Shown: in pieces, positions 1-64,000 of the stretch
Layout of the letters: every line of letters starts with the position of its first letter
Position numbering within the stretch: the first letter of the stretch is position 1
Position numbers and translations under genes: made by a program
NCBI RefSeq assembly: GCF_019308285.1
Contig: NZ_WWEM01000009.1
Location: forward strand, 62,001 to 126,000
DNA: 64,000 nucleotides
DNA from: Flavobacterium quisquiliarum
GTDB lineage: Bacteria; Bacteroidota; Bacteroidia; Flavobacteriales; Flavobacteriaceae
Direction of reading: 5' to 3'
The notes under the pieces: model-generated
What the model saw: only the letters and a program-made list of their open reading frames with translations
The model's database searches: none
What the model was told of the DNA's origin: nothing

Positions 1-2
1 TA

Positions 3-557
3 ATCAAACATTTAAAAAAACAGTTTCCGTATGTCAATTTCAAATTATTTGAGATTTCAACTGCCAAACAAATCACTGCCTTAGAACAAGGAAAAATCGA
101 AATGGGAATTATTCGTTCTCCTGTAAAATCTCCAAAAATCAAATCCGATTTATGGTTTAAAGATGGATTTTCATTGGTTTACAATAAAAAATCAGTTCAG
201 ATAAAATCTGAAAACGATATTTTACAATTGAAAAACGAAACGTTTGTGTTTTTCAATAAAGATTATGCGCCACATTATCATGAAGTTTTATTAGAACTTT
301 GCGCTTTTTATGGTTTTACGCCGAAGATTATTCACGAAGCCAATAACATCAACTCCATCGTACAATTAGTCAAAAATGGATTGGGAATTTCGATTGTTCC
401 TTCTAATATTGCCAAAAACAATCATGATCCTGAAATTGGTTTTGTTGAATTGAAAAAGGTAAATCTAAAAACAGATGTTTCGATTATCACTTCGAGGGAA
501 GATGATTCAGAGATTACGCAATCTGCTGTTGCTTTTTTATTGCCACAAAGGCCCTAA
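3..557 (+). CDS. LysR-family transcriptional regulator, C-terminal part (5' end outside window)
   Basis: The reading frame is open from base 3, so the gene begins before the window. The 184 visible residues form the substrate-binding half of a LysR regulator. The stretch encoding FEISTAKQITALEQGKIEMGI is the usual first strand and helix of this domain, in which effector-binding residues follow the phrase 'G-x-x-[DE]-x-G-I'. The GLGISIVPSNIA stretch near the end is the typical 'G-x-G-[IV]-x-[IL]-[VL]-P' hinge segment. The DNA-binding helix-turn-helix half is not visible. An ATG at 102 lies inside the domain and is not the start. The effector and target genes cannot be read from this fragment. 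Confidence 0.85.
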   Translation: MKHLKKQFPYVNFKLFEISTAKQITALEQGKIEMGIIRSPVKSPKIKSDLWFKDGFSLVYNKKSVQIKSENDILQLKNETFVFFNKDYAPHYHEVLLELCAFYGFTPKIIHEANNINSIVQLVKNGLGISIVPSNIAKNNHDPEIGFVELKKVNLKTDVSIITSREDDSEITQSAVAFLLPQRP

Positions 558-881
558 GGCTCAAAGTTTTTTTTAATCTCGCAAAGACGCAAATTTTATT
601 AATTAAAAGTAAAAAAATAAGTTTCACGCAGATTCAGCAGATTTTAGCAGATTTTAAAAAATAATCATTTGCAGAATCTGCCTAAATCCTTTAAAATCTG
701 CGTGAAACATAAAAATCCTTTCCAATCCTTTTAATCTGTGGCAAAAAAAACCTTGCGTCTTAGCGCCTTCGTGGCCATAACAAAAATTCGTTACAATTTA
801 GTACAGAAATCCACATTATAAAAAGAGAACTTTTAAATACCTTAGCAAATTCAAATTCTACAATAAAAATTCAATATAAAA
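558..881. other. Intergenic region with imperfect palindromic repeat
   Basis: No gene is seen here. An inverted repeat spans 621-708: the left end reads gtttcacgcagatt and the right end aatctgcgtgaaac, with degenerate copies of 'cagatttt' between them. Further fragments such as cgcaaagacgcaaa (near 579) and ccttgcgtcttagcgcc (near 752) belong to the same kind of low-information palindromic repeats found many times in this window. Confidence 0.6.
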
Positions 882-2168
882 ATGGCTGAGCAATCTTCAA
901 TTCAGTGTCCAAACTGCGGAACTCCTATCGATGTCAATGATGTTTTAAAACATCAATTGGAAGACAGCATCCGTAAAGAATTTCAACAAAAAGCAACTAT
1001 TCAAAATAAAGAATTAGAGCTTAAAAATGAGCAATTGGACAAAGCCAAAGCAGAATTTGAAGCCAAAAAGAAACAAGAAAACGAGCTTTTTGCCGAGCGT
1101 TTGGAGCGTGAAAGAAAAATTGCCGAAAAGGAAATTTCTGAAAAACTAAAAACTAAACTCGAAGAAGAAAACAAAGATCGTTTGCTTTTAATGGAAAAAG
1201 AACTCTCTGAAAAATCGGAAAAAATCAGGGAATTAAATAAAATGGAAGGTGAAATCGCCAAATTACAGCGCGAAAAACTGGAAATGAAAGATGCCATTCA
1301 GGCTGAAGCTGAAAAGCAACTGAACACGCAATTGGCTTTGGAACGCGAAAAAATCAGAAAACAAGAAGACGATAAAAACGAGTTAAAATTTAAAGAACTT
1401 CAAAAGCAATTAGAAGAACAGAAAAAATTAACCGAAGAAATGAAACGCAAACAGGAACAAGGTTCTATGCAATTGCAAGGCGAAGTAATGGAATTGGCAA
1501 TCGAAGAATGGCTAGCCAATAACTTCCCGCTTGACAGCATTGACGAAGTTAAAAAAGGCGCAAATGGTGCCGACTGTCTTCAAATTGTAAACACACGCGA
1601 ACATCAAAACTGCGGTTCGATTTATTACGAAAGTAAAAGAACAAAGGCTTTTCAGCCATCTTGGATCGAAAAATTCAAAAACGATATCAGAATCAAAAGA
1701 GCCAATATCGGCGTTTTGGTCACCGAAGTTATGCCAAACGGAATGGAACGAATGGGCATGCGCGACGGAATCTGGATTTGTACTTACGAAGAATTTAAAG
1801 GTTTAAGCGCTGTTTTGCGTCAGTCTTTAATTCAGATCAATCAAGCTGTTCAGGCGCAGGAAAACAAAGGCGATAAAATGTCTATGTTGTATGATTTCTT
1901 AACCAGCAACGAATTCCGTTTGCAGATTGAAGGAATTGTAGAAGGTTTTACACAAATGCAAAGCGACTTAGATTCAGAAAAAAGAGCCATGCAGAGAATC
2001 TGGAAACAACGCGAAAAACAAATCGAAAAAGTGGTTCATAATACTTTAGGAATGTATGGTTCCATTCGTGGTATTGCCGGAAATGCAGTTCAAAGTGTAA
2101 AAGCTTTGGAATTGGATTTTATTGAAGGTAATGATGAAGAGGAAGGAACTAAGGAATTGTTTGAGTAA
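882..2168 (+). CDS. DUF2130 domain protein with coiled coil
   Basis: A 428-residue soluble protein. Residues 9-12 (CPNC) start a short zinc-ribbon-like segment with only one Cys pair visible. Residues about 30-200 are a Glu/Lys/Gln-rich coiled coil. The C-terminal DUF2130 domain contains GANGADC, then YYESKRTK with E250 and K252, which matches the D...E-x-K arrangement of PD-(D/E)XK nuclease folds. The family is widespread, and its cellular role is not settled to my knowledge; a DNA-related role is inference from the nuclease-like motif. The ATG at 882 follows an AT-rich leader with no Shine-Dalgarno sequence, normal for this phylum. It is transcribed alone. Confidence 0.8.
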   Translation: MAEQSSIQCPNCGTPIDVNDVLKHQLEDSIRKEFQQKATIQNKELELKNEQLDKAKAEFEAKKKQENELFAERLERERKIAEKEISEKLKTKLEEENKDRLLLMEKELSEKSEKIRELNKMEGEIAKLQREKLEMKDAIQAEAEKQLNTQLALEREKIRKQEDDKNELKFKELQKQLEEQKKLTEEMKRKQEQGSMQLQGEVMELAIEEWLANNFPLDSIDEVKKGANGADCLQIVNTREHQNCGSIYYESKRTKAFQPSWIEKFKNDIRIKRANIGVLVTEVMPNGMERMGMRDGIWICTYEEFKGLSAVLRQSLIQINQAVQAQENKGDKMSMLYDFLTSNEFRLQIEGIVEGFTQMQSDLDSEKRAMQRIWKQREKQIEKVVHNTLGMYGSIRGIAGNAVQSVKALELDFIEGNDEEEGTKELFE

Positions 2169-2204
2169 AATCATTGGTCAGAGCAACAAATTCACCATAA
2201 TATT

Positions 2205-2302
2205 GTCATTTCGACGAAGGAGAAATCTTCGCAAGTAACTCCGTTCCAATAAGCTAAACTTTGTGGAGCTTCTCGTGGAGATTTCTCCTTCGTCGAAATG
2301 AC
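2205..2302. repeat. Palindromic intergenic repeat, family A, copy 1
   Basis: The arms gtcatttcgacgaaggagaa and ttctccttcgtcgaaatgac are exact reverse complements at the two ends of a 98-bp unit. The centre holds 'gtaactccg' and 'ctttgtggagcttctcgtgg'. Further copies lie at 22673-22772 and 39939-40036. It sits between the convergent DUF2130 and META-domain genes and could act as a bidirectional terminator, but its wide spread suggests a REP-like dispersed element. Confidence 0.85.
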
Positions 2303-2357
2303 AAAAAATGCGATAAAAATCTGCTCAATCTACAAAATCTGCGGGAACAAATAATAA

Positions 2358-3137
2358 TCAATCCACCTTCTTAAAAATCAAAAGTTTCCCAGAAGGATTC
2401 GAAAGCGTCAATCTATTATTTTCAATAGAATACGTAGTTGTACTCTGCAACGCTTTAGTAAATTCACCTTCTTTATTTCCAGGTGAACAAGCCATTAATG
2501 TTGAAATTACTTTGGTAAATCGCAACAAATCTTTTTCATAAAAAATAGAACCGCTAATCGCATTACAACCACCATAACCAGAAAATCTATTTTCGGTTGA
2601 ATTAATCTCGATTCTTGGCATTTCTTTTTGAAAATCAGTTGCAAAGACTTTATAGCCATTAAGTTCTTCCAAAACCCAGATATCATGAAGACGATAATCA
2701 GTATTATATTTTCCGCAACCACTAAGTTTTTTCAATTCTAATTCAGAATTATTTTTGATCTCGACTTTTACACTATATGGCGAAATCGCACCGGACATCG
2801 AATTCTGACATTCCAATTGCTGAATTGTGATTGTCGCTGTCGAAGTTTCATTACTAACTTTGTACATCTTTACATTGGCATCCATCGCTTTTATCGCTTC
2901 AACCGCTGGAAAAACCAATTTTTCTTTTCCCGGAATTAGCGAAGTAAAAACGATTTCTTCATTTCCTATTTTAATTCCCCAAAACGGTTCATTTCCGGTT
3001 CCGGTAAAAAAGTATTTCATTTCGTCTTCCTGAGTTCCATATTCAGAAGTAGTTTGTTTGTTATCTGAAGTTTTGCCTGCTGTAGATTTACAGCCTATCA
3101 ATGAAAATAACAGCAAAAGTGAAAGTAAATTTTTCAT
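2358..3137 (-). CDS. META-domain lipoprotein
   Basis: A 259-residue lipoprotein. The signal peptide ends in LIGC, a lipobox with C16 as the lipid-anchored residue. Residues 40-140 (from YFFTGTGNEPFWGIKIG) resemble the N-terminal module of exported COG3650-like proteins. Residues 145-259 form a META/HslJ domain, with the characteristic 'W-x-L-x-x-x-N-G' start and the FSGYGGCNAISG and STLMACS segments. META domains occur in heat- or stress-related envelope proteins; the precise role here is unknown. It is convergent with the upstream gene and divergent from nirB, and there is no sign that it belongs to the nitrogen genes. Confidence 0.85.
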   Translation of the reverse strand: MKNLLSLLLLFSLIGCKSTAGKTSDNKQTTSEYGTQEDEMKYFFTGTGNEPFWGIKIGNEEIVFTSLIPGKEKLVFPAVEAIKAMDANVKMYKVSNETSTATITIQQLECQNSMSGAISPYSVKVEIKNNSELELKKLSGCGKYNTDYRLHDIWVLEELNGYKVFATDFQKEMPRIEINSTENRFSGYGGCNAISGSIFYEKDLLRFTKVISTLMACSPGNKEGEFTKALQSTTTYSIENNRLTLSNPSGKLLIFKKVD

Positions 3138-3275
3138 ATCGTTTTTATTAAGAATATGTTTTTATCGCAAAACACATATAAAATTCTTATGAATTTACGA
3201 CAATTTTTTGAAATCCTTATTTAGAATCTTTTCAAATTTAAAATAATTCGGAATGCTAAAAATCTTCAAAACCCT

Positions 3276-3378
3276 TACTACGTAAAAGATTAAGTTTAAA
3301 TACGTATACAATACAACTAGCATTAGCTTAAAAAATATTCCTATTACGTATTTTAATACGTATAAATACTTATATTTG
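3276..3378 (+). promoter_or_regulatory. nirB promoter with TACGTA/AAGTATTT operator-like sites
   Basis: A -7 box TATATTTG (3371-3378) fits the Bacteroidota consensus TAnnTTTG, 26 bp before the nirB ATG. Directly upstream lies TACGTATAAATACTT, the exact reverse complement of AAGTATTTATACGTA in front of the nitrate reductase gene. A palindrome TACGTATTTTAATACGTA occupies 3345-3362, and further TACGTA-like words lie at 3277-3310. The same motif set precedes narK, nitrate reductase and moeA. The binding protein is probably the FNR-like or NarL-like regulator of this region; that is inference. Confidence 0.65.
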
Positions 3379-3404
3379 CGTAGTAATACTTAATTAAAGA
3401 AATC

Positions 3405-5918
3405 ATGATTAGAGTAATAGTAGTTGGAAACGGCATGGTTGGTTATAAATTTTGCGAAAAATTCATTGCAAAATCAGGACAAGAAAAGTATCAAATCACA
3501 GTATTTGGTGAAGAACCAAGACGCGCTTATGACCGCGTTCACTTAAGCGAATACTTCGGAGGAAAAACAGCTGATGATTTATCATTATCAACAACTGAAT
3601 GGTACACAGAAAACAACATTATTCTCAATACATCAGAATTAATTACAGATATTAACCGTGATGCAAAAACAATCCACACTCACTTAAACAAAACACATAC
3701 GTACGACTACTTAGTTTTGGCAACAGGTTCATCTGCTTTTGTACCGCCAATTGAAGGTGTTGAAAAAGAAGGTGTTTTTGTTTACAGAACCATCGAAGAT
3801 CTCGATGCTATTATGGCTTACGCCAAAAAAATAAAAATAAAAGGCGCAACCGAAGCAGCAGTTTTAGGCGGAGGATTATTAGGTCTTGAAGCAGCAAAAG
3901 CCGTTAGAGATTTAGGATTGAATCCGCATGTGGTGGAATTTGCTCCGCGTTTGATGCCAAGACAATTGGATCAAGGCGCGAGTGATATGCTACAAGCTAA
4001 AATTGAAGAATTAAACATCGGAATTCATCTTAATAAAGCAACACAATATATTGACGGAAAAGAATGCATTACAGGAATGATGTTTGCGAATGAGGAATTG
4101 TTAAAGGTCGACATGTTGGTTATATCTGCCGGAATCAAACCTCGCGACGAATTAGCTCGAGTTTCAGGACTTGAAGTCGGTTTACGAGGCGGAATCTTGG
4201 TAAACAATCAAATGCAGACATCAGATCCTTCTATTTTTGCTATTGGAGAAGTAGCACTTTACAACCAAAACATTTACGGATTGGTTGCTCCAGGTTACGA
4301 AATGGCCGATGTCGCTTCTGAGCAAATATTAAATGGTGACAAAACCATGAGAGAAACCATCGATATGTCGACACAATTGAAATTAATTGGTGTTGAAGTA
4401 GCGAGTTTTGGAGATCCTTTCATCGAAAATGAAAACGTAACTGCCATTATTTATGAAAATAAATTAAGCGGAATTTATAAAAGAATCAACGTAACCAAAG
4501 ATTCTAAAACGCTTTTAGGTGGAATTTTAGTCGGCGATTCAAGCGATTACAATTCACTTTTCCAGATTTACAGCAACGCAATGGCTTTGCCAAAAAATCC
4601 AGAAGATTTGATTTTAGGTTCTCGCGACGGTTCTGAAGGTTCAAGTTTAGGAAGCGTAATGGATTTGCCAGATACAGCCGTAATTTGTTCTTGCGAAAAT
4701 GTTACCAAAGGTGCTATCTGCTGTAAGATTTTAGATGAAAGTTGTTCTTCATTATCAGATGTTGTTAAGGCAACTAAAGCAACTTCAGGCTGTGGAGGAT
4801 GTAAACCAATGGTTTCAGATTTAGTAAAAGCGACTCAAAAATCTCTAGGAAAAGAAGTAAAAGAAGTTATCTGCGAGCATTTCAACTACAATCGTCAGGA
4901 ATTATTCGATTTGGTAAAAATCAACAAATACGAGAATTTTTACGATGTTCTGGATCATCACGGAAAAGGTGATGGATGCGAAATTTGCAAACCTGTTGTA
5001 GCTTCAATTTTCTCAAGTATTTACAACGATACGGCAAATAAACACGTAACTACTCAAGATACAAACGACAGATTTTTAGCAAACATTCAACGAAACGGAA
5101 CTTATTCTGTTGTTCCAAGAGTTGCCGGAGGAGAAATTACTGCCGAGAAATTAATCGTAATTGGCGAAGTAGCCAAACAATTCGATTTATATACCAAAAT
5201 TACTGGAGCACAAAGAGTCGATTTATTCGGAGCGCATTTAAGTGACTTACCTAAAATCTGGAAAATTTTAATCGACAATGGTTTTGAAAGCGGTCACGCT
5301 TACGGAAAATCGCTTCGTGCCGTAAAAAGCTGTGTCGGAAATGCATGGTGCCGTTATGGAATGGATGACAGCGCGGGATTTGCCATCGAACTAGAAAACA
5401 GATACAAAGGAATCCGTTCTCCGCATAAATTAAAAGGTGGTGTTTCAGCCTGCATTCGCGAATGCGCCGAAGCCCGAGGAAAAGATTTCGGATTAATTGC
5501 CGTTGAAGGCGGATGGAATTTATACATCGCAGGAAATGGTGGTGCAAACCCAAAACACGCCGTTTTATTAGCCGAGAAAATCGACAAAGAAACTGTAATC
5601 AAATACATGGACAGATTCTTAATGTATTACATCCGAACTGCTGGTCCACTGATTCGAACTTCAACTTGGTTAGAAAAACTAGATGGAGGTTTAGAATATT
5701 TAAAAGAAGTAATCATTGAAGACAGCCTAGGAATCTGCGAAACATTAGAAGCCGAAATGCAGACTTTAGTAAACACTTTCGAATGCGAATGGAAGCAAGT
5801 ACTAGAAAAACCAAGATTATTAAAACGTTTCAATCACTTTATAAACTCAGAAGAAAAAGACGATAATGTCATTTTTGTTCCGCTTAGAGATCAAAAAATG
5901 CCAAAAGCCTGGTCTTAA
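3405..5918 (+). CDS. nirB: Nitrite reductase [NAD(P)H] large subunit
   Basis: An 837-residue cytoplasmic assimilatory nitrite reductase that reduces nitrite to ammonium with six electrons. The N-terminal 400 residues are an FAD/NAD(P)H-binding module (GNGMVGYKF; GGGLLGLEAAKA). Two BFD-like [2Fe-2S] segments follow: CSCEN...CGGCKP from about C428, and a second ending GCEICKP. The C-terminal sulfite/nitrite reductase halves carry the siroheme/[4Fe-4S] ligands C643, C649 (CVGNAWC) and C683, C687 (CIREC). The length matches the family. nirD follows after 232 bp containing two hairpins, so the two subunits are probably co-transcribed. Siroheme would need CobA (encoded at 26.6-27.4 kb) plus an oxidase/chelatase not seen here. 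Confidence 0.97.
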   Translation: MIRVIVVGNGMVGYKFCEKFIAKSGQEKYQITVFGEEPRRAYDRVHLSEYFGGKTADDLSLSTTEWYTENNIILNTSELITDINRDAKTIHTHLNKTHTYDYLVLATGSSAFVPPIEGVEKEGVFVYRTIEDLDAIMAYAKKIKIKGATEAAVLGGGLLGLEAAKAVRDLGLNPHVVEFAPRLMPRQLDQGASDMLQAKIEELNIGIHLNKATQYIDGKECITGMMFANEELLKVDMLVISAGIKPRDELARVSGLEVGLRGGILVNNQMQTSDPSIFAIGEVALYNQNIYGLVAPGYEMADVASEQILNGDKTMRETIDMSTQLKLIGVEVASFGDPFIENENVTAIIYENKLSGIYKRINVTKDSKTLLGGILVGDSSDYNSLFQIYSNAMALPKNPEDLILGSRDGSEGSSLGSVMDLPDTAVICSCENVTKGAICCKILDESCSSLSDVVKATKATSGCGGCKPMVSDLVKATQKSLGKEVKEVICEHFNYNRQELFDLVKINKYENFYDVLDHHGKGDGCEICKPVVASIFSSIYNDTANKHVTTQDTNDRFLANIQRNGTYSVVPRVAGGEITAEKLIVIGEVAKQFDLYTKITGAQRVDLFGAHLSDLPKIWKILIDNGFESGHAYGKSLRAVKSCVGNAWCRYGMDDSAGFAIELENRYKGIRSPHKLKGGVSACIRECAEARGKDFGLIAVEGGWNLYIAGNGGANPKHAVLLAEKIDKETVIKYMDRFLMYYIRTAGPLIRTSTWLEKLDGGLEYLKEVIIEDSLGICETLEAEMQTLVNTFECEWKQVLEKPRLLKRFNHFINSEEKDDNVIFVPLRDQKMPKAWS

Positions 5919-5925
5919 AAAAAAA

Positions 5926-6013
5926 TTGCCACAAAGACGCAAAGTCGCAAAGTCGCAAAGTCAAAATAAAAAAACTTTAAAAAAAACTTAGCGCCTTTGC
6001 GCCTTTGTGGCAA
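5926..6013. repeat. Palindromic repeat between nirB and nirD
   Basis: ttgccacaaagacgcaaag at the left pairs with cgcctttgcgcctttgtggcaa at the right. The left arm also has three tandem 'tcgcaaag' words. It may stall or shorten transcription between nirB and nirD, but similar units occur elsewhere without a clear role. Confidence 0.75.
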
Positions 6014-6069
6014 ACCACAATAAAGCTCCAAAAAAAGAAAAAATAAATTAAACGTTTGCTGTCCTTCTT

Positions 6070-6120
6070 GCCCTCTTTTTTACTGCGCCATCATAACTCT
6101 CATGATTGTAAAAAGAGGGC
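6070..6120 (+). promoter_or_regulatory. Long hairpin in the nirB-nirD intergenic region
   Basis: gccctcttttttac (6070-6083) pairs with gtaaaaagagggc (6108-6120), and an inner stem atcat/atgat (6090-6106) closes the loop. It ends 30 bp before the nirD ATG. There is no U-run after it on the + strand, so it is not a standard intrinsic terminator. It may stabilise or process the mRNA. Confidence 0.5.
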
Positions 6121-6150
6121 TAAGAAACAGGAAATCAAAACTCAATCAAA

Positions 6151-6528
6151 ATGGAAGAAATCTTAAATCAATACGAAACAGTTCATGCGAACGATGCTAC
6201 AATTTGGTTCAAAGCAGGTAAAGTAGAAGATTTTCCAACCAACCGAGGCGGATGCATCAAATACAAAAACAAACAAATCGCCATTTTCAATTTCACCCGT
6301 CGTAACGAATGGTACGCCTGCCAAAACGCTTGTCCACACAAAATGGAAATGGTGCTCTCAAGAGGAATGACAGGCTCTGCTAACGATATTCCAAAAATTG
6401 CCTGCCCAATGCATAAAAAAACATTTTCATTAGTTGATGGTTCAAACCTAAACGGTGACGAATATAGTATTGCAACTTACCCAATTAAGATTGTCGAAAA
6501 TGAAGTTTTCGTTGGATTTGTAGATTAA
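6151..6528 (+). CDS. nirD: Nitrite reductase small subunit, Rieske type
   Basis: A 125-residue partner of NirB. It is a Rieske-fold protein with both cluster-binding motifs intact: C61-P-H63 and C85-P-M-H88. This matters because some enterobacterial NirD proteins have lost these ligands; here a [2Fe-2S] cluster can be bound. The position after nirB supports the call. The ATG at 6151 follows the hairpin region and gives a family-sized protein. It is probably in one transcript with nirB. Confidence 0.95.
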   Translation: MEEILNQYETVHANDATIWFKAGKVEDFPTNRGGCIKYKNKQIAIFNFTRRNEWYACQNACPHKMEMVLSRGMTGSANDIPKIACPMHKKTFSLVDGSNLNGDEYSIATYPIKIVENEVFVGFVD

Positions 6529-6542
6529 ATGAATATTTTCTT

Positions 6543-6628
6543 CCGCCACGAATTCACGAATCATTGTGTTCAATTTGTGTCATTAATTTCACAAATATAA
6601 TTCGTTTTCATTCGTGAATTCGTGGCGA
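6543..6628. repeat. Palindromic repeat, family E (gccacgaattcacgaat), copy 1
   Basis: ccgccacgaattcacgaat at the left pairs with attcgtgaattcgtggcg at the right. A second copy of the same family is at 25192-25265, where it overlaps the 3' end of moeB. It lies between nirD and the DUF4202 gene. Confidence 0.8.
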
Positions 6629-6646
6629 AAAAAAAACTTAATTCCG

Positions 6647-6654
6647 TATCTTTG
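6647..6654 (+). promoter_or_regulatory. Promoter -7 box for the DUF4202-sensor kinase operon
   Basis: TATCTTTG matches TAnnTTTG and lies 23 bp before the DUF4202 ATG. No convincing TTG -33 element is seen at 19-21 bp spacing, and the TACGTA motif of the nitrate promoters is absent, so expression may be constitutive. Confidence 0.5.
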
Positions 6655-6677
6655 AAATTCTATTATTAAACCAAAAA

Positions 6678-7262
6678 ATGACTACACCTTTTCAAAAAGC
6701 AAGCGAATGGATTGATGCTGAAAACGCACAAGACCCAAACATCGAAATCGACCAAAACAAAGAATATCCAAAAGAATTGTTGTATTCCAACAGGATGTAC
6801 GAAAGACTGATGCAGTTTGAACCCAATGCATCCGAAGAAATCCAGATCGCCTCCAAAGCACAACACATCTGTCGATGGAAAGTCGCTCGCGAATCGTACC
6901 CCATGGATCGCGTTGGTTATTTGAAATGGAGAGAAGAACTGAAAAAGTTTCACGCAAAAACTACTGCAGAAATTTTGGAGAAAGCAGGTTACGATCAAAC
7001 TTTTATCGATCGCGTTTCCTTTTTAATAGAGAAAAAATTACTTAAAAAAGATCACGAAACACAATTATTAGAAGATGTAATTTGCCTAGTTTTCCTTGAA
7101 TATTATTTAGAACCTTTCGTTCACAAACACGACGAAGAAAAACTAAAAAACATCATCAAAAAAACCTGGGATAAAATGTCGGACAAAGGACATCAGGAAG
7201 CCTTAAAAATCAACTATTCTGAAGAAAATCTAAATCTTATAAAAGCTTCTTTAGGACTATAA
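6678..7262 (+). CDS. DUF4202 family protein
   Basis: A 194-residue, probably cytoplasmic and largely helical protein. The recognisable features are the start TPFQKASEWIDAENAQDP, the IASKAQHICRWKVARESYP segment and DRVGYLKWREELKKFHA, all typical of DUF4202. Conserved His and Asp residues (for example AQHICRW and DHETQLLEDVICLVFLEYY) recall a metal-dependent HD-like helical fold, but this is a guess. DUF4202 genes are commonly found beside nitrogen-assimilation genes. It ends 5 bp before the sensor kinase gene, so the two are co-transcribed. No biochemical function is known to me. Confidence 0.85.
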   Translation: MTTPFQKASEWIDAENAQDPNIEIDQNKEYPKELLYSNRMYERLMQFEPNASEEIQIASKAQHICRWKVARESYPMDRVGYLKWREELKKFHAKTTAEILEKAGYDQTFIDRVSFLIEKKLLKKDHETQLLEDVICLVFLEYYLEPFVHKHDEEKLKNIIKKTWDKMSDKGHQEALKINYSEENLNLIKASLGL

Positions 7263-7267
7263 TTCAT

Positions 7268-9076
7268 ATGAAGAAAAGCAATCAGGAAGAAGACAAAATT
7301 ACGTTCAAAAATTTACGCCGTCTGTATTTTTTTGCGCTTCTTACTATTGCCTTAACTATAATTGTAAGTCAGATTTTAGTGCAATACAATCTGAATCAGC
7401 AGTTAAGCGACTCTAAAATCATCAATTTTTCGGGAAAACAGCGAATGCTGAGTCAGAAAATTGTCAAAGAAGTTCTGATTCTGCATTACGTTTCCGATAC
7501 CGCTTCAGCCAAACAAATTTCGCATTTAGAAGAAGTTTTAGCACTTTGGAAAAAAAACCAAAACGCACTTGAAAACGGTAGTGACAGCTTAGCTTTTCCA
7601 AAAGAAAAATCAGAAACAATCAATAGATTATATCTTGAAATCAATCCGATTTTCAATAAAATTGTTCAGGCGACCGATTCGTTTTTACAGAATTTAAAAC
7701 AGAAAAAACAATCAGCCGAAAATAAAAAATACGTTCAGATCATCTTAGAAAACGAAGGCAATTTCCTTTCCAAAATGAATGAAATCGTAACCCAATACGA
7801 TCTCGAAGCACACGAAAAAGTAACTGAACAACGCCGAATCGAATACTGGATTTTCGGATTCACTTTACTGGTTCTACTTCTGGAATTCTTCTTCATTTTC
7901 AAACCAACCAACAAAAAAATCGAGCGATTAATTACAAGACTTTTATCTTCCGAAAAGAAAGCTTTAAAACTCGCATACGATACCGAAATACTTAGCGAAA
8001 TCAAGGAAAATTCGGTTAAAGAATTAAAATCGCTCAATTATGCAATGGAAAATACTTTACTCTATTGCCGAATTGCGCCCGACGGTTCAATCATTCACAT
8101 CGGAGAAAAATTTGCCAAACTTCTCAATTATACCAAGTTTTCATCCAACAAAAAATTCTCCGAAGTTTTAACCGTCGACGAAAAAGAACAAACCAATTTC
8201 GACCGCCTAATTTTCGAAAAACAAAGAAGTGGCTGGCAAGGCGAAATCAGTATTTTAAACAAAGAAAACGAAACCATTTGGCTTGATTTGTCAATGGTTC
8301 CGGTCATGATCAAAAAAGACGAATTAGAACTTTTAATCGTCTGCTTCAACATCACCGAACGCAAAAAAGCGCAACGCGAAGTCGAACGTTTAAACCTCGA
8401 AAACACCACCGAAAAAATCAATCAGCAAAAGATTATTTCAAGCAAAATCGTCGAAAATCAGGAAAACGAACAAAACCGAATCGCCAAAGAAATTCACGAC
8501 GGAATCGGCCAGATGCTTACAGGATTAAAATTCAGTTTAGAAAGCATCAATCTTGATGACCGAGAAAAATCAGAACAAAAAATTGAGTATTTAAAAAAAC
8601 TTTCGCTAGACATTATAAAAGGTGTCCGCACCGCAACTTTCAACCTAATGCCACCGGAATTAAGCGATCACGGAATCGTTTCTTCATTGGCAAAACTCAC
8701 GCAGGAACTCTCAAAACTAACCGGAAAAGAAATCCTTTTCTACAACAAAACCGATTTCGACCGACGTCTGGATTCCCTAATCGAGATCAACATTTATCGT
8801 CTCACGCAAGAAGCCATCAACAACGCCATAAAATATGCCGAATCGTCGCATATAATCGTCCAGCTTTCCCACAGCGAAACACTTTTAAGCATCATCATCG
8901 ACGACAACGGAAAAGGTTTCGACATCCATTCCGTCGACAAAAAACGCAACAGCGAATCCGGAATGGGACTTCTATTCATGAAAGAGCGCATCCAATACAT
9001 CAACGGACGCGTATTCATCAACTCCATTCCCGGCGAAGGAACAAGAATCACGTTCAACATTCCCATTCTTAAATGA
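7268..9076 (+). CDS. NarX/NreB-like sensor histidine kinase with nitrate-sensing PilJ-type domain
   Basis: A 602-residue inner-membrane kinase. TM1 spans about residues 18-40 and TM2 about 196-214. The periplasmic domain between them starts with GKQRMLSQKIVKEVL (about 56-70), which resembles the P-box of NarX/NarQ and PilJ-type N-terminal domains that bind nitrate/nitrite. A PAS domain follows (about 255-375), then a HisKA_3 dimerisation helix with phospho-acceptor H410 in AKEIHDGIGQML, and an HATPase_c domain (INNAIKYAE, DNGKGFD, GMGLLFMKERI). The likely partner is the NarL-type regulator at 9789. They are separated by 700 bp of repeats. Nitrate sensing is inferred from the P-box and the neighbourhood. 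Confidence 0.88.
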   Translation: MKKSNQEEDKITFKNLRRLYFFALLTIALTIIVSQILVQYNLNQQLSDSKIINFSGKQRMLSQKIVKEVLILHYVSDTASAKQISHLEEVLALWKKNQNALENGSDSLAFPKEKSETINRLYLEINPIFNKIVQATDSFLQNLKQKKQSAENKKYVQIILENEGNFLSKMNEIVTQYDLEAHEKVTEQRRIEYWIFGFTLLVLLLEFFFIFKPTNKKIERLITRLLSSEKKALKLAYDTEILSEIKENSVKELKSLNYAMENTLLYCRIAPDGSIIHIGEKFAKLLNYTKFSSNKKFSEVLTVDEKEQTNFDRLIFEKQRSGWQGEISILNKENETIWLDLSMVPVMIKKDELELLIVCFNITERKKAQREVERLNLENTTEKINQQKIISSKIVENQENEQNRIAKEIHDGIGQMLTGLKFSLESINLDDREKSEQKIEYLKKLSLDIIKGVRTATFNLMPPELSDHGIVSSLAKLTQELSKLTGKEILFYNKTDFDRRLDSLIEINIYRLTQEAINNAIKYAESSHIIVQLSHSETLLSIIIDDNGKGFDIHSVDKKRNSESGMGLLFMKERIQYINGRVFINSIPGEGTRITFNIPILK

Positions 9077-9078
9077 GA

Positions 9079-9171
9079 AAATTAGTCAATTAGATAATTT
9101 GATAATTACTTAAAGTAGCGTAAAAAATTATCTAATTGGCACATTTTCTAATTGCCACATTGACTAATTAT
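9079..9171. repeat. AT-rich inverted repeat (ttagtcaattagataatt type)
   Basis: Words such as attagtcaattagataatt and attgactaattatctaatt occur in opposite orientation around a centre near 9120. This is one of several different palindromes stacked in the 700-bp gap between sensor kinase and response regulator. No gene is seen in this gap. Confidence 0.6.
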
Positions 9172-9188
9172 CTAATTAATCAGGGCGA

Positions 9189-9306
9189 GACAGCATTAGA
9201 AAAAGTGGGCAATTTAACTTTGTCTATATACGCCCACTTTCCCTAATACTGTCGGGCTATCCGCGCTACTTCGGTAGCTTGCTCCTATCCCTCTCGCGGG
9301 CAATCG
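9189..9306. repeat. Structured intergenic element with two hairpins and a UUCG tetraloop
   Basis: gacagcattag plus aaagtgggc (9189-9210) pairs with gcccacttt plus ctaatactgtc (9232-9253), with small bulges. This is followed by a perfect stem gctac-ttcg-gtagc at 9265-9278 and by flanking words cgggctatccgc and ctctcgcgggc. The first loop contains taactttgtctata, which looks like a -7 box and matches the start of the sulfatase promoters, probably by chance. It could be a dispersed repeat or a small RNA. No protein-coding frame is supported. Confidence 0.5.
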
Positions 9307-9357
9307 TTTTCAAAAGAAAATTTAAGTTTATAAGGGAATTAAAAAGTAAAAAAAAAT

Positions 9358-9484
9358 CAATTGCCTCCAGCTTTAGCTGGAGATTACAAAAAAATATCAA
9401 GAAGGGCTTTAGCCAAACTTATGCATTTGGCTAAAGCCCTCTTTTTTGTCTACAAAAACCTCCAGCTAAAGCTGGAGGCAATTG
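9358..9484. repeat. Palindromic repeat, family B (ctccagctttagctggag), copy 1
   Basis: The outer arms caattgcctccagc / gctggaggcaattg flank an inner pair gggctttagccaaa / tttggctaaagccc. Each outer arm is itself nearly palindromic (ctccagctttagctggag). A second copy with the same layout is at 43193-43320. An open frame across it (from 9361) is an artefact. Confidence 0.85.
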
Positions 9485-9719
9485 AAAAACAAACTTTGTC
9501 AAAGCTTTTGAACTTTGACAAAGTTCTACACACGTTTGTCAGGCTGAGCGAAGTCGAAGCCCACGCAAGTAGCTCTACAAAGATTGGCGATTCAGATATT
9601 GAAATTGATTTTTGCAATTGCCATTGATATTGAAATTACCATTGATATTGCAATTTTTTCTAATGATTTTTTAATATTGGAATTTGGAATTTCAAAAAAT
9701 TGGAATTTTAAATAAAAAA

Positions 9720-9760
9720 AGTACGTATATTAGCGTCTTCGTTATAGATGAATATACGTA
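9720..9760 (+). promoter_or_regulatory. Upstream region of the NarL-type regulator, TACGTATATT inverted repeat
   Basis: tacgtatatt (9722-9731) and aatatacgta (9751-9760) are exact reverse complements 19 bp apart. The left copy continues into tagcg, so tacgTATATTAG resembles the nirB arrangement actTATATTTG. It lies 30-70 bp before the ATG at 9789 and could be an operator for autoregulation or for the FNR-like protein. Confidence 0.5.
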
Positions 9761-9788
9761 AAAATCGAGAATCTAAATTAAGTAAATT

Positions 9789-10448
9789 ATGAGTAATATC
9801 ATTCGTGTAGTATTAGCAGATGACCATGTTTTTGTTCGAGACGGAATCAAATCTTTACTGGAAAACGAAGCAAACATTGAGGTTGTAGGAGAAGCAATCG
9901 ATGGCGCCGACGCACTTGATGTTGTGGCCGAAACCAAACCCGATTTACTTATAGCCGATATTCGTATGCCAAACTTAACCGGTATCGAACTAGTAGAAAA
10001 ACTTAGAAGCGAAAGCAACGATATAAAAATCATTATGCTTTCGATGCACGAATCCGAAGAATACGTATTGAAATCTATAAAAGCCGGCGCCGATGGTTAT
10101 TTATTAAAAGGATCTTCTAAAGAAGAATTCTTGAAAGCACTTCATACCGTTTCTGCTGGTGGAAAATATTTCAGTGGCGATATTTCTTCTATCTTGATTG
10201 GTCAATTGACAAATCCATCAAATTCATTAGAACCGAAGCAAAACTTAAGCGACGAAATGATGATAACCAAAAGAGAAAAAGAAATTTTAACACTGTTATT
10301 ATCAGGAAAAGGAAACAAAGAAATCGCCGAAGCACTTGCCATCAGTAAACGAACTGCCGAAGTTCACCGTTTCAATTTGATGAAAAAACTGAAAGTGAAA
10401 AACTTAATGGAACTTTCTAACAAAGCCACTGAGTATTCTTTAATTTAA
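9789..10448 (+). CDS. NarL/NreC-type response regulator
   Basis: A 219-residue regulator with an N-terminal receiver domain and a C-terminal LuxR/GerE helix-turn-helix. The acidic pocket is D11-D12, the phospho-acceptor is D57 in DLLIADIRMPNLTG, and the conserved Lys is in YLLKGSSKEE. The DNA-binding domain runs from TKREKEILTLLLSGKGNKEIA to about residue 210. It is the probable partner of the HisKA_3 kinase at 7268, as in NarX-NarL and NreB-NreC pairs. Likely targets are nirB, narK and the reductase, which is inference from gene order and shared promoter motifs. Confidence 0.9.
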   Translation: MSNIIRVVLADDHVFVRDGIKSLLENEANIEVVGEAIDGADALDVVAETKPDLLIADIRMPNLTGIELVEKLRSESNDIKIIMLSMHESEEYVLKSIKAGADGYLLKGSSKEEFLKALHTVSAGGKYFSGDISSILIGQLTNPSNSLEPKQNLSDEMMITKREKEILTLLLSGKGNKEIAEALAISKRTAEVHRFNLMKKLKVKNLMELSNKATEYSLI

Positions 10449-10455
10449 GATTCAA

Positions 10456-10878
10456 ATGAGAAAACTACAGAAATATACCTTCGTAATTCTCATTCTAAGT
10501 TTAAAAATATATTCTCAGGAATCTTCAGATTCTATTCCGAAAAATTGGAAATACTTTGAATTAAAACAGAACGAAAAAGCCATCATAATTGATCATATTC
10601 CAATTCAAATACTTTGCGGAATTACAGCTTTTGCCTCTGTAACAATTGTTAAAAACACCAAAGGAGACATTTTCAGGGTATTGAATTTATGCAGTTTAAA
10701 AAAATTTACACCTAATGAACAGGTGAATATATCTCCAGAAAAAGCACCTCCATTCAATGTAAATTTTCCAAAGAAATATTTAATAGATTCAAAAAGTGGC
10801 AACGAAATTATTCAGGAAAATAATTATGAAAAAACTATTCTAAAAACAACTTGGGGTTCAATTGAAAAGACCAAGTAG
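10456..10878 (+). CDS. Hypothetical exported protein
   Basis: A 140-residue protein I do not recognise. An N-terminal signal peptide of about 20 residues (KYTFVILILSLKIYSQ) predicts export; the Gln at the end is a common cleavage neighbourhood in Flavobacteriia. The rest has few hydrophobic segments except IPIQILCGITAFASVTIV (about residues 51-68). There are two Cys residues. It starts 8 bp after the response-regulator stop codon, so it is probably co-transcribed with it, and it is followed by the narK promoter. A role in nitrate sensing or uptake is possible only by association. Confidence 0.7.
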   Translation: MRKLQKYTFVILILSLKIYSQESSDSIPKNWKYFELKQNEKAIIIDHIPIQILCGITAFASVTIVKNTKGDIFRVLNLCSLKKFTPNEQVNISPEKAPPFNVNFPKKYLIDSKSGNEIIQENNYEKTILKTTWGSIEKTK

Positions 10879-10883
10879 TAATT

Positions 10884-10975
10884 AAGTATAAATACGTAAT
10901 TATTTTTAAAAAACTGCGTTTTAGCATGTTTTAACTAAGTTATAGTACTTATTTTTACATAAAAATATAAGTACT
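10884..10975 (+). promoter_or_regulatory. narK promoter/operator region
   Basis: AAGTATAAATACGTAATT (10884-10901) is a half-site cluster like those before nirB and nitrate reductase. A 32-bp palindrome at 10944-10975 has arms AGTACTTAT and ATAAGTACT and overlaps a weak -7 box TATTTTTA (10950-10957). It abuts the ATG at 10976, leaving a very short leader of roughly a dozen bases. Confidence 0.6.
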
Positions 10976-12475
10976 ATGAAAACTACAAACTCACTATCGC
11001 AATCACACAAGATTTTATTTTTGAACACATTGGCTTTTACCGTGTGTTTTGCCTGCTGGACATTAAATGGGGTTTTAGTAACCTTTTTAGTCGATAACGG
11101 AATTTTCCACTGGAGCGTCGTTCAAGTCGGATGGCTTCTTGGGATTCCAATTTTAACAGGATCCGTAATGCGTCTGCCAATCGGAATCTTAACAGACAAA
11201 TTTGGCGGAAAATATGTTTTTTCTCTTTTACTATTACTAAGTTCAATTCCACTTTTTCTCCTTCCCTACGCCGACAGTTTTTTCATGTTTGCTTTACTAA
11301 GTTTCTTCTTTGGAATGGTCGGCACAAGTTTCGCTGTCGGAATTGGATACACTTCTATCTGGTATCCAAAAGAATGGCAAGGTCGTGCTCTTGGAATCTT
11401 CGGAATGGGAAATGCCGGCGCCGCAATTACTACTTTTCTAGCTCCATCAATATTAAATCATTTTTCAATTGATGATCCACAAAATGGCTGGAAAATCCTT
11501 CCTGTTATTTACGCCGTTTCATTAGTTATCATTGGCATTGCTTTTTTGATTTTCACTCAAAATAAAAAACCAGAAAACAATACTAAAACTGTTTCTCAAA
11601 TGCTTGTCCCTTTAAAATCAGCTAGAGTTTGGCGTTTTGGCGCGTATTACTTCTTGGTTTTTGGTTGTTTTGTGGCTTATTCACAATGGCTTTTACCAAA
11701 TTTTATGAACGTTTATCAAACCAGTTTAGTTATGGGAGGTTTATTTGCAACGATGTTCAGTTTGCCATCAGGTGTAATTAGAGCTTTTGGAGGTTATTTA
11801 TCAGATAAATTTGGCGCACGAAAAGTAATGTATTGGGTTTTGGGTTCTTCTGTAATTTTGAGTGCCTTATTGGCAATTCCAAAAATGGAAATAACAACAA
11901 CAGGTCCAGGAGTTTTGGCAACCAAAAAAGGAACAATAACCGCTGTTACCAATGACAAAATCAAAATTGGAGAAACAGATTTCCCTGTCGCACAGAAAAA
12001 AGAAAACAATGCCGAAAATACTATTTTTCCAACTTCAACATCTTGGCAACAAGTTGTAGTGGCAGAGAATCAAAGTGTAAAGAAAAAAGAACTTTTAGCT
12101 AAAGGAATTACAGTAATTAAGTTTGATGCTAATATGTGGGTTTTCTTGGTTTTGGTAATCTTAATCGGAATCTCTTGGGGAATCGGGAAAGCGGCGGTTT
12201 ACAAACATATTCCGGAATATTTTCCAAATGAAGTGGGTGTTGTAGGCGGAATGGTTGGAATGATTGGCGGTTTAGGCGGTTTCTTTGGCCCGATCATCTT
12301 TGGATACCTTTTAACTGCAACAGGAATATGGTCTAGTTCGTGGATTTTTATACTGCTATTCTCAACTGGCTGTCTGGTTTGGATGCATTATGTTATCACT
12401 AAAAAGATAGACAAGAAGCAAGAAATCAAAACAAAAACAGCTGGGCAACCACAACTTATAGCTGCTATAAACTAA
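10976..12475 (+). CDS. narK: Nitrate/nitrite transporter, NarK/NasA type (MFS)
   Basis: A 499-residue major-facilitator membrane protein. It has the nitrate/nitrite porter signatures: F-x-x-C-F-A-C-W-T-L-N-G in TM1, GRLPIGILTDKFGGK-like loop 2-3, GNAGAAITTFLAPSI in TM5 and the second nitrate signature GGMVGMIGGLGGFFGP in TM11. Residues about 301-384, between the eighth and ninth membrane segments, form an 80-residue hydrophilic, beta-rich insertion not found in the short enterobacterial NarK. It imports nitrate for the reductase encoded at 16632. The neighbouring porin gene follows after 78 bp. The promoter carries the shared nitrate motif. Confidence 0.93.
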   Translation: MKTTNSLSQSHKILFLNTLAFTVCFACWTLNGVLVTFLVDNGIFHWSVVQVGWLLGIPILTGSVMRLPIGILTDKFGGKYVFSLLLLLSSIPLFLLPYADSFFMFALLSFFFGMVGTSFAVGIGYTSIWYPKEWQGRALGIFGMGNAGAAITTFLAPSILNHFSIDDPQNGWKILPVIYAVSLVIIGIAFLIFTQNKKPENNTKTVSQMLVPLKSARVWRFGAYYFLVFGCFVAYSQWLLPNFMNVYQTSLVMGGLFATMFSLPSGVIRAFGGYLSDKFGARKVMYWVLGSSVILSALLAIPKMEITTTGPGVLATKKGTITAVTNDKIKIGETDFPVAQKKENNAENTIFPTSTSWQQVVVAENQSVKKKELLAKGITVIKFDANMWVFLVLVILIGISWGIGKAAVYKHIPEYFPNEVGVVGGMVGMIGGLGGFFGPIIFGYLLTATGIWSSSWIFILLFSTGCLVWMHYVITKKIDKKQEIKTKTAGQPQLIAAIN

Positions 12476-12553
12476 AATTAAAAAATAATTAGATTATTAT
12501 TAGCAAAGGCCTAATTTTCTTATAAATTTACGCTGCCAAAAAAATACCACTTT

Positions 12554-13807
12554 ATGAAAAGAATAATTTTTCTCTTGCTTTTAGGAACAACTACCCTAAT
12601 GAATGCACAGGAACTAGATGTAAATTTACAAGTCAGGCCTCGTTTTGAATACCGAAATGGATACCGAACCCTTTTACCAGAAGGACAAAAAGGAACTTCT
12701 CAAATTTCGCAACGTTCTCGTTTAAATTTCAATTACAAACAAGATGAATTAGTTGTTAAATTAACTCTTCAAAATACCAGAACTTGGGGAGATGTACCAA
12801 CCAATGCGGTGGCTGACAAAAACGGAGTAGCGGTTTTTGAAGCTTGGGCACAATACAATTTTACAGATAAATGGAGTGCCAGAACGGGACGCCAAGTCCT
12901 TTCTTACGATAATCAACGTATTTTAGGAGAACAGGACTGGGGACAGCAGGCTCAAAGCCATGATGCCTTTACGGTAACTTATCAGACCGAAAAACAGAAA
13001 TTGGATTTTGGAGGCGCTTATAACTCTACTGCCGAAAATACATTTCAAACACCTTATACGGTTGCTAATTACAAAGCTTTAATGTATGCTTGGTATCACA
13101 ACCAATTCAGTACTGATTTAGGTTTAAGCTTTTTATTGCTTAATACTGGTTATGAATATGCCAATGCTGATACAAAATTATTAGTGGATTATAAACAGAC
13201 TTTTGGGCCTTATTTGACTTATAAAAACAGTAAAATAGAAAGTAACTTTTGGCTATACGGACAAACTGGAAAAAGTACCGATTTACAAGTCAGCGCCTGG
13301 AATGCGGCCGCAAATTTCAATTACAATGTAACCGATTCTTTCAAAGCAGGTTTAGGGTATGAATTTTTATCGGGTAAAGCTACCAATGATGGAAGCACTG
13401 TAATTAAATCATTTAATCCAATTTTTGGAACCAACCATGGTTTTAACGGTTTTATGGATTATTTTTATGTTGGAAATCATTTAAACAATGTTGGTTTGCA
13501 AGATGCTTTTATAAAATTAAGCTACAATGTAAACAAATGGCAGTTTGCTTTAAGTCCACATGCATTTTTAGCCGCCGCAGATGTGGTTACACCCCTAAAC
13601 GAAAAAATGGATTCTTATTTAGGGACTGAGATTGATGCTTCTTTTGTTTTCAATTTCAAAAAAGACATTACAGTTACAGGAGGTTATTCGCAAATGTTTG
13701 GCTCTAAAACCATGGAATTCATTAAAAATGGAGACGCTAATCATACCAACAATTGGGCGTGGTTGTCAATATCTGTTAATCCAAGAATTTTTAGCTGGAA
13801 AAAATAA
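12554..13807 (+). CDS. Outer-membrane porin, alginate-export-like beta barrel
   Basis: A 417-residue protein with a signal peptide ending NAQ at about residue 18. The body alternates short hydrophobic/aromatic strands and turns with Asn/Asp/Gly, ends in ...SWKK after aromatic strands, and contains the VRPRFEYRNGYR and SQRSRLNF motifs typical of the alginate_exp family of barrels. In this position, directly after narK, it probably lets nitrate or another small anion cross the outer membrane; this is inference from context. A -7-like TAAATTTA lies about 30 bp upstream. An intrinsic terminator follows at 13837. Confidence 0.8.
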   Translation: MKRIIFLLLLGTTTLMNAQELDVNLQVRPRFEYRNGYRTLLPEGQKGTSQISQRSRLNFNYKQDELVVKLTLQNTRTWGDVPTNAVADKNGVAVFEAWAQYNFTDKWSARTGRQVLSYDNQRILGEQDWGQQAQSHDAFTVTYQTEKQKLDFGGAYNSTAENTFQTPYTVANYKALMYAWYHNQFSTDLGLSFLLLNTGYEYANADTKLLVDYKQTFGPYLTYKNSKIESNFWLYGQTGKSTDLQVSAWNAAANFNYNVTDSFKAGLGYEFLSGKATNDGSTVIKSFNPIFGTNHGFNGFMDYFYVGNHLNNVGLQDAFIKLSYNVNKWQFALSPHAFLAAADVVTPLNEKMDSYLGTEIDASFVFNFKKDITVTGGYSQMFGSKTMEFIKNGDANHTNNWAWLSISVNPRIFSWKK

Positions 13808-13836
13808 TTTTTCTATAAAATTAGCTCATAAATTTT

Positions 13837-13873
13837 ACCCTTTTCCTATTTCAAGAAAAGGGTGTTTTTTTTT
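13837..13873 (+). terminator. Intrinsic terminator after the porin gene
   Basis: acccttttcc...aaaagggt forms an 8-bp stem with an 11-nt loop, followed by gttttttttttt. It ends the narK-porin unit. Confidence 0.85.
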
Positions 13874-13945
13874 ACCTAAAGAAAACCTATTATATAATAT
13901 AATTAATTATATTTGAAGCGATTATGAACCCCCAATTCTATCCTA

Positions 13946-14308
13946 ATGAAACCATTTCTAAAACTTTCAATGCTGACATTTATTGTTACGCAGACAGGCA
14001 TTGCCCAAAAATACAATGATGCCTTAATCTCTAAAAACTCAGAAATTAATTTTGCAAAAACGCAAAAAAGAGGAATCAAAAAAAACAACATTGTTTATTA
14101 TGTTGAAAACGACATGCAAACCATCTCGGCTTACAAAAAAAGTAAATTGAAATGGCAGACTAATGTAATTTCAGTTTGTGGAAAACCTAAAAAAGGAGAA
14201 CCTGAAATTAGATATGTAGGATATAATTCAGACAAACTGCTTATCGTTATGGGAAAACATAATTTTGCAGAAATTGATGTAAATAGCGGTGTAACTACAC
14301 TTGTTTAA
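13946..14308 (+). CDS. Hypothetical exported protein
   Basis: A 120-residue protein not assigned to a family. The first 20 residues (MKPFLKLSMLTFIVTQTGIA) form a signal peptide. The mature part is basic and beta-rich, with the phrase YNSDKLLIVMGKHNFAEIDV near the end that recalls a single blade of a beta-propeller-like or PQQ-type repeat, but this is weak. There is one Cys. It has its own terminator and no functional link to the flanking nitrate genes is visible. Confidence 0.65.
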   Translation: MKPFLKLSMLTFIVTQTGIAQKYNDALISKNSEINFAKTQKRGIKKNNIVYYVENDMQTISAYKKSKLKWQTNVISVCGKPKKGEPEIRYVGYNSDKLLIVMGKHNFAEIDVNSGVTTLV

Positions 14309-14341
14309 AAAATAAAGAGATTTTTAAAATCTGAAATTTAT

Positions 14342-14380
14342 AAAATACCCTTTTTTATTTTTGAGAAAGGGTATTTTTTT
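14342..14380 (+). terminator. Intrinsic terminator after the 120-residue exported protein
   Basis: aaaataccctttt / aaagggtatttt with an 11-nt AT-rich loop, followed by a run of T. It is strong and well placed, 34 bp after the stop codon. Confidence 0.85.
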
Positions 14381-14446
14381 GTTTGAAATCTAAACTAAAC
14401 CTTTCTTTATTAAGTAAATTTGATTTTGATTTCTAAAAATTTACTA

Positions 14447-15067
14447 ATGAACAACTGGACTAAAAGATGGGACGACCGCTATAAAACCGAAGAATTTGCA
14501 TACGGCGAAGAACCTAACAATTACCTAAGAGAACAAATCGAAAAATTACAAGCCGGATCTATTTTATTTCCTGCTGAAGGCGAAGGACGAAACGCCATTT
14601 TTACGGCAAAATTAGGCTGGAATGTTTCCGCTTTTGATATTAGCGAAGAAGGAAAAAACAAAGCTCTAAAACTTGCTGAAGCGAATAATGTTTCAATTGA
14701 CTATCAAGTGGGCGAATTAGAAGCACTGGATTTTCATCCAGTACAATTTGATGCAATTGCTTTAATTTACGCTCATTTTCCAGCAGAAATTAAATCGGAT
14801 ATTCATAAAGAACTGGATGAATTATTACGCAAAAACGGGGTTATTATTTTTGAAGCTTTCAGCAAAAAACATTTAGAATATCTTGCGATAAATGATAAAG
14901 TTGGCGGACCAAAAGATATCGAGTCACTTTTTTCAATCGAAGAAATCAAAGCTGATTTTCCAAATTATGAAATCATTGAATTAGAAGAAAAAGAAATCGA
15001 ATTAAACGAAGGTTTATTCCATAACGGAACGGGTTCTGTAATTCGATTTGTTGGAAAGAAAAAATAA
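14447..15067 (+). CDS. SAM-dependent methyltransferase, TehB/TPMT-like
   Basis: A 206-residue class I methyltransferase. The start [20 protein letters not shown] resembles thiopurine S-methyltransferase/TehB-like proteins. The SAM site is [20 protein letters not shown] (motif I, with E-G-E-G in place of the usual E-x-G-x-G) followed by [10 protein letters not shown] (motif II acidic residue). The substrate is unknown. An in-frame ATG at 14420 gives nine extra residues, but the shorter start matches the family. The end overlaps nothing essential: the antitoxin starts about 100 bp downstream. Confidence 0.8.
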
Positions 15068-15170
15068 ATTATTCGACGTGGAGGTATATTACGGTCCATC
15101 TCCACAAAAATATCTTAAAAAAATATTCCCTTGGAAGATAATTCGTAAATTTGAAAAAATATTCAATGCC

Positions 15171-15404
15171 ATGGATTTACAAACTAGAAAAATAGAATTT
15201 GTACAAGAATTTTTAAAAATTCAAAGCGAAGAATTGATTTCTCAGCTCGAAAATTTATTAAAAAACAAAGACATTGCTGATGATAGCGATTTTTTCAATC
15301 CAATGTCTATTGAAGAATTCAACAGCAGAATAGATCAGTCTGAAGATGATTTTAAAAATGGAAGATATAAAACGACTTCTCAGCTTCTAGAAAAGTACAA
15401 GTAA
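15171..15404 (+). CDS. Antitoxin of a RelE/ParE-type toxin-antitoxin pair
   Basis: A 77-residue acidic protein starting MDLQTRKIEFVQEFLKIQSEE, a pattern common to small Bacteroidota antitoxins that precede RelE/ParE toxins. The phrase MSIEEFNSRIDQSEDDFKNGR is also typical of these antitoxins. A longer frame from 15048 would overlap the methyltransferase gene and adds unrelated sequence, so the ATG at 15171 is chosen. The stop codon overlaps the toxin start (taATG), which implies coupled translation. It should bind the toxin and repress the operon. Confidence 0.8.
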   Translation: MDLQTRKIEFVQEFLKIQSEELISQLENLLKNKDIADDSDFFNPMSIEEFNSRIDQSEDDFKNGRYKTTSQLLEKYK

Positions 15405-15721
15405 TGAAATTAAAAATTGTCTGGTCGCAATTTGCAGAAAATGAAATTGACAAAATCTATGAGTATTATCTTTATAGAGCAGGAATTAGGGTTGCAAAAA
15501 AAATTATTAAAGAAATAATTTCTGAGCCAAACAAACTCGTCTCCAATAACCTTTCAACACAAACTGAAGAACTTTTATTAGACAGAGAAAACGAGTATCA
15601 TTACTTAGTCTGTAAAAATTACAAAATTATTTATCATATTGATAAAGAAAATAAGCTAATCCAAATAGCTGATGTTTTTGACACAAGACAAAACCCCGTA
15701 AAACTTAAGCGTACAAAATAG
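15404..15721 (+). CDS. RelE/ParE-family toxin
   Basis: A 105-residue basic protein with the ParE/RelE fold pattern: start KIVWSQFAENEIDKIYEYY, then a helix, then ENEYHYLVCKNYKIIYHID and ending IADVFDTRQNP, the last two being the conserved beta-strands of the toxin core. It overlaps the antitoxin by one base. Whether it targets gyrase (ParE-like) or ribosome-bound mRNA (RelE-like) cannot be told from the sequence. It lies between nitrate genes without a functional link and may have been inserted there. Confidence 0.82.
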   Translation: MKLKIVWSQFAENEIDKIYEYYLYRAGIRVAKKIIKEIISEPNKLVSNNLSTQTEELLLDRENEYHYLVCKNYKIIYHIDKENKLIQIADVFDTRQNPVKLKRTK

Positions 15722-15752
15722 TTTTTAGATAAGTATTACTACGTAATAACGT

Positions 15753-16457
15753 TCAAAAATATTTATGTTCCATAATTTCAGATCTCAAGACTGAAACTTT
15801 CAAAATCCCAATTCGTTTTCCAACAGTCTGAATCAAAGCTTCTTTTTTAAGACTTGAAATTACTCGAATAACTTGTTCTTCAGTTGTTCCGGCAAAATCG
15901 GCGATTTCTTTTCGGGAAAGATCAATATCAATTAAACCATTGATTTGTCCGAATTTACGATGAATGTAGAGCAGCAAATCAACTACACGTTCACGAACAT
16001 TCATGTGTGCGATTTTGCGAATATTATTTTCACTTTTATTTAATTCTTCTGCATAAAATAACATTAAAGCATAAGTAAACTCAGGAATCTGTTTTAGAAT
16101 TTCCAATATCGTTTCGTTGCTGAAATTACACAAAATCGTATCTTCCAATGCGTAAGCGCCAATTAAATACTTTTTTCCAGTTCCAAATCCGCGAAAACCT
16201 ATTATATCGCCACTTTTTGTTAAACGAACAATTTGCTCGCGCCCATTGATTCCTGTTTTTACCGTTTTTGCTTTTCCTTTACAGATAAAATAAAGTCCTT
16301 GCAAAGTGGAACCTTCCACAATAAATTGATCCGACTTTTTGCAGATTATATTCTGTTTTTTAGAAATATAGCTTTGCATTTGCTCTAAATGTAGATGCTT
16401 CTTAATAAAACAATTTTCATTGATGCAAGAATAGCAAACAGTTTGTTCCTCTTTCAT
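15753..16457 (-). CDS. Crp/Fnr-family regulator with FNR-like cysteines
   Basis: A 234-residue regulator. It has a cyclic-nucleotide-binding fold (residues 30-145) and a C-terminal winged helix with recognition region LSRKEIADFAGTTEEQVIRVISSLK (about 180-204). N-terminal C8-x2-C11-x4-C16 plus C110 in ALEDTILCNF parallel the four [4Fe-4S] ligands of FNR (three near the N terminus, one in the central domain), so it may sense O2 or NO. It is divergent from nitrate reductase with a shared control region, making it a likely regulator of this cluster. The regulated sites are inferred to be the TACGTA/AAGTATTT motifs. Confidence 0.87.
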   Translation of the reverse strand: MKEEQTVCYSCINENCFIKKHLHLEQMQSYISKKQNIICKKSDQFIVEGSTLQGLYFICKGKAKTVKTGINGREQIVRLTKSGDIIGFRGFGTGKKYLIGAYALEDTILCNFSNETILEILKQIPEFTYALMLFYAEELNKSENNIRKIAHMNVRERVVDLLLYIHRKFGQINGLIDIDLSRKEIADFAGTTEEQVIRVISSLKKEALIQTVGKRIGILKVSVLRSEIMEHKYF

Positions 16458-16513
16458 GAGTCCAAATTTTTATCAGATTAAAAACTAATTTGTTGTTACT
16501 CATTTTCTTTCAT

Positions 16514-16572
16514 CAAAAATAGAAAAATAAATTCTAAAAATAAGTATTTATACGTAAAAATACTTATTTTTG
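16514..16572. promoter_or_regulatory. Divergent control region between the FNR-like regulator and nitrate reductase
   Basis: On the + strand the -7 box TATTTTTG (16565-16572) serves nitrate reductase. It is preceded by a dyad at 16542-16565: AAGTATTT, then ATACGTA, then AAAATACTT. The word AAGTATTTATACGTA is the exact reverse complement of the nirB upstream site. On the - strand, TATTTTTG (complement of 16514-16521) is a candidate -7 box for the regulator gene. A single bound regulator could act on both genes. Confidence 0.65.
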
Positions 16573-16631
16573 TGTACGTGATTTATTTACACAAAATAAA
16601 TTCTAGAATAAGTATCTAAAAAAGTATTCTA

Positions 16632-19600
16632 ATGCAAAATACCAAAATCAAAACTACCTGTTCGTATTGCGGCGTTGGCTGTGGTATAATTGCGACCAAA
16701 GATGCCAAAAACGGTGTTATGGTAGAAGGTGATAAAGATCATCCGGTAAACAAAGGAATGTTATGTTCCAAAGGAATGAATTTGCATTACGTAGCCAACG
16801 ATACTTCTGACCGAATTCTATATCCTGAAATGCGTGGCAGTAAATCCTATCCATTAGAACGTGTGAGCTGGGATACGGCTTTGGATCGCGCGGCCGCAGT
16901 TTTTTCTTCCATCATAAAAAAGCACGGCCCAGACAGTGTTGGCTTTTACATTTCAGGTCAATGTTTAACAGAGGAATATTACTTAGTAAACAAACTCGTA
17001 AAAGGCTTTTTGAAAACAAATAATATTGATACCAATTCACGACTCTGCATGAGTTCTGCGGTTGTGGGTTATAAAAAAACTTTCGGAGAAGATTCGGTTC
17101 CAATTGCTTATGATGATATAGAACTTGCTGATACATTTCTAATTACAGGCGCAAATCCCGCTTGGTGCCACCCTATTCTTTTTAGAAGAATCGAAAAACA
17201 CAAAGAAAAAAATCCGAAAATAAAAATCATTTGTATTGATCCAAGACGAACAGATACCGCTGCTTTCGCTGACTTGCATTTGCAGATTATTCCGGGTTCG
17301 GATATCATTTTGTACCATGCGATTGCCAGGCGTATTATCGAAAAAGGTTATGTAGATCATGATTTTGTAAAAAACCACGTTGAAAATTTCAAACAATATA
17401 AAGACTTAATTTTAGGAACTTCGCTAGAAAAAGCTTCAAAACTGTGTGGGATTTCTGTAAACGATATTAAACTTGCAGCTGATATTATCGGGAAAGCCAA
17501 AGGATTTATCTCGCTTTGGGCAATGGGATTGAATCAAAGTGCCGTTGGGGTTGATAAAAATACAGCTTTACTGAATTTATCTCTATTAACGGGACAAGTT
17601 GGAAAACCAGGTTCTGGACCATTTTCGTTAACAGGTCAGCCCAATGCAATGGGCGGACGTGAAGTGGGTGGCATGGCAACACTTTTAGCAGCTCATAAAG
17701 ACATTGCAAATCCTCAACATCGCAAAGAAGTTGCCAATTTTTGGGGCGTAGATGAAATTTCAGACAAACCGGGATTAACGGCAACCGAAATGTTCGAAGC
17801 ATTAGAATCTGGAAAAATGAAAGCCGTTTGGATTATCTGTACAAATCCGTTAGTGAGTTTACCCGATTCTAGAAGAGCTGAAAAAGCGCTTCAAAATGCC
17901 AAATTCGTTGTTGTTCAGGATATTTCACACAATGCCGATACAGCAAAATTTGCCGATTTACTTCTTCCTGCTGCAGGTTGGTTGGAGAAAGAAGGAACGA
18001 TGACGAATTCTGAACGTCGTATTTCTTATTTACCGAAAGGAATTAATGCACCAGGCGAAGCGCTTCCAGATATTGAAATTTTAATTCGATTTGCTAAAAA
18101 AATGAATTTTCATGGTTTCAATTTTAACAATGCCGAAGAAATTTATAAAGAACATTGTGCCCTTACAAAAGGAACCAACATCGATATTTCATTTTTAAAT
18201 TACAATCGTTTAAAAACCGAAGGTACTTTTCAATGGCCTGTTCCTGACTATAATCATCCAGGAACGCCAAGATTATTTACAGACAAAAAATTCTATACAC
18301 CTTCTGGAAAAGCAATTTTTAATCTGCCTGTTTCTATCGAAAATACTTCAGTTCAGCCAAATGACGAATTCCCTTTTATTTTGACTACAGGAAGAATTCG
18401 AGATCAGTGGCATACGATGACCAAAACCGGAAAAGTATCACGATTGTTAACGCATATTCCGAGTCCTGTTTTAGAAATAAATCCGATTGATGCTTTTAAA
18501 AATGATATTAAAAATGGTGATATTGTAACCGTTTCCAGCAAAAATGGCGAAGTCAGAGTAAAAGCGAAAGTAACAGATGCTATCAAAGAAAAAGTACTTT
18601 TCCTGCCGATGCATTGGGGAAAACAGCTTGAAAATGATTTAAACCGAACCAATAATTTAACGAATACAGTTGTTGATCCAATTTCAAAAGAACCCGATTT
18701 TAAGTTTACCACTGTTTCGATCAAAAAATACGTAAAACCATTCCAGAAAATTGCGATTGTGGGTGCCGGCGCAGCTTCTTTCCGATTCATTCAAAACTAC
18801 CGTGAATTCAATACAACAGATGAAATTATTGTTTTCTCAAATGAAGTAAATCCGTTTTACAATCGTGTTTTGCTTCCTGAATATATGACGGGAGAATTTA
18901 CTTGGGAACAGCTTTTAAAAGTCAAAGACGGTGAAACTTTTAGTAAGCTCAAAATAACTATGAAAGCAGGAGTTGCTATTGATAAAATAGACACTCAAAA
19001 CAAAATTATAAAAGACAGTTTAGGCGAAACACATACTTTCGACTCGTTGATTTTGGCAACAGGAAGTCGTCCTTTTGTTCCAGAAAATGCACAGCTTCAT
19101 CTTCCTGGACGATTTACCGTAAGACGAAAAGAAGATGCCGATCGTTTAAAAAAACATCTTGACAGAACCAATCTTCCACCAGAAGAACAACATGTTGTTA
19201 TTATTGGCGGCGGATTATTAGGTTTGGAATTGGCTGCAGCTTTAAAACATAAAAAAGTAAAAACCACTATAATTCAAAGAGCTTCTCGCTTAATGGAACG
19301 TCAGCTCGATCGAATTTCCAGTAAATTATTAGCCGAAGAAGTACAACTTCGAGATATCCAGATTTATTTTGATAATGAAGTGAGCACCGTTTTTGAAACC
19401 GATAATCCTAATGAAATTGAAATTGCTTTAAAAAGCGGTAAAATATTGACTGCAAATGCAATTGTATATACGATTGGAACCATTCCCAATATAGAAATTG
19501 CCCGAGAAAGTGGTTTAATCTGCGGACGTGGTGTGAAAGTAAATCAGTATTTACAGACTTCAAATCCTGATATTTTTGCCATTGGCGAAATAGCCGAATT

Positions 19601-20147
19601 CAATAATAAACTATTCGGAATCACTTCTGCCGCTGAAGAACAGGCAGATATTCTGGCAAATTTTCTAGCTGGCGATATCAGCAGTTATTATAAAGGTTCA
19701 ATTTTAATGAACATTCTAAAATTAGAAGATATCAACCTTTGCAGTATTGGCGATTTGACTATTCCAGAAAATGACGATTCCTACGAAGAAATTGTTTTTG
19801 CCGATTTGAAAAAACGTTATTACAAAAAGTGCATTGTAAAAGATGATCTTTTGGTTGGTGCAATTTTGATGGGTGATAAAAACGAATTTGCCGAATTCAA
19901 AACGATGATCGAAAGCAAAATCGAATTATCAGACAAACGAAAAACGCTTTTAAGAGGAAGTTCAAATGCAAAACCGGTTTTAGGAAAACTAGTATGTTCA
20001 TGCTCCCAAGTTGGAGCGGGAAACATCGAAGAAACGATTAAAAGCGGTGTAAATGATTTTACTGAATTATGCAAAAACACAGGTGCAGGTTTAGGTTGCG
20101 GAAGCTGTAAAACGGAAGTTAAAGAGATTCTTGCTAAGTGCAAATAG
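16632..20147 (+). CDS. Single-chain assimilatory nitrate reductase: molybdopterin + FAD + BFD domains
   Basis: A 1171-residue cytoplasmic enzyme that reduces nitrate to nitrite. The first 690 residues are a Mo-bis-MGD oxidoreductase with [4Fe-4S] ligands C10, C13, C17 and C45 and the likely Mo ligand C139 (NSRLCMSSA), as in Nas/Nap. A NirB-like FAD/NAD(P)H reductase follows, from KIAIVGAGAASF at about 706 through GGGLLGLELAAALK to about 1090. The end is a BFD-type [2Fe-2S] domain with C1122-x-C1124 and C1156-x2-C1159. In many bacteria the reductase and diaphorase are separate NasA and NasC proteins, so this fusion makes a self-contained NAD(P)H-dependent enzyme. It needs the cofactor genes at 22.8-30.2 kb. 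Confidence 0.93.
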   Translation: MQNTKIKTTCSYCGVGCGIIATKDAKNGVMVEGDKDHPVNKGMLCSKGMNLHYVANDTSDRILYPEMRGSKSYPLERVSWDTALDRAAAVFSSIIKKHGPDSVGFYISGQCLTEEYYLVNKLVKGFLKTNNIDTNSRLCMSSAVVGYKKTFGEDSVPIAYDDIELADTFLITGANPAWCHPILFRRIEKHKEKNPKIKIICIDPRRTDTAAFADLHLQIIPGSDIILYHAIARRIIEKGYVDHDFVKNHVENFKQYKDLILGTSLEKASKLCGISVNDIKLAADIIGKAKGFISLWAMGLNQSAVGVDKNTALLNLSLLTGQVGKPGSGPFSLTGQPNAMGGREVGGMATLLAAHKDIANPQHRKEVANFWGVDEISDKPGLTATEMFEALESGKMKAVWIICTNPLVSLPDSRRAEKALQNAKFVVVQDISHNADTAKFADLLLPAAGWLEKEGTMTNSERRISYLPKGINAPGEALPDIEILIRFAKKMNFHGFNFNNAEEIYKEHCALTKGTNIDISFLNYNRLKTEGTFQWPVPDYNHPGTPRLFTDKKFYTPSGKAIFNLPVSIENTSVQPNDEFPFILTTGRIRDQWHTMTKTGKVSRLLTHIPSPVLEINPIDAFKNDIKNGDIVTVSSKNGEVRVKAKVTDAIKEKVLFLPMHWGKQLENDLNRTNNLTNTVVDPISKEPDFKFTTVSIKKYVKPFQKIAIVGAGAASFRFIQNYREFNTTDEIIVFSNEVNPFYNRVLLPEYMTGEFTWEQLLKVKDGETFSKLKITMKAGVAIDKIDTQNKIIKDSLGETHTFDSLILATGSRPFVPENAQLHLPGRFTVRRKEDADRLKKHLDRTNLPPEEQHVVIIGGGLLGLELAAALKHKKVKTTIIQRASRLMERQLDRISSKLLAEEVQLRDIQIYFDNEVSTVFETDNPNEIEIALKSGKILTANAIVYTIGTIPNIEIARESGLICGRGVKVNQYLQTSNPDIFAIGEIAEFNNKLFGITSAAEEQADILANFLAGDISSYYKGSILMNILKLEDINLCSIGDLTIPENDDSYEEIVFADLKKRYYKKCIVKDDLLVGAILMGDKNEFAEFKTMIESKIELSDKRKTLLRGSSNAKPVLGKLVCSCSQVGAGNIEETIKSGVNDFTELCKNTGAGLGCGSCKTEVKEILAKCK

Positions 20148-20180
20148 GTTCTTTTATGTTACTTTACTTTGAACATAAAT

Positions 20181-20343
20181 TTTAACGCAAAGAGCACAAA
20201 GTTTTTTCGCAAAGTTTCGCAAAGTATATTTAATAAGTAGCCAAAGTTCGCAAAGCTTTGTGAGCTTAACAAAAATAATTTCACACACAGAATGTAAACC
20301 TTAAAAAACTTTGCAAAAAACCTTTGCGCTCTTTGCGTTAAAA
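20181..20343. repeat. Palindromic repeat (ttaacgcaaagagc type)
   Basis: tttaacgcaaagagc at the left end pairs with gctctttgcgttaaa at the right end; the interior holds several cgcaaagt words and their complements. It fills the gap between nitrate reductase and the rubredoxin protein. A long frame running through it from 20311 is not coding. Confidence 0.8.
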
Positions 20344-20385
20344 TCAACACAATCCAGAAACTTGAAAACTGAAACAAAAAGAAAA

Positions 20386-21816
20386 ATGGAACTAACAAGA
20401 TTAATAGTAAAAGGAGGCGTTATTTCGCCAGGAGAACTTAAAGAAGTTGTAAACATCGCTTTGCAAGAAGGCCTGGATTCGATTTCGTTTGGTTCAAGGC
20501 AGGACATTATTTTTCCTAAAGGTTTTAAATCTTTAGATAAAACCACTTTAGGCAAACATCATTTTGTTTATCCTGATCAGAAAAGCGGGAATAATATTGT
20601 GTCGTCTTATGTTTCAACTGATATTTTCAGAAATACAAATTGGCTTACAGGAAACCGTTTTTTATATATTTTGGAAGAATTTAAAGAACAGCCAAAGCTA
20701 AAAGTAAACATAACTGACCCAAAACAGCAATTGGTTCCTTTGTTTACAGGACATTTAAATTTTATAGCTTCAGATAACGAAGATTATTGGTATTTATACA
20801 TTCGCCTTCCAAAATGGGAAAAAATGGAAATTTATCCTGTTCTGCTTTATACTTGGGACTTGGCAAAAATTTATTACGAAATCGAAAAAATCTCTGAAGA
20901 AGAATCAGTTGATATCGAAATACTTTTTTCATTGTTGAGCGAAGCTTTAGACACCAATAACCGTACAATCGACAAACCTTTGAATGTTCCATTTTATCCG
21001 TTTCCGTATTACGAAGGAATGAATAGAATGGGAATTGATCAATATTGGTTGGGATTGTATTGGCGAAATAACTTATACGATTTAGATTTTCTAAAAGAAA
21101 TGTGCGATTTGTGTTTTGAATGCAAAATCGGAAAAATTTCGATTACACCTTGGAAATCTTTCATTATAAAAGGGATTCCTAAAGATAGAAAACTAGAATG
21201 GGAAAAATTCCTCGGCAAACGTGGTATCAACGTTCGTCATTCCTTATTAGAGTTAAACTGGCATTTACCCGTTGCAATGGAATGGGCTTTGAACCTTAAA
21301 ACTTTTTTGGTTCGAACTTTAGATCAATTCGACATCAGTACTTACGGATTGAATTTTGGAATTTCAGAGTACAATCGCAATGGACATTATTTCACTTCGA
21401 TTGTAATTGAAAAAAATGAACTTCCAACAGCTCTGGAATCCATTAAAATCAGAGATACTTATAATGTTTTGTTTGCAAAGAATTTCGATCCAAATACACG
21501 CGAATATATTGTGCATTCACAAGACATTGACAAATTAGAATTGCCTACGATTTTAATTGAATTGAGCCGTAAATATTTTGAAGAACTTGGAAATAACACA
21601 ATGGAAACAATTGAAAATCTACAAAAAAAAGAAAAAGCACCACAGGAGATTTATCAATGTCAAGAGTGTTTAACCCTTTATAATTCGGAATACGGAGATG
21701 AAAGACAAGGAATTCCAAAAGGTATACTGTTTACTGATTTAGGTGATGATTATTGCTGTTCTTTGTGCGAAGCTCCAAAAAGCAATTTCCGAATTTTGGA
21801 AACAGTTGAACATTAG
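20386..21816 (+). CDS. Sulfite/nitrite reductase-like protein with C-terminal rubredoxin domain
   Basis: A 476-residue protein. The N-terminal region (MELTRLIVKGGVISPGELKEVVNIA; GLDSISFGSRQDIIFP) resembles the ferredoxin-like half-domain of sulfite/nitrite reductases, but the siroheme Cys motifs are absent, so it is probably not a reductase by itself. The C-terminal 55 residues form a rubredoxin-like iron site with C425-x2-C428 and C458-x2-C461. It probably carries electrons for, or docks onto, the nitrate or nitrite reductase; that is inference from position. The ATG at 20386 is preferred over 20311, which lies in a palindromic repeat. Confidence 0.75.
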   Translation: MELTRLIVKGGVISPGELKEVVNIALQEGLDSISFGSRQDIIFPKGFKSLDKTTLGKHHFVYPDQKSGNNIVSSYVSTDIFRNTNWLTGNRFLYILEEFKEQPKLKVNITDPKQQLVPLFTGHLNFIASDNEDYWYLYIRLPKWEKMEIYPVLLYTWDLAKIYYEIEKISEEESVDIEILFSLLSEALDTNNRTIDKPLNVPFYPFPYYEGMNRMGIDQYWLGLYWRNNLYDLDFLKEMCDLCFECKIGKISITPWKSFIIKGIPKDRKLEWEKFLGKRGINVRHSLLELNWHLPVAMEWALNLKTFLVRTLDQFDISTYGLNFGISEYNRNGHYFTSIVIEKNELPTALESIKIRDTYNVLFAKNFDPNTREYIVHSQDIDKLELPTILIELSRKYFEELGNNTMETIENLQKKEKAPQEIYQCQECLTLYNSEYGDERQGIPKGILFTDLGDDYCCSLCEAPKSNFRILETVEH

Positions 21817-21958
21817 CAAGTTCTATAAAAAGCTTAACATTTTTATATTTAAAAATTGCGTATATTTAGCTTAACTAAGAATTAGAAATTATAAAAGCTC
21901 ACTTCAAAAGCTATAAAAATTCTTGGTTGTATCTATTTACTCAATAAAAAATATTGTT

Positions 21959-22603
21959 ATGATAAAAAGAAACTCAAGAACTGCTGCAGAAAAGACAAGC
22001 GATATTCCAGCAGAAACTGCTGTAGAAAGCACTACGGAAACACAAACGCAGCCAGAAGCAAAAACAACTGTTAAAAGAACCACTAGAACGGCGGTTAAAA
22101 CACCTGCTTCAAAATCAACAGCTGCAAGGACAACAGCTTCAAAAGCATCTGCAACAACTGTTAAACCTGTCACCAAAACGCCTGTAAGAGCAGCTTCAAA
22201 AGGAACTCCGAGAGCAACTGTTAAAAAAGAAGCCACTACACCGAAGAAAACGGAACCAATTGTTTCTGAAATTATAGAAATACAAACTCAAGATCTTCCT
22301 GAACCAAATGAGCCAATTTTAGAAATTGACGGAGCAATTCTTGAAATTGTAAAAGACAAAAAAAAGGATATAAAATCACAGCTGAAAGCGAAACTTAAAG
22401 CTAAAAAAGAAAAAGAGAAAAAAAGAGAAAAGGCTATAAAAGCCGTAATCAAAAAACTTGAAAAAGCCAAGAAAGCAAAATTAAAAGCTGCCGAAAAGAA
22501 AAAAGAAAAAGCAAAAAAAGCAAAGGAAAAAGCAAAAGCTAAAAAAATTGCTGAGAAGAAAGCTAAAGCTCAAAAAAAGGCAAAGGCTAAAAAGAAAAAA
22601 TAA
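21959..22603 (+). CDS. Lys/Ala-rich histone-like protein
   Basis: A 214-residue low-complexity protein. The first 115 residues are rich in Thr, Ala, Lys and Pro (TTVKRTTRTAVKTPAS), recalling histone-H1-like tails. An acidic linker follows (about 110-140), and then a strongly basic helical stretch of Lys-Ala-Glu repeats to the end. It may bind DNA or RNA non-specifically. Low complexity prevents a firm family call. Upstream in-frame ATG at 21923 adds 12 hydrophobic residues and is less likely. It is probably expressed on its own, with a terminator after the stop codon. Confidence 0.65.
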   Translation: MIKRNSRTAAEKTSDIPAETAVESTTETQTQPEAKTTVKRTTRTAVKTPASKSTAARTTASKASATTVKPVTKTPVRAASKGTPRATVKKEATTPKKTEPIVSEIIEIQTQDLPEPNEPILEIDGAILEIVKDKKKDIKSQLKAKLKAKKEKEKKREKAIKAVIKKLEKAKKAKLKAAEKKKEKAKKAKEKAKAKKIAEKKAKAQKKAKAKKKK

Positions 22604-22611
22604 ATTTTTAA

Positions 22612-22648
22612 GAAAGGTTTGACTTTAAAAAAGTTGAACCTTTTTTAT
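22612..22648 (+). terminator. Intrinsic terminator after the histone-like gene
   Basis: gaaaggtttgactt / aagttgaaccttttt forms a stem with two internal mismatches and a short A-rich loop, followed by T-rich sequence. Confidence 0.7.
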
Positions 22649-22672
22649 TTCAAGACCGTTTTCATAAAGTTT

Positions 22673-22772
22673 GTCATTTCGACGAAGGAGAAATCTTCGT
22701 CAGAAGCTCCGCATGCAAAATCGCCAATCTTTGTAGAGTTACTCACGGAGATTCCTCGTTCCTGGGAATGAC
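22673..22772. repeat. Palindromic intergenic repeat, family A, copy 2 (decayed right arm)
   Basis: The left arm gtcatttcgacgaaggagaa is intact. The right arm reads gagattcctcgttcctggga and then atgac, so it has decayed relative to the copies at 2205 and 39939. It lies between convergent genes (histone-like on +, moaA on -). Confidence 0.8.
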
Positions 22773-22835
22773 AAAACTGTGCGGTTAAGGCTTCGACTTA
22801 ACTCATCCAGACAATTCACAATTCACAATTAACTT

Positions 22836-23843
22836 TTATCCTCCAATCGCAATCATACTGCGATTATCAAAATGTTTTTTAGGATCATCCATTTCATCCA
22901 TGGTAACCATTCCGGCGCGAACTTTCTTTTTATTTTGAATCGATTCTGAAATCAAATTCGTTATAGATTCCCCATTTCTAAAAGCCGTTAATAAATCGGT
23001 TTCAGAATTAGAGAAAAGGCAGTTTTTGATTTTTCCGTCAGCCGTCAAGCGGATTCGGTTACAACTGTCGCAAAACGGATTTGTGATGGAACTTATAATT
23101 CCGAAATCGCCTTGAAAATCTTTTATTTTATAATTTCTTGAAGTGAAGTTTTTTTCGTCTTCCAGTTTCTGAATTTCATCTTCAGCAAAAACTTTTTCAA
23201 CCAAAGATAAAATCTCTCGTTGCGAAACCATTTTGCTTCTATCCCACTCGTTTCCCGCAAAAGGCATAAACTCAATAAAACGAACTGAAACTGGAAGAAA
23301 CTGCGTCAGTTTTACAAAATCAACAATTTCGTTGTCATTAAAACCTTTTATCAAAACGACATTCACTTTTACTTGAAAATCGTTATTCAAAAGCAAATGT
23401 AAATTATCAATAACTTTCTCAAATTGATTTCTGAGCGTTATAGAAGCAAATTTAGACGAAACCAAAGTGTCTAAACTCAAATTGATTTTTTTGACTTTAA
23501 ACTGTTTTAAAACATCAATATGACGATCAATTAAAATTCCGTTTGTTGTTATTGAAAGTGAAATTTCTAAAGCTGATAGTTTAGAAACAATTTCAGGAAA
23601 ATCTTTTCTCAATAAAGGTTCACCGCCGGTCAACCTGATTTTATCTACACCATTTTGTACGAAAGTTTGAGCGATACCAAAAATCTCATCGGCCGTCATT
23701 AAACTGGCTTTTGGAGAAAGCGCAATTCCGTCCGCCGGCATGCAATATGTACAACGCAGATTGCATTTTTCCAGCAACGAAATGCGCAGATAATTGTGTC
23801 TGCGCCCAAAACCGTCCGTCAAAATTGTGTTAGAGGCTGTCAT
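22836..23843 (-). CDS. moaA: GTP 3',8-cyclase
   Basis: A 335-residue radical-SAM enzyme that with MoaC converts GTP into cyclic pyranopterin monophosphate, the first step of molybdenum-cofactor synthesis. The SAM cluster ligands are C27, C31 and C34 (CNLRCTYC); the second, GTP-binding cluster is held by C258, C261 and C275. The protein ends in Gly-Gly, as in the MoaA family, where the tail is needed for activity. It is the last gene of the operon, and its start overlaps the end of moaCB by 14 bases. Mo cofactor is needed by the nitrate reductase at 16632. Confidence 0.96.
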   Translation of the reverse strand: MTASNTILTDGFGRRHNYLRISLLEKCNLRCTYCMPADGIALSPKASLMTADEIFGIAQTFVQNGVDKIRLTGGEPLLRKDFPEIVSKLSALEISLSITTNGILIDRHIDVLKQFKVKKINLSLDTLVSSKFASITLRNQFEKVIDNLHLLLNNDFQVKVNVVLIKGFNDNEIVDFVKLTQFLPVSVRFIEFMPFAGNEWDRSKMVSQREILSLVEKVFAEDEIQKLEDEKNFTSRNYKIKDFQGDFGIISSITNPFCDSCNRIRLTADGKIKNCLFSNSETDLLTAFRNGESITNLISESIQNKKKVRAGMVTMDEMDDPKKHFDNRSMIAIGG

Positions 23844-24744
23844 GGTTTTTACCTTTTAAAATATGAAAGACGTGCATTACATGCGGGAAAACAGCGTCCA
23901 TCGATTCTTTTACTCCGTTTGTTGATCCCGGCAAAGCCAAAACCAATGTTTTGCCTAAAGTTCCTGCAACGCTTCTTGAAAGCATTGCATACGGCATTCT
24001 CTGCTGTCCATAATTTCTGATTGCTTCTTCAATTCCTGGAATTCTGCTTTCTAAAATTGGTTCCAAAGCTTCTGGCGTAACATCTCTTGGAGACAAACCT
24101 GTTCCGCCAGTAAAAATCACCAGCTGATGTTCTTTGGCGAAAGCCTTTGTTTTCTCTTGAATAATATCTAATTCGTCTGGAATGATTTCATAATGCGAAG
24201 TTTCAACTCCGTACGATTCTAATTTTTCTACAATTGTTTTTCCCGAACGATCTTCTTTATCGCCAGCAAAAATTGAATCGGAACAAACGAAAACCGCTGC
24301 TTTGATCACTTTCGGAAATTTATTTTTGAAAGAAGATTTTCCGCCTTCTTTATTGATTAATTTGATGGTTGAAATTTCAATTTCTTTATCAATTGGTTTC
24401 AGCATATCGTACATTGTCAACGCAACGATCGATGCACCGTGCATCGCTTCAACCTCAACTCCGGTTTTGTAAACCGTTTTTACATTGAAAATGATCTGAA
24501 TTTCTAAACCTTCGACTTGATATTCAACCGAAGTAAATTCAATTGGAATTGGATGACAATCCGGAATCGATAAGTGCGTATTTTTTACCGCAAATAATCC
24601 TGCCGTTTTTGCCATTTCAAGCACATTCCCTTTTGGCACAAGGTTATTTACAACAGCATCAATTGTTTCCTGTTTGCTGACTTTTACAATGGCGGTTGCG
24701 GTTGCTTTTCTTAATGTGCTTATTTTATGAGTAATATCTACCAT
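23830..24744 (-). CDS. moaCB: Bifunctional MoaC-MoaB protein
   Basis: A 304-residue fusion. Residues 1-140 are MoaC (cyclic pyranopterin monophosphate synthase), recognisable from NVLEMAKTAGLFAVKNTH and SIPDCHPIP and the AMHGASIVALTMYDM helix. Residues 147-304 are a MoaB/MogA domain that adenylylates molybdopterin, with the motif VIFTGGTGLSPRDVTPEALE. Fused MoaCB proteins are known in several phyla. The start codon shares one base with the stop codon of moaE (on the reverse strand), which signals translational coupling. Confidence 0.94.
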   Translation of the reverse strand: MVDITHKISTLRKATATAIVKVSKQETIDAVVNNLVPKGNVLEMAKTAGLFAVKNTHLSIPDCHPIPIEFTSVEYQVEGLEIQIIFNVKTVYKTGVEVEAMHGASIVALTMYDMLKPIDKEIEISTIKLINKEGGKSSFKNKFPKVIKAAVFVCSDSIFAGDKEDRSGKTIVEKLESYGVETSHYEIIPDELDIIQEKTKAFAKEHQLVIFTGGTGLSPRDVTPEALEPILESRIPGIEEAIRNYGQQRMPYAMLSRSVAGTLGKTLVLALPGSTNGVKESMDAVFPHVMHVFHILKGKNHDSL

Positions 24745-25175
24745 TAACTATTTTGTTTCCAAGTGAATGTGTCATTTTCAAACATTTCTTTTCCAAAAAT
24801 CGGAACATCGGTTTTAATCCAGTTTACGATGGCTTCTGTCGCTTCATAAACTTGTTTGCGTCGTGTTGCCGAAACAAAAACAAATAAACATATTTCGCCT
24901 GCTTTTACAACGCCTAAACTGTGGTAAATATGCATGCAGGTTAAATCGAATTTAGCGAAAGCTTTTTCACGAATGGCATACAAAGCTTCGTTTGCCATAT
25001 CAGTGTAAGCAGAATAATCAATCGCTACGACTGTATTGTTGTGAATAACATCAGCACGAACTTGTCCTAAAAATATGTTGTGCGCCCCAATTGTATGTTT
25101 GGATTGATGTTTCGCAATCGACTCGGCAATAAATTCCGGAGCAATTGGCCCTTCTACAAATACATTTTTACTCAT
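24744..25175 (-). CDS. moaE: Molybdopterin synthase catalytic subunit
   Basis: A 143-residue large subunit of molybdopterin synthase, which inserts sulfur from the MoaD thiocarboxylate into cyclic pyranopterin monophosphate. The recognisable segments are GAHNIFLGQVRAD, AIDYSAYTDMANEAL, HIYHSLGVVKAGEICLFVFVSATRR (containing the substrate-binding Lys/Arg) and DVPIFGKEMFEN at the end. It lies between moeB and moaCB in the same direction; a palindromic repeat separates it from moeB. Confidence 0.95.
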   Translation of the reverse strand: MSKNVFVEGPIAPEFIAESIAKHQSKHTIGAHNIFLGQVRADVIHNNTVVAIDYSAYTDMANEALYAIREKAFAKFDLTCMHIYHSLGVVKAGEICLFVFVSATRRKQVYEATEAIVNWIKTDVPIFGKEMFENDTFTWKQNS

Positions 25176-25191
25176 TTTTTTATTTTTTTTT

Positions 25192-25265
25192 CCGCCACGA
25201 ATTCACGAATTTTATTTTTTAAAATCTATGCGTAAAGTATTTATATTAATTCGTGAATTCGTGGC
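25192..25265. repeat. Palindromic repeat, family E, copy 2, overlapping the moeB 3' end
   Basis: tccgccacgaattcacgaat at the left pairs with attcgtgaattcgtggc at the right (25249-25265). The right arm lies inside the last codons of moeB, so the repeat supplies the C-terminal residues NSHEFTN and the stop codon follows within the repeat at 25246. The same family is seen at 6543-6628. Confidence 0.8.
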
Positions 25266-26331
25266 TATTCTTTTTTTCTTGTAATAACTGTTTCATTGCC
25301 AAAGCGCCACCTGCAATGCTTTTTGCATTTTTAAATTGATACTTTTGAAGCAATTCGACTGCGATTTTACTCCTAATTCCAGATTGACAGAAAATATAAA
25401 TTGGTTGATTTTTATCCAGTTTTTCTATTTGCTTTTCTAAATGCATTAATGGAATCTGAATTTGATTCTGTAAACTGATTTTTGGCGATTCATCAATATT
25501 TCTAACATCAAGAAAAAGAACGGCATCTTTGTTTATTTCATCTAAAACGGATTCAAAATTTACTTCTTCAATTTCTGTTTTATTATATTTTTCTTCGAAT
25601 GTTTCTCTGCTTATAGACTGAAAATCGCTTTTATCGAAATCATATTTTTGCTGTTCGTTATTCAGAATATTATAAACCAGTATTTTACCGCTAAGAACTT
25701 CTCCAATTCCAAGAATCATTTTCAAAACTTCATTGGCCTGAAGCATTCCAATAATTCCAACCGAAACTCCAATTACGCCAGCGTCTTCACAATTTAGAGC
25801 ATTCGAGTTTTCATTTGGATACAAACATCTGTAAGTTGGTCCGCTTTGATAATTGAAAACCGAAACTTGTCCCTGAAACCTGAAAATTGATCCATAAACC
25901 ATTGGTTTATTGGTTATCAAACAGGCATCATTAATTAAATATTTAATCGAAATAGTATCGGTTGCATCAACTATAATATCATATTTTTCAAATAACGAAA
26001 GGGCATTTTTTCCGGATAATTTTTCAGAAATCGATTTTACTTTAACCAAAGGATTCAATTCAGAAATCATGGTTTTAGCTTCCTTCGCTTTTGATTTTCC
26101 GATTGCAGAAGTTTTATAAATTACCTGTCTCTGAAGATTCGAAATCTCAATAACATCATGATCTGCAATTCCGATTTCGCCAACTCCGGCCGAAGCCAAA
26201 TAAGGCAGAATTGCACTGCCCAAACCACCTGCTCCAATTATCAAAACTTTTGATTCTGCTAATTTTTGCTGACCGTTCTTACCTATTTCAGGAAGTATAA
26301 TTTGTCTGTTATATCGATTTGATGTTTCCAT
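25246..26331 (-). CDS. moeB: MoeB/ThiF-type adenylyltransferase fused to rhodanese domain
   Basis: A 361-residue protein that activates the C-terminal glycine of MoaD. Residues 1-240 are an E1-like ThiF domain with the nucleotide site VLIIGAGGLGSAILPYLASAG and the R-Q-x-I-Y motif. Residues 260-355 are a rhodanese domain with the active-site loop IFCQSGIRSK. Such fusions are thought to deliver sulfur to MoaD. The ATG at 26331 (METSNRYNRQ) leaves a 4-bp gap after moaD; a start at 26349 would overlap moaD and is less likely. The extreme C terminus is encoded by a palindromic repeat. Confidence 0.93.
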   Translation of the reverse strand: METSNRYNRQIILPEIGKNGQQKLAESKVLIIGAGGLGSAILPYLASAGVGEIGIADHDVIEISNLQRQVIYKTSAIGKSKAKEAKTMISELNPLVKVKSISEKLSGKNALSLFEKYDIIVDATDTISIKYLINDACLITNKPMVYGSIFRFQGQVSVFNYQSGPTYRCLYPNENSNALNCEDAGVIGVSVGIIGMLQANEVLKMILGIGEVLSGKILVYNILNNEQQKYDFDKSDFQSISRETFEEKYNKTEIEEVNFESVLDEINKDAVLFLDVRNIDESPKISLQNQIQIPLMHLEKQIEKLDKNQPIYIFCQSGIRSKIAVELLQKYQFKNAKSIAGGALAMKQLLQEKKNSHEFTN

Positions 26332-26335
26332 GTTT

Positions 26336-26575
26336 TTATCCCCCAGCAAAAGGTGGCAATAAAGCTACGATATCACTTGTCTGTAAAGTGTAATCGGATG
26401 TTTTTGAAACTATTTTTTGGTTTATTGCAACGCTGAAAGTCAGTGATTCGAACTCATATTTTTCATTCAGATCTTCCAAAAGTTTCTGCAAGGACAATTC
26501 TTCCGAAAAAGATAATTTTTCGAATTCACATTTTGTCTTTTCGGCTACAGCTCCAAAATATTTAACCTCAATCAT
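26336..26575 (-). CDS. moaD: Molybdopterin synthase sulfur carrier subunit
   Basis: A 79-residue ubiquitin-like protein ending in LLPPFAGG. The final Gly-Gly is adenylylated by MoeB and converted to a thiocarboxylate that supplies sulfur to molybdopterin synthase. The spacing (2 bp to cobA upstream, 4 bp to moeB downstream) shows a tight operon. Confidence 0.94.
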   Translation of the reverse strand: MIEVKYFGAVAEKTKCEFEKLSFSEELSLQKLLEDLNEKYEFESLTFSVAINQKIVSKTSDYTLQTSDIVALLPPFAGG

Positions 26576-26577
26576 TT

Positions 26578-27366
26578 TTATAAATTTAAATTCTGAAAAA
26601 TGAATTCATCTTCAAAATGTTCCTGAAAATAAGAAATCCAGCTTGATGTATTTCTCACTACTTCACCAATCACAATAATTGCGGGCGATGATATATTTTT
26701 TTCAGCTACCAATTTAGTAATTGTGCTAATAGTTCCAATCACTTTTTGCTCTGAATTTTTTGTTCCGTTTTGAATAATAGCAACTGGAAGATCATCGTTT
26801 CTGTTTTCTTCATAAATAGAAATGATTTCATTCAATTTATGCATACCCATCAAAATCACCACCGTTGCGGCCGATTTTGAAGCTAACTGAATATCTTTTG
26901 ATAATTTATGATCTGACGTTGTTCCCGTAATGACCCAAAAACTTTCAGCAACTTTACGCTGTGTCAAACTAATTCCAACCGAAGCAGGAACTCCTAATGC
27001 CGATGAAATCCCAGGAACGATCGCAGTTTCAATTCCGAACTCTTCTGCAAATTCGATTTCTTCGCTTCCTCTTCCAAAAACAAACGGATCACCGCCTTTT
27101 AAACGAACCACATGTCCGTGTGATTTTGCCATCGAAACAATCAAATCGTTAATTTGATCTTGTGTGTATGCGTGACAGCCTAATCGTTTTCCAACAAAAA
27201 CTATTTCCGCATTCGATGCATATTCTAATAATTCTTCGTTTACTAAAGCATCATACAAAACTACATCGGCACTTTTTAAAGCTTTTATGGCTTTCATTGT
27301 AATCAACTCAACATCCCCGGGGCCTGCGCCGACAATAGTTAATTTTGGTGTTTTTAAAGTCTTCAT
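26578..27366 (-). CDS. cobA: Uroporphyrinogen-III C-methyltransferase
   Basis: A 262-residue SUMT enzyme that makes precorrin-2 for siroheme, the cofactor of NirB. Signatures are TIVGAGPGDVELITMKAIKAL (SAM-binding loop), GHVVRLKGGDPFVFGRGSEE and PGISSALGVPASVGISLTQR. It is a stand-alone methyltransferase, lacking the CysG oxidase/ferrochelatase half, and no such gene is visible in this window. It lies between mobA and moaD in the operon, tying siroheme and Mo-cofactor supply together. Confidence 0.95.
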   Translation of the reverse strand: MKTLKTPKLTIVGAGPGDVELITMKAIKALKSADVVLYDALVNEELLEYASNAEIVFVGKRLGCHAYTQDQINDLIVSMAKSHGHVVRLKGGDPFVFGRGSEEIEFAEEFGIETAIVPGISSALGVPASVGISLTQRKVAESFWVITGTTSDHKLSKDIQLASKSAATVVILMGMHKLNEIISIYEENRNDDLPVAIIQNGTKNSEQKVIGTISTITKLVAEKNISSPAIIVIGEVVRNTSSWISYFQEHFEDEFIFQNLNL

Positions 27367-27372
27367 AGTGCT

Positions 27373-27945
27373 TTAAATTGAATTGATATTTAAATCATCT
27401 AATTCGTCTGCCGAATTAATATTGGTCAAATGAAAGTTTTCGCTTTCTTCTATATTGATAATCTGATGCGGTACTTTTGCCAGCAGATCCATCATTCTCA
27501 ATTCATTCGAATCGATTGCTTCTTTAATAATCGGAACAATTTCTTTTGAGTAAATTCCAATTAATGGATGTGTTTTACTCTCAGAAGCGAAAACTGTGAT
27601 TCCAGCTTCGTTGGTATGTTTTGAAATTAATTCCTCCAAAAGTTCAGTTGAAATTAACGGAATATCACAGCTTAAAATCAGATTAAACTCGGTTTCTGAA
27701 TGTGATAATGCTGTATAAACTCCACCCATCGGGCCTTTTTCTACAATTAAATCTGGTATTTTTTCATACGGCAGATAATTGTATTCTTCTGAAGCCGTAA
27801 TTAGTTTTATATGGTTTGTAATAGGCAAAATCGCCTGAATGATATGCTCAATGAATGGTTTTTCCTGAAACAAAACCAATCCTTTTTCTGACTGCATTCT
27901 CGAGCTTTTTCCTCCGCAAAGAATAAATACTGTTAGTGTTTTCAT
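27373..27945 (-). CDS. mobA: Molybdenum cofactor guanylyltransferase
   Basis: A 190-residue nucleotidyltransferase that attaches GMP to molybdopterin. The signature FILCGGKSSRMQSEKGLV (L-x-G-G-x-x-x-R-M...K) is at the N terminus, followed by PDLIVEKGPMGGVYTAL and the metal-binding SCDIPLIS. Bis-MGD made by this enzyme fits the DMSO-reductase-family nitrate reductase at 16632. The ATG at 27945 (MKTLTVFILCGG) is preferred; an upstream ATG at 27978 adds 11 polar residues. It is the first gene of the - strand moa operon. Confidence 0.92.
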   Translation of the reverse strand: MKTLTVFILCGGKSSRMQSEKGLVLFQEKPFIEHIIQAILPITNHIKLITASEEYNYLPYEKIPDLIVEKGPMGGVYTALSHSETEFNLILSCDIPLISTELLEELISKHTNEAGITVFASESKTHPLIGIYSKEIVPIIKEAIDSNELRMMDLLAKVPHQIINIEESENFHLTNINSADELDDLNINSI

Positions 27946-27998
27946 AGTTTTTCTTGTTTCAGGTTTTCTTTGTTTCAAGTTGGAATGAGTTTTTTTTA

Positions 27999-28140
27999 CC
28001 GCAAAGTGCGCTAAGTTTTTTTGCTCATCACTATCTTTAAAATTAAATTCGCTAAGCTGGATCTACACAAAGCTTTGCGTGCTTTGCTATTTTTAATAAA
28101 ATTAACTTAACCTAAAAATCTTGCGTTCTTTGCAGTTAAA
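27999..28140. repeat. Imperfect palindromic repeat (accgcaaagtgcg type)
   Basis: accgcaaagtgcgctaag at the left has an imperfect complement cttgcgttctttgcagt at the right; inner words agctttgcgtgctttgc and complements lie between. It is related to the 20181-20343 repeat in word content. It separates mobA from the TSUP transporter gene. Confidence 0.6.
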
Positions 28141-28153
28141 TTTTATTTCATTC

Positions 28154-28900
28154 TTAAGGAAAAATCAATTTCACGCTTGCCATTAAAATTACGATTCCTA
28201 GAACCATTTTTAAAGTTCTGTTTGAGAATTTTCCACTTCCGTAAAATCCGCCTAACATTCCTCCTACTATTGCAATTGGAACCAGATAAAAACTTTCCAT
28301 AGGGATTGTTTTTCCTCCTAAAAAGAAACCTAACATTCCTGCAAAAGAATTCACAAAAATGAATAAACTCGAAACCGCAGCCGATTCTTTTACAGATGCC
28401 CATCCTAAGAACAATAAAATCGGACTTAAGATAATTCCTCCGCCAATTCCAAGCATTCCAGATAATAATCCGATGGCAAAACCAATCGCTAATGCAAACG
28501 GAAGGTTAATTTTTACTTCTTCTTTTTCTTTAAAATTAAAAACTCCAAATAATCTCAGGGCCGCAAAAACTAAAACAATTCCGAGAATTATTTTATAAAC
28601 CGTATTATCCAAAGTGATAAATCCGCCAATAAACGCTGCTGGAATTGAGGCTATTGCAAAGGGATAAAACAGTTTAGGCTTGAAATAATTATTTCGGTAA
28701 TAAAACAAAAACGAAATACTGGAAACAAATAAATTCAACAGCAACGCTGAAGGTTTCATAATCGAAATTGGAAAAGCAAAAATGCTCATCAAAGCCAAAT
28801 AACCCGATGCTCCGCCGTGCCCGACACTGGAATATAAAAATGCAATTACAATTAAGGCAAAACTGAATAATAGTATGTTTTCGGAATTTAGGAGACTCAT
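28154..28900 (-). CDS. TSUP-family (TauE/SafE) anion transporter
   Basis: A 248-residue membrane protein with about eight hydrophobic segments. The family markers are FLYSSVGHGGASGYLALM near the N terminus and the repeated GMLGIGGGIILSPILLFLGW motif in the middle. TSUP proteins move sulfur-containing or related anions (sulfite, sulfonates, sometimes nitrite) across the inner membrane. Direction and substrate cannot be read here; nitrite or sulfite are plausible from the neighbourhood. It lies between mobA and moeA on the same strand. Confidence 0.85.
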   Translation of the reverse strand: MSLLNSENILLFSFALIVIAFLYSSVGHGGASGYLALMSIFAFPISIMKPSALLLNLFVSSISFLFYYRNNYFKPKLFYPFAIASIPAAFIGGFITLDNTVYKIILGIVLVFAALRLFGVFNFKEKEEVKINLPFALAIGFAIGLLSGMLGIGGGIILSPILLFLGWASVKESAAVSSLFIFVNSFAGMLGFFLGGKTIPMESFYLVPIAIVGGMLGGFYGSGKFSNRTLKMVLGIVILMASVKLIFP

Positions 28901-29050
28901 TTTTTTGTTTTTCTTTTGTTTGCTATACCTATTCGGCTAAAGCCTTGTGTCAAGTTTCAAGTTTCAGGTTATTACTTTGTGTCTAAACTTGAACTAAAAA
29001 TCTATTTTTTTTATTCTATTTTCTATTCTCTTTTTCTTTAGTCTAAAAAA

Positions 29051-30223
29051 CTAATCAATCGGAAGAATCGTTACTAAACTTCCTTTTTTCATCTTTTCGC
29101 AATCCTGTTCTACAATCACTAAACCATTGGCGATAGCAAAAGAATTTAACATTGACGAAGCTTGACCGTCTAAAATCGTAACGCTTGTTTCATCATACAA
29201 TGCTTTTAGAAATAATGTCTTGCCAGTTGTATTTTCGATATCATCATTCAGCTTTCTTGTAATTTTTGGAAGATGAGTATTTGAAAAACCCATTAGATTT
29301 TTTACTGCTGGATAAACATAAATATAGAAGTTCGTTAATGATGAAGCCGGATTTCCTGGAAGCGCAAATACCAAAGTATTCTTTTTAGAACCAAAAAACA
29401 TTGGCTTTCCTGGTTTTTGATTTATTTTATAAAAAAGTTCCTCTACTCCATTTTCTAACAAAGCTTCTTTTACAAAATCATAATCTCCAACTGAAATTCC
29501 GCCAGAAATTAATATTATATCATTCTTTTTTAAAAGATCTTTCAAAACATTTTTCGTTTCTTTCAGACTGTCTTTTACTCTAAAAACCTTTGCATTCTTT
29601 ATTCCTATTGTCTGTAAAGCCGCCTGAAGCATAATAGAATTACTCTCGTAAATTTTTCCCTTTTTTAGCTTTTTTCCTGGCTCTACCAATTCGTTTCCAG
29701 TAACCAAAATGGCAATTTTAGGCTTTTTATATACTTGTATTTCTGTAATTCCTAAACAAGCTAAAAAACCAATTGCTGCCGGTGTAATTACTGTATTAGC
29801 ATCAAAAACAACATCTTCTTCATTAATCTGTTCCCCTTTATTTCTAACATTTGCAAATGGCTCAGGCATTTTGGCAATCAAAATAGAATCGTCATTTGCC
29901 ATAACATCTTCTTGCATTACTACAGTATCTGCATTTTTAGGAACATGAGCACCTGTAAAGATGCGGACAGCTTCATTTTCTTTTAGTTTTACTTTTAAAT
30001 GATCTCCAGCCTGAGAAATGCCAATGATATCAAATTGATGTCTCCCCGAATGAATAAAAGCATATCCATCCATTGCAGATTGACGAAACGGAGGCATAGC
30101 AATGGGCGAATAAATTGTTTCTGCAAGAACATAACCAAGTGCTTTATGCACTGCTATTTTCTGTTTGGGCATATTTGAGCTGTTCGCTGCAACAGTTTCT
30201 AAGGCTTCTTTAACTTCAATCAT
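29051..30223 (-). CDS. moeA: Molybdopterin molybdenumtransferase
   Basis: A 390-residue enzyme that inserts molybdate into adenylylated molybdopterin. Signatures are FRQSAMDGYAFIHSG, RIFTGAHVPKNADTVVMQED, ILVTGNELVEPGKKLKKGKIYESN, ISGGISVGDYDFVKEAL and ALPGNPASSLTNFYIYV. The length is normal. It is first in the - strand gene series running through TSUP and mobA to moaA. The promoter carries the nitrate-region motif, which supports co-regulation of cofactor synthesis with nitrate reductase. Confidence 0.95.
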   Translation of the reverse strand: MIEVKEALETVAANSSNMPKQKIAVHKALGYVLAETIYSPIAMPPFRQSAMDGYAFIHSGRHQFDIIGISQAGDHLKVKLKENEAVRIFTGAHVPKNADTVVMQEDVMANDDSILIAKMPEPFANVRNKGEQINEEDVVFDANTVITPAAIGFLACLGITEIQVYKKPKIAILVTGNELVEPGKKLKKGKIYESNSIMLQAALQTIGIKNAKVFRVKDSLKETKNVLKDLLKKNDIILISGGISVGDYDFVKEALLENGVEELFYKINQKPGKPMFFGSKKNTLVFALPGNPASSLTNFYIYVYPAVKNLMGFSNTHLPKITRKLNDDIENTTGKTLFLKALYDETSVTILDGQASSMLNSFAIANGLVIVEQDCEKMKKGSLVTILPID

Positions 30224-30241
30224 TTTTATCTAGATATAAAA

Positions 30242-30290
30242 CTAAGTAAAAATACTTATTTACAAATATAAGTATTTCTGCTTACGATGA
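30242..30290 (-). promoter_or_regulatory. moeA promoter with shared nitrate-region motif
   Basis: On the - strand the sequence reads cgtaagcagAAATACTTATATTTG, written here in two parts: cgtaagcag then AAATACTTATATTTG. The -7 box TATATTTG is the complement of 30263-30270, about 40 bp before the moeA ATG. A dyad AAATACTTA / TAAGTATTT surrounds it. The word AAATACTTATATTTG is identical at nirB. Confidence 0.65.
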
Positions 30291-30630
30291 ACATTTTTTT
30301 TGGTTTTATTTTAATTTCTATAAAATTACTCTAATTTATTCGAAATCAACTTTAAAATTCACATCTGATTTTTATAAAATAAACCGTTAGACCACTTTCT
30401 TTGACGTTTTAGAGTTCTATTTTTATCTCTTGAAGTAACTTTACAGACTTTTACTTATTAAAAATTAAGTATAAAATACTACAATTTTATTACTATTCAA
30501 AAAATTATTTTAACATTTGTTTCAGTTCAAAATATCATTTTATCCCTTTTATAATAAGGCTTCAGCAAACCAAACCTCATCTACAGCAAGCACATAGCTC
30601 TTTATTTTTCAAAAAAAAACAAACAAATTT
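30291..30630. other. Intergenic spacer, no gene seen
   Basis: AT-rich sequence between the moeA promoter and the first sulfatase-locus promoter. The word aagtataaaatact near 30469 weakly recalls the nitrate-region motif. No supported coding frame, terminator or repeat was found. Confidence 0.5.
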
Positions 30631-30684
30631 TTGGTTTTTATTATATAAAATTTAACTTTGTCTATAGGATTAGTAGAGTTTAAA
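30631..30684 (+). promoter_or_regulatory. Promoter and start-site block of sulfatase locus 1
   Basis: TTG at 30631-30633, a 19-bp spacer and TAACTTTG at 30653-30660 fit the Bacteroidota -33/-7 consensus very well. The 32 bp from taactttg to gtttaaa (30653-30684) are identical to 43579-43610 in locus 2, although flanking spacers differ. Identity across and beyond the expected start site (ctataggattagtagag) suggests an operator or a conserved 5' end of the RNA. Confidence 0.8.
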
Positions 30685-30713
30685 ATAATATTTCAAACTA
30701 AATAATTATTATT

Positions 30714-30800
30714 GTGAAAACAACAGAAAGCATATTGCATTACATTCTTCCTAAAAAGTACACTTATAACACTTCTTGTTGTATGTGTTTCTGTTGTTAA
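30714..30800 (+). CDS. Cys-rich 28-residue leader peptide of sulfatase locus 1
   Basis: A GTG-initiated frame of 28 codons plus TAA. The peptide begins MKTT, has YILPKK at residues 10-15 and TYN at 17-19, and ends with S-C-C-M-C-F-C-C: five of the last seven residues are Cys. The frame at 43628 in locus 2 has the same length, the same positions of MKTT, YILPKK and TYN, and the end MC-M-CC; 17 of 28 residues match. The first bases aacaacagaaa (30719-30729) pair perfectly with tttctgttgtt (30788-30798) over the Cys codons. Ribosome stalling at Cys codons during cysteine shortage would open this pairing. The coding assignment rests on cross-copy conservation, not on homology. Confidence 0.62.
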   Translation: MKTTESILHYILPKKYTYNTSCCMCFCC

Positions 30801-30984
30801 TAATCTACTTTTATTTTGTTTGCTGATTTTTACATAAAAGCAAATTTCTTAAAAACACACCACCAAAAATATTTATTGCATTTACCCAAAAATCTCTCTG
30901 AGGCATTTTTTATGCTTTGGACAGATTCTTGAAACCGTACCTTTTATTCAGAAATTAAATAACTAACAACTAAAGAAAACTAAA

Positions 30985-31017
30985 ATGAAAACAATGCAAA
31001 GCTGTTGCTGTAAATAA
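30985..31017 (+). CDS. Ten-residue leader frame B with CCC, locus 1
   Basis: ATG-initiated frame encoding MKTMQSCCCK and a TAA stop. In locus 2 a frame of the same length (MKIMHCPTLS) lies at the same distance, 59 bases, from the third mini-frame. The start context ATGAAAA-x-AATGCA is conserved, the rest is not. Three consecutive Cys codons suggest a second cysteine checkpoint, but only one Cys is present in locus 2. Confidence 0.35.
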   Translation: MKTMQSCCCK

Positions 31018-31022
31018 AAAAA

Positions 31023-31048
31023 GCCATTTCTGCGGCAACAGAAATGGC
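31023..31048 (+). promoter_or_regulatory. Conserved leader hairpin enclosing a start codon, locus 1
   Basis: GCCATTTCTG (31023-31032), loop CGGCAA, then CAGAAATGGC (31039-31048): a perfect 10-bp stem. The ATG of the next mini-frame sits in the 3' arm. In locus 2 the stem differs at one position and keeps pairing as G-U, and the loop is identical. This could hide the start codon until a translating ribosome or a ligand opens the stem. Confidence 0.6.
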
Positions 31049-31091
31049 AAGGCTTAAAGAACATTTATCACTAAATCAAGAACACTTTTAG
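31044..31091 (+). CDS. Leader mini-frame C (MARLKEHLSL), locus 1
   Basis: Fifteen codons plus TAG, beginning MARLKEHLSL. Locus 2 encodes the same first ten residues, and the two base differences in that stretch (AGG/AGA, CTT/CTC) are both silent. After residue ten the copies diverge. The start codon lies inside a hairpin, and the frame ends 59 bp before susC. It could be a regulatory peptide or an effect of conserved RNA structure; two silent changes are suggestive only. Confidence 0.4.
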   Translation: MARLKEHLSLNQEHF

Positions 31092-31150
31092 AGTGCTGTA
31101 TAAACAGTGCTCAGGGCATCTTGTTAATTACTTAAAACCATTACAAAGAA

Positions 31151-34100
31151 ATGAAAAAAAAATTAAACATATACATACCGCTGTTTCTACTGTTGATAAC
31201 GGCGGGAATACACGCCCAAAATACCACGCCGCTTATTCAATCTAAACTCGACGGAACTGTAGTCGATGCTATTACAAATCAGCCAATTATCGGTGCTTCA
31301 GTTACGATTAAAGGAACAACTCACGGGGTTGTAACGGATGCTGAAGGAAAATTTTATTTTCAGACAGGACAGAAATTTCCTTATACTTTGATTGTAAGTT
31401 ACATTGGATATAAAAAATTAGAAATTATTGTAGAGAAAAATCCAGTAATTATTAACCTTAAAGAAGAACGTCAGGAACTAGATGAATTAGTAGTTGTTGG
31501 CTACGGAACGCAGAAAAGAAAAGATATTACGGGTTCTGTTGCTTCGGTTCCAAAAGCCAATTTATCTCAGGTAACCTCTTCGGCAGATAATCTTTTAAGA
31601 GGCGCAATTTCAGGGGTTGTAGTCACACAAAGTTCAGGACGACCTGGAGCTTCTTCAAGTGTACGTATTCGCGGAGGAAACTCTATCACTGCTGGTAACG
31701 AACCGCTTTATGTTGTAGACGGAATTCTAATTTACAATGATAACAGTAACAGTTCAGCAGGAGTTTCTTTTGCTGGAGCAAGTGTCAACGTCTTATCAAC
31801 AATAAATCCAGCAGATATTGAATCTATTGAAGTTTTAAAAGATGCTTCGGCAACTGCTATTTATGGTTCTCGAGGCGCTAATGGCGTTGTCATTATTACT
31901 ACTAAAAAAGGAACTAAAGGACAAGATAATATTTCGTATCAAGGTTATTTCGGATTCCAGAACATCTCCAAAAAACTAAGAATAATGAATGCAAGCGAAT
32001 GGGCTAGTTTAAGAAATGATGTTCAGGCAAGTATTGGTCAGGCTCCATCTTTTACAGATGCTCAGATTGAAGCATTTAAAACTTCTGGAAGTTATGATTG
32101 GCAAGACGCCGCATTTGTGACTGCTGCACCAATACAAAGTCATAACCTATCTTTCTCTGGCGGAGATGAAAGATCCAGATATTCAATCTCGGCTGGTTAT
32201 TTTGATCAGGACGGAATTGTTTTAGGAAGTGATTTTAAACGTATTTCTCTTCGTGCTAACTATGAAAGAAATTATTCTCAAAATTTCAAATTTGGCGTAA
32301 ATGCGAATTATACCAATTCTATTTCGAATGGAGTCGGCTCAAGCAGCAGTGGCGGTAGAAATCCAAACCCGTTAGTTGGTGTTTTATTAACTGCTCCCGT
32401 AGTTCCAATTAAAAATGCAGATGGAACTTATAATGTAACCAACAACCCTTATACAACTTCTGTAAATGGTTACGTTCCCAATCCGATTAATGATCTGGAA
32501 AATACTACTAATGAAACCAAAATCAATAGAATCTTAACGAGTTTATTTGGCGAGTACAAAATCACTAAAAAACTAACTGCTAAAGTCGCTGTAAGTGGTG
32601 ATGTTATCAACACAAAACAAAATTATTACGCCCCTGCAAACACTTCAAATGGCGCAGGAACAAAAGGTTTGGCTTCAGTTGGAGATAGAGTGGTAAGTTC
32701 TGTTTTAAATGAGAACACATTAAACTATAATACTAATTTTGGAGAAAGTCATAAATTTTCTGCTTTAGGAGGTTACACGCTTCAATACACTAAAGGCGAG
32801 GTTGTAAATGCGGGAGCACAGACCTTTGTAAACGATGCTAATACATACAATGCTTTACAAGATGGTGTTGCCGTAAAACCGTACAGCGATGCTTACGAAA
32901 GTGTATTAAAATCTTGGCTCGCAAGAATAAATTATTCTTATAAAGGAAAATATAATTTCACTTTATCTGGACGTGCAGATGGTTCTTCGAGATTTGGTGC
33001 TGAATCACTTTGGGGATACTTTCCTTCTGCTGGATTTTCTTGGAATATTACTGAAGAAGAATTTGCCAACAACATCAAAGGCGTAACCGAAGCTAAATTG
33101 AGAATTACCGCAGGAACAACAGGAAACCAGGAAATTGGAAATTATCTTTCTTTACCAGCAATGGGTTCTGTAAACTACTCTTTTGGAGGAACATTATACA
33201 CTGGTTTAGCCCCTACCCGATTGGCCAATCCCGATTTGAAATGGGAGAAAACAACTCAATATAACGTTGGATTGGATTTATCCTTATTAGACCGAAAAAT
33301 CAATTTTGTTTTTGATGTGTATTACAAAAAAACAAACGATTTATTAATCAGTGTTCCTGTTCCTTTGAGTTCAGGTTATGCAACAGTTCTTCAGAATATT
33401 GGTGGTGTTGAAAACAAAGGTTTGGAAATTGGTTTAACTACTGAAAATATTAAAACCGAAAAATTCGCATGGAATTCCAACATTGTATTTTCTGCTAATA
33501 AAAATAAAGTTACTGAAATTGGAAATGGCGTAAATGAGTTTTTTCCTGTAGTTCCAAATGGCTCTTTATTACAACAGCAACCCGTTATTGTAAAAGTTGG
33601 ATTGCCTTTGGGAACTTTCTGGGGGTATAAAACCAACGGAATTTTCCAAACTCAGGAAGAAGTCAACACACAACCAAAAATCAACAGTTTGGCCAATACC
33701 AAAGTGGGAGACAGAAGATATGTTGATGCAAATGGCGACGGCGTAATTAATGCCTTAGACAAAGGAAATTTAGGAACTTCTCAACCAAAATTTGTCGGCA
33801 GTTTCAGCAATACCGTTTCATACAATGATTTTGATTTGAATTTCTCTTTCCAAGGTTCTTACGGCGGAAAAATCTTTAATGCTTTAAATCAGCAGTTAGA
33901 AATTTCTACTCTTGGAACTAATGCAGCAACTACTTTAAATGATCGTTGGACACCAACAAATCCAAGCAATGAAATTCCGAGAGCAACAAGTTCTCCGCTA
34001 GGAATTGTTTCCGAAAGATATGTTGAAGATGCTTCTTTCTTACGATTGAAATTAATCACGCTAGGTTATACTTTACCTAAAAGTGTTTCTAAAAAACTAG

Positions 34101-34276
34101 GAACCAAAAGCGTGAAATTCTATGTATCAGCAGAAAATCTAATTACATGGACAAAATACACTGGTTATGATCCAGAGGTAAGTTCTTACGAACAAAACAA
34201 CTTATATCCGGGAATTGATTTTGGTTCTTATCCAAACTCTAAAACATTCATCTCGGGCTTGAACGTAACTTTCTAA
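31151..34276 (+). CDS. SusC-like TonB-dependent outer-membrane transporter 1
   Basis: A 1041-residue transporter that imports its ligand through the outer membrane with TonB energy. After a signal peptide ending HAQ there is a carboxypeptidase-D-regulatory-like domain (LDGTVVDAITNQPIIGASVTIKG), a plug domain (ELVVVGYGTQKRKDITGSV; IRIRGGNSI; PADIESIEVLKDASATAIYG) and a 22-strand barrel ending GLNVTF with a terminal Phe, the usual barrel-assembly signal. The N-terminal 90 residues are very close to those of the second SusC at 44021. Partner SusD follows after 16 bp. The substrate is probably a sulfate ester, judged only from the neighbours. Confidence 0.95.
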   Translation: MKKKLNIYIPLFLLLITAGIHAQNTTPLIQSKLDGTVVDAITNQPIIGASVTIKGTTHGVVTDAEGKFYFQTGQKFPYTLIVSYIGYKKLEIIVEKNPVIINLKEERQELDELVVVGYGTQKRKDITGSVASVPKANLSQVTSSADNLLRGAISGVVVTQSSGRPGASSSVRIRGGNSITAGNEPLYVVDGILIYNDNSNSSAGVSFAGASVNVLSTINPADIESIEVLKDASATAIYGSRGANGVVIITTKKGTKGQDNISYQGYFGFQNISKKLRIMNASEWASLRNDVQASIGQAPSFTDAQIEAFKTSGSYDWQDAAFVTAAPIQSHNLSFSGGDERSRYSISAGYFDQDGIVLGSDFKRISLRANYERNYSQNFKFGVNANYTNSISNGVGSSSSGGRNPNPLVGVLLTAPVVPIKNADGTYNVTNNPYTTSVNGYVPNPINDLENTTNETKINRILTSLFGEYKITKKLTAKVAVSGDVINTKQNYYAPANTSNGAGTKGLASVGDRVVSSVLNENTLNYNTNFGESHKFSALGGYTLQYTKGEVVNAGAQTFVNDANTYNALQDGVAVKPYSDAYESVLKSWLARINYSYKGKYNFTLSGRADGSSRFGAESLWGYFPSAGFSWNITEEEFANNIKGVTEAKLRITAGTTGNQEIGNYLSLPAMGSVNYSFGGTLYTGLAPTRLANPDLKWEKTTQYNVGLDLSLLDRKINFVFDVYYKKTNDLLISVPVPLSSGYATVLQNIGGVENKGLEIGLTTENIKTEKFAWNSNIVFSANKNKVTEIGNGVNEFFPVVPNGSLLQQQPVIVKVGLPLGTFWGYKTNGIFQTQEEVNTQPKINSLANTKVGDRRYVDANGDGVINALDKGNLGTSQPKFVGSFSNTVSYNDFDLNFSFQGSYGGKIFNALNQQLEISTLGTNAATTLNDRWTPTNPSNEIPRATSSPLGIVSERYVEDASFLRLKLITLGYTLPKSVSKKLGTKSVKFYVSAENLITWTKYTGYDPEVSSYEQNNLYPGIDFGSYPNSKTFISGLNVTF

Positions 34277-34292
34277 GTAAAAAATATATAAA

Positions 34293-35765
34293 ATGAAAAA
34301 GATCATTATAACATTCCTTTTAAGTGCCGGATTATTGGTATCGTGCACAGAGCTGGAGGTAACACCAACCTCTTTTGTAACCGAAGACAATTACTTTATC
34401 ACTCAGGATGATGCTGTTGCTAGTGTTACCGCAGTTTATGCTTCCTTAAGCCTTGATCCGGGAGAACAGAGTTTATTTGGACGAAATCTTTATTTCCTAA
34501 CCGATATGGGTTCCGATTATGCAGCTGCAGGAGTTTCTGCTACCAATCCGCAGGTAAGAGCCATGAGCGCTTTAACACACGATGCCACAACCGACCGTGT
34601 TCAGGTAGCCTGGAGACAAATTTATGCCGGAATCAACAGAGCTAATGTTTCGATTGATAATATTCCGAAAGTAACGGGTAATGAAGTTATCAAAACACGA
34701 TTAATTAATGAAGCAAAGTTTATCAGGGCATTGCTTTATTTTCAGGCAGTACGTCTTTGGGGTGGTGTGCCGATTGTTTTGCACGAAGCGACTTCTATAC
34801 AATTGGGCAGTCTTAAAACAAACAGAGCAACTGTAGAAGAAGTTTATACGCAAATTATTAAAGATTTAACAGATGCAGAGTCTTTACCTCCGACCTATAC
34901 TGCTGCAGATGCCGGCCGCGCCACTTCTGGAGCTGCGAAAGCCATTTTAGCAAAAGTGTATCTGACTAGAAAAGATTGGCCAAATGCAATTGCAAAATCG
35001 AGAGAAGTAATTAACGGCGGTTATGGATATGCTTTGTTTGAAGATTTTCAAGATATTTTCACTAAAACTAAAAAGAACGGAAAAGAACATATTTTCTCTG
35101 TTCAATTCGAGCCAAATCAAGCAGGAAACGGTTCTAGCGGAAGCACTTTTCAAGCAACATCCTTTACTGGATTTACAGCAACAGAACCAGCAGATATTAT
35201 TTCAGATGTTGCTTTATTTTATGACATCTATGCTCCTGGAGACAAAAGAAGAGACGTTAGCTACGCCAAGCAATTGCTTAATCCGACAACGGGAACGCTT
35301 TATACTTTTCCAAAACCAATTTTCAAAAAATATCTGGATTTAACCAATCTGGCAACACCTGCAAACGTATCAATCAACTTTCCTGTGATTCGTTATGCCG
35401 ACATCCTTCTGTCTCTAGCGGAAGCGATAAACGAACAAAGCGGCCCAACAGCAGAAACTTACGAATTGATCAATCAAATTCGCAGAAGAGCCTTCGGAAA
35501 AGCCATTACAACGCCAGATGCAACAGTAGATTTAAGTGGATTAAATCAGGCAACATTTAGAGCGGCGATTCAGGAAGAACGCAAAAAAGAATTTGTACAG
35601 GAAGGACAAAGATGGTTCGATTTAGTGCGCTGGGGAACTTTGGTTACAGAAGTAAAAAAAGTAACTGCTAAAAACTCCGTTTCAGAACGAAATAACCTTT
35701 ATCCGATTCCGCAGAGTGAAAGAAATATCAATCCGGATGGCTTACCTCAAAATCCTGGATATTAA
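34293..35765 (+). CDS. SusD-like surface lipoprotein 1
   Basis: A 490-residue RagB/SusD family lipoprotein. The lipobox LLVSC gives C18 as anchor. The TPR-like helical region includes VAWRQIYAGINRANVSIDNI and NEAKFIRALLYFQAVRLWGGVPIV, both hallmark SusD segments, and the C terminus has RKKEFVQEGQRWFDLVRWG and NLYPIPQSERNINP. It caps the SusC barrel and binds substrate at the cell surface. Co-transcribed with susC; a palindromic repeat and the sulfatase gene follow. Confidence 0.95.
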   Translation: MKKIIITFLLSAGLLVSCTELEVTPTSFVTEDNYFITQDDAVASVTAVYASLSLDPGEQSLFGRNLYFLTDMGSDYAAAGVSATNPQVRAMSALTHDATTDRVQVAWRQIYAGINRANVSIDNIPKVTGNEVIKTRLINEAKFIRALLYFQAVRLWGGVPIVLHEATSIQLGSLKTNRATVEEVYTQIIKDLTDAESLPPTYTAADAGRATSGAAKAILAKVYLTRKDWPNAIAKSREVINGGYGYALFEDFQDIFTKTKKNGKEHIFSVQFEPNQAGNGSSGSTFQATSFTGFTATEPADIISDVALFYDIYAPGDKRRDVSYAKQLLNPTTGTLYTFPKPIFKKYLDLTNLATPANVSINFPVIRYADILLSLAEAINEQSGPTAETYELINQIRRRAFGKAITTPDATVDLSGLNQATFRAAIQEERKKEFVQEGQRWFDLVRWGTLVTEVKKVTAKNSVSERNNLYPIPQSERNINPDGLPQNPGY

Positions 35766-35769
35766 AAGT

Positions 35770-35917
35770 TTTAAACACATAGAGACATAGATTTTTTTTA
35801 ATTATTAATAAAGAAAGTAAAAGAGAAACTCGTTTCTCCACACATAGTTGCTATGTAAATTGAAATAAGTGAAACGCCTTTTATCGATTCTAAAAACTAT
35901 GATTCTATGTGTTTAAA
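35770..35917. repeat. Palindromic spacer between susD and sulfatase, locus 1
   Basis: ttaaacacatag at the left and ctatgtgtttaaa at the right form the outer arms. Inside, agagaaactcgtttctc is a nested palindrome followed by cacacatag. A homologous unit occupies the same place in locus 2 (48537-48675). It may tune expression of the sulfatase relative to SusCD. Confidence 0.75.
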
Positions 35918-35963
35918 AAAGATTGAAGATTAGAAAACCTTATAACTAAAAAACTATAAAATC

Positions 35964-37880
35964 ATGAAAAATTTAAAAAATAACCTTTTAATCAAAAGTC
36001 CTAAAAAGGGGCTTTTGATTACTGCAATACTGGTTGCTCAATTAGGATTTGCACAAGACACACAAGAATTTAAAGGAACTATTGGTCAGACTTTGGCAGA
36101 TTCAAAAGAATATTGGCCTGAGCCTGTAACCGCTCCAAAGGGCGCTCCAAATGTGGTTTGGATTTTATTGGATGATGTTGGATTTGGCGCTTCAAGTGCA
36201 TTTGGAGGTTTAATCAACACTCCTACTTTTGATAATCTGGCAAACAATGGTTTACGTTATACCAATTTCCATACAACAGCGATTTGCGCACCGACCCGCG
36301 CCGCTTTGTTGACGGGAAGAAATTCAGGAAGAGTTCATGTAAGCGGATTTTCGCATACTATTTTATCAGCAGGTTTTCCAGGTTGGGATGGAAGAATTCC
36401 GTCTGATAAAGGAACTATTGCGGAGATTCTTCGTGCAAACGGATACAATACTTTTGCAGTTGGAAAATATGGTGTCACACCAGACGAAGAAGCTTCAGAT
36501 GCTGGGCCGTTTGACAGATGGCCGACTGGAAAAGGTTTCGATCATTTCTACGGATTCTTAGGCTCGCAGACCGATCAATACAATCCTGATTTAGTAGAAG
36601 ACCAAGTTCATATAAAACCTGATGGACGCCATTTAAATGAATTAATTACCGACAAAGCCATCAGCTATATTCAGAAACAGCAGAAAGCCGCGCCTGGAAA
36701 ACCATTTTTCTTATACTATGCGCCGGGAGCAGTTCATGCACCTCATCAGGTTGCCGAAAAATGGGTGGAGCCTTACAAAGGAAAATTTGACGAAGGCTGG
36801 GATGTTTACCGCGAAAAAGTTTTGGCTAACCAAAAGAAATTAGGAACTGTTCCTGCAAATGCTGTTTTACCAGAACGTAACGCCCTTATTACTGAATGGA
36901 AAAAATTGACTCCAGACCAAAAGAAAGTATATGCAAGATTCATGGAAGTTTATGCTGGATTCCTGACTTATACCGATTATGAAATCGGAAGAGTGGTGAA
37001 TTACCTAAAAGAAAGCGGTCAATTGGACAATACTTTAATTTTTGTTGCTATTGGAGATAACGGAGCCAGTAAAGAAGGAACTCTGCAGGGAACAATCAAT
37101 CAGAGCCTATTTTCTCAAGGGAAAACAGATGAAGAAAACTTCCAAAGCAATTTGAATAACATCGGTGAAATTGGAACGGCGAAAGGTTTAAACACGAACT
37201 ATCCTTTGGGTTGGGCACAAGCTACAAATGTTCCTTTTAAAAACTGGAAACAAGATGCACATTCTGAAGGAGGAACGCGTAACCCTTTGATTGTATTTTA
37301 TCCAAACGGAATTAAAGATAAAGGTGGCATCAGAAATCAATACAGCCACGTGACTGATTTGCTTCCAACAACTTTAGCCATTACTGGAATTAAAGCTCCA
37401 GAATATATCAAAGGAATTAAACAGGATATTATTCAAGGCTCTTCATTCCAAGCTTCTTTAGACAATCCAAAAGCAGAATCACTTCATAAAATTCAATATT
37501 ACTACATCTTTGGAAACAGAGCAATTTACAAAGATGGATGGAAAGCTTCTGCCGCACATTTACCAGATTCATTTGCTGTAAAAAAATCTTTAGGAAGCAA
37601 TGAAAAACCTGCACCAAGCAATTTCGATACCGACGTTTGGGAATTATATAATCTAAATGAAGACTTCAACGAACGTAATAATCTAGCGAAAAAATATCCA
37701 GAAAAGCTAGCTGAACTTCAAAAATTATTTGACGAACAAGCCAAAGAAAACAATGTTTACCCATTGATTGACTGGCAGGATGTGTACAACAGAAGAATTC
37801 ACAACACTGGAGCAGATAAAGGAAAAACAGTTTCTGATTTAATCAAACAGGCCACTAAACCTGGAGGAACCAATAACTAG
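35964..37880 (+). CDS. S1-family arylsulfatase 1, exported
   Basis: A 638-residue sulfatase with an N-terminal signal peptide ending FAQ. The metal-binding start is NVVWILLDDVGFG, and the active-site motif is C108-A-P-T-R-A-A-L-L-T-G-R, in which the Cys must be converted to formylglycine; no maturase gene is in the window. GKYGV and the downstream H/D-N-G (IGDNGASKEG) residues complete the metal site. It releases sulfate from an ester in the periplasm or at the surface. It is longer than the third sulfatase. It resembles bacterial arylsulfatases with an extra middle insertion. The exact substrate is unknown. Confidence 0.92.
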   Translation: MKNLKNNLLIKSPKKGLLITAILVAQLGFAQDTQEFKGTIGQTLADSKEYWPEPVTAPKGAPNVVWILLDDVGFGASSAFGGLINTPTFDNLANNGLRYTNFHTTAICAPTRAALLTGRNSGRVHVSGFSHTILSAGFPGWDGRIPSDKGTIAEILRANGYNTFAVGKYGVTPDEEASDAGPFDRWPTGKGFDHFYGFLGSQTDQYNPDLVEDQVHIKPDGRHLNELITDKAISYIQKQQKAAPGKPFFLYYAPGAVHAPHQVAEKWVEPYKGKFDEGWDVYREKVLANQKKLGTVPANAVLPERNALITEWKKLTPDQKKVYARFMEVYAGFLTYTDYEIGRVVNYLKESGQLDNTLIFVAIGDNGASKEGTLQGTINQSLFSQGKTDEENFQSNLNNIGEIGTAKGLNTNYPLGWAQATNVPFKNWKQDAHSEGGTRNPLIVFYPNGIKDKGGIRNQYSHVTDLLPTTLAITGIKAPEYIKGIKQDIIQGSSFQASLDNPKAESLHKIQYYYIFGNRAIYKDGWKASAAHLPDSFAVKKSLGSNEKPAPSNFDTDVWELYNLNEDFNERNNLAKKYPEKLAELQKLFDEQAKENNVYPLIDWQDVYNRRIHNTGADKGKTVSDLIKQATKPGGTNN

Positions 37881-37891
37881 TAATTACACAA

Positions 37892-37974
37892 CCTGCAAGG
37901 TTTCTAAAACCTTGTAGGTTTAAATTATAAAAACTAAAAAAAACATACCTACAAGGTTTTGGAAACCTTGCAGG
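37892..37974. repeat. Palindromic repeat, family C (cctgcaaggttt), copy 1
   Basis: cctgcaaggtttctaaaacc and its partner ggttttggaaaccttgcagg form long arms; each arm is itself a near-palindrome (cctgcaaggttt/aaaccttgtagg). A near-identical copy is at 41748-41832. The two copies bracket the block that locus 2 lacks. Confidence 0.85.
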
Positions 37975-37992
37975 AAATAAAATATAAAGATT

Positions 37993-38112
37993 ATGAAACG
38001 AGTAGATTATGAAATTATCGGAAAAAAGATTGTCGTGGGGATAATCTTGTTTTTAGTGCCGTTGGCCATTCTCGCTGGCGGATTAACCTTAATTAATCAA
38101 TTTTTAAAATAA
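37993..38112 (+). CDS. 39-residue small membrane protein
   Basis: ATG at 37993, 39 codons, stop TAA ending at 38112, 6 bp before the hydroxylase gene. It starts MKRVDYEIIGKKI, followed by a single hydrophobic segment (residues about 13-35, VVGIILFLVPLAILAGGLTL) and ends INQFLK. The tight spacing to the next gene and the clean single-helix layout support a real gene. It may be a small partner that anchors or stabilises the hydroxylase, which is inference. I do not recognise a family. Confidence 0.7.
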   Translation: MKRVDYEIIGKKIVVGIILFLVPLAILAGGLTLINQFLK

Positions 38113-38118
38113 GAAATC

Positions 38119-39174
38119 ATGGCAATAGTTCAAAAAGAAAAATTAGTAAGAGACTTAACGATAAGTTTTTTCATTTATTCATTGCCTGTTGTGGCAATTT
38201 ACCTTTATTTTAAACTAACTGGCGGTGCTGTAAGCGAATCGCATTTAACATTACCTCCATTCTTAGAATTTGCGCAACCTGTTTTTGCTAATATCAGAAC
38301 TTGGGGACTAACGGTATTTATGATCGTTTTAGGAATTATAGAATTCGCCGCAGGTTTATACGATGACGAATGGACTGGCGAAGAACGCAAAATTGATATT
38401 GTTTGTTTCTTAGCTCCAAAATTACTGTTACCACCCGTAATTGCTTTTTTCAGCTTAACTGCTTTGCCGTATTTATTACCAAACGCTGCAAATGCATTAT
38501 CTTGGGTTCCGTTTTGGGGAGGTTTTTTCCTAATTGCAATTGCCGATGATTTAACGCAGTATTGGTATCACAGATTGCATCATCAGGTTCCGTTTTTATG
38601 GCGTTTCCACAGAACACATCATTCGGCTCCGTATATGGGAATGGCGATGGCTTCGAGACAAAACTTTATTTATACGGTTTTCTTTTCTCAAATTTATTTG
38701 ACTGCAACTTTAACTTATTTAGGTTTAGGGCTTCCGGCTTTATTTGTTTTGGTAATCAAAAGTGTCATCACTTTAGGCGCACACTCAAGTATTCCTTGGG
38801 ATAAACCTTTCTACAAATACAAAGTATTACATCCAATTGCATGGGTTTTAGAAAGACTGATTTCTACTCCGGCAACGCATCACGCACATCACGCAGATAC
38901 AAGTGGAGACGGTGTTGGACATTTTAAAGGAAACTTCGGAAACATGTTTTTTATTTGGGATGTTATTTTTGGAACAGGATTAATTACACGTCAATACCCA
39001 AAATCATTCGGAACAAAATCATACAAACAGGAAGAATGGTACGCACAGTTTCTTTGGCCGATTTTTAAATCGAAAAAAGAAGGAAGTTCCCTTGCTGAAG
39101 GTGTATTATCACTTCCATCAAAACCAAAAGCAGTTATAGAAGAAACTCCTGCACCAGTTTTAGAACAAGTATAA
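38119..39174 (+). CDS. Fatty acid hydroxylase/sterol desaturase-family membrane oxygenase
   Basis: A 351-residue membrane protein. The di-iron His clusters of the family are present: HRLHH, HRTHH (about residues 155-175) and HHAHH (about 254-258), with an extra HSS. Four or five hydrophobic segments flank them. Such enzymes hydroxylate or desaturate lipids and need electrons from a reductase. In a sulfatase locus it could process a lipid-like sulfate ester, such as a sterol or alkyl sulfate, after desulfation. This is inference from context. It is co-directional with flanking genes. Confidence 0.88.
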   Translation: MAIVQKEKLVRDLTISFFIYSLPVVAIYLYFKLTGGAVSESHLTLPPFLEFAQPVFANIRTWGLTVFMIVLGIIEFAAGLYDDEWTGEERKIDIVCFLAPKLLLPPVIAFFSLTALPYLLPNAANALSWVPFWGGFFLIAIADDLTQYWYHRLHHQVPFLWRFHRTHHSAPYMGMAMASRQNFIYTVFFSQIYLTATLTYLGLGLPALFVLVIKSVITLGAHSSIPWDKPFYKYKVLHPIAWVLERLISTPATHHAHHADTSGDGVGHFKGNFGNMFFIWDVIFGTGLITRQYPKSFGTKSYKQEEWYAQFLWPIFKSKKEGSSLAEGVLSLPSKPKAVIEETPAPVLEQV

Positions 39175-39185
39175 TATTTCCGGAT

Positions 39186-39902
39186 ATGAAAAATCAAATC
39201 TTAAAAACCAGCTTAACAGCAATTGCCTTTTTATTGGCGATTGCTGTCTTTTCGCAGAATGAAAACCATAATTCATTATCTTTAGATTCCTTTTATTCTA
39301 AAATAAAAAGTCAAAAGAATCCACAGATTGTTGATGCGAGAACTTCAGAAGAATTTGCTCTAAATCATATTGAAGGCGCAGTAAATTTTAATCTTCAATC
39401 TGAAAATTACGATAATTATATTGCTAAACTAGATAAGTCTAAACCTGTTTTTATTTATTCAATCGGTGCCGGCAGAAGTGTTGCTCTAGAAAAAGAATTA
39501 CTAAAAAATGGATTTGCTGAAGCTTATAGCTTAGAGGGTGGCATTGCCAATTGGATTGGAAATGGAAAACCTTTTTATTCTAATCTGAAAAGCAAATTGT
39601 CTTTAGCAGAATTCAATAAAATTATTGCTTCGAACAAAAATGTTTTGGTTGATATTGGTTCCAAATACTGTGGGCCTTGCAAAAAAGTAAAACCTATTTT
39701 AGAAACTATCAGAACAGAATACGGTTCGAATTTAAAAATCGTAGAAATTGAACTGGAAGACAGTCCGCAGGTTATTGCCGATTTAAAAAAAGTAAAAGTT
39801 TTTCCGACTTTAATTCTATATGAAAACGGAAAAATTATTTTTAAGAAGGAAGGGATTAGTGATTTGAAAAATGAGGTTGATGTTGCATTGGCTTCGAAGT
39901 AA
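39186..39902 (+). CDS. Exported rhodanese-like and thioredoxin-like protein
   Basis: A 238-residue protein with a signal peptide ending FSQ. Residues 35-130 are a rhodanese domain, but the loop is IYSIGAGRS with S92 at the position where active rhodaneses have Cys, so sulfur transfer is unlikely there. Residues 140-238 are a thioredoxin domain with active site C162-G-P-C165 and the cis-Pro in KVFPTLI. It probably acts in the periplasm in disulfide or sulfur chemistry. It starts 11 bp after the hydroxylase gene and is in the same transcript. Confidence 0.88.
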   Translation: MKNQILKTSLTAIAFLLAIAVFSQNENHNSLSLDSFYSKIKSQKNPQIVDARTSEEFALNHIEGAVNFNLQSENYDNYIAKLDKSKPVFIYSIGAGRSVALEKELLKNGFAEAYSLEGGIANWIGNGKPFYSNLKSKLSLAEFNKIIASNKNVLVDIGSKYCGPCKKVKPILETIRTEYGSNLKIVEIELEDSPQVIADLKKVKVFPTLILYENGKIIFKKEGISDLKNEVDVALASK

Positions 39903-39938
39903 TCTCGAAACTTTTTAGACTCACATAACCACAATATT

Positions 39939-40036
39939 GTCATTTCGACGAAGGAGAAATCTCCACGAGTAACTCCGCAACGAATGTTCAATCTTTGTAG
40001 AGCTTCTTACGAAGATTTCTCCTCCGTCGAAATGAC
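39939..40036. repeat. Palindromic intergenic repeat, family A, copy 3
   Basis: gtcatttcgacgaaggagaa and ttctcctccgtcgaaatgac form arms with one mismatch. Central sequence ctccacgagtaactccg matches copy 1 in inverted order. It lies between the rhodanese-thioredoxin gene and the second sulfatase; a frame that starts at 40042 begins just outside it and is not used. Confidence 0.85.
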
Positions 40037-40101
40037 AAAAAATGCGTAAAACTTTGACAAAGTTCTTACCCTCCTATGAAAAACTAACCAAAACCAAACT
40101 T

Positions 40102-41724
40102 ATGGCAACCTATAAAAAAATAACCAAAATTGTTATCCCAATTTTAATAGTGCTTTTCATTCTAGCAGCTTTTCTTTTCTGGCCAATTAATACTGATGGT
40201 ACTTTAGTCAAAGAAAATGAAAAACTGGCAGAAGGGAAAAAAGCTTTTTTAGCTTCCAAACCAAAATCTGATTCACTTTCAGAGAAAAAGACCAATATTA
40301 TCATTCTGCTTGCTGATGATTTGGGCAAATATGATATTTCACTCTATGGCGGAAAATCGACGCCTACTCCACAAATTGATTCTCTGGCCGCCTCGGGAGT
40401 TACTTTTACGGATGGTTACGCCTCTGCTGCAATCTGTTCTCCATCTCGCGCCGGATTAATCACGGGAAGATACCAGGAACGTTTTGGGCACGAATATCAG
40501 CCAGGAGATCGCTATCCCAAAAACAATCTGGAATATTATGCTTTTAAATATTTACTGAATACCAATGATTGGAGATTAAATGATAAAATCGAATATCCAA
40601 ACGAGGCTTCTATCAAAACACAAGGGCTTCCGAAATCTGAAATTACTTTTGCTGATTTAGCCAAAAGGCAAGGTTACGCTACAGGAATCATTGGTAAATG
40701 GCATTTAGGCCACAACAAAGGATTTTTTCCTCTAGACCGTGGCTTCGATTATCATTACGGATTTTATCAGGCGTTCTCCTTGTATGTTCCGGAAGATGAC
40801 AATCCGGATATTATCAATCATCATCATAAAGATTTTACCGATAAAATGATTTGGGGAAAAGGCCGTGTTGGAATCGGTCAAATTCGTCGTGATACTACTG
40901 TTATTGATGAAAAAGCGTATTTAACCGAAAAATTTGCCGAAGAAGCCGAAGCTTTCATCGATAAAAATAAAAACAAACCATTTTTGCTTTACATTCCATT
41001 CAACGCACCACATACGCCGTTTCAGGTTCGTAAAAAATATTACGATCGTTTTCCGAATGTAAAAGACGAAAATAAACGTGTTTATTTTGCCATGATCAGC
41101 GCTTTGGATGATGCGATTGGAAGAATTCGTGAAAAAGTAAAAAAAGAGGGCCTTGAAGACAATACCTTAATCATTTTTGCCAGTGATAATGGAGGTGCCG
41201 ATTATACTTTTGCTACAACAAATGCTCCGCTAAAAGGCGGTAAATTTTCGCATTTTGAAGGCGGAATAAATGTCCCTTTTGCACTTTCGTGGAAGGGAAA
41301 AATCAAACCTCATACGGTTTATAAACAGCCTGTAAGCACTTTAGATTTTTTTACCACCATTGCAGCAACGATTGGTTCAGATTTACCAAAAGACAGAGTT
41401 TACGATGGAGTTGATTTAGTCAAAACTGTCAATGAAAACAAGGTCGCGCACAAAGATTTATACTGGCGATCTGGTGATGCAAAAGCCATTAGAAGCGGTG
41501 ACTGGAAATTGGTCATTAGCGGCAAAACACATGAAAAATGGTTGTATAATCTAGCTTCGGATAAATTTGAAACAACAGACCTCTCACAAAAAAATCCTGA
41601 AAAGGTAAAAGAATTACAAACTGCGCTTCAAACCTGGGAAAAAGGATTGATCAAACCGCTTTGGCCAAACTTGACCTATTATGAATTCAATTTTGGAAAA
41701 CAGAAGTACTTTGTTGATTTGTAA
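40102..41724 (+). CDS. S1-family sulfatase 2, membrane-anchored
   Basis: A 540-residue sulfatase. The start at 40102 (MATYKKITKIVIPILIVLF) gives an N-terminal membrane helix, residues 9-28, without a clear cleavage site, so it is probably tethered to the inner membrane and faces the periplasm; a longer frame from 40042 would read sequence adjoining a repeat. NIIILLADDLG starts the metal site, and C112-S-P-S-R is the formylglycine motif (IC-S-P-S-R-A-G-L-I-T-G-R). GIIGKWHLG and FASDNGGADY complete the core. It differs in motif (S-P-S-R rather than A-P-T-R) from the other two, which suggests a different substrate or step. Confidence 0.92.
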   Translation: MATYKKITKIVIPILIVLFILAAFLFWPINTDGTLVKENEKLAEGKKAFLASKPKSDSLSEKKTNIIILLADDLGKYDISLYGGKSTPTPQIDSLAASGVTFTDGYASAAICSPSRAGLITGRYQERFGHEYQPGDRYPKNNLEYYAFKYLLNTNDWRLNDKIEYPNEASIKTQGLPKSEITFADLAKRQGYATGIIGKWHLGHNKGFFPLDRGFDYHYGFYQAFSLYVPEDDNPDIINHHHKDFTDKMIWGKGRVGIGQIRRDTTVIDEKAYLTEKFAEEAEAFIDKNKNKPFLLYIPFNAPHTPFQVRKKYYDRFPNVKDENKRVYFAMISALDDAIGRIREKVKKEGLEDNTLIIFASDNGGADYTFATTNAPLKGGKFSHFEGGINVPFALSWKGKIKPHTVYKQPVSTLDFFTTIAATIGSDLPKDRVYDGVDLVKTVNENKVAHKDLYWRSGDAKAIRSGDWKLVISGKTHEKWLYNLASDKFETTDLSQKNPEKVKELQTALQTWEKGLIKPLWPNLTYYEFNFGKQKYFVDL

Positions 41725-41747
41725 TCTCTTAATTCAAAAAATTATTT

Positions 41748-41832
41748 CCTGCAAGGTTTCCAAAACCTTGTAGGTTTACTTTATCTATTCAAATAATAAT
41801 TAATACCTACAAGGTTTTGGAAACCTTGCAGG
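41748..41832. repeat. Palindromic repeat, family C, copy 2
   Basis: cctgcaaggtttccaaaacc and ggttttggaaaccttgcagg form the arms, as at 37892-37974. It ends 15 bp before the YeiH-type gene, so it contributes to that gene's leader if transcription continues from sulfatase 2. Confidence 0.85.
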
Positions 41833-41847
41833 AAAGCAAAATAAAAA

Positions 41848-43107
41848 ATGTCAACCTCAACAAAATTTACCATTCACGAAGACTGGACTGTCGTTATTCT
41901 CGGTTTTCTTATTATTGGAATCTCTCTTTTTATTTTTCTGCCAGAAGTTCCTGTTTTCAAATGGGCAAGTGGAAACGATTTAATTTCCAATGTATTCGAA
42001 ATCAAAAACCTTCAACATATTGGTTTTCAATTTATTTATTTTCTTCTAATTGGAAGTGTCGGAACTTTTTTAGTTGGAAAATCAGTTAAAAATTTCATTC
42101 TAGGATTTCCAATAATTTATTTCTTAACTATAATCGCTTTAATTCTTGCTGGAAATACAGAAGTTAAAGCACTAAATCTAGAAGCTGTAATTTTTAGTTT
42201 AGTAATCGGATTATTAATTGGCAACTTTTTCAAACTTCCGGAGTGGTTTCGTTCTGCTCTATCAACTGAACTTTTTGTCAAAATCGGATTGGTTTTGCTG
42301 GGAACAAGCGTTATTTTTTCAGATATTCTAAAGGCAGGTTCATTGGGCTTAATTCAGGCATTGGTGGTTGTTTTATCTGTCTGGTATTTTGCCTTTTGGC
42401 TTTGCCGAAAACTAAAAGTAGACGACGAATTGACCATGATGATTTCGAGTGCGGTTTCCATCTGTGGAGTTTCGGCGGCAATTGCAACTTCTGGAGCGAT
42501 AAAAGGAGATTCTAAAAAATTATCTTATGTGATTTCGATGGTTTTGGTTACCGCCATTCCCATGATGATTTTTATGCCAATTATTGCGAGTCATTTTAAT
42601 TTTCCTGAAGAAGTTACAGGAGCGTGGCTTGGGGGTAGTATTGATACTTCAGGTGCTGTTGTGGCTTCTGGAACTTTGGTTGGCGAAACGGCTTTAAAAA
42701 TAAGCACGATTGTCAAATTTTCTCAAAATGTTTTATTGGGTTTAGCCGCTTTTGCCATTTCTATTTATTGGACTTATACGCATAATAAATCGGCTGAAGT
42801 TCAGGAATCGAAACCGACACTGAGCGTAATTTGGGAACGTTTTCCAAAGTTTGTTATCGGGTTTATTGGAGCTTCTATTATTTTCTCCTTTTTCATTGCA
42901 CCTGAAACTCGCGAAACCGTAAAAGAAATTTTAAAAAACCTGCAAGGACTTTGGTTCGCTTTGGCTTTTACCAGTATTGGTTTGGAAACTAATTTTAAAG
43001 ATTTGCTTCAAAACAATAGCAGAAAACCTTTAATAGCATTTTTGACGGCACAGTTGTTTAATGTCATTATTACATTGATTATCGCTTTTTTACTTTTTAA
43101 ACCTTAA
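41848..43107 (+). CDS. YeiH-family putative sulfate exporter
   Basis: A 419-residue inner-membrane protein with ten or eleven hydrophobic segments. The family markers are LVLLGTSVIFSDILK (GLVLLG type), ISSAVSICGVSAAIATSGAIK and GAWLGGSIDTSGAVVASG, typical of the YeiH/UPF0324 family. The family is annotated as putative sulfate exporter on limited evidence. Its place after two sulfatases fits removal of excess sulfate, or transport of a sulfur anion. It is the last gene of locus 1, and an intrinsic terminator is found downstream at 43397. Confidence 0.88.
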   Translation: MSTSTKFTIHEDWTVVILGFLIIGISLFIFLPEVPVFKWASGNDLISNVFEIKNLQHIGFQFIYFLLIGSVGTFLVGKSVKNFILGFPIIYFLTIIALILAGNTEVKALNLEAVIFSLVIGLLIGNFFKLPEWFRSALSTELFVKIGLVLLGTSVIFSDILKAGSLGLIQALVVVLSVWYFAFWLCRKLKVDDELTMMISSAVSICGVSAAIATSGAIKGDSKKLSYVISMVLVTAIPMMIFMPIIASHFNFPEEVTGAWLGGSIDTSGAVVASGTLVGETALKISTIVKFSQNVLLGLAAFAISIYWTYTHNKSAEVQESKPTLSVIWERFPKFVIGFIGASIIFSFFIAPETRETVKEILKNLQGLWFALAFTSIGLETNFKDLLQNNSRKPLIAFLTAQLFNVIITLIIAFLLFKP

Positions 43108-43192
43108 AAAACGATTTTTTCTTAACGACACCAACAGATTTTAAAAACCTGTCGGGTATGTCTTTTATGAAACAGATTATTTTTCAATTTTT

Positions 43193-43320
43193 CAATTGCC
43201 TCCAGCTTTAGCTGGAGGTTTATAATTTAATCTTTTTGGGGCTTTAGCCAAACTTAATTTTTGGCTAAAGCCTTTTTTCTACCATCAAACACAAACCTCC
43301 AGCTAAAGCTGGAGGCAATT
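43193..43320. repeat. Palindromic repeat, family B, copy 2
   Basis: caattgcctccagctttagc / gctaaagctggaggcaatt form the outer arms, with inner gggctttagccaaa / tttggctaaagcc. The layout is the same as at 9358-9484. Confidence 0.85.
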
Positions 43321-43396
43321 CATTAAATTTTTCAAACTCCCAAATACTTGAACCTCAGAAAGTAGAAAAAACTTAAAATCATATAATTAAAAGATA

Positions 43397-43452
43397 AAAA
43401 AGCAAGTAAAAACTGTCTAAAACAAAACAGCTTTTACTTGCTTTTATTTTTC
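43397..43452 (+). terminator. Intrinsic terminator of sulfatase locus 1
   Basis: aaaagcaagtaaaaactgt pairs with acagcttttacttgctttt with one mismatch, followed by attttt. It isolates locus 1 from the locus 2 promoter 100 bp downstream. Confidence 0.8.
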
Positions 43453-43556
43453 CACAAAAAATAAATAAACAGCTAAATATCAACTACTTAAATTCGTTAA
43501 AAATATATTTTAAATTCTTCTGACTACACTTTTTTCTAAAAAAATTAAATAATCTT

Positions 43557-43610
43557 TTGGTTTTCTTTACAATAAAATTAACTTTGTCTATAGGATTAGT
43601 AGAGTTTAAA
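43557..43610 (+). promoter_or_regulatory. Promoter and start-site block of sulfatase locus 2
   Basis: TTG at 43557-43559, a 19-bp spacer and TAACTTTG at 43579-43586. The 32 bp at 43579-43610 are identical to those of locus 1. The spacer between the boxes differs at several positions, so the identity downstream of -7 is under selection or recently copied. Confidence 0.8.
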
Positions 43611-43627
43611 CAATTAATAACTACATT

Positions 43628-43714
43628 TTGAAAACAACAGCTTATACATCGCAATACATTCTTCCTAAAAAAATCACTTATAACAACTTCCGTTATATGT
43701 GTATGTGCTGTTAA
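43628..43714 (+). CDS. Cys-rich 28-residue leader peptide of sulfatase locus 2
   Basis: A TTG-initiated frame of 28 codons plus TAA, exactly as long as its counterpart at 30714. It begins MKTT, has YILPKK at residues 10-15, TYN at 17-19, and ends Y-M-C-M-C-C. Codon differences at K15 (AAG/AAA) and C27 (TGT/TGC) are silent. aacagc...ATACA near the start can pair with TGTAT...gctgtt over the Cys codons, so the hairpin seen in locus 1 is kept although both strands changed. Same reservations as for the first copy: a 28-codon frame with a non-ATG start needs direct proof of translation. Confidence 0.62.
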   Translation: MKTTAYTSQYILPKKITYNNFRYMCMCC

Positions 43715-43865
43715 AATCCAATTTCATTTTTGTTTTCAATTCGAAAATAAAATCACAAACTAAATTTCATACTGACAAATCAGCCATTAATGCCTAACAA
43801 CATTAAGAGCATAACCATGTCAAAATCATATTAACTAAAAAAATAATAACTAAAACAAGACTACA

Positions 43866-43898
43866 ATGAAAATAATGCACTGCCCTACTCTTTCATAG
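43866..43898 (+). CDS. Ten-residue leader frame B, locus 2
   Basis: ATG-initiated frame encoding MKIMHCPTLS and TAG. Same length and same 59-base distance to mini-frame C as in locus 1. Only M-K-x-M and the start context are conserved, and just one Cys codon is present. Confidence 0.3.
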   Translation: MKIMHCPTLS

Positions 43899-43904
43899 TA
43901 AAAC

Positions 43905-43928
43905 CCATTTCTGCGGCAACGGAAATGG
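43905..43928 (+). promoter_or_regulatory. Conserved leader hairpin enclosing a start codon, locus 2
   Basis: CCATTTCTG (43905-43913), loop CGGCAA, CGGAAATGG (43920-43928). Nine pairs, one of them T-G (G-U in RNA) where locus 1 has T-A. The ATG of mini-frame C lies in the 3' arm. Confidence 0.6.
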
Positions 43929-43975
43929 CAAGACTCAAAGAACATTTATCACTAAAGAAAGCCTTCGAAAATTGA
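43925..43975 (+). CDS. Leader mini-frame C (MARLKEHLSL), locus 2
   Basis: Sixteen codons plus TGA, sharing MARLKEHLSL with locus 1 through synonymous codons. Its 3' end runs into a second small stem, gaaaattg/caattttt (about 43968-43989), 30 bp before susC. Confidence 0.4.
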   Translation: MARLKEHLSLKKAFEN

Positions 43976-44020
43976 CGAATCAATTTTTCGCATCGCTATA
44001 TTATTTAAACCCAAAAAGTA

Positions 44021-47000
44021 ATGAACAAGCAATTACACGCCCTTTTGTGGATTTTTGTGTTTTTAATTTCTATAGGAATTAAAGCGCAAAATACACAACC
44101 CTTAATTAATTCGACCTTAAATGGTACCGTAATCGATCAGGTAACCAATCAGCCAATTCCGGGAGTTACCGTTCAAATCAAAGGAACAACGCACGCAGCG
44201 GTAACCGATTTAGACGGAAAATTCTATTTTCAGACCGGACAAAAATTCCCTTACACTTTAGTAGTAAGTTATTTAGGTTATATCACTACAGAACATATCG
44301 CAACCAAAGATTTCGTTCAGATTTCTTTAAAAGAAGATGTTAAAGAATTAAATGAAATCGTAATCATTGGATACGGAAGCACTTCTAAAAAAGATTATAC
44401 CGGAGCTGCCGAAACTGTGGCTCAAATGTCTTTAAAGGCTACACAGAAAACATTAGAAAGTTCGCTTCAGGGTTCTGTTGCAGGTGTAAACGTTACACAG
44501 ACTTCGGGTGCACCGGGAGCAGGAATGAGTATCCGTATTCGCGGCGGAAGTTCTATTCAAGGAGGAAACGAACCGTTGTATGTAATCGACGGATTTCCTA
44601 TATATAATTCCGAAGTAACTTCAGGCGTTTTGAGCGGTACGCCGACCAATCCACTTTCAACAATAAATCCAGCCGATATTGAATCGATTACAGTTCTGAA
44701 AGATGCTTCATCAACCGCAATTTATGGTTCCAGAGGAGCCAATGGAGTAGTTATTATTACAACCAAAAAAGGTTCGAGTACGGTAACAACTGTCAATTAT
44801 GATTTTACAATCGGTCAGCAGGAAGTTCGTAAAAAGATTGATTTACTAGATGCACAAGGTTTTTCCAGATTGCGAAATGCGGCTTTATACGACTCAAATC
44901 CATCAGGCGGTACAAACCAATATCTGAGTGAGGCACAAATTGCTCAACTTGGAAAAGGAACGGACTGGCAAGATGCTGCTTTCCAAAAAGGATTGACACA
45001 GAATCATCAATTGAGTATTTCTGGCGGAAACAATCAAACCAAATTTGCCATTTCTGGAAACTATTACAATCAAGAAGGAATTATTAAAAACACCGGTTTT
45101 GAGCGTTTCAGTACTCGTGTCAACTTAACTTCAAAAATAAACAGTAAAGCAAGATTTGGTTTAAACTTAACTCTTGCTGAAACCAAAGCCAAAGTAGCTC
45201 CAAGCGGTTTGATTACAGCTTTAATAAGCATGCCTCCTACTGCAACTATTTATGAACCGGATGGAACTTATACTTTAAGAAATCCGTTTGAAAATATTTT
45301 TGCCAATCCGATAGCGACTTTAAACGAACGCAAAAATCAATCTATCACCGATCGTATTTTGGGAACTGTATATGGCGAATATGATCTTTTGAAGAATTTA
45401 GTTTTAAAAGTTTCTTTTGGAACTGATGTTATTTTCAACAAAGAAAAAAGTTATCTGCCTGCAAGCATTTATGAAGGTTCTATCACAAATGGAGAAGGAA
45501 AAATTGGTAATGCCGATTCTAAAAGCTGGTTAAACGAAAACACTTTAACCTATACTACAGTTTTTGGCGAAAAACACCATTTGAATGCTTTAGCCGGTTA
45601 TACACAGCAAAGATCTACCAGAGAATTTTCGACTGCAGGATCACAGCAGTATGTAAACGACATTACAGGTTATTATAGTTTGCAAAGCGGTAATATTGCT
45701 TTAATGCCTTCTTCTGGTGAAAGTACCTGGGCTTTGAATTCTTATTTATCAAGAATCAATTACAATTACGATTCAAAATATTTCCTAACAGGAAGTATCA
45801 GAGCTGACGGTTCTTCTCGTTTTGGAAAAGATAATAAATGGGGTTATTTTCCATCTGTAGCTGCTGCTTGGCAGATTAGCAACGAAAGTTTTTTTGATCC
45901 GCTGAAAAAAGTCGTTAACAGCCTAAAAATTAGAAGCAGCTGGGGAGCAACAGGAAATCAGGAAATTGGAGAATACCAGTCTCTATCTACTTTGACGAGT
46001 GTAAAATATCTTTTTGGAGATCAGATTTATACTGGTTTTACGCCTACGAGAATTGCCAACGACAATTTAGGTTGGGAATTAACAAATCAGTTTGATGCTG
46101 GGGTTGATGTTGGTTTTTTCGAGGATAAATTGAATTTAACAGTTGATATTTATCGTAAAACCACTAAAAACTTATTGTTAGATGTTCAGCTTCCTTATAC
46201 AACTGGATTTACTTCTTCTCTACAAAATTTTGGTTCTGTTCAGAATCAGGGAATCGAATTAGGTTTGAATGCTTCTCTTGGAAATACAGCTTTTTCTTGG
46301 ACATCCAACTTTAATATTGCCTTTAATAGAAACAAAATTATTGCTTTAGGAAATGGTGCTGAATTCTATACTTTCGGAAATTATATTTTAAAAGTGGGAC
46401 AATCACTAGGAACATTTTACGGTGCTGTTACTGACGGAATTTTACAAACGGATGAAGTTGCTACTAAAGGAGTTTTCACAGGAAATGCAACGCCAAAAGC
46501 GGGAGATCGTTTGTACAAAGACATCAACGGAGACGGCGCTTTTACAACAGCTGCAGACAGAACCAGTATTGGCGACGCACAACCAGATTTTGTTTTCGGA
46601 TTCTCGAATAATTTTACTTACAGAGGTTTTGAATTAGCTGTTTTAGTAAATGGTTCGGTTGGAAATAAAATTTTGAACGGAAACTTACAAGCTTTAGAAT
46701 TGTATAACGGACAGCAAAATGCCTCAACTTCTGCTTTAGACGCTTGGACACCAACAAATCCAAGTAATACGACTCCGAGAGCGAAACTAGATCCTGCACC
46801 GGTTTTCTCCAATCGATTTGTGGAAGATGGTTCTTTCGTTCGATTAAAAAACATCACTCTAAGCTACAATCTGCCTAAGAAATTATCCGAAAAACTGAGT
46901 TTAACTTCAGTTAAATTCCGTGTCATTGGAGAAAACTTACTGACTTGGACAAAATACACTGGTTTTGATCCAGAAGTAACAAACGGAACTACTATTTCTC

Positions 47001-47068
47001 CAGGAACAGATACTGGAATTTATCCAGCTTCTAAAACTATTTCAGGTGGACTAAGTGTAACATTCTAA
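44021..47068 (+). CDS. SusC-like TonB-dependent outer-membrane transporter 2
   Basis: A 1015-residue transporter. The signal peptide ends KAQ; then come the carboxypeptidase-D-regulatory-like domain (LNGTVIDQVTNQPIPGVTVQIKG), the plug (EIVIIGYGSTSKKDYTGAA; IRIRGGSSI; PADIESITVLKDASSTAIYG) and the barrel ending GGLSVTF. The N-terminal domain is nearly the same as in SusC 1, and the barrel has diverged, which suggests duplicated loci adapted to different but related ligands. SusD 2 follows 10 bp downstream. Controlled by the Cys-codon leader. Confidence 0.95.
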   Translation: MNKQLHALLWIFVFLISIGIKAQNTQPLINSTLNGTVIDQVTNQPIPGVTVQIKGTTHAAVTDLDGKFYFQTGQKFPYTLVVSYLGYITTEHIATKDFVQISLKEDVKELNEIVIIGYGSTSKKDYTGAAETVAQMSLKATQKTLESSLQGSVAGVNVTQTSGAPGAGMSIRIRGGSSIQGGNEPLYVIDGFPIYNSEVTSGVLSGTPTNPLSTINPADIESITVLKDASSTAIYGSRGANGVVIITTKKGSSTVTTVNYDFTIGQQEVRKKIDLLDAQGFSRLRNAALYDSNPSGGTNQYLSEAQIAQLGKGTDWQDAAFQKGLTQNHQLSISGGNNQTKFAISGNYYNQEGIIKNTGFERFSTRVNLTSKINSKARFGLNLTLAETKAKVAPSGLITALISMPPTATIYEPDGTYTLRNPFENIFANPIATLNERKNQSITDRILGTVYGEYDLLKNLVLKVSFGTDVIFNKEKSYLPASIYEGSITNGEGKIGNADSKSWLNENTLTYTTVFGEKHHLNALAGYTQQRSTREFSTAGSQQYVNDITGYYSLQSGNIALMPSSGESTWALNSYLSRINYNYDSKYFLTGSIRADGSSRFGKDNKWGYFPSVAAAWQISNESFFDPLKKVVNSLKIRSSWGATGNQEIGEYQSLSTLTSVKYLFGDQIYTGFTPTRIANDNLGWELTNQFDAGVDVGFFEDKLNLTVDIYRKTTKNLLLDVQLPYTTGFTSSLQNFGSVQNQGIELGLNASLGNTAFSWTSNFNIAFNRNKIIALGNGAEFYTFGNYILKVGQSLGTFYGAVTDGILQTDEVATKGVFTGNATPKAGDRLYKDINGDGAFTTAADRTSIGDAQPDFVFGFSNNFTYRGFELAVLVNGSVGNKILNGNLQALELYNGQQNASTSALDAWTPTNPSNTTPRAKLDPAPVFSNRFVEDGSFVRLKNITLSYNLPKKLSEKLSLTSVKFRVIGENLLTWTKYTGFDPEVTNGTTISPGTDTGIYPASKTISGGLSVTF

Positions 47069-47078
47069 AAGATTTATC

Positions 47079-48527
47079 ATGAAAAAACTAATCATATTCA
47101 GTTTTGCGTCACTCTTTTTAATCAGTGCCTGCAATCCTTTGGACGAAGATCCAAAAGCTTTCATTTCGTCTACCAACTTTTATAAAACAACCGAAGATGC
47201 CGATGCAGCAGTAATTGCGATCCATAATGCCATCAACAGTTCAACACATACATTATACAATCGTTTAATCCAAATTGCTACTGAAATGGCTACAGACGAT
47301 TACGAAGCCGGGCCAAGAGCCAGAAATGCTCATGTTAGAGCTTTATCAAACCTGACTCATGATGCTTCAAACGATCGTATGATCGAATTGTGGAGACAGA
47401 GTTATGACGGCATCAACAGAGCAAATGTGGCTATTGATAATATTGCTAAAAACCCAAATCTTAATTCTCAGAAAGACAAAGATTTGATTAATGAAGCGAA
47501 GTTTTTAAGAGCACTTTTATATTTCAATTTAGTGAGATGGTTTGGCGATGTTCCACTGGTTTTACACGAAACAACTGTTTTGACGTCAGAAGCTATTAAC
47601 GTTTCGAACACACCCGAAGCCGATGTTTATACCCAAATTGAAAATGATTTGATTGATGCAGAAGCTCTTCCAGTAGTTCAGGCAAATAAAGGAAGAGTTA
47701 CGGCAGGTGCTGCAAAAAGCATTTTGGCAAAAGTATATTTAACCGAAAAAAAATGGCAGAAAGCAGCTGAAAAAAGTAAAGAAATCATTGATAGCAAAGT
47801 ATATGATTTATTCGAAAATTATGCTGACGTCTTTAACGTAGCAAGCAAAAACGGAAAAGAACATATTTTCTCAGCACAGTTTAAAGGTTTAACGAACTGG
47901 AATGGAAACATGCTGGCTTCTACAGCTGCGCCGACTTCTGTTCCTGGAATTGCAGGAGATCAAGCTGATGCTTTGCATAAAGAAGGCGGTCTTTTTGAGG
48001 CTTTCGCTGAAGATGACAAAAGAAAGTACATCACCTTTGCAGTAGAATTTGTGAGTCCAACTGATGGGAAAACCTATAAAGTGACGCCTCATTTCAATAA
48101 ATATTATGATCCTTCGACACCAGCTTCTCCTGGACAGTCTTCTAAAAACACGCCAATTATAAGATTTGCTGAAGTTTTATTGATTTATGCTGAAGCTGTA
48201 AACGAACAAAATGGCGGGCCAACTACCGAAGCTTACGCAGCAGTGGATCGAGTGAGAACAAGAGCGGGGATTCCATTATTAGCGACAACTTCTCCTGGAT
48301 TGAGTCAAGACGCTTTTAGAGAAGCTGTTTTTGAAGAAAGAAGAAAAGAATTGGTTTACGAATATCAGCGCTGGTTTGATTTGGCAAGAAGAGGCCCGGA
48401 TTATTTTGTGGCAAAATTAAAAGCAGCAGGAAAAACAAACGCTCAGCCAAAGCACGTTCACTTCCCTATTCCGCAAAGAGAATTGGATTTAAATCCGAAT
48501 TTAAAACAGGTTCCAGCTTGGAGGTAA
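47079..48527 (+). CDS. SusD-like surface lipoprotein 2
   Basis: A 482-residue RagB/SusD lipoprotein with lipobox LISAC (C18). Hallmarks are IELWRQSYDGINRANVAIDNI, LINEAKFLRALLYFNLVRWFGDVPLV and, at the C terminus, RRKELVYEYQRWFDLARRG and VHFPIPQRELDLNP. It pairs with SusC 2. It differs from SusD 1 mostly in the substrate-facing middle region (residues 260-350), as expected for related transporters with different ligands. Confidence 0.95.
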   Translation: MKKLIIFSFASLFLISACNPLDEDPKAFISSTNFYKTTEDADAAVIAIHNAINSSTHTLYNRLIQIATEMATDDYEAGPRARNAHVRALSNLTHDASNDRMIELWRQSYDGINRANVAIDNIAKNPNLNSQKDKDLINEAKFLRALLYFNLVRWFGDVPLVLHETTVLTSEAINVSNTPEADVYTQIENDLIDAEALPVVQANKGRVTAGAAKSILAKVYLTEKKWQKAAEKSKEIIDSKVYDLFENYADVFNVASKNGKEHIFSAQFKGLTNWNGNMLASTAAPTSVPGIAGDQADALHKEGGLFEAFAEDDKRKYITFAVEFVSPTDGKTYKVTPHFNKYYDPSTPASPGQSSKNTPIIRFAEVLLIYAEAVNEQNGGPTTEAYAAVDRVRTRAGIPLLATTSPGLSQDAFREAVFEERRKELVYEYQRWFDLARRGPDYFVAKLKAAGKTNAQPKHVHFPIPQRELDLNPNLKQVPAWR

Positions 48528-48536
48528 TTTTTTTTG

Positions 48537-48675
48537 AAACACATAGAAACATAGGTTTTTCTGCTTGTGAAAAAGGATATAAAAGAGAAATATATTTCTC
48601 AACACATAGCTATGATTTTTATTACAAGTGAAACGTCTTACTAAGTCTATAAAATCTATGTCTCTATGTGTTTAA
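48537..48675. repeat. Palindromic spacer between susD and sulfatase, locus 2
   Basis: aaacacatagaaacatag at the left and ctatgtctctatgtgttta at the right are the outer arms. The nested agagaaatatatttctcaac and acacatag parallel the locus 1 spacer at 35770-35917; 'caagtgaaacg' also recurs. Its position after susD and before the sulfatase is the same in both loci. Confidence 0.75.
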
Positions 48676-48723
48676 AATATACTAGCGAGTAAAAAAAATA
48701 TACTAATAGTAAATTATAATAAA

Positions 48724-50376
48724 ATGAATAAAAGAATAAACATTTTATTTTCTGTCTTATTGACGGGAATAATAGGTTCTTATGAATCTGAAGCGCAAAA
48801 CGCATCCTCAAAACCCAACGTAATTTTGATTATGGTCGACGATATGGGATATTCGGATTTAGGGAATTATGGTTCAGAAATTAAAACACCCAACTTAGAT
48901 CGTTTGGCGAAAGAAGGAACACGTCTTCGTGAATTTTATAACAACTCAATCTGTGCGCCAACCAGAGCTTCTTTATTAACAGGGCAATATCAGCATAAAG
49001 CGGGAGTGGGTTATTTTGATGTTAATTTGGGTTTACCCGCTTATCAAGGATATTTAAACAAAGAATCTCTGACTTTGGGAGAAGTTTTCCGTTCGGGAGG
49101 TTACAGCACTTTAATGTCAGGAAAATGGCACGTTGGTTCTGAAGATCAGGCACAATGGCCAAATCAGAGAGGTTTTGATAAATTTTACGGAATCTTAAAA
49201 GGTGCGGCTAATTATTTTGATACCAAACCGCTTCCTTTCGGGAAAACAGCTTATCCGGTTAAAATGATTCGTAATAACGAAGAATTACATCCAAAAGATG
49301 ATTCTTACTACTTTACAGATGAAATTGGAAACAATGCAGTTACTTTCTTAGACGAACAAAATAAAGAAAACAAACCTTTCTTTTTGTACTTAGCTTTTAC
49401 TGCTCCGCACTGGCCATTACAGGCAAAAGCAGTTGACATTGCAAAATACAGAGGTAAATTTGACGAAGGCTGGGATGCTTTAAGAGAGAAAAGAATCAAA
49501 AAGTTAAGAGAAAACGGAATCTTACTGCCAAATCAGACAATTGCTCCAAGAGATCCTGAAGTTCCAGAATGGGATAAATTGACTTATGATGAAAAACAAT
49601 TTTGGAAAGCCAAAATGGAAGTGTATGCCGCAATGGTTGACAACATGGATCAAAACGTTGGAAAAGTTCTAGACAAACTTAAAGCTTTAAAGAAAGACAA
49701 AAACACTTTAATCATTTTCATTGCAGACAATGGCGCTCAAGGCGGATTCAATACATACAATCCTTTAAAAAGAGGTTTAGTTCGTAATGACGGCCCAATT
49801 GGAAGTTCTGGCTCTTTTGATTATCAAGAACAAAACTGGGCATATTTATCTAATACTCCATTACAGGATTATAAAAACAATATGCACGAAGGCGGTTTCA
49901 GTTCGCCGTTTATTGCTTGGTATCCATCAAAAATAAAAGCAGGAAGAATCGATAAAGGAACTGGACACATAATTGACCTTGCTCCTACTTTTTACGAATT
50001 GGCTGGAATTGAATATCCTAAAAACTTAAACGGTGTAAACTCTAATCCGCTTGCTGGAAAAAGTTTATTGCCTGTTTTATTTGACAATGCATCAGAAGTA
50101 AACCGCGGTGCACCACTATTCTGGGAAAGAGCTGGAAACAGAGCAGTAAGAGAAGGAAAATGGAAACTAGTTTCAATCTATCCATCGTATCAATGGGAAC
50201 TTTACGATCTTGAAGCTGATCGTGGCGAAACAACCAATGTTGCGACTCAAAATCCAGGAATCGTAAACGATCTTTCGGCAAAATATTTTGACTGGGCAGA
50301 TAAAACAGGAGTAGTTGAATACAGTAAATTCAAACAAAAAAATGAACTGATTCCAGGCGCAGCTGCTAAGAAATAA
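48724..50376 (+). CDS. S1-family arylsulfatase 3, exported
   Basis: A 550-residue sulfatase with signal peptide ending SEAQ. NVILIMVDDMGYSDLGNYG starts the metal site; C77-A-P-T-R-A-S-L-L-T-G is the formylglycine motif; MSGKWHVG and FIADNGAQGGF follow. The alternating KFDEGWDALREKRIKKLRENG segment is typical of bacterial arylsulfatases and is shared in part with sulfatase 1 (KFDEGWDVYREK), so those two are closer to each other than to sulfatase 2. It is the last gene of locus 2, followed by two terminators. Confidence 0.93.
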   Translation: MNKRINILFSVLLTGIIGSYESEAQNASSKPNVILIMVDDMGYSDLGNYGSEIKTPNLDRLAKEGTRLREFYNNSICAPTRASLLTGQYQHKAGVGYFDVNLGLPAYQGYLNKESLTLGEVFRSGGYSTLMSGKWHVGSEDQAQWPNQRGFDKFYGILKGAANYFDTKPLPFGKTAYPVKMIRNNEELHPKDDSYYFTDEIGNNAVTFLDEQNKENKPFFLYLAFTAPHWPLQAKAVDIAKYRGKFDEGWDALREKRIKKLRENGILLPNQTIAPRDPEVPEWDKLTYDEKQFWKAKMEVYAAMVDNMDQNVGKVLDKLKALKKDKNTLIIFIADNGAQGGFNTYNPLKRGLVRNDGPIGSSGSFDYQEQNWAYLSNTPLQDYKNNMHEGGFSSPFIAWYPSKIKAGRIDKGTGHIIDLAPTFYELAGIEYPKNLNGVNSNPLAGKSLLPVLFDNASEVNRGAPLFWERAGNRAVREGKWKLVSIYPSYQWELYDLEADRGETTNVATQNPGIVNDLSAKYFDWADKTGVVEYSKFKQKNELIPGAAAKK

Positions 50377-50407
50377 TTACTTTTTTTGATATTTTTAGTA
50401 ATTATGA

Positions 50408-50441
50408 CAAAAAGCGATTGTTGTTAGAACAGTCGCTTTTT
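50408..50441 (+). terminator. Intrinsic terminator after sulfatase 3
   Basis: aaaaagcgattgtt / aacagtcgctttt with a 5-nt loop and one mismatch, followed by a short T/A tract. Confidence 0.7.
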
Positions 50442-50482
50442 AAAACAAAAAAATGGTCTACAAGCCAAATGTTCCTAGGAAC

Positions 50483-50519
50483 AAAAAGGGCTGTCCCAAA
50501 TTTTGGACAGCCCTTTTCT
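50483..50519. terminator. Bidirectional terminator between sulfatase 3 and ornithine aminotransferase
   Basis: aaaaagggctgtcc / ggacagcccttttc with an 8-nt loop. A-run on the left and T-run on the right allow it to act on both strands; it sits 22 bp from the - strand gene's stop codon. Confidence 0.85.
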
Positions 50520-50540
50520 ATTTTAAATCTCTAAAGAAAA

Positions 50541-51791
50541 TTATCTAAAATCATTCAAAGATTTCTCAATAATTTCAAGACATTCGTTAATCTGTTCTTC
50601 TGTCATAACCAAAGGCGGTGCCAGTCTGATTTTGTTTCCATGAGTTGGTTTTGCTAATAATCCGTTATCTCTGAATTTTAAACAAATTTCCCAAGCCAAA
50701 TCAGAATCTTCATCTGTGTTGATTACGATGGCGTTTAGAAGTCCTTTTCCTCGAACCAGCGTAATTAGGTTGTTCTTTTGAGCGATTTTATTTAATCCGT
50801 CTCTTAAAATAACTCCTAAACGTTCTGCATTTTCAGCTAGTTTTTCATCTTTAATTACTTCTAATGCTGCAATTGCAACCGCTGCTGCAACAGGATTTCC
50901 ACCAAAAGTAGATCCGTGCTGCCCTGGTTTAATCACATTCATGATTTCATCATTACATAAAACTGCTGAAACTGGATAAACTCCTCCGGAAATTGCTTTT
51001 CCTAAAATCAAAACATCAGGCTGTACATTTTCGTGATGAACCGCTAATAATTTTCCAGTACGCGCAATTCCTGTCTGTACCTCATCCGCAATAAAAAGTA
51101 CATTATGTTTTTCGCAAAGTGCTTTCGCTTTCGCTAAATAGCCTTCAGACGGAACATAAACTCCTGCTTCTCCTTGAATTGGTTCAACCAAAAATCCAGC
51201 AATATTTTTAGATGAATTTAAAGCGTTTTCAAGCGCTTCCAGATTATCGTATTCAATTTTTATAAAACCGTCTGTAAAAGGCCCGAAGTTTTTACGAGCT
51301 GTTTCATCGTTTGAAAATGAAATAATTGTAGTGGTTCTTCCATGAAAATTATTTTCACAAACAATAATCTGTGCTTGATTTTCTGGAATTCCTTTTACTT
51401 CATAAGCCCATTTTCTCGAAATCTTTAACGCTGTTTCAACTGCTTCAGCACCTGTATTCATTGGAAGAACTTTATCGAAACCAAAATAGTTTGTTACATA
51501 TTCTTCGTAATTTCCTAATTTGTCATTGTAAAAAGCACGGGAAGTCAAAGTCAGTTTTTGCGCTTGCTCTACCATTGCATTTACAATTTTTGGATGGCAA
51601 TGACCTTGATTTACCGCAGAATAAGCCGATAAGAAGTCATAATATTTTTTACCATCTACATCCCAAACGTATACACCTTCTCCGCGTTCTAAAACAACTG
51701 GAAGCGGATGGTAATTGTGAGCTCCGTATTTATTCTCTTTTTCAATCAAAACTTCTGATTTTGACGAAAGTGCTTTTTCTGTACTAATCAT
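50541..51791 (-). CDS. rocD: Ornithine aminotransferase
   Basis: A 416-residue PLP-dependent class III aminotransferase that converts ornithine and 2-oxoglutarate to glutamate semialdehyde and glutamate. The start [26 protein letters not shown] and the [27 protein letters not shown] and EPIQGEAGV segments are specific to this enzyme. The PLP Lys is in [18 protein letters not shown]. Divergent from the Lrp-type gene 224 bp away, which is likely to regulate it. Confidence 0.95.
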
Positions 51792-52014
51792 AATCTGCTT
51801 TTTATTTTTACAAAAATATTAAAAATTAAATTACAAAAGGCATTTAAATAGAGTTTTGACTTAAAAATAACAAAATTAGAGTCAAAATTTACATTTTAAA
51901 GCAAATAAAAAGCAAATTTTTATTTGGACAGAAACAGTAATTTGTGAATAATAATTAAAAAAAATAATTACTTTTATAAATCATCAACAACTGAAATTTA
52001 AAGATTTTTATTGA

Positions 52015-52467
52015 ATGGATTTATTAGACGAATTTGATATCAGTATTATTAAAGAATTAGAAAAAGACGGCAGAATGGCATTTTCCGCCATCGCGGCTAA
52101 TTTGAAAATATCAAATACAATGGTGCATCAGCGTATCAACCGAATGATTGAACAAGGCGTAATTGGAGGCATAAAACCAATTATTCAGGAAAAAAAAATT
52201 GGGTACGATTGGGCTTCTTTTACTGGACTTACACTAAACAAAGATTCTGATTCTGAACGAATTATTGAAGCACTTAAAGAAATTCCAGAAATTACAGAAT
52301 GTTATTATGTAACGGGTTCGTTTACTTTATACATTAAAATTATAGCCAAAAATCACGAACATATGCGTCGTATTCTTTATGAAAAAATTGATGGAATTCC
52401 GGGTATTGATAAAACCGATTCGATTGTAGAATTAGGCTGTGCTTTTAAAAGAAATATATCTTTATAA
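52015..52467 (+). CDS. Lrp/AsnC-family transcriptional regulator
   Basis: A 150-residue regulator. The N-terminal helix-turn-helix is LDEFDISIIKELEKDGRMAFSAIAANLKISNTMVHQRINRM; the C-terminal RAM/AsnC ligand-binding fold includes ITECYYVTGSFTLYIKIIAKNHEHMRRI. It probably senses an amino acid and controls the divergent ornithine aminotransferase, as Lrp-family proteins often do with adjacent catabolic genes; that is inference. A strong intrinsic terminator follows. Confidence 0.92.
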   Translation: MDLLDEFDISIIKELEKDGRMAFSAIAANLKISNTMVHQRINRMIEQGVIGGIKPIIQEKKIGYDWASFTGLTLNKDSDSERIIEALKEIPEITECYYVTGSFTLYIKIIAKNHEHMRRILYEKIDGIPGIDKTDSIVELGCAFKRNISL

Positions 52468-52498
52468 ACTTCATTCTCCGAACGAGAATATTCGTTAT

Positions 52499-52532
52499 AA
52501 ACCTCACAAGAATTTACTTGTGAGGTTTTTTT
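52499..52532 (+). terminator. Intrinsic terminator after the Lrp-type gene
   Basis: aacctcacaag / cttgtgaggtt with loop aattta, followed by ttttttt. It lies between the Lrp gene and the real start of the next gene at 52574, which argues against longer starts for that gene. Confidence 0.9.
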
Positions 52533-52573
52533 GTAACATATTATTTCTGATATTTGTTAAAAATTGTAGAAAA

Positions 52574-53347
52574 ATGAAAAACTCAGTACTAATTTTATTC
52601 AGTGCAATCTTATTTTCCAATCTTATGAATGCGCAATTAAAACCCGTAAAATATTCAGAAGGAAGCCAGCAATTAAATGGTTTATTTATAAAATCGGCTA
52701 AAAAAAGTGCCAATAATCCAGGAATCTTACTTTTACCAGCATGGCTTGGAATCGATAATGCTTCTAAAGGAATTGCAGAAGAATTATCAAAACTAGGTTA
52801 CCATGTATTTATCGCAGATATTTATGGAGAAGGAAACTATCCTAAAAATACTGGCGAAGCTGGAAAACAAGCTGGTTTCTATAAAACAAACTACGAAGCT
52901 TATCAAAAAAGAATCAATACTGCATTGCAGGAATTAGTAAAATTGGGTGCGAATGCTGATAATATAGTAGCTATTGGTTACTGTTTTGGAGGAACTGGAG
53001 TTTTGGAAGCAGCTAGAGGACATTTAAATGTAAAAGGAGTGGCTTCGTTTCACGGCGGTTTAGGCAAAGATGCCAGCAGAAAAATAGAACCTATAAATAC
53101 AAAAGTTTTAGTTTGCCATGGTGCTGACGATCCATTTGTTCCAAAAGACGAAATTGCTTCTTTCCAGCAGGAAATGCGTGATTCTAAAGCAGATTGGGAA
53201 ATGATTTATTACGCCAATTCTGTTCACTCTTTTACCAATCCAGAAGCAGGAAGTGATAATTCTAAAGGCGCAGCTTATAATGCTGTAGCAGCCAAACGTT
53301 CCTCTGATCATTTACAGCTTTTCCTAAATGAAGTTTTAAAGAAATAA
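52574..53347 (+). CDS. Exported dienelactone hydrolase-family protein
   Basis: A 257-residue alpha/beta hydrolase with signal peptide MKNSVLILFSAILFSNLMNAQ. The nucleophile elbow is IGYCFGGTG (Cys as nucleophile, as in dienelactone hydrolases), followed by HGADDPFVPKDE (Asp) and NSVHSFTNPEAG (His), completing the triad. A longer frame begins at 52439 but reads through the terminator at 52499 and lacks the signal peptide at its start, so 52574 is chosen. The substrate is unknown. Confidence 0.88.
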   Translation: MKNSVLILFSAILFSNLMNAQLKPVKYSEGSQQLNGLFIKSAKKSANNPGILLLPAWLGIDNASKGIAEELSKLGYHVFIADIYGEGNYPKNTGEAGKQAGFYKTNYEAYQKRINTALQELVKLGANADNIVAIGYCFGGTGVLEAARGHLNVKGVASFHGGLGKDASRKIEPINTKVLVCHGADDPFVPKDEIASFQQEMRDSKADWEMIYYANSVHSFTNPEAGSDNSKGAAYNAVAAKRSSDHLQLFLNEVLKK

Positions 53348-53390
53348 TACCACTTAAACTCTACCAAAAACAAATCAACTAAAAAAACCA

Positions 53391-54392
53391 ATGTCACATA
53401 ATAAAATCAGAGAAGATAAAACCTGTTTGAATTGCAGACACGTTGTAGAACAAAAATTCTGTCCAAACTGCGGACAAGAAAACAGCGACAGCCGAAAAAC
53501 TTTTCACCATTTATTTATTCATTTCTTTGAAGATCTAACGCATTATGAAAATGCTTTCTGGAAAACGATTCGAAATCTTCTTCTTAAACCTTCTACGCTT
53601 ACAAAAGAGTATCTTTCAGGGAAAAGATTATCTTATCTAGCTCCAGTTCGTCTGTATATCTTTATAAGTTTTATTACTTTTCTTTTAATCGCAATGTTTC
53701 CTAGTAAAGTAACTGAAGACCTAACGAAAAATGAAAAAGAAATCACTTCTAATTTTGAAAAAGAAGCTGCAAAAGAAAAGAAAGACTGGAATGAAAAATC
53801 ATATTTAAAGTCTAAAACAATTGACAAATCTTATTTTCATTTGAAAAGTATGAAAGAGATTGACTCAATTCAGAAATATGGAAAGGAAAGAGAAAAGTTA
53901 AATACAACATCGTACTGGTTTTATGAAAAAGCCGTTCATGTTACTGAAAAATATACTAAAAAAGAGATAATTGTAAAATTCATCGACTCTTTTTTTCATA
54001 ATCTTCCGAAAATCCTATTTATTATAATGCCGTTCTTTGCTTTTTTCTTGTGGCTTTTTCATAACAAAAAGAAATGGTATTATTTTGATCATGGTATTTT
54101 TACGCTCCATTATTTTTCATTTTTGCTACTTATTTTTCTTATTATGTTTATAATTGACAGACTTGTTGGTCTTTTTGGAGAAAATAGTCCGCTGTCTTAT
54201 ATATCTGCAATTACCAATTTTGCAGGAACTATCTGGATGTGTTATTATTTTTATCCAGCACATCATCGTTTTTATGGCGAGTCAAGAATCGTATCTTTTG
54301 TAAAAAGTTTCTTATTATTTATAATAAATTCTCTTTTTATTCTATTTTTACTCACTTTATACGTTCTTTACACATTTATTAATTTACACTAA
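53391..54392 (+). CDS. DUF3667 membrane protein
   Basis: A 333-residue inner-membrane protein. It begins with a zinc-ribbon C-x2-C...C-x2-C (CLNCRHVVEQKFCPNCGQEN), then the DUF3667 signature FHHLFIHFFEDLTHYENAFWKTIRNLLLKPSTLTKEYLSGKR in part, a first membrane pair, a charged loop (about 115-205) and four further hydrophobic segments. The family is common in Flavobacteriia and its function is unknown. It is 9 bp from the M28 peptidase gene, so they are co-transcribed. Confidence 0.87.
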   Translation: MSHNKIREDKTCLNCRHVVEQKFCPNCGQENSDSRKTFHHLFIHFFEDLTHYENAFWKTIRNLLLKPSTLTKEYLSGKRLSYLAPVRLYIFISFITFLLIAMFPSKVTEDLTKNEKEITSNFEKEAAKEKKDWNEKSYLKSKTIDKSYFHLKSMKEIDSIQKYGKEREKLNTTSYWFYEKAVHVTEKYTKKEIIVKFIDSFFHNLPKILFIIMPFFAFFLWLFHNKKKWYYFDHGIFTLHYFSFLLLIFLIMFIIDRLVGLFGENSPLSYISAITNFAGTIWMCYYFYPAHHRFYGESRIVSFVKSFLLFIINSLFILFLLTLYVLYTFINLH

Positions 54393-54401
54393 CTATAAGA
54401 A

Positions 54402-55418
54402 ATGAAAAAAATACTCATTTTATTCTTAATTGTCTCTGCGTATTCATGCAAAACCGCACAGTCAGCCGCATCCAAAGACAATTCTGATCCAACCAAATAT
54501 GTTAAAGCAATCAGCGAAAAAGATCTAAAGAAAATGCTGTATACGATTGCTTCTGACGAAATGGAAGGTCGTGAAACAGGTTCTGCTGGACAGAAAAAAG
54601 CGGGTCTTTACATGATTGAGCAATACAAAGAAAATGGTATCTCTTTTCCAAAAGGAGCATCAGATTATTACCAGCATATTCCAGCAGCTTTCTTAAATGC
54701 AAGACGAAACGAAAATCTGCCTGATTCTGAAAATATTTGGGCATTTATTGAAGGCTCTGAAAAACCAGATGAAATTTTAGTTATTTCTGCACATTACGAT
54801 CACGTTGGAATTAAAAACGGCGAAGTTTATAATGGAGCTGATGATGATGGCTCTGGAACTGTAGCGCTTATAGAAATGGCTAAAGCATTTACTAAAGCTA
54901 AAAAACAAGGACACGGGCCAAAACGTTCGATTTTATTTCTTCATGTAACTGGAGAAGAACACGGGTTACATGGTTCTCGTTATTATTCTGAAAATCCTTT
55001 GTTTCCAATTGCGAATACTATTGCGGACATCAATATTGATATGATCGGACGCCGTGATGTAGAACATGCCAACACCAATAATTATGTATATGTAATTGGA
55101 GCTGATAGATTATCATCTGATTTACACAACGCAGTTGTGGCTCAAAACGACAAATACATTAAAATGGATTTGGATTTTAAATTTAATGATCCGAAAGACC
55201 CAAACCATTTTTATGAGCGTTCTGATCACTATAATTTCGCAAAACATGGTATTCCAGCCGTTTTCTTCTTTAATGGAGTTCACGAAGACTACCACAAACA
55301 AGGAGATGAACCACAAAAAATAGAATATGACGCTCTTACCAAAAGAACACAACTAGCTTTTGTTGTTGCATGGGAATTAGCAAATAGAGAAAATAGACCG
55401 GTAGTGGATAAGAAGTAA
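54402..55418 (+). CDS. M28-family zinc aminopeptidase lipoprotein
   Basis: A 338-residue lipoprotein with lipobox AYSC (C16). The M28 zinc residues appear in order: H in ISAHYDHVG, D in YNGADDDGSGTVALIEMA, E-E in HVTGEEHGLHGSRYY, D in INIDMIGRRD and H in ERSDHYNFAKHGIPAVFFF. It should cleave N-terminal residues from peptides in the periplasm or at the outer membrane. The length is normal. It ends before a bidirectional terminator shared with rho. Confidence 0.93.
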   Translation: MKKILILFLIVSAYSCKTAQSAASKDNSDPTKYVKAISEKDLKKMLYTIASDEMEGRETGSAGQKKAGLYMIEQYKENGISFPKGASDYYQHIPAAFLNARRNENLPDSENIWAFIEGSEKPDEILVISAHYDHVGIKNGEVYNGADDDGSGTVALIEMAKAFTKAKKQGHGPKRSILFLHVTGEEHGLHGSRYYSENPLFPIANTIADINIDMIGRRDVEHANTNNYVYVIGADRLSSDLHNAVVAQNDKYIKMDLDFKFNDPKDPNHFYERSDHYNFAKHGIPAVFFFNGVHEDYHKQGDEPQKIEYDALTKRTQLAFVVAWELANRENRPVVDKK

Positions 55419-55471
55419 GATTCTAAGTACTAAGATTCTGAGATACTAAGTTTTCTCTTAGGAACGGTTAT

Positions 55472-55504
55472 AAAAAAAGGATGAGTTAAACTCATCCTTT
55501 TTTT
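55472..55504. terminator. Bidirectional terminator between M28 peptidase and rho
   Basis: aaaggatgagtt / aactcatccttt is a perfect 12-bp stem with a one-base centre, flanked by A-run and T-run, so it works for both convergent genes. Confidence 0.92.
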
Positions 55505-55586
55505 ATTTTATATCTTTTTACTTTTAATACTTTAAATACTAAAAAACTTAGCATCTTAGCATCTTAGAACCTTAGCATCTTTAAAA
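55505..55586. repeat. Short tandem words around the rho 3' end
   Basis: cttagcatcttag words repeat here, with complements (ctaagattctgag, ctaagattctaag) at 55420-55450. Together they form a loose inverted repeat around the terminator. No gene. Confidence 0.5.
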
Positions 55587-57419
55587 CTAGTCATTCATCG
55601 AAATCAAAAACTCTTCGTTGTTTTTGGTTTTCTTGAAGCGGTCGTTTACGAAATCCATAGATTCTACTGGATTCATGTCTGATAAGTATTTACGCATGAT
55701 CCACATTCTTTGAAGTGTTTTTTCGTCTAATAATAAATCATCGCGACGTGTACTTGAAGAAGTAAGATCGATTGCAGGGAAAATACGTTTATTAGCTATC
55801 TTACGATCTAATTGAAGTTCCATGTTACCAGTTCCTTTAAATTCCTCGAAGATCACTTCGTCCATTTTAGAACCTGTTTCTGTTAATGCTGTTGCGATAA
55901 TACTTAAAGATCCACCATTTTCTACATTTCTAGCTGCTCCGAAGAAACGTTTTGGTTTTTGTAACGCATTCGCATCAACACCACCACTTAACACTTTTCC
56001 TGATGCTGGCTGTACTGTGTTGTAAGCTCTTGCTAAACGTGTAATTGAATCTAGTAATATTACAACATCATGTCCACATTCTACTAAACGTTTTGCTTTC
56101 TCTAAAACAATGTTAGCAATTTTCACGTGTTCTTGAGGCTCTCTATCAAAAGTCGAAGCAATAACTTCTCCTCTTACACTTCTCTGCATATCTGTAACCT
56201 CCTCTGGACGTTCGTCAATAAGAAGGACAATTAAATAAACTTCTGGATGATTGGCTGCAATTGCGTTTGCTATATCTTTAAGAAGCATTGTTTTTCCTGT
56301 TTTAGGCTGTGCAACGATCATACCGCGCTGTCCTTTACCTATTGGTGAAAACAAATCTATAATTCGGGTTGAAATAGAACTTCCTTTTTCGGCAATTTTG
56401 AATTTTTCTGAAGGGAATACCGGTGTTAAATGTTCAAAAGAAACTCTGTCTCGAACCACCTGCGGGTCGTGTCCGTTAATTTTTAATACACGAACCAAAG
56501 GGAAAAATTTCTCTCCTTCTTTTGGAGGGCGAACCACTCCTTTAACTGTATCTCCAGTTTTTAAACCAAATAATCTGATTTGTGATGTTGACAAATAAAT
56601 ATCGTCTGGAGAAGCTAAATAATTATAATCTGATGAACGTAAAAATCCGTAACCGTCTGGCATCATTTCAAGAACGCCTTCACTTTCTATAATTCCGTCA
56701 AATTCAAAATCTGAATCCCTGAAATTATTATTGTTCTTTTTATTTTTGTGATTAGGATTTTGGTTGTTGTGATTTCCATTACCATTCCCGTTTTGATTTT
56801 GATTCTGATTCGGGTTTTGATTTTGGTTCTGGTTTTTATTTTGATTCGGATTAATCTTTTTTGCAGGAGCAAGAGGTGGAGTTTTCTCAGTTGTTTCGGC
56901 TGTTGGTTCAGAAACAGTTGGTTCTGCTGGAGTTGCTTCTACTACTTCTTCAACTGCAACATCTTGTACAGCTTCTTTTTCTTTTTTCAGCGCTACTTTC
57001 TTCTCGTAAGCCGACTTATTGAATTTCACAATTTTCGGTTCTTTTTTTGCTGCTGGTGTTTTATTTTCTGGAGCTTCTACAGTTACGTTTTCTGCAGTTG
57101 GCTGAACTGTTTCTACACTATCGTTTTTTTGAACAGTTTCCTCTACTTTATCAAATTCTAAAACGGGAGTGATTTTTGTATTTGCTGCTTTAGTTTTAGC
57201 TGGTGCAATTCTAGCGCGTTTCGGTTTGTCATCTTTAGCATCAGAAACCGCTTCTGTTTGAGGAGCTTGAGCTGGTGCATTTGTGCTCTCTTGGTGTGCT
57301 AAAATCTGACTAATCAAAGTCTCTTTTTTGACACCAGTAATCTTTATTGTTTTAGCTAACTTAGCTATTTCTTGAAGCTCAGCAAGCTTCATTTCTTTTA
57401 ATGCAGAAATATCAAACAT
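55587..57419 (-). CDS. rho: Transcription termination factor Rho
   Basis: A 610-residue hexameric helicase, much longer than the 420 residues of E. coli Rho. Residues 1-45 are the Rho_N domain ([20 protein letters not shown]). Residues 50-250 are a low-complexity insertion, first Ala/Pro/Glu/Lys-rich and then strongly Asn/Gln-rich (about 200-245). The RNA-binding cold-shock fold starts near 255 ([15 protein letters not shown]), and the ATPase has Walker A in [12 protein letters not shown] and Walker B in [16 protein letters not shown]. Disordered insertions are common in Bacteroidota Rho. It is convergent with the peptidase gene. Confidence 0.97.
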
Positions 57420-57577
57420 GAATATTCTATGAATTTAATTATTTTAAAGGAAATACTGTAAAAAGAATAGGTAGATAATAAATTTGAATTGACCGCAGTA
57501 TGAAGTGCTTACGGTATTATGATGCAATAATACGAATAAAATTTTATCATACAATAGTATTTTAAAAAAAGAAAATA

Positions 57578-57585
57578 TATTTTTG
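57578..57585 (+). promoter_or_regulatory. Promoter -7 box for the DUF4293 gene
   Basis: TATTTTTG fits TAnnTTTG, 17 bp before the ATG at 57603. No clear -33 element was seen. Confidence 0.5.
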
Positions 57586-57602
57586 TAAAACATTTTTAGA
57601 CC

Positions 57603-58013
57603 ATGATACAAAGAATTCAAACTGTATATTTATTTCTCGCTTTTGTTGCAACAGGCATTTTGATGCTTTTCTTGCCACTTTGGACAACAAGCGCAGGAAA
57701 GCCGTTCTATTTTATGCAGGATCAACTTTATACTATTTTATTAGGTTTAACAACAATGCTTAGTATAATTAGTATAATTTCATTTAAAAAGAGACAAAAT
57801 CAGTTTGTACTAAACAGACTGAATATCATATTAAATTTAATTTTATTAGGATTATTTGTTTATCGATCACTAAATTTATCTGGAGAAGCGGAAGTTTCTG
57901 AGAAAGGTATTGGGATGTTTCTTCCTATTGTTGCTATCGTGTTATTAGTATTAGCTAATAAGGCCATCAAAAAGGACGAAGATCTTGTAAAATCTGTAGA
58001 TCGTTTGAGATAA
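57603..58013 (+). CDS. DUF4293 membrane protein
   Basis: A 136-residue protein with four membrane segments (about 5-25, 45-60, 75-95, 105-122). The start MIQRIQTVYLFLAFVATG and the KKRQNQFVLNRLNIILNLILLG and PIVAIVLLVLANKAIKKDEDLVKSVDRLR segments are typical of DUF4293, a Bacteroidota-specific family often located beside rho. The function is unknown. Confidence 0.9.
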   Translation: MIQRIQTVYLFLAFVATGILMLFLPLWTTSAGKPFYFMQDQLYTILLGLTTMLSIISIISFKKRQNQFVLNRLNIILNLILLGLFVYRSLNLSGEAEVSEKGIGMFLPIVAIVLLVLANKAIKKDEDLVKSVDRLR

Positions 58014-58044
58014 ACCTATAAACTTAGTTTATTGCGCGAAGAAG

Positions 58045-58073
58045 AACCCGAATTTTATATTCGGGTTTTTTTT
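58045..58073 (+). terminator. Intrinsic terminator after the DUF4293 gene
   Basis: aacccgaat / attcgggtt with loop tttat, followed by a T-run. Stem is perfect. Confidence 0.9.
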
Positions 58074-58159
58074 ACCCTATTATATTATAAATCAGACTTA
58101 AAGAGCACAATGAAAAGGTGATTTACATGATAAATTTGTATTTTCAAATTCAAATAATC

Positions 58160-58819
58160 ATGACGCCAAAAATAAGAATCCATCTCGCAGACGATCATCA
58201 GGTTTTAATTGATGGACTCTCCAACTTACTAAGAACCGTTTCTAACTTTGAATTAGTAGGAAGCTCCCTTGACGGCACCACCGTTTATGATGATATACTA
58301 TCTGATAAAGCCGACGTTTTGATTCTGGATATCAGCATGCCTAAAAAAGACGGCATTGAAACTCTAAAAGAATTTAAAGAAAAGCAATCTTCTTGTAAAG
58401 TCATTATTTTATCGAGTTATGATGATTTAAAAATCATAAAAGAAGTAATGAAACTAGGTGCAAAAGGATACCTGACAAAAAACTGCGCTGGAGAAAACAT
58501 AATCGAAGCTGTGAACGCTGTTTATCAAGGACAGGAATATTTTAGTGATGCTATTAGAGAAAAGATTTTCAATACTTTTAAAGACAATCCTAAACTAAAC
58601 CAACATATAATAATTGAAAATCCAATTTTAAGTCCCCGAGAAATTGAGATTATTATACTAATCGCTTTAGAATACAGTGGCAAAGAAATAAGTGAAAAGC
58701 TTTTTATCAGTTCTCATACGGTAGAAACACATCGCAAAAATCTTATGAAAAAGCTAAACATTAAAAGCACAATCGGCTTGGTAAAATATGCCCTAAAAAA
58801 CAATTTGATTAATCCGTAG
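58160..58819 (+). CDS. NarL-family response regulator
   Basis: A 219-residue regulator. Receiver domain with acidic pair in HLADDHQ, phospho-Asp in VLILDISMPKKDG and Lys in GAKGYLTKNCAGE; LuxR helix-turn-helix at the end (SPREIEIIILIALEYSGKEISEKLFISSHTVETHRKNLMKKL, in part). An upstream in-frame ATG at 58118 adds 14 residues, but MTPKIRIHLADDHQ at 58160 is the normal domain start. It is followed 11 bp later by its probable kinase. The signal is unknown. Confidence 0.92.
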   Translation: MTPKIRIHLADDHQVLIDGLSNLLRTVSNFELVGSSLDGTTVYDDILSDKADVLILDISMPKKDGIETLKEFKEKQSSCKVIILSSYDDLKIIKEVMKLGAKGYLTKNCAGENIIEAVNAVYQGQEYFSDAIREKIFNTFKDNPKLNQHIIIENPILSPREIEIIILIALEYSGKEISEKLFISSHTVETHRKNLMKKLNIKSTIGLVKYALKNNLINP

Positions 58820-58830
58820 AAACAAACTTT

Positions 58831-59748
58831 ATGATGGGTTTCAATTTTCTTATATCATTGTTTTTATGCATTGCTGTCAAAGGAACTTCTCTTTCGTATT
58901 ACGCTTTGGCAAATGACAGCTTGAATACGACTCAAACACAAATACAAAACAAAACGGATCAAGAGCAAATTAAAAAATCAGAGCAGTTACGAAACAAAAA
59001 AATAGTCAGTTTATCTATTTTACTGATCATTATTATCTTTCTTCTATTCTATTTCCTTTATCAAAACAACAAATTAAAACAAAAAATAAAACGAAAAGAT
59101 ACCAAGCAGAAAATCCTTCTTAACATTATTAATTCTGGTATTGACACACAGGAAATAGAACGTAAAAAAATTGCTTCTTTTCTTCATGATAACATCAATT
59201 CACTTTTATCATCGGCTGGATTACATCTAAATACTTTTACGGCACAACATGATATAAAATCTGATGAAATACAAAAAGCAAAAACCATTTTATCTGAAGC
59301 TCATGAACTTTTAAGAGATATGTCTCACGATCTTGTCCCTACTCTTTTGGTTCGTTTCGGGTTAATTTATGCCCTGGAAGATCTATGCGAAAAACACTCT
59401 AATTCTGCTATCGATTTTGAATTTTCGAGTTCAATTCCAACAAGCAAAAGGTATGTGGAAAAATTTGAAATGAAAATTTATTTCATCGTCAGTGAACTAT
59501 TCAATAATATTATCAAACACAGTCAGGCAGTAAAAGCCGAAATTCACTTAGTAGAGAAAAACGATGAATTAATATTGACGATAAATGATGATGGAATTGG
59601 TTTTAAAACGCAAACACTAAAAGATGCAGAAGGTTTTGGTTTAAACCGAATCAGAGCACGCATCAAGAAATATAAAGGTCGTTTGACCATTACTTCTAAA
59701 GAAAATAAGGGGACTAAGATAAAGATTCAAATTCCGTTGCCACATTAA
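58831..59748 (+). CDS. Sensor histidine kinase, HisKA_3 type
   Basis: A 305-residue kinase. An N-terminal hydrophobic segment (about 4-22) and a membrane helix at about 54-75 (KIVSLSILLIIIIFLLFYF) leave only some 30 residues outside the membrane, so it lacks a large sensor domain. HisKA_3 has phospho-acceptor H119 in ERKKIASFLHDNINSLLSS; HATPase_c has ELFNNIIKHSQA, NDDGIGF and GFGLNRIRARI. Partner of the preceding regulator by position. The small outer region suggests sensing within the membrane or by a partner protein. Confidence 0.9.
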   Translation: MMGFNFLISLFLCIAVKGTSLSYYALANDSLNTTQTQIQNKTDQEQIKKSEQLRNKKIVSLSILLIIIIFLLFYFLYQNNKLKQKIKRKDTKQKILLNIINSGIDTQEIERKKIASFLHDNINSLLSSAGLHLNTFTAQHDIKSDEIQKAKTILSEAHELLRDMSHDLVPTLLVRFGLIYALEDLCEKHSNSAIDFEFSSSIPTSKRYVEKFEMKIYFIVSELFNNIIKHSQAVKAEIHLVEKNDELILTINDDGIGFKTQTLKDAEGFGLNRIRARIKKYKGRLTITSKENKGTKIKIQIPLPH

Positions 59749-59750
59749 GA

Positions 59751-60254
59751 TTATTTTTCTCCAATTTCGATGATCTCCAAATCCTTGATTTTATCATCGT
59801 CAATTACAAATCGAAGCATTGTTCTCACTTTGTGAAAACCGCTTTTTCCAGCAGCGCCTGGATTCATGTGCAAAAGATTATTCTTTTTATCAAACATCAC
59901 TTTTAAGATATGAGAATGTCCGCAGATAAAAATTTTTGGCGGATTCTGAGCCATTTCTTCTTTAATATTCGGATTGTATTTTCCCGGATAGCCTCCAATA
60001 TGCGTAATCCAGACTGAGACATTCTCGCAAGAAAAACGATTGTTTAATGGAAATTCTAATCGTGCTTTAGCATCGTCGATATTCCCGTAAACTGCTCTTA
60101 ATGGTTTTAGCTTTTTAATCGTATCGGTTACAACCAAATCCCCAATATCACCCGCATGCCAAACTTCATCAGCTTGATTTACGTATTTTAAAATTGTATC
60201 GTCTATATGACTGTGGGTATCTGAGAGCAGGAGGATTTTTTTCATTTTTTTCAA
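59751..60254 (-). CDS. YfcE/MJ0936-type metallophosphodiesterase
   Basis: A 167-residue calcineurin-like phosphoesterase. Metal-binding motifs are LLLSDTHSHID, VWHAGDIGDLV, VYGNIDD, and FICGHSHILKV with HMNPGAAG near the end. Family members hydrolyse phosphodiesters such as cyclic nucleotides in vitro. Two adjacent in-frame ATGs (60254 and 60245) are possible starts; the shorter gives MKKILLLSDTHS. It is convergent with the kinase gene, with 2 bp between stop codons. Confidence 0.9.
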   Translation of the reverse strand: MKKMKKILLLSDTHSHIDDTILKYVNQADEVWHAGDIGDLVVTDTIKKLKPLRAVYGNIDDAKARLEFPLNNRFSCENVSVWITHIGGYPGKYNPNIKEEMAQNPPKIFICGHSHILKVMFDKKNNLLHMNPGAAGKSGFHKVRTMLRFVIDDDKIKDLEIIEIGEK

Positions 60255-60510
60255 AAAGGGACAAAGGTTCAGAGAGACAAAGTTACAAAGGTTTTTTTAT
60301 TTAGGAGCAAAGGTTCAGAGAGGTAAAGGGACAAAGTTTTTTTTGTAGAGATGCATCTCAATACGTCTTTCGTATTGTTTTAAAATTAATTACTTTTTTA
60401 TATGGCGCTAGACGCACTGCAGTGCGTCTCTACAGATATGCGTGATGGAAACCTTTGTCTCTTTGTTTCTTTGTTTCTCTGAAACTTTGTTCCTAAAAAG
60501 AAAGAAACTT
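60255..60510. repeat. Nested inverted repeats upstream of truA
   Basis: Outer words gggacaaaggttcagagaga and complements such as tctttgtttctctgaaactt flank an inner pair gtagagatgc / gcgtctctac and a small palindrome cgcactgcagtgcg near 60414. Several copies of 'acaaag' words are tandemly arranged on the left. No gene is seen. Confidence 0.65.
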
Positions 60511-60517
60511 TTTTTCG

Positions 60518-60525
60518 TACCTTTG
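60518..60525 (+). promoter_or_regulatory. Promoter -7 box for truA
   Basis: TACCTTTG fits TAnnTTTG, 27 bp before the GTG start of truA. The -33 element is not clear. Confidence 0.5.
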
Positions 60526-60551
60526 CCACTCTGAACCTTTTAACCTCTAAA

Positions 60552-61286
60552 GTGAGATATTTTATTCAATTTGCTTATAACGGAACACATTATCATGGCT
60601 GGCAGATACAGCCAAACGCCTCTTCTGTTCAGGAAACTTTAAATAAAGCTTTTTCGGTTTTATTGAATGAACCTATAAGTATTATGGGTGCAGGAAGAAC
60701 AGATACCGGCGTACATGCTACTGAAATGTTTGGGCATTTTGATACTGAAAAAACTTTGGATATCCCTGTTTTGGTTCATAAGCTGAATTCTTTTTTGCCA
60801 AAAGATATTGCCATTTTTGACATTATTCTGGTTCACGATGATGCGCATTGTCGATTTGATGCTACCAAACGAACGTATGAATATCATATCAATACGATTA
60901 AGAATCCGTTTTTGCAGGAATTGAGCTGGTATGTCAATCAGAAATTGGATGTGGATTTTATGAATGAAGCTGCGCAGTTATTACTAAAGTATACGGATTT
61001 TCAGTGTTTTTCGAAAACCAATACGGATGTCAATACATTTGACTGCACGATTTTTGAGGCATTTTGGAAACAGGAAGAAGGAAAACTGATTTTTACGATT
61101 TCGGCCAATAGGTTTTTGAGGAATATGGTTCGGGCCATTGTGGGAACTTTGATTAATATCGGTTTACACAAAATTAAACTGGAGGATTTAGAAAACATTA
61201 TTGCCAGCAAAAGCAGAGAAAAAGCGGGATTTTCGGTTCCGGCACATGGTTTATATTTAACCAATATTTATTACGATTACATTTAA
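60552..61286 (+). CDS. truA: tRNA pseudouridine(38-40) synthase
   Basis: A 244-residue enzyme that makes pseudouridine at positions 38-40 of tRNA. The catalytic Asp is in GAGRTDTGVHA; other markers are FAYNGTHYHGWQIQPN at the start, FDATKRTYEYHI and NRFLRNMVRAIVGTLI. The start codon is GTG at 60552 (GTG AGA TAT TTT); no ATG upstream gives the domain start. Length is normal. Confidence 0.95.
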   Translation: MRYFIQFAYNGTHYHGWQIQPNASSVQETLNKAFSVLLNEPISIMGAGRTDTGVHATEMFGHFDTEKTLDIPVLVHKLNSFLPKDIAIFDIILVHDDAHCRFDATKRTYEYHINTIKNPFLQELSWYVNQKLDVDFMNEAAQLLLKYTDFQCFSKTNTDVNTFDCTIFEAFWKQEEGKLIFTISANRFLRNMVRAIVGTLINIGLHKIKLEDLENIIASKSREKAGFSVPAHGLYLTNIYYDYI

Positions 61287-61437
61287 TAGCCCTGATTGAA
61301 GTGAAAAGCTTTTTTGAAAAAAATATTGTTTTTGTAATTTTTATGGAGCGACCAACGGAAGCTTTATAAAAATAATACAAAAACCTATTTTTGAGAAAAA
61401 CTTGAAACGGAAAGCAGGAAACAGCTCCTAAAAATAA

Positions 61438-63192
61438 ATGAAAGCAAAAGCATTCGACACAGGATTATTTAAACGAATTTTAAAATATACAAGGCCTTAT
61501 AAATGGCGTTACTACGGCGTAATTATTTTTGCCGTTTCGCTTTCTATTTTTGCCGCACTTCGTCCCTATTTACTGAAAGAAACGGTTGATGGTTATATTA
61601 AAACTCACGACAAAATGGGATTATTAATGTACATCATTTTAATGGGCGTGGTTTTACTGATGGAGGTTTTCTCTCAATTTTACTTTGTATACTGGGCCAA
61701 CTGGCTTGGACAGGATATTGTAAAAGATATTCGAACAAAACTTTTTAAGCACATTCTGAGTTTCAGAATGAAATATTTTGATTTGGTTCCGGTTGGACAG
61801 TTGGTTACGCGAGCTGTTTCGGATATTGAATCGATTGCACGTATTTTCAGTCAGGGATTGTTTATGATTATAAGCGATTTGATGAAAATGGTGGTCGTTT
61901 TGATTTTTATGTTTTATATGAACTGGAAACTGACCTGGATTGTAATCGTTGCGATGCCTATTTTGGTTTACATTACCCGAATTTTCCAACGTAAAATGCA
62001 GGTCGCTTTTGAGGAAGTAAGAACGCAGATTGCCAATATGAACTCTTTTGTTCAGGAACGTGTAACGGGAATGAAAATCGTACAGCTTTTTAACCGTGAA
62101 AAAATCGAAGCTGAAAATTTTAAAGACATCAACAACAAACATAGAGTGGCTTGGATTAAAACGATTTTGTACAATTCTATTTTCTTCCCAATTGCCGATA
62201 TTATTTCGTCTATTACTTTAGGTTTGGTTGTGGTTTATGGCGGTTTCCGAATTTTGAACGGAGATCATTTTACGACTTTTGGAGATTTGTTTTCTTATAC
62301 GATGTTTATCGGAATGTTATTTAATCCGCTGAGACAAATTGCAGATAAATTTAACGAGATGCAGTTGGGAATGATTGCAGCCAATCGTGTTTTTGATATT
62401 ATCGACACACAAGATCATATTCAGGATACAGGTAAAATTGAAGCGCCAGTTTTTAACGGAAGTATCGAATTTAAGCAAGTTCGTTTTAGTTACATTCCCG
62501 AAGAAGAAGTAATCAAAGGAATCGATTTATCGGTTTCGGCTGGGCAGACTGTTGCAATTGTAGGTTCTACAGGTGCCGGAAAATCTACGATTATTAATCT
62601 GCTAAATCGTTTTTATGAAATCAACAGCGGAACGATTTGTATTGACGGCGAAAATATCGAAAACTATACTTTAGCCTCTCTTAGAAAACAAATCGCTGTG
62701 GTTTTACAAGATGTATTTTTGTTTGCAGATACGATTTACAATAATATTACTTTGCACAATCCAGAAATTACCCGAGACATGGTAATTGATGCAGCAAAGA
62801 AAATTGGTGTTCATGATTTTATTATGAACCTGCCAAACAATTACGATTTTGATGTAAAAGAGCGTGGTGTTATGTTATCATCCGGACAACGTCAGCTGAT
62901 TGCCTTTTTACGTTCGTATGTAAGTAATCCGAGTATTTTGATTTTGGATGAGGCTACTTCTTCTATTGATACCTATTCAGAAGAAATGATTCAGCGTGCA
63001 ACGGAAACGATTACAAAAGGAAGAACTTCTATTATTATAGCACATAGATTAGCAACAATTGTAAATGCAGATAAAATTGTGGTGATGGATAAGGGATTGA
63101 TTGTTGAACAGGGAACGCATCAGGAGTTATTAACTAAAACTGATGGTTACTATAAAAATTTATATGACTCTCAGTTTGCTGTGGCAAACTAA
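61438..63192 (+). CDS. ABC transporter, fused permease and ATPase (MsbA-like)
   Basis: A 584-residue half-transporter. The permease has six membrane helices within residues 20-310; the ATPase has Walker A GSTGAGKST, Q-loop VLQDVFLF, signature LSSGQRQ (LSxGQ type), Walker B ILILDEATSS and the H-loop AHRLATI. Proteins of this size and type often export lipids or drugs. The gene stands 150 bp after truA and 16 bp before the next gene, so it may be co-transcribed with the downstream sensor. The substrate is unknown. Confidence 0.92.
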   Translation: MKAKAFDTGLFKRILKYTRPYKWRYYGVIIFAVSLSIFAALRPYLLKETVDGYIKTHDKMGLLMYIILMGVVLLMEVFSQFYFVYWANWLGQDIVKDIRTKLFKHILSFRMKYFDLVPVGQLVTRAVSDIESIARIFSQGLFMIISDLMKMVVVLIFMFYMNWKLTWIVIVAMPILVYITRIFQRKMQVAFEEVRTQIANMNSFVQERVTGMKIVQLFNREKIEAENFKDINNKHRVAWIKTILYNSIFFPIADIISSITLGLVVVYGGFRILNGDHFTTFGDLFSYTMFIGMLFNPLRQIADKFNEMQLGMIAANRVFDIIDTQDHIQDTGKIEAPVFNGSIEFKQVRFSYIPEEEVIKGIDLSVSAGQTVAIVGSTGAGKSTIINLLNRFYEINSGTICIDGENIENYTLASLRKQIAVVLQDVFLFADTIYNNITLHNPEITRDMVIDAAKKIGVHDFIMNLPNNYDFDVKERGVMLSSGQRQLIAFLRSYVSNPSILILDEATSSIDTYSEEMIQRATETITKGRTSIIIAHRLATIVNADKIVVMDKGLIVEQGTHQELLTKTDGYYKNLYDSQFAVAN

Positions 63193-63208
63193 GTCATAAT
63201 GGTATTCT

Positions 63209-64000
63209 TTGAAATTTAGATTAAAAAATATTACTTCAAGACGTGCTTTTTTAATATACGTTATTGTCTCGATTCTGGTTACGGTTACATCGGTTTACAT
63301 TTTGAGTAATCTGATTACGGATCTGACTGAAAAAGCGAACGATGATCTGGCGACGCGTAACTTCTTTAAAAAGCAGGAATTCATGTCCGAAGAGCTTACG
63401 AAGTTTTGGGAGCAGGAAAAAAGAATCGAACATGTTTTAAAAATTAGTAGTTCGGCAAATCTTGACAATAATTTGCAACTTTTGTCTTCGCTTCAGGCAA
63501 ATAATAAATTGGTTGTAAACAATTGGTTTCAGATTAATGAAAACGCTATTCATTTTGGAAACAATACTATTTCGGACGAAATTAAAAATGATGTAAAATC
63601 ATTTCTTCTTCAAAATAAAAATGCCAAACATCTCAGTGTTGTTATTCCGCAAGGAAACGAATGGGTTTGGCGCATTTATTTCAAATTAGTTTCAGAAAAT
63701 AATACGACTATAAAATACGGTTATGATATCAATCTGAGATTACTTCATAGTTATATTTCTAAAATAGACAAAACCAAAACGGCTACCAATTACGCTTTTG
63801 TTTTTGATAAAAACGGAACCTGCGTTTACCATCCCGAAATTGCTTTTCTTGGAAAGAATATTTTTAAAATCTCAGGTTTCAATCCTTCTGATACTATTTA
63901 CAGCAAAAAACAAGATTTCGCTAAAAGAACAACGTTATCTGAATTTTTGAAAGTTGATGTTATTCGTTTTACCAAAAAACTGGATATCAAACATTCCAAC
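63209..64000 (+). CDS. Membrane sensor protein with extracytoplasmic domain, N-terminal part (3' end outside window)
   Basis: An open frame from a TTG at 63209 runs to the window end without a stop: 264 residues. An ATG at 63199 is in another frame and hits a stop after six codons, so TTG is the likely start. It begins MKFRLKNITSRRAF, then has a membrane helix (about 14-35, LIYVIVSILVTVTSVYIL), then a mostly hydrophilic extracytoplasmic domain with DINLRLLHSYISK and YAFVFDKNGTCVYHPE, which resembles a Cache-type ligand-binding domain. The catalytic part (kinase, phosphatase or chemoreceptor) lies beyond the window. Confidence 0.7.
   Translation, partial: MKFRLKNITSRRAFLIYVIVSILVTVTSVYILSNLITDLTEKANDDLATRNFFKKQEFMSEELTKFWEQEKRIEHVLKISSSANLDNNLQLLSSLQANNKLVVNNWFQINENAIHFGNNTISDEIKNDVKSFLLQNKNAKHLSVVIPQGNEWVWRIYFKLVSENNTTIKYGYDINLRLLHSYISKIDKTKTATNYAFVFDKNGTCVYHPEIAFLGKNIFKISGFNPSDTIYSKKQDFAKRTTLSEFLKVDVIRFTKKLDIKHSN

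What the first reader, a model, noticed from the sequence alone, without database searches (positions are those of the whole stretch)
30714..30800. Candidate cysteine-sensing leader peptide in front of a susCD-sulfatase locus
The leader of sulfatase locus 1 holds a 28-codon frame (GTG start) whose last seven codons include five Cys codons before the stop. The 11 bases near its start (30719-30729) are the exact complement of 30788-30798, which contain the Cys codons. This is the layout of an amino-acid attenuator: Cys shortage would stall ribosomes on the tail, changing the RNA fold. Control of sulfate-ester uptake by cysteine supply makes biological sense. Poly-Cys leader frames are known in mycobacteria; I know of none described for Bacteroidota sulfatase loci. 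No classical terminator is seen after the frame, so control may act on translation or through Rho.
Basis: partly seen in the sequence, partly recalled or inferred. Interest (0 to 1): 0.92.

Follow-up and report, generated by a model that had tools for sequence, protein, structure and literature searches.

The report
Cysteine-sensing leader peptides before sulfatase genes
Flavobacterium bacteria carry tiny cysteine-rich reading frames in front of sulfate-ester uptake, sulfatase and cysteine-making genes, which very probably let the ribosome measure cysteine supply and switch these genes accordingly.

Summary
In detail: a 28-codon GTG frame (30714-30800) has five Cys among its last seven codons, and its start is exactly complementary to its tail. 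It is not chance: 0 of 20,000 simulated leaders gave >=5 Cys in a frame's last eight codons. A homologue precedes the window's second susCD-sulfatase locus (43628-43714). The leader precedes susC, sulfatase and serine acetyltransferase-cysteine synthase-encapsulin genes: a likely cysteine regulon. I also found a second, ATG-started Cys frame (uORF2, MKTMQSCCCK*, 30985-31017) beside a conserved hairpin before susC, and, elsewhere in the same genome, Met/Cys leaders with intrinsic terminators before metY. Cysteine sensing by ribosome stalling is therefore well supported. How it controls the sulfatase loci is not: 0 of 117 leaders hold a plus-strand terminator, so Rho or translation is inferred. 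No expression data were available. I rate it a new variant of a known kind (cysteine leader peptides of Actinobacteria).

The parts
30631..30660 (+). Bacteroidota-type promoter: TTG (30631-30633) and -7 box TAACTTTG (30653-30660)
   Evidence: TAnnTTTG at 108 of 108 box-A sites with enough upstream sequence, TTG 22 nt upstream of it at 107 of 108; TAnnTTTG consensus from PMC9723704 (passages)
30657..30681 (+). Box A TTTGTCTATAGGATTAGTAGAGTTT, running from the -7 box over the expected transcription start
   Evidence: Identical at 43583-43607; in 30 of 150 genus genomes with up to 3 mismatches; 109 distinct sites in public genomes. Function unknown
30714..30800 (+). uORF1, 28 codons, GTG start, Cys-rich tail CCMCFCC*
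   Evidence: Frame kept in 51 of 52 and 107 of 107 box-A leaders; on 46 distinct copies pN/pS 0.46 overall, 0.195 in the tail, against 1.44 and 0.53 for the tail in the two other frames
30719..30729 (+). 5' arm of stem S1 (start of uORF1)
   Evidence: Exact complement of 30788-30798; pairing test
30788..30798 (+). 3' arm of stem S1, within the Cys codons
   Evidence: As above
30985..31017 (+). uORF2, ATG start, MKTMQSCCCK*
   Evidence: An ATG frame with >=2 Cys ends 4-11 nt before the hairpin core in 85 of 116 copies of hairpin B
31023..31048 (+). Hairpin B, GCCATTTCTG-CGGCAA-CAGAAATGGC; by eye the loop ends in a GNRA-like tetraloop (GCAA, GGAA, GTAA; not in L100)
   Evidence: Alignment of 39 copies, variant copies, RNAalifold pair probability 1.0 in 35. 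Terminator-like only when read on the minus strand
31059..31072 (+). Box C GAACATTTATCACT, function unknown
   Evidence: Same motif at 43940 and, with changes, in the alignment of 39 copies
31077..31123 (+). Hairpin C (outer CAAGA/TCTTG, inner GAGTGCTG/CAGTGCTC)
   Evidence: Pairs change together across 35 aligned leaders; pair probability 0.96-1.0
31151..34276 (+). susC1 (TonB-dependent receptor)
   Evidence: Pfam
34293..35765 (+). susD1
   Evidence: Pfam SusD_RagB
35964..37880 (+). sulfatase
   Evidence: Pfam PF00884
38119..39174 (+). fatty acid hydroxylase family protein
   Evidence: Pfam PF04116
39186..39902 (+). rhodanese-thioredoxin protein
   Evidence: Pfam
40042..41724 (+). sulfatase
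   Evidence: Pfam PF00884
41848..43107 (+). YeiH-like putative sulfate exporter
   Evidence: Pfam PF03601; TIGR00698 below its cut-off
43583..43607 (+). Box A of locus 2
   Evidence: Identical to locus 1
43628..43714 (+). uORF1 of locus 2, TTG start, MKTTAYTSQYILPKKITYNNFRYMCMCC*
43866..43898 (+). uORF2 counterpart of locus 2, MKIMHCPTLS*, with one Cys only
43904..43929 (+). Hairpin B of locus 2
44021..47068 (+). susC2, 46% identical to SusC1
47079..48527 (+). susD2
48724..50376 (+). sulfatase

Best explanation
The susCD-sulfatase mRNA starts at box A and carries a cysteine-sensing leader. uORF1 is translated at low rate from a TTG/GTG start. When Cys-tRNA is short, the ribosome stalls on the Cys codons at its end, covers the tail and keeps stem S1 (tail pairing with the frame's own start) open; when Cys is ample, the ribosome finishes, S1 closes and the long downstream leader is left untranslated and exposed. 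A second Cys frame (uORF2) right before hairpin B repeats the reading close to susC. Cys shortage thereby raises expression of sulfate-ester uptake, sulfatases and, in relatives, the serine acetyltransferase-cysteine synthase-encapsulin-cysteine desulfurase operon. Shown: both frames, their conservation, the Cys tails, the gene set, absence of recognisable intrinsic terminators. Inferred: that they are translated, that cysteine is the signal, the direction of the response, and that control acts through Rho or through translation.
For: uORF1 intact after box A at 51 of 52 genus sites and 107 of 107 examined public sites (overlapping sets); in the latter 93 have >=4 and 106 have >=3 Cys in the last eight codons, length 27-29 codons apart from 3 start-choice artefacts, start TTG (86) or GTG (21), never ATG. 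Tail pN/pS 0.195, with TGT/TGC exchange. Two leaders found through hairpin B without a box-A match also carry uORF1. Behind the 107 sites: susC 57, sulfatase 11, EpsC 9, encapsulin 1, unassigned 29. EpsC, CysK and family 2A encapsulin over the NCBIfam cut-off; cysteine desulfurase cargo matched on a truncated gene, below cut-off. 4 of 6 encapsulin-bearing genomes found without using the leader carry it there. uORF2 with >=2 Cys before 85 of 116 hairpins B; MKRSCC* with hairpin B also before an operon-internal susC without box A. The same genome has Met/Cys leaders with intrinsic terminators before metY, and 29 of 30 genus loci fetched by DNA similarity have such a leader plus terminator. In another Bacteroidia family, 18 of 24 SAM-riboswitch metY leaders hold a Cys-tailed frame, two of the 18 being the loci that led me there.
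Against: No expression, ribosome or cysteine-response data. 0 of 117 leaders hold a plus-strand terminator by the rule that found them in the metY leaders, so a core part of classical attenuation is missing. S1 is weak in the MCCCC class. 31 of 116 hairpin-B copies have no ATG frame with >=2 Cys, among them the locus-2 type MKIMHCPTLS*. uORF1 was found only within the genus. Box A was the search key of the main counts. One of 107 leaders has only two Cys in its last eight codons.
Confidence: 0.75

Rival explanations
1. A conserved structured RNA (protein-, ligand- or sRNA-binding) in which the reading frame is incidental.
For: Hairpins B and C and boxes A and C are conserved; the S1 arms lie inside the frame.
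Against: Frame, stop and a Cys-bearing end are kept at 51 of 52 and 107 of 107 examined sites; the tail varies mainly synonymously in this frame only (ratio 0.195 against 1.44 and 0.53); length differences are whole codons; the MCCCC class has another middle but keeps start and tail.
Confidence: 0.08
2. Hairpin B is the terminator of a DonS-like antisense RNA that represses susC; the Cys frames add to it or are secondary.
For: Hairpin B with its A-run is terminator-like on the minus strand only: the one terminator-like site in the window region, 71 of 117 leaders on the minus strand and 0 on the plus strand, >=6 A in the 9 nt before the stem in 99 of 116 copies. Antisense RNAs of this orientation repress susC homologues in Bacteroides (PMC7366714, passages).
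Against: No conserved minus-strand promoter of the known consensus within 600 nt in 110 copies; A-runs are common in such AT-rich leaders; it does not explain the Cys frames.
Confidence: 0.25
3. uORF1 encodes a functional small Cys-rich peptide, for example metal- or thiol-binding.
For: The middle YILPKKYTYN is conserved in the main class.
Against: TTG/GTG starts only, directly behind the promoter, mostly before sulfur genes, other middle in the MCCCC class; the four peptides scanned have no NCBIfam match and no Pfam match over a cut-off.
Confidence: 0.04
4. The nascent YILPKKYTYN segment, which would sit in the exit tunnel when the Cys tail is decoded, makes uORF1 an arrest peptide; the signal may be redox or a sulfur metabolite rather than Cys-tRNA charging.
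For: Conserved segment shortly before the tail in the class with interrupted Cys (CxCC); leaders with Cys in a row (MCCCC) have a different middle.
Against: Part of this conservation may reflect common descent or RNA pairing; codons 7-20 show only mild purifying selection (ratio 0.62).
Confidence: 0.15

Closest known systems
Poly-cysteine leaderless uORFs of mycobacteria (Canestrari et al. 2020, seen only as cited in passages of PMC9094748; candidates in PMC4633059, passages)
   Same: Short upstream frame with a Cys cluster at its end before sulfur genes
   Different: Those are leaderless; here the start lies 44-59 nt behind the first base of box A. I made no direct sequence comparison with them. 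Here two Cys frames in series, before TonB transporter and sulfatase genes
Cys leader peptides of Mycobacterium, Propionibacterium and Bifidobacterium cys/cbs operons (PMC1262725, passages)
   Same: Cys codons near the stop, no conserved terminator hairpin; Rho suggested by those authors
   Different: Other phylum and other gene set
Met/Cys leader attenuators before metY in the same genome (found here)
   Same: Cys codon runs at the end of a short frame, sulfur amino-acid genes
   Different: They have intrinsic terminators and a candidate antiterminator; the sulfatase leaders have none that I could find
SAM riboswitch plus Cys-tailed frame before metY in another Bacteroidia family (found here)
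   Same: Cys-tailed frame (e.g. ...CICMCCCC*) in the leader
   Different: ATG start, mostly longer frame, preceded by RF00162
DonS-type antisense RNAs of Bacteroides PULs (PMC7366714, passages)
   Same: Possible minus-strand terminator in the susC leader
   Different: No promoter seen; no transcript known

Membership tests
Classical amino-acid attenuator (trp/his type) | Leader frame with a run of the regulatory codon near its stop | tested here: met
Classical amino-acid attenuator (trp/his type) | Regulated genes supply that amino acid | tested here: met
   EpsC, CysK, encapsulin, sulfatases, SusCD behind the leader; for SusCD-sulfatase the supply is indirect (sulfate)
Classical amino-acid attenuator (trp/his type) | Intrinsic terminator with competing antiterminator after the frame | tested here: not met
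   0 of 117 regions between uORF1 stop and the called CDS start
Classical amino-acid attenuator (trp/his type) | Expression rises on starvation for that amino acid | not testable with these tools
   No expression data
Mycobacterial poly-Cys uORF attenuators | Cys run at the end of a short upstream frame | tested here: met
Mycobacterial poly-Cys uORF attenuators | Leaderless uORF (start at the 5' end) | tested here: not met
   Start 44-59 nt behind the first base of box A, whose first four bases are the end of the -7 box; the TSS itself was not mapped
Mycobacterial poly-Cys uORF attenuators | Cysteine-responsive expression | not testable with these tools
   No expression data
DonS-like susC antisense RNA | Minus-strand terminator in the susC leader | tested here: met
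   71 of 117; A-run in 99 of 116 hairpin-B copies
DonS-like susC antisense RNA | Minus-strand promoter | tested here: inconclusive
   No conserved TTG/TAnnTTTG pair within 600 nt in 110 copies; other promoter types not covered
Known Rfam riboswitch | Match at gathering score in the leader | tested here: not met
   Only Flavo-1 at 61284-61425 in the window

The most novel reading that the evidence does not exclude
A two-checkpoint cysteine sensor: uORF1 (weak start, Cys tail, helped by its nascent chain) controls how far transcription runs through the long leader without any intrinsic terminator, and uORF2 beside hairpin B controls susC itself, so that two ribosome-based cysteine readings in series tune sulfate-ester scavenging; Cys-tailed leaders may be a widespread way to control sulfur genes in Bacteroidota, including in series with SAM riboswitches.
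Probability: 0.3. Interest if true: 0.87.

Novelty: new variant of a known kind. Interest (0 to 1): 0.74.

Why it matters
It would explain how these Bacteroidota tie outer-membrane uptake of sulfated compounds to their cysteine budget without a dedicated transcription factor, and it would bring family 2A encapsulin (nanocompartment) operons under the same control. SusC homologues are usually discussed as carbon-uptake genes (my recollection of the field); here one class would serve sulfur scavenging. It gives ready-made test constructs for ribosome-based regulation in a phylum without Shine-Dalgarno sequences. My ten paper searches in the held open-access library listed no paper that I recognised, from titles and abstract starts, as describing cysteine leader peptides in Bacteroidota; of the lists longer than the cap I saw only the top rows.

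Tried and rejected
Intrinsic terminator after uORF1 or uORF2: none on the plus strand.

A coding frame through hairpin B (AISAATEMARLKEHLSL): looked coding from the two window copies, but by eye it breaks in other copies while the hairpin core stays.

Pairing of the uORF1 tail with hairpin B: possible in locus 1, judged by eye not to hold in copies with other tails; not counted.

uORF1 outside the genus: HMM A1 gave 9 of 299 family genomes at E<=0.01, but only the own genome and G060, both of the genus, had strong hits; the other seven were marginal (E 0.003-0.0096) and I discounted them. SusC homologues of other genera: 27 of 28 loci read have no Cys-tailed frame in 700 nt upstream, one has an unrelated 17-codon frame 539 nt away.

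MCCC pattern through the phylum: 65 of 296 genomes match, by eye clearly more than the reversed control (not summed), but repeats and other contexts are among them; of the 30 loci read only L304 and L305 were clear leaders.

MetY of the own family: the start finder failed for 29 of 30 loci; redone, a Cys frame in 2 of 30, one of them (L346, 464 nt away) probably chance, the other the own genome (followed up).

Class labels 'SusC' and 'sulfatase' are unreliable (the label rule catches VDD in SusC), so I quote only the total of 116. In one search the start of L047 was mispicked and L089 missed; one search corrected both. In one search the called CDS start of some leaders is an upstream in-frame ATG, so those regions are shorter than the true leader.

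Full report
What is there. The frame at 30714-30800 is as described: GTG start, VKTTESILHYILPKKYTYNTSCCMCFCC*, start and tail exactly complementary over 11 nt. It lies in the 927-nt gap before a susCD-sulfatase locus (susC1 31151-34276; Pfam). A homologous leader, 43628-43714 (TTG, MKTTAYTSQYILPKKITYNNFRYMCMCC*), precedes susC2 at 44021, although the two SusC proteins are only 46% identical. Both follow the same 25-nt box A (30657-30681, 43583-43607), which begins with the last bases of a Bacteroidota -7 promoter box. A third SusC of the same genome (G000:C4, L100/L163) has an ATG-started relative, MKTSKNISLSNKQKSFSCFDLMCSFC*, and MKKRMCSR* before its susC.

Is it more than chance. In 20,000 Markov copies of the gap, frames with >=4 Cys in the last 8 codons arose in 0.05% and with >=5 in none.

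Conservation. Box A, with up to 3 mismatches, occurs in 30 of 150 genus genomes drawn. Of 52 distinct sites read, 51 have uORF1 with 27-29 codons; the exception (L081) is a 3-mismatch match with no downstream gene found. The two sets overlap. The 80 record titles shown are all Flavobacterium or Flavobacteriaceae. Box A was the search key, so I also looked at leaders found otherwise: the 32 of 150 genomes with hairpin B are the 30 with box A plus two without a box-A match, and both of these carry uORF1 (VITTENISFDILPKKYTYSAVCYMCSCC*, LKKITNISNLMMRQYTAFGNSCRMCCCC*). On 46 distinct 28-codon copies, pN/pS is 0.46 in the frame and 0.195 over codons 21-28, against 1.44 and 0.53 for the tail in the other two frames. 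These are pooled pair counts without a tree. The peptide has two main classes...YILPKKYTYNTFCYMCFCC* and ...RMCCCC*; start and tail are what they share.

What it precedes. Of 107 sites, by simple sequence rules: SusC 57, sulfatase 11, EpsC 9, encapsulin 1, unassigned 29 (17 with no CDS within reach, 12 'other', of which 9 begin like SusC). In the two EpsC operons read furthest (L063, L065) EpsC is followed by CysK, a family 2A encapsulin shell gene and its cysteine desulfurase; by NCBIfam EpsC 151.0 bits (cut-off 150), CysK 388.2 (350.95), encapsulin 530.7 (380), and the desulfurase cargo 222.3 on a truncated gene (cut-off 800). A search for the encapsulin itself in the order found 6 of 296 genomes, all of the genus; four have uORF1 before that operon (G049 and G060; L159 and L160), one of them ending MCFCR; in L161 and L162 none was found.

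A second Cys frame. Just before susC1 lies ATG...MKTMQSCCCK* (30985-31017), 5 nt before hairpin B (31023-31048). In 116 distinct hairpin-B copies before an open CDS, 85 have an ATG frame with >=2 Cys ending 4-11 nt before the hairpin core: MKTMQTCCCK*, MKLMCCK*, MKRSCC* and the like. The locus-2 type (MKIMHCPTLS*) has one Cys and some have none. In G060 an operon-internal susC (50% identical to SusC1), shortly behind a sulfatase-like frame, has uORF2 and hairpin B but no box A in front of it (L164), so this module can stand alone. Hairpin C further down covaries; the susC start codon itself is unpaired in the consensus, which speaks against simple sequestration by these two hairpins.

How it may work. 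The stem S1 between uORF1's start and tail is real in locus 1 and mostly kept: mean duplex energy -14.4 kcal/mol for cognate and -13.5 for non-cognate pairs (9 of 20,000 permutations), -10.5 after synonymous recoding; but only 13 of 49 copies beat 95% of their own recodings, and the MCCCC class averages -7.6. I read S1 as a device that closes uORF1 after a completed pass, and Cys stalling as what keeps it open; this is inference. No plus-strand intrinsic terminator was found in 117 leaders, so the output is Rho-dependent termination in the long untranslated leader or translation; I cannot choose. Hairpin B with the A-run before it is terminator-like on the minus strand (71 of 117; A-run in 99 of 116), so an antisense RNA of the DonS kind (PMC7366714, passages) is a serious partner or rival, though no conserved promoter was seen.

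Support that these bacteria read cysteine with leader peptides. Before metY of the same genome (L352; TIGR01326) stand two leaders in series, MNLTAKNMCCMMSEQSAE* and MKNSTVNKMMMCCKMPMCIQSCCCQK*, each followed by an intrinsic terminator; the Cys-codon end of the second (L352:1149-1158) can pair with the terminator's 5' arm (1198-1207), as an antiterminator would. The consensus scan listed only the second of these terminators on the plus strand. DNA similarity found matches in 67 of 101 genus genomes, many of them short; of the 30 loci fetched (the best-scoring), 29 have at least one Cys/Met leader with a terminator; I did not check that metY follows in each. In another Bacteroidia family 40 of 61 genomes have this MetY at E<=1e-120 and the 30 best loci were read: 24 have a SAM riboswitch at gathering score; a Cys-tailed frame (>=3 Cys in the last 9 codons) was found in 18 of 28 in which the metY start could be placed, all 18 with the riboswitch. 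Two of these 18 (G907, G806) are the loci that the MCCC pattern had led me to. Of the six riboswitch leaders without it, two have frames ending RMCC* and CMCQ*. These leaders show no evident sequence relation to uORF1.

Known and new. Cys leader peptides without terminators are known in Actinobacteria (PMC1262725, PMC4633059; passages). Leader-peptide attenuation was proposed for amino-acid operons of F. psychrophilum (PMC9723704, passages and section 19); the text seen does not mention cysteine in that context, and its supplement was not open to me. My searches listed nothing on it for Bacteroidota sulfatase, susC or encapsulin loci; the library holds open-access papers only. It works like an amino-acid leader, but is not a member of the classical attenuators (no terminator found) nor of the leaderless mycobacterial ones (start well behind the promoter).

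Weak points. No expression data; comparative counts share ancestry; uORF1 is known from one genus only; the public scan was truncated; gene classes behind the sites rest on simple rules.

Noticed in passing
L352:927-1224 (own genome, G000:C3, before metY): Two Met/Cys leader peptides in series, each with an intrinsic terminator, the second with a candidate antiterminator formed by its Cys codons; 29 of 30 similar genus loci fetched have such a leader with terminator.
   Followed up: partly
L304, L305, L313-L342 (another Bacteroidia family): SAM riboswitch (RF00162) followed by a Cys-tailed leader frame before metY: 18 of 24 riboswitch leaders.
   Followed up: partly
L005, L063, L065, L068, L070, L071, L073, L076, L077, L079, L159, L160: The Cys leader stands before EpsC, CysK, family 2A encapsulin or sulfatase genes, tying encapsulin operons to likely cysteine control.
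   Followed up: partly
31016-31048, minus strand: Hairpin B is terminator-like on the minus strand; it may end an antisense RNA to susC.
   Followed up: partly
L101:1501-1521: A box-A-like sequence (TCTATCAAATTAGTAGA) also lies before a FecR-like gene (named by eye) without a Cys-tailed frame seen; box A may be a more general promoter-proximal element.
   Followed up: no
61284-61425: Flavo-1 RNA (RF01705), 52.1 bits, function unknown.
   Followed up: no
43190-43330: Short palindromic repeats (CCTCCAGCTTTAGCTGGAGG and a GGCTTTAGCC element) between loci 1 and 2; similar ones lie in L161 (seen by eye).
   Followed up: no
L161, reverse strand, 3650-4490: A frame that looks like the end of cysK stands before an intact encapsulin gene, next to such repeats; no Cys leader was found there.
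   Followed up: no
L352:642-750, minus strand: SAM-II riboswitch (RF01726, 48.4 bits) on the strand of a divergent gene that looks like S-adenosylmethionine synthetase.
   Followed up: no
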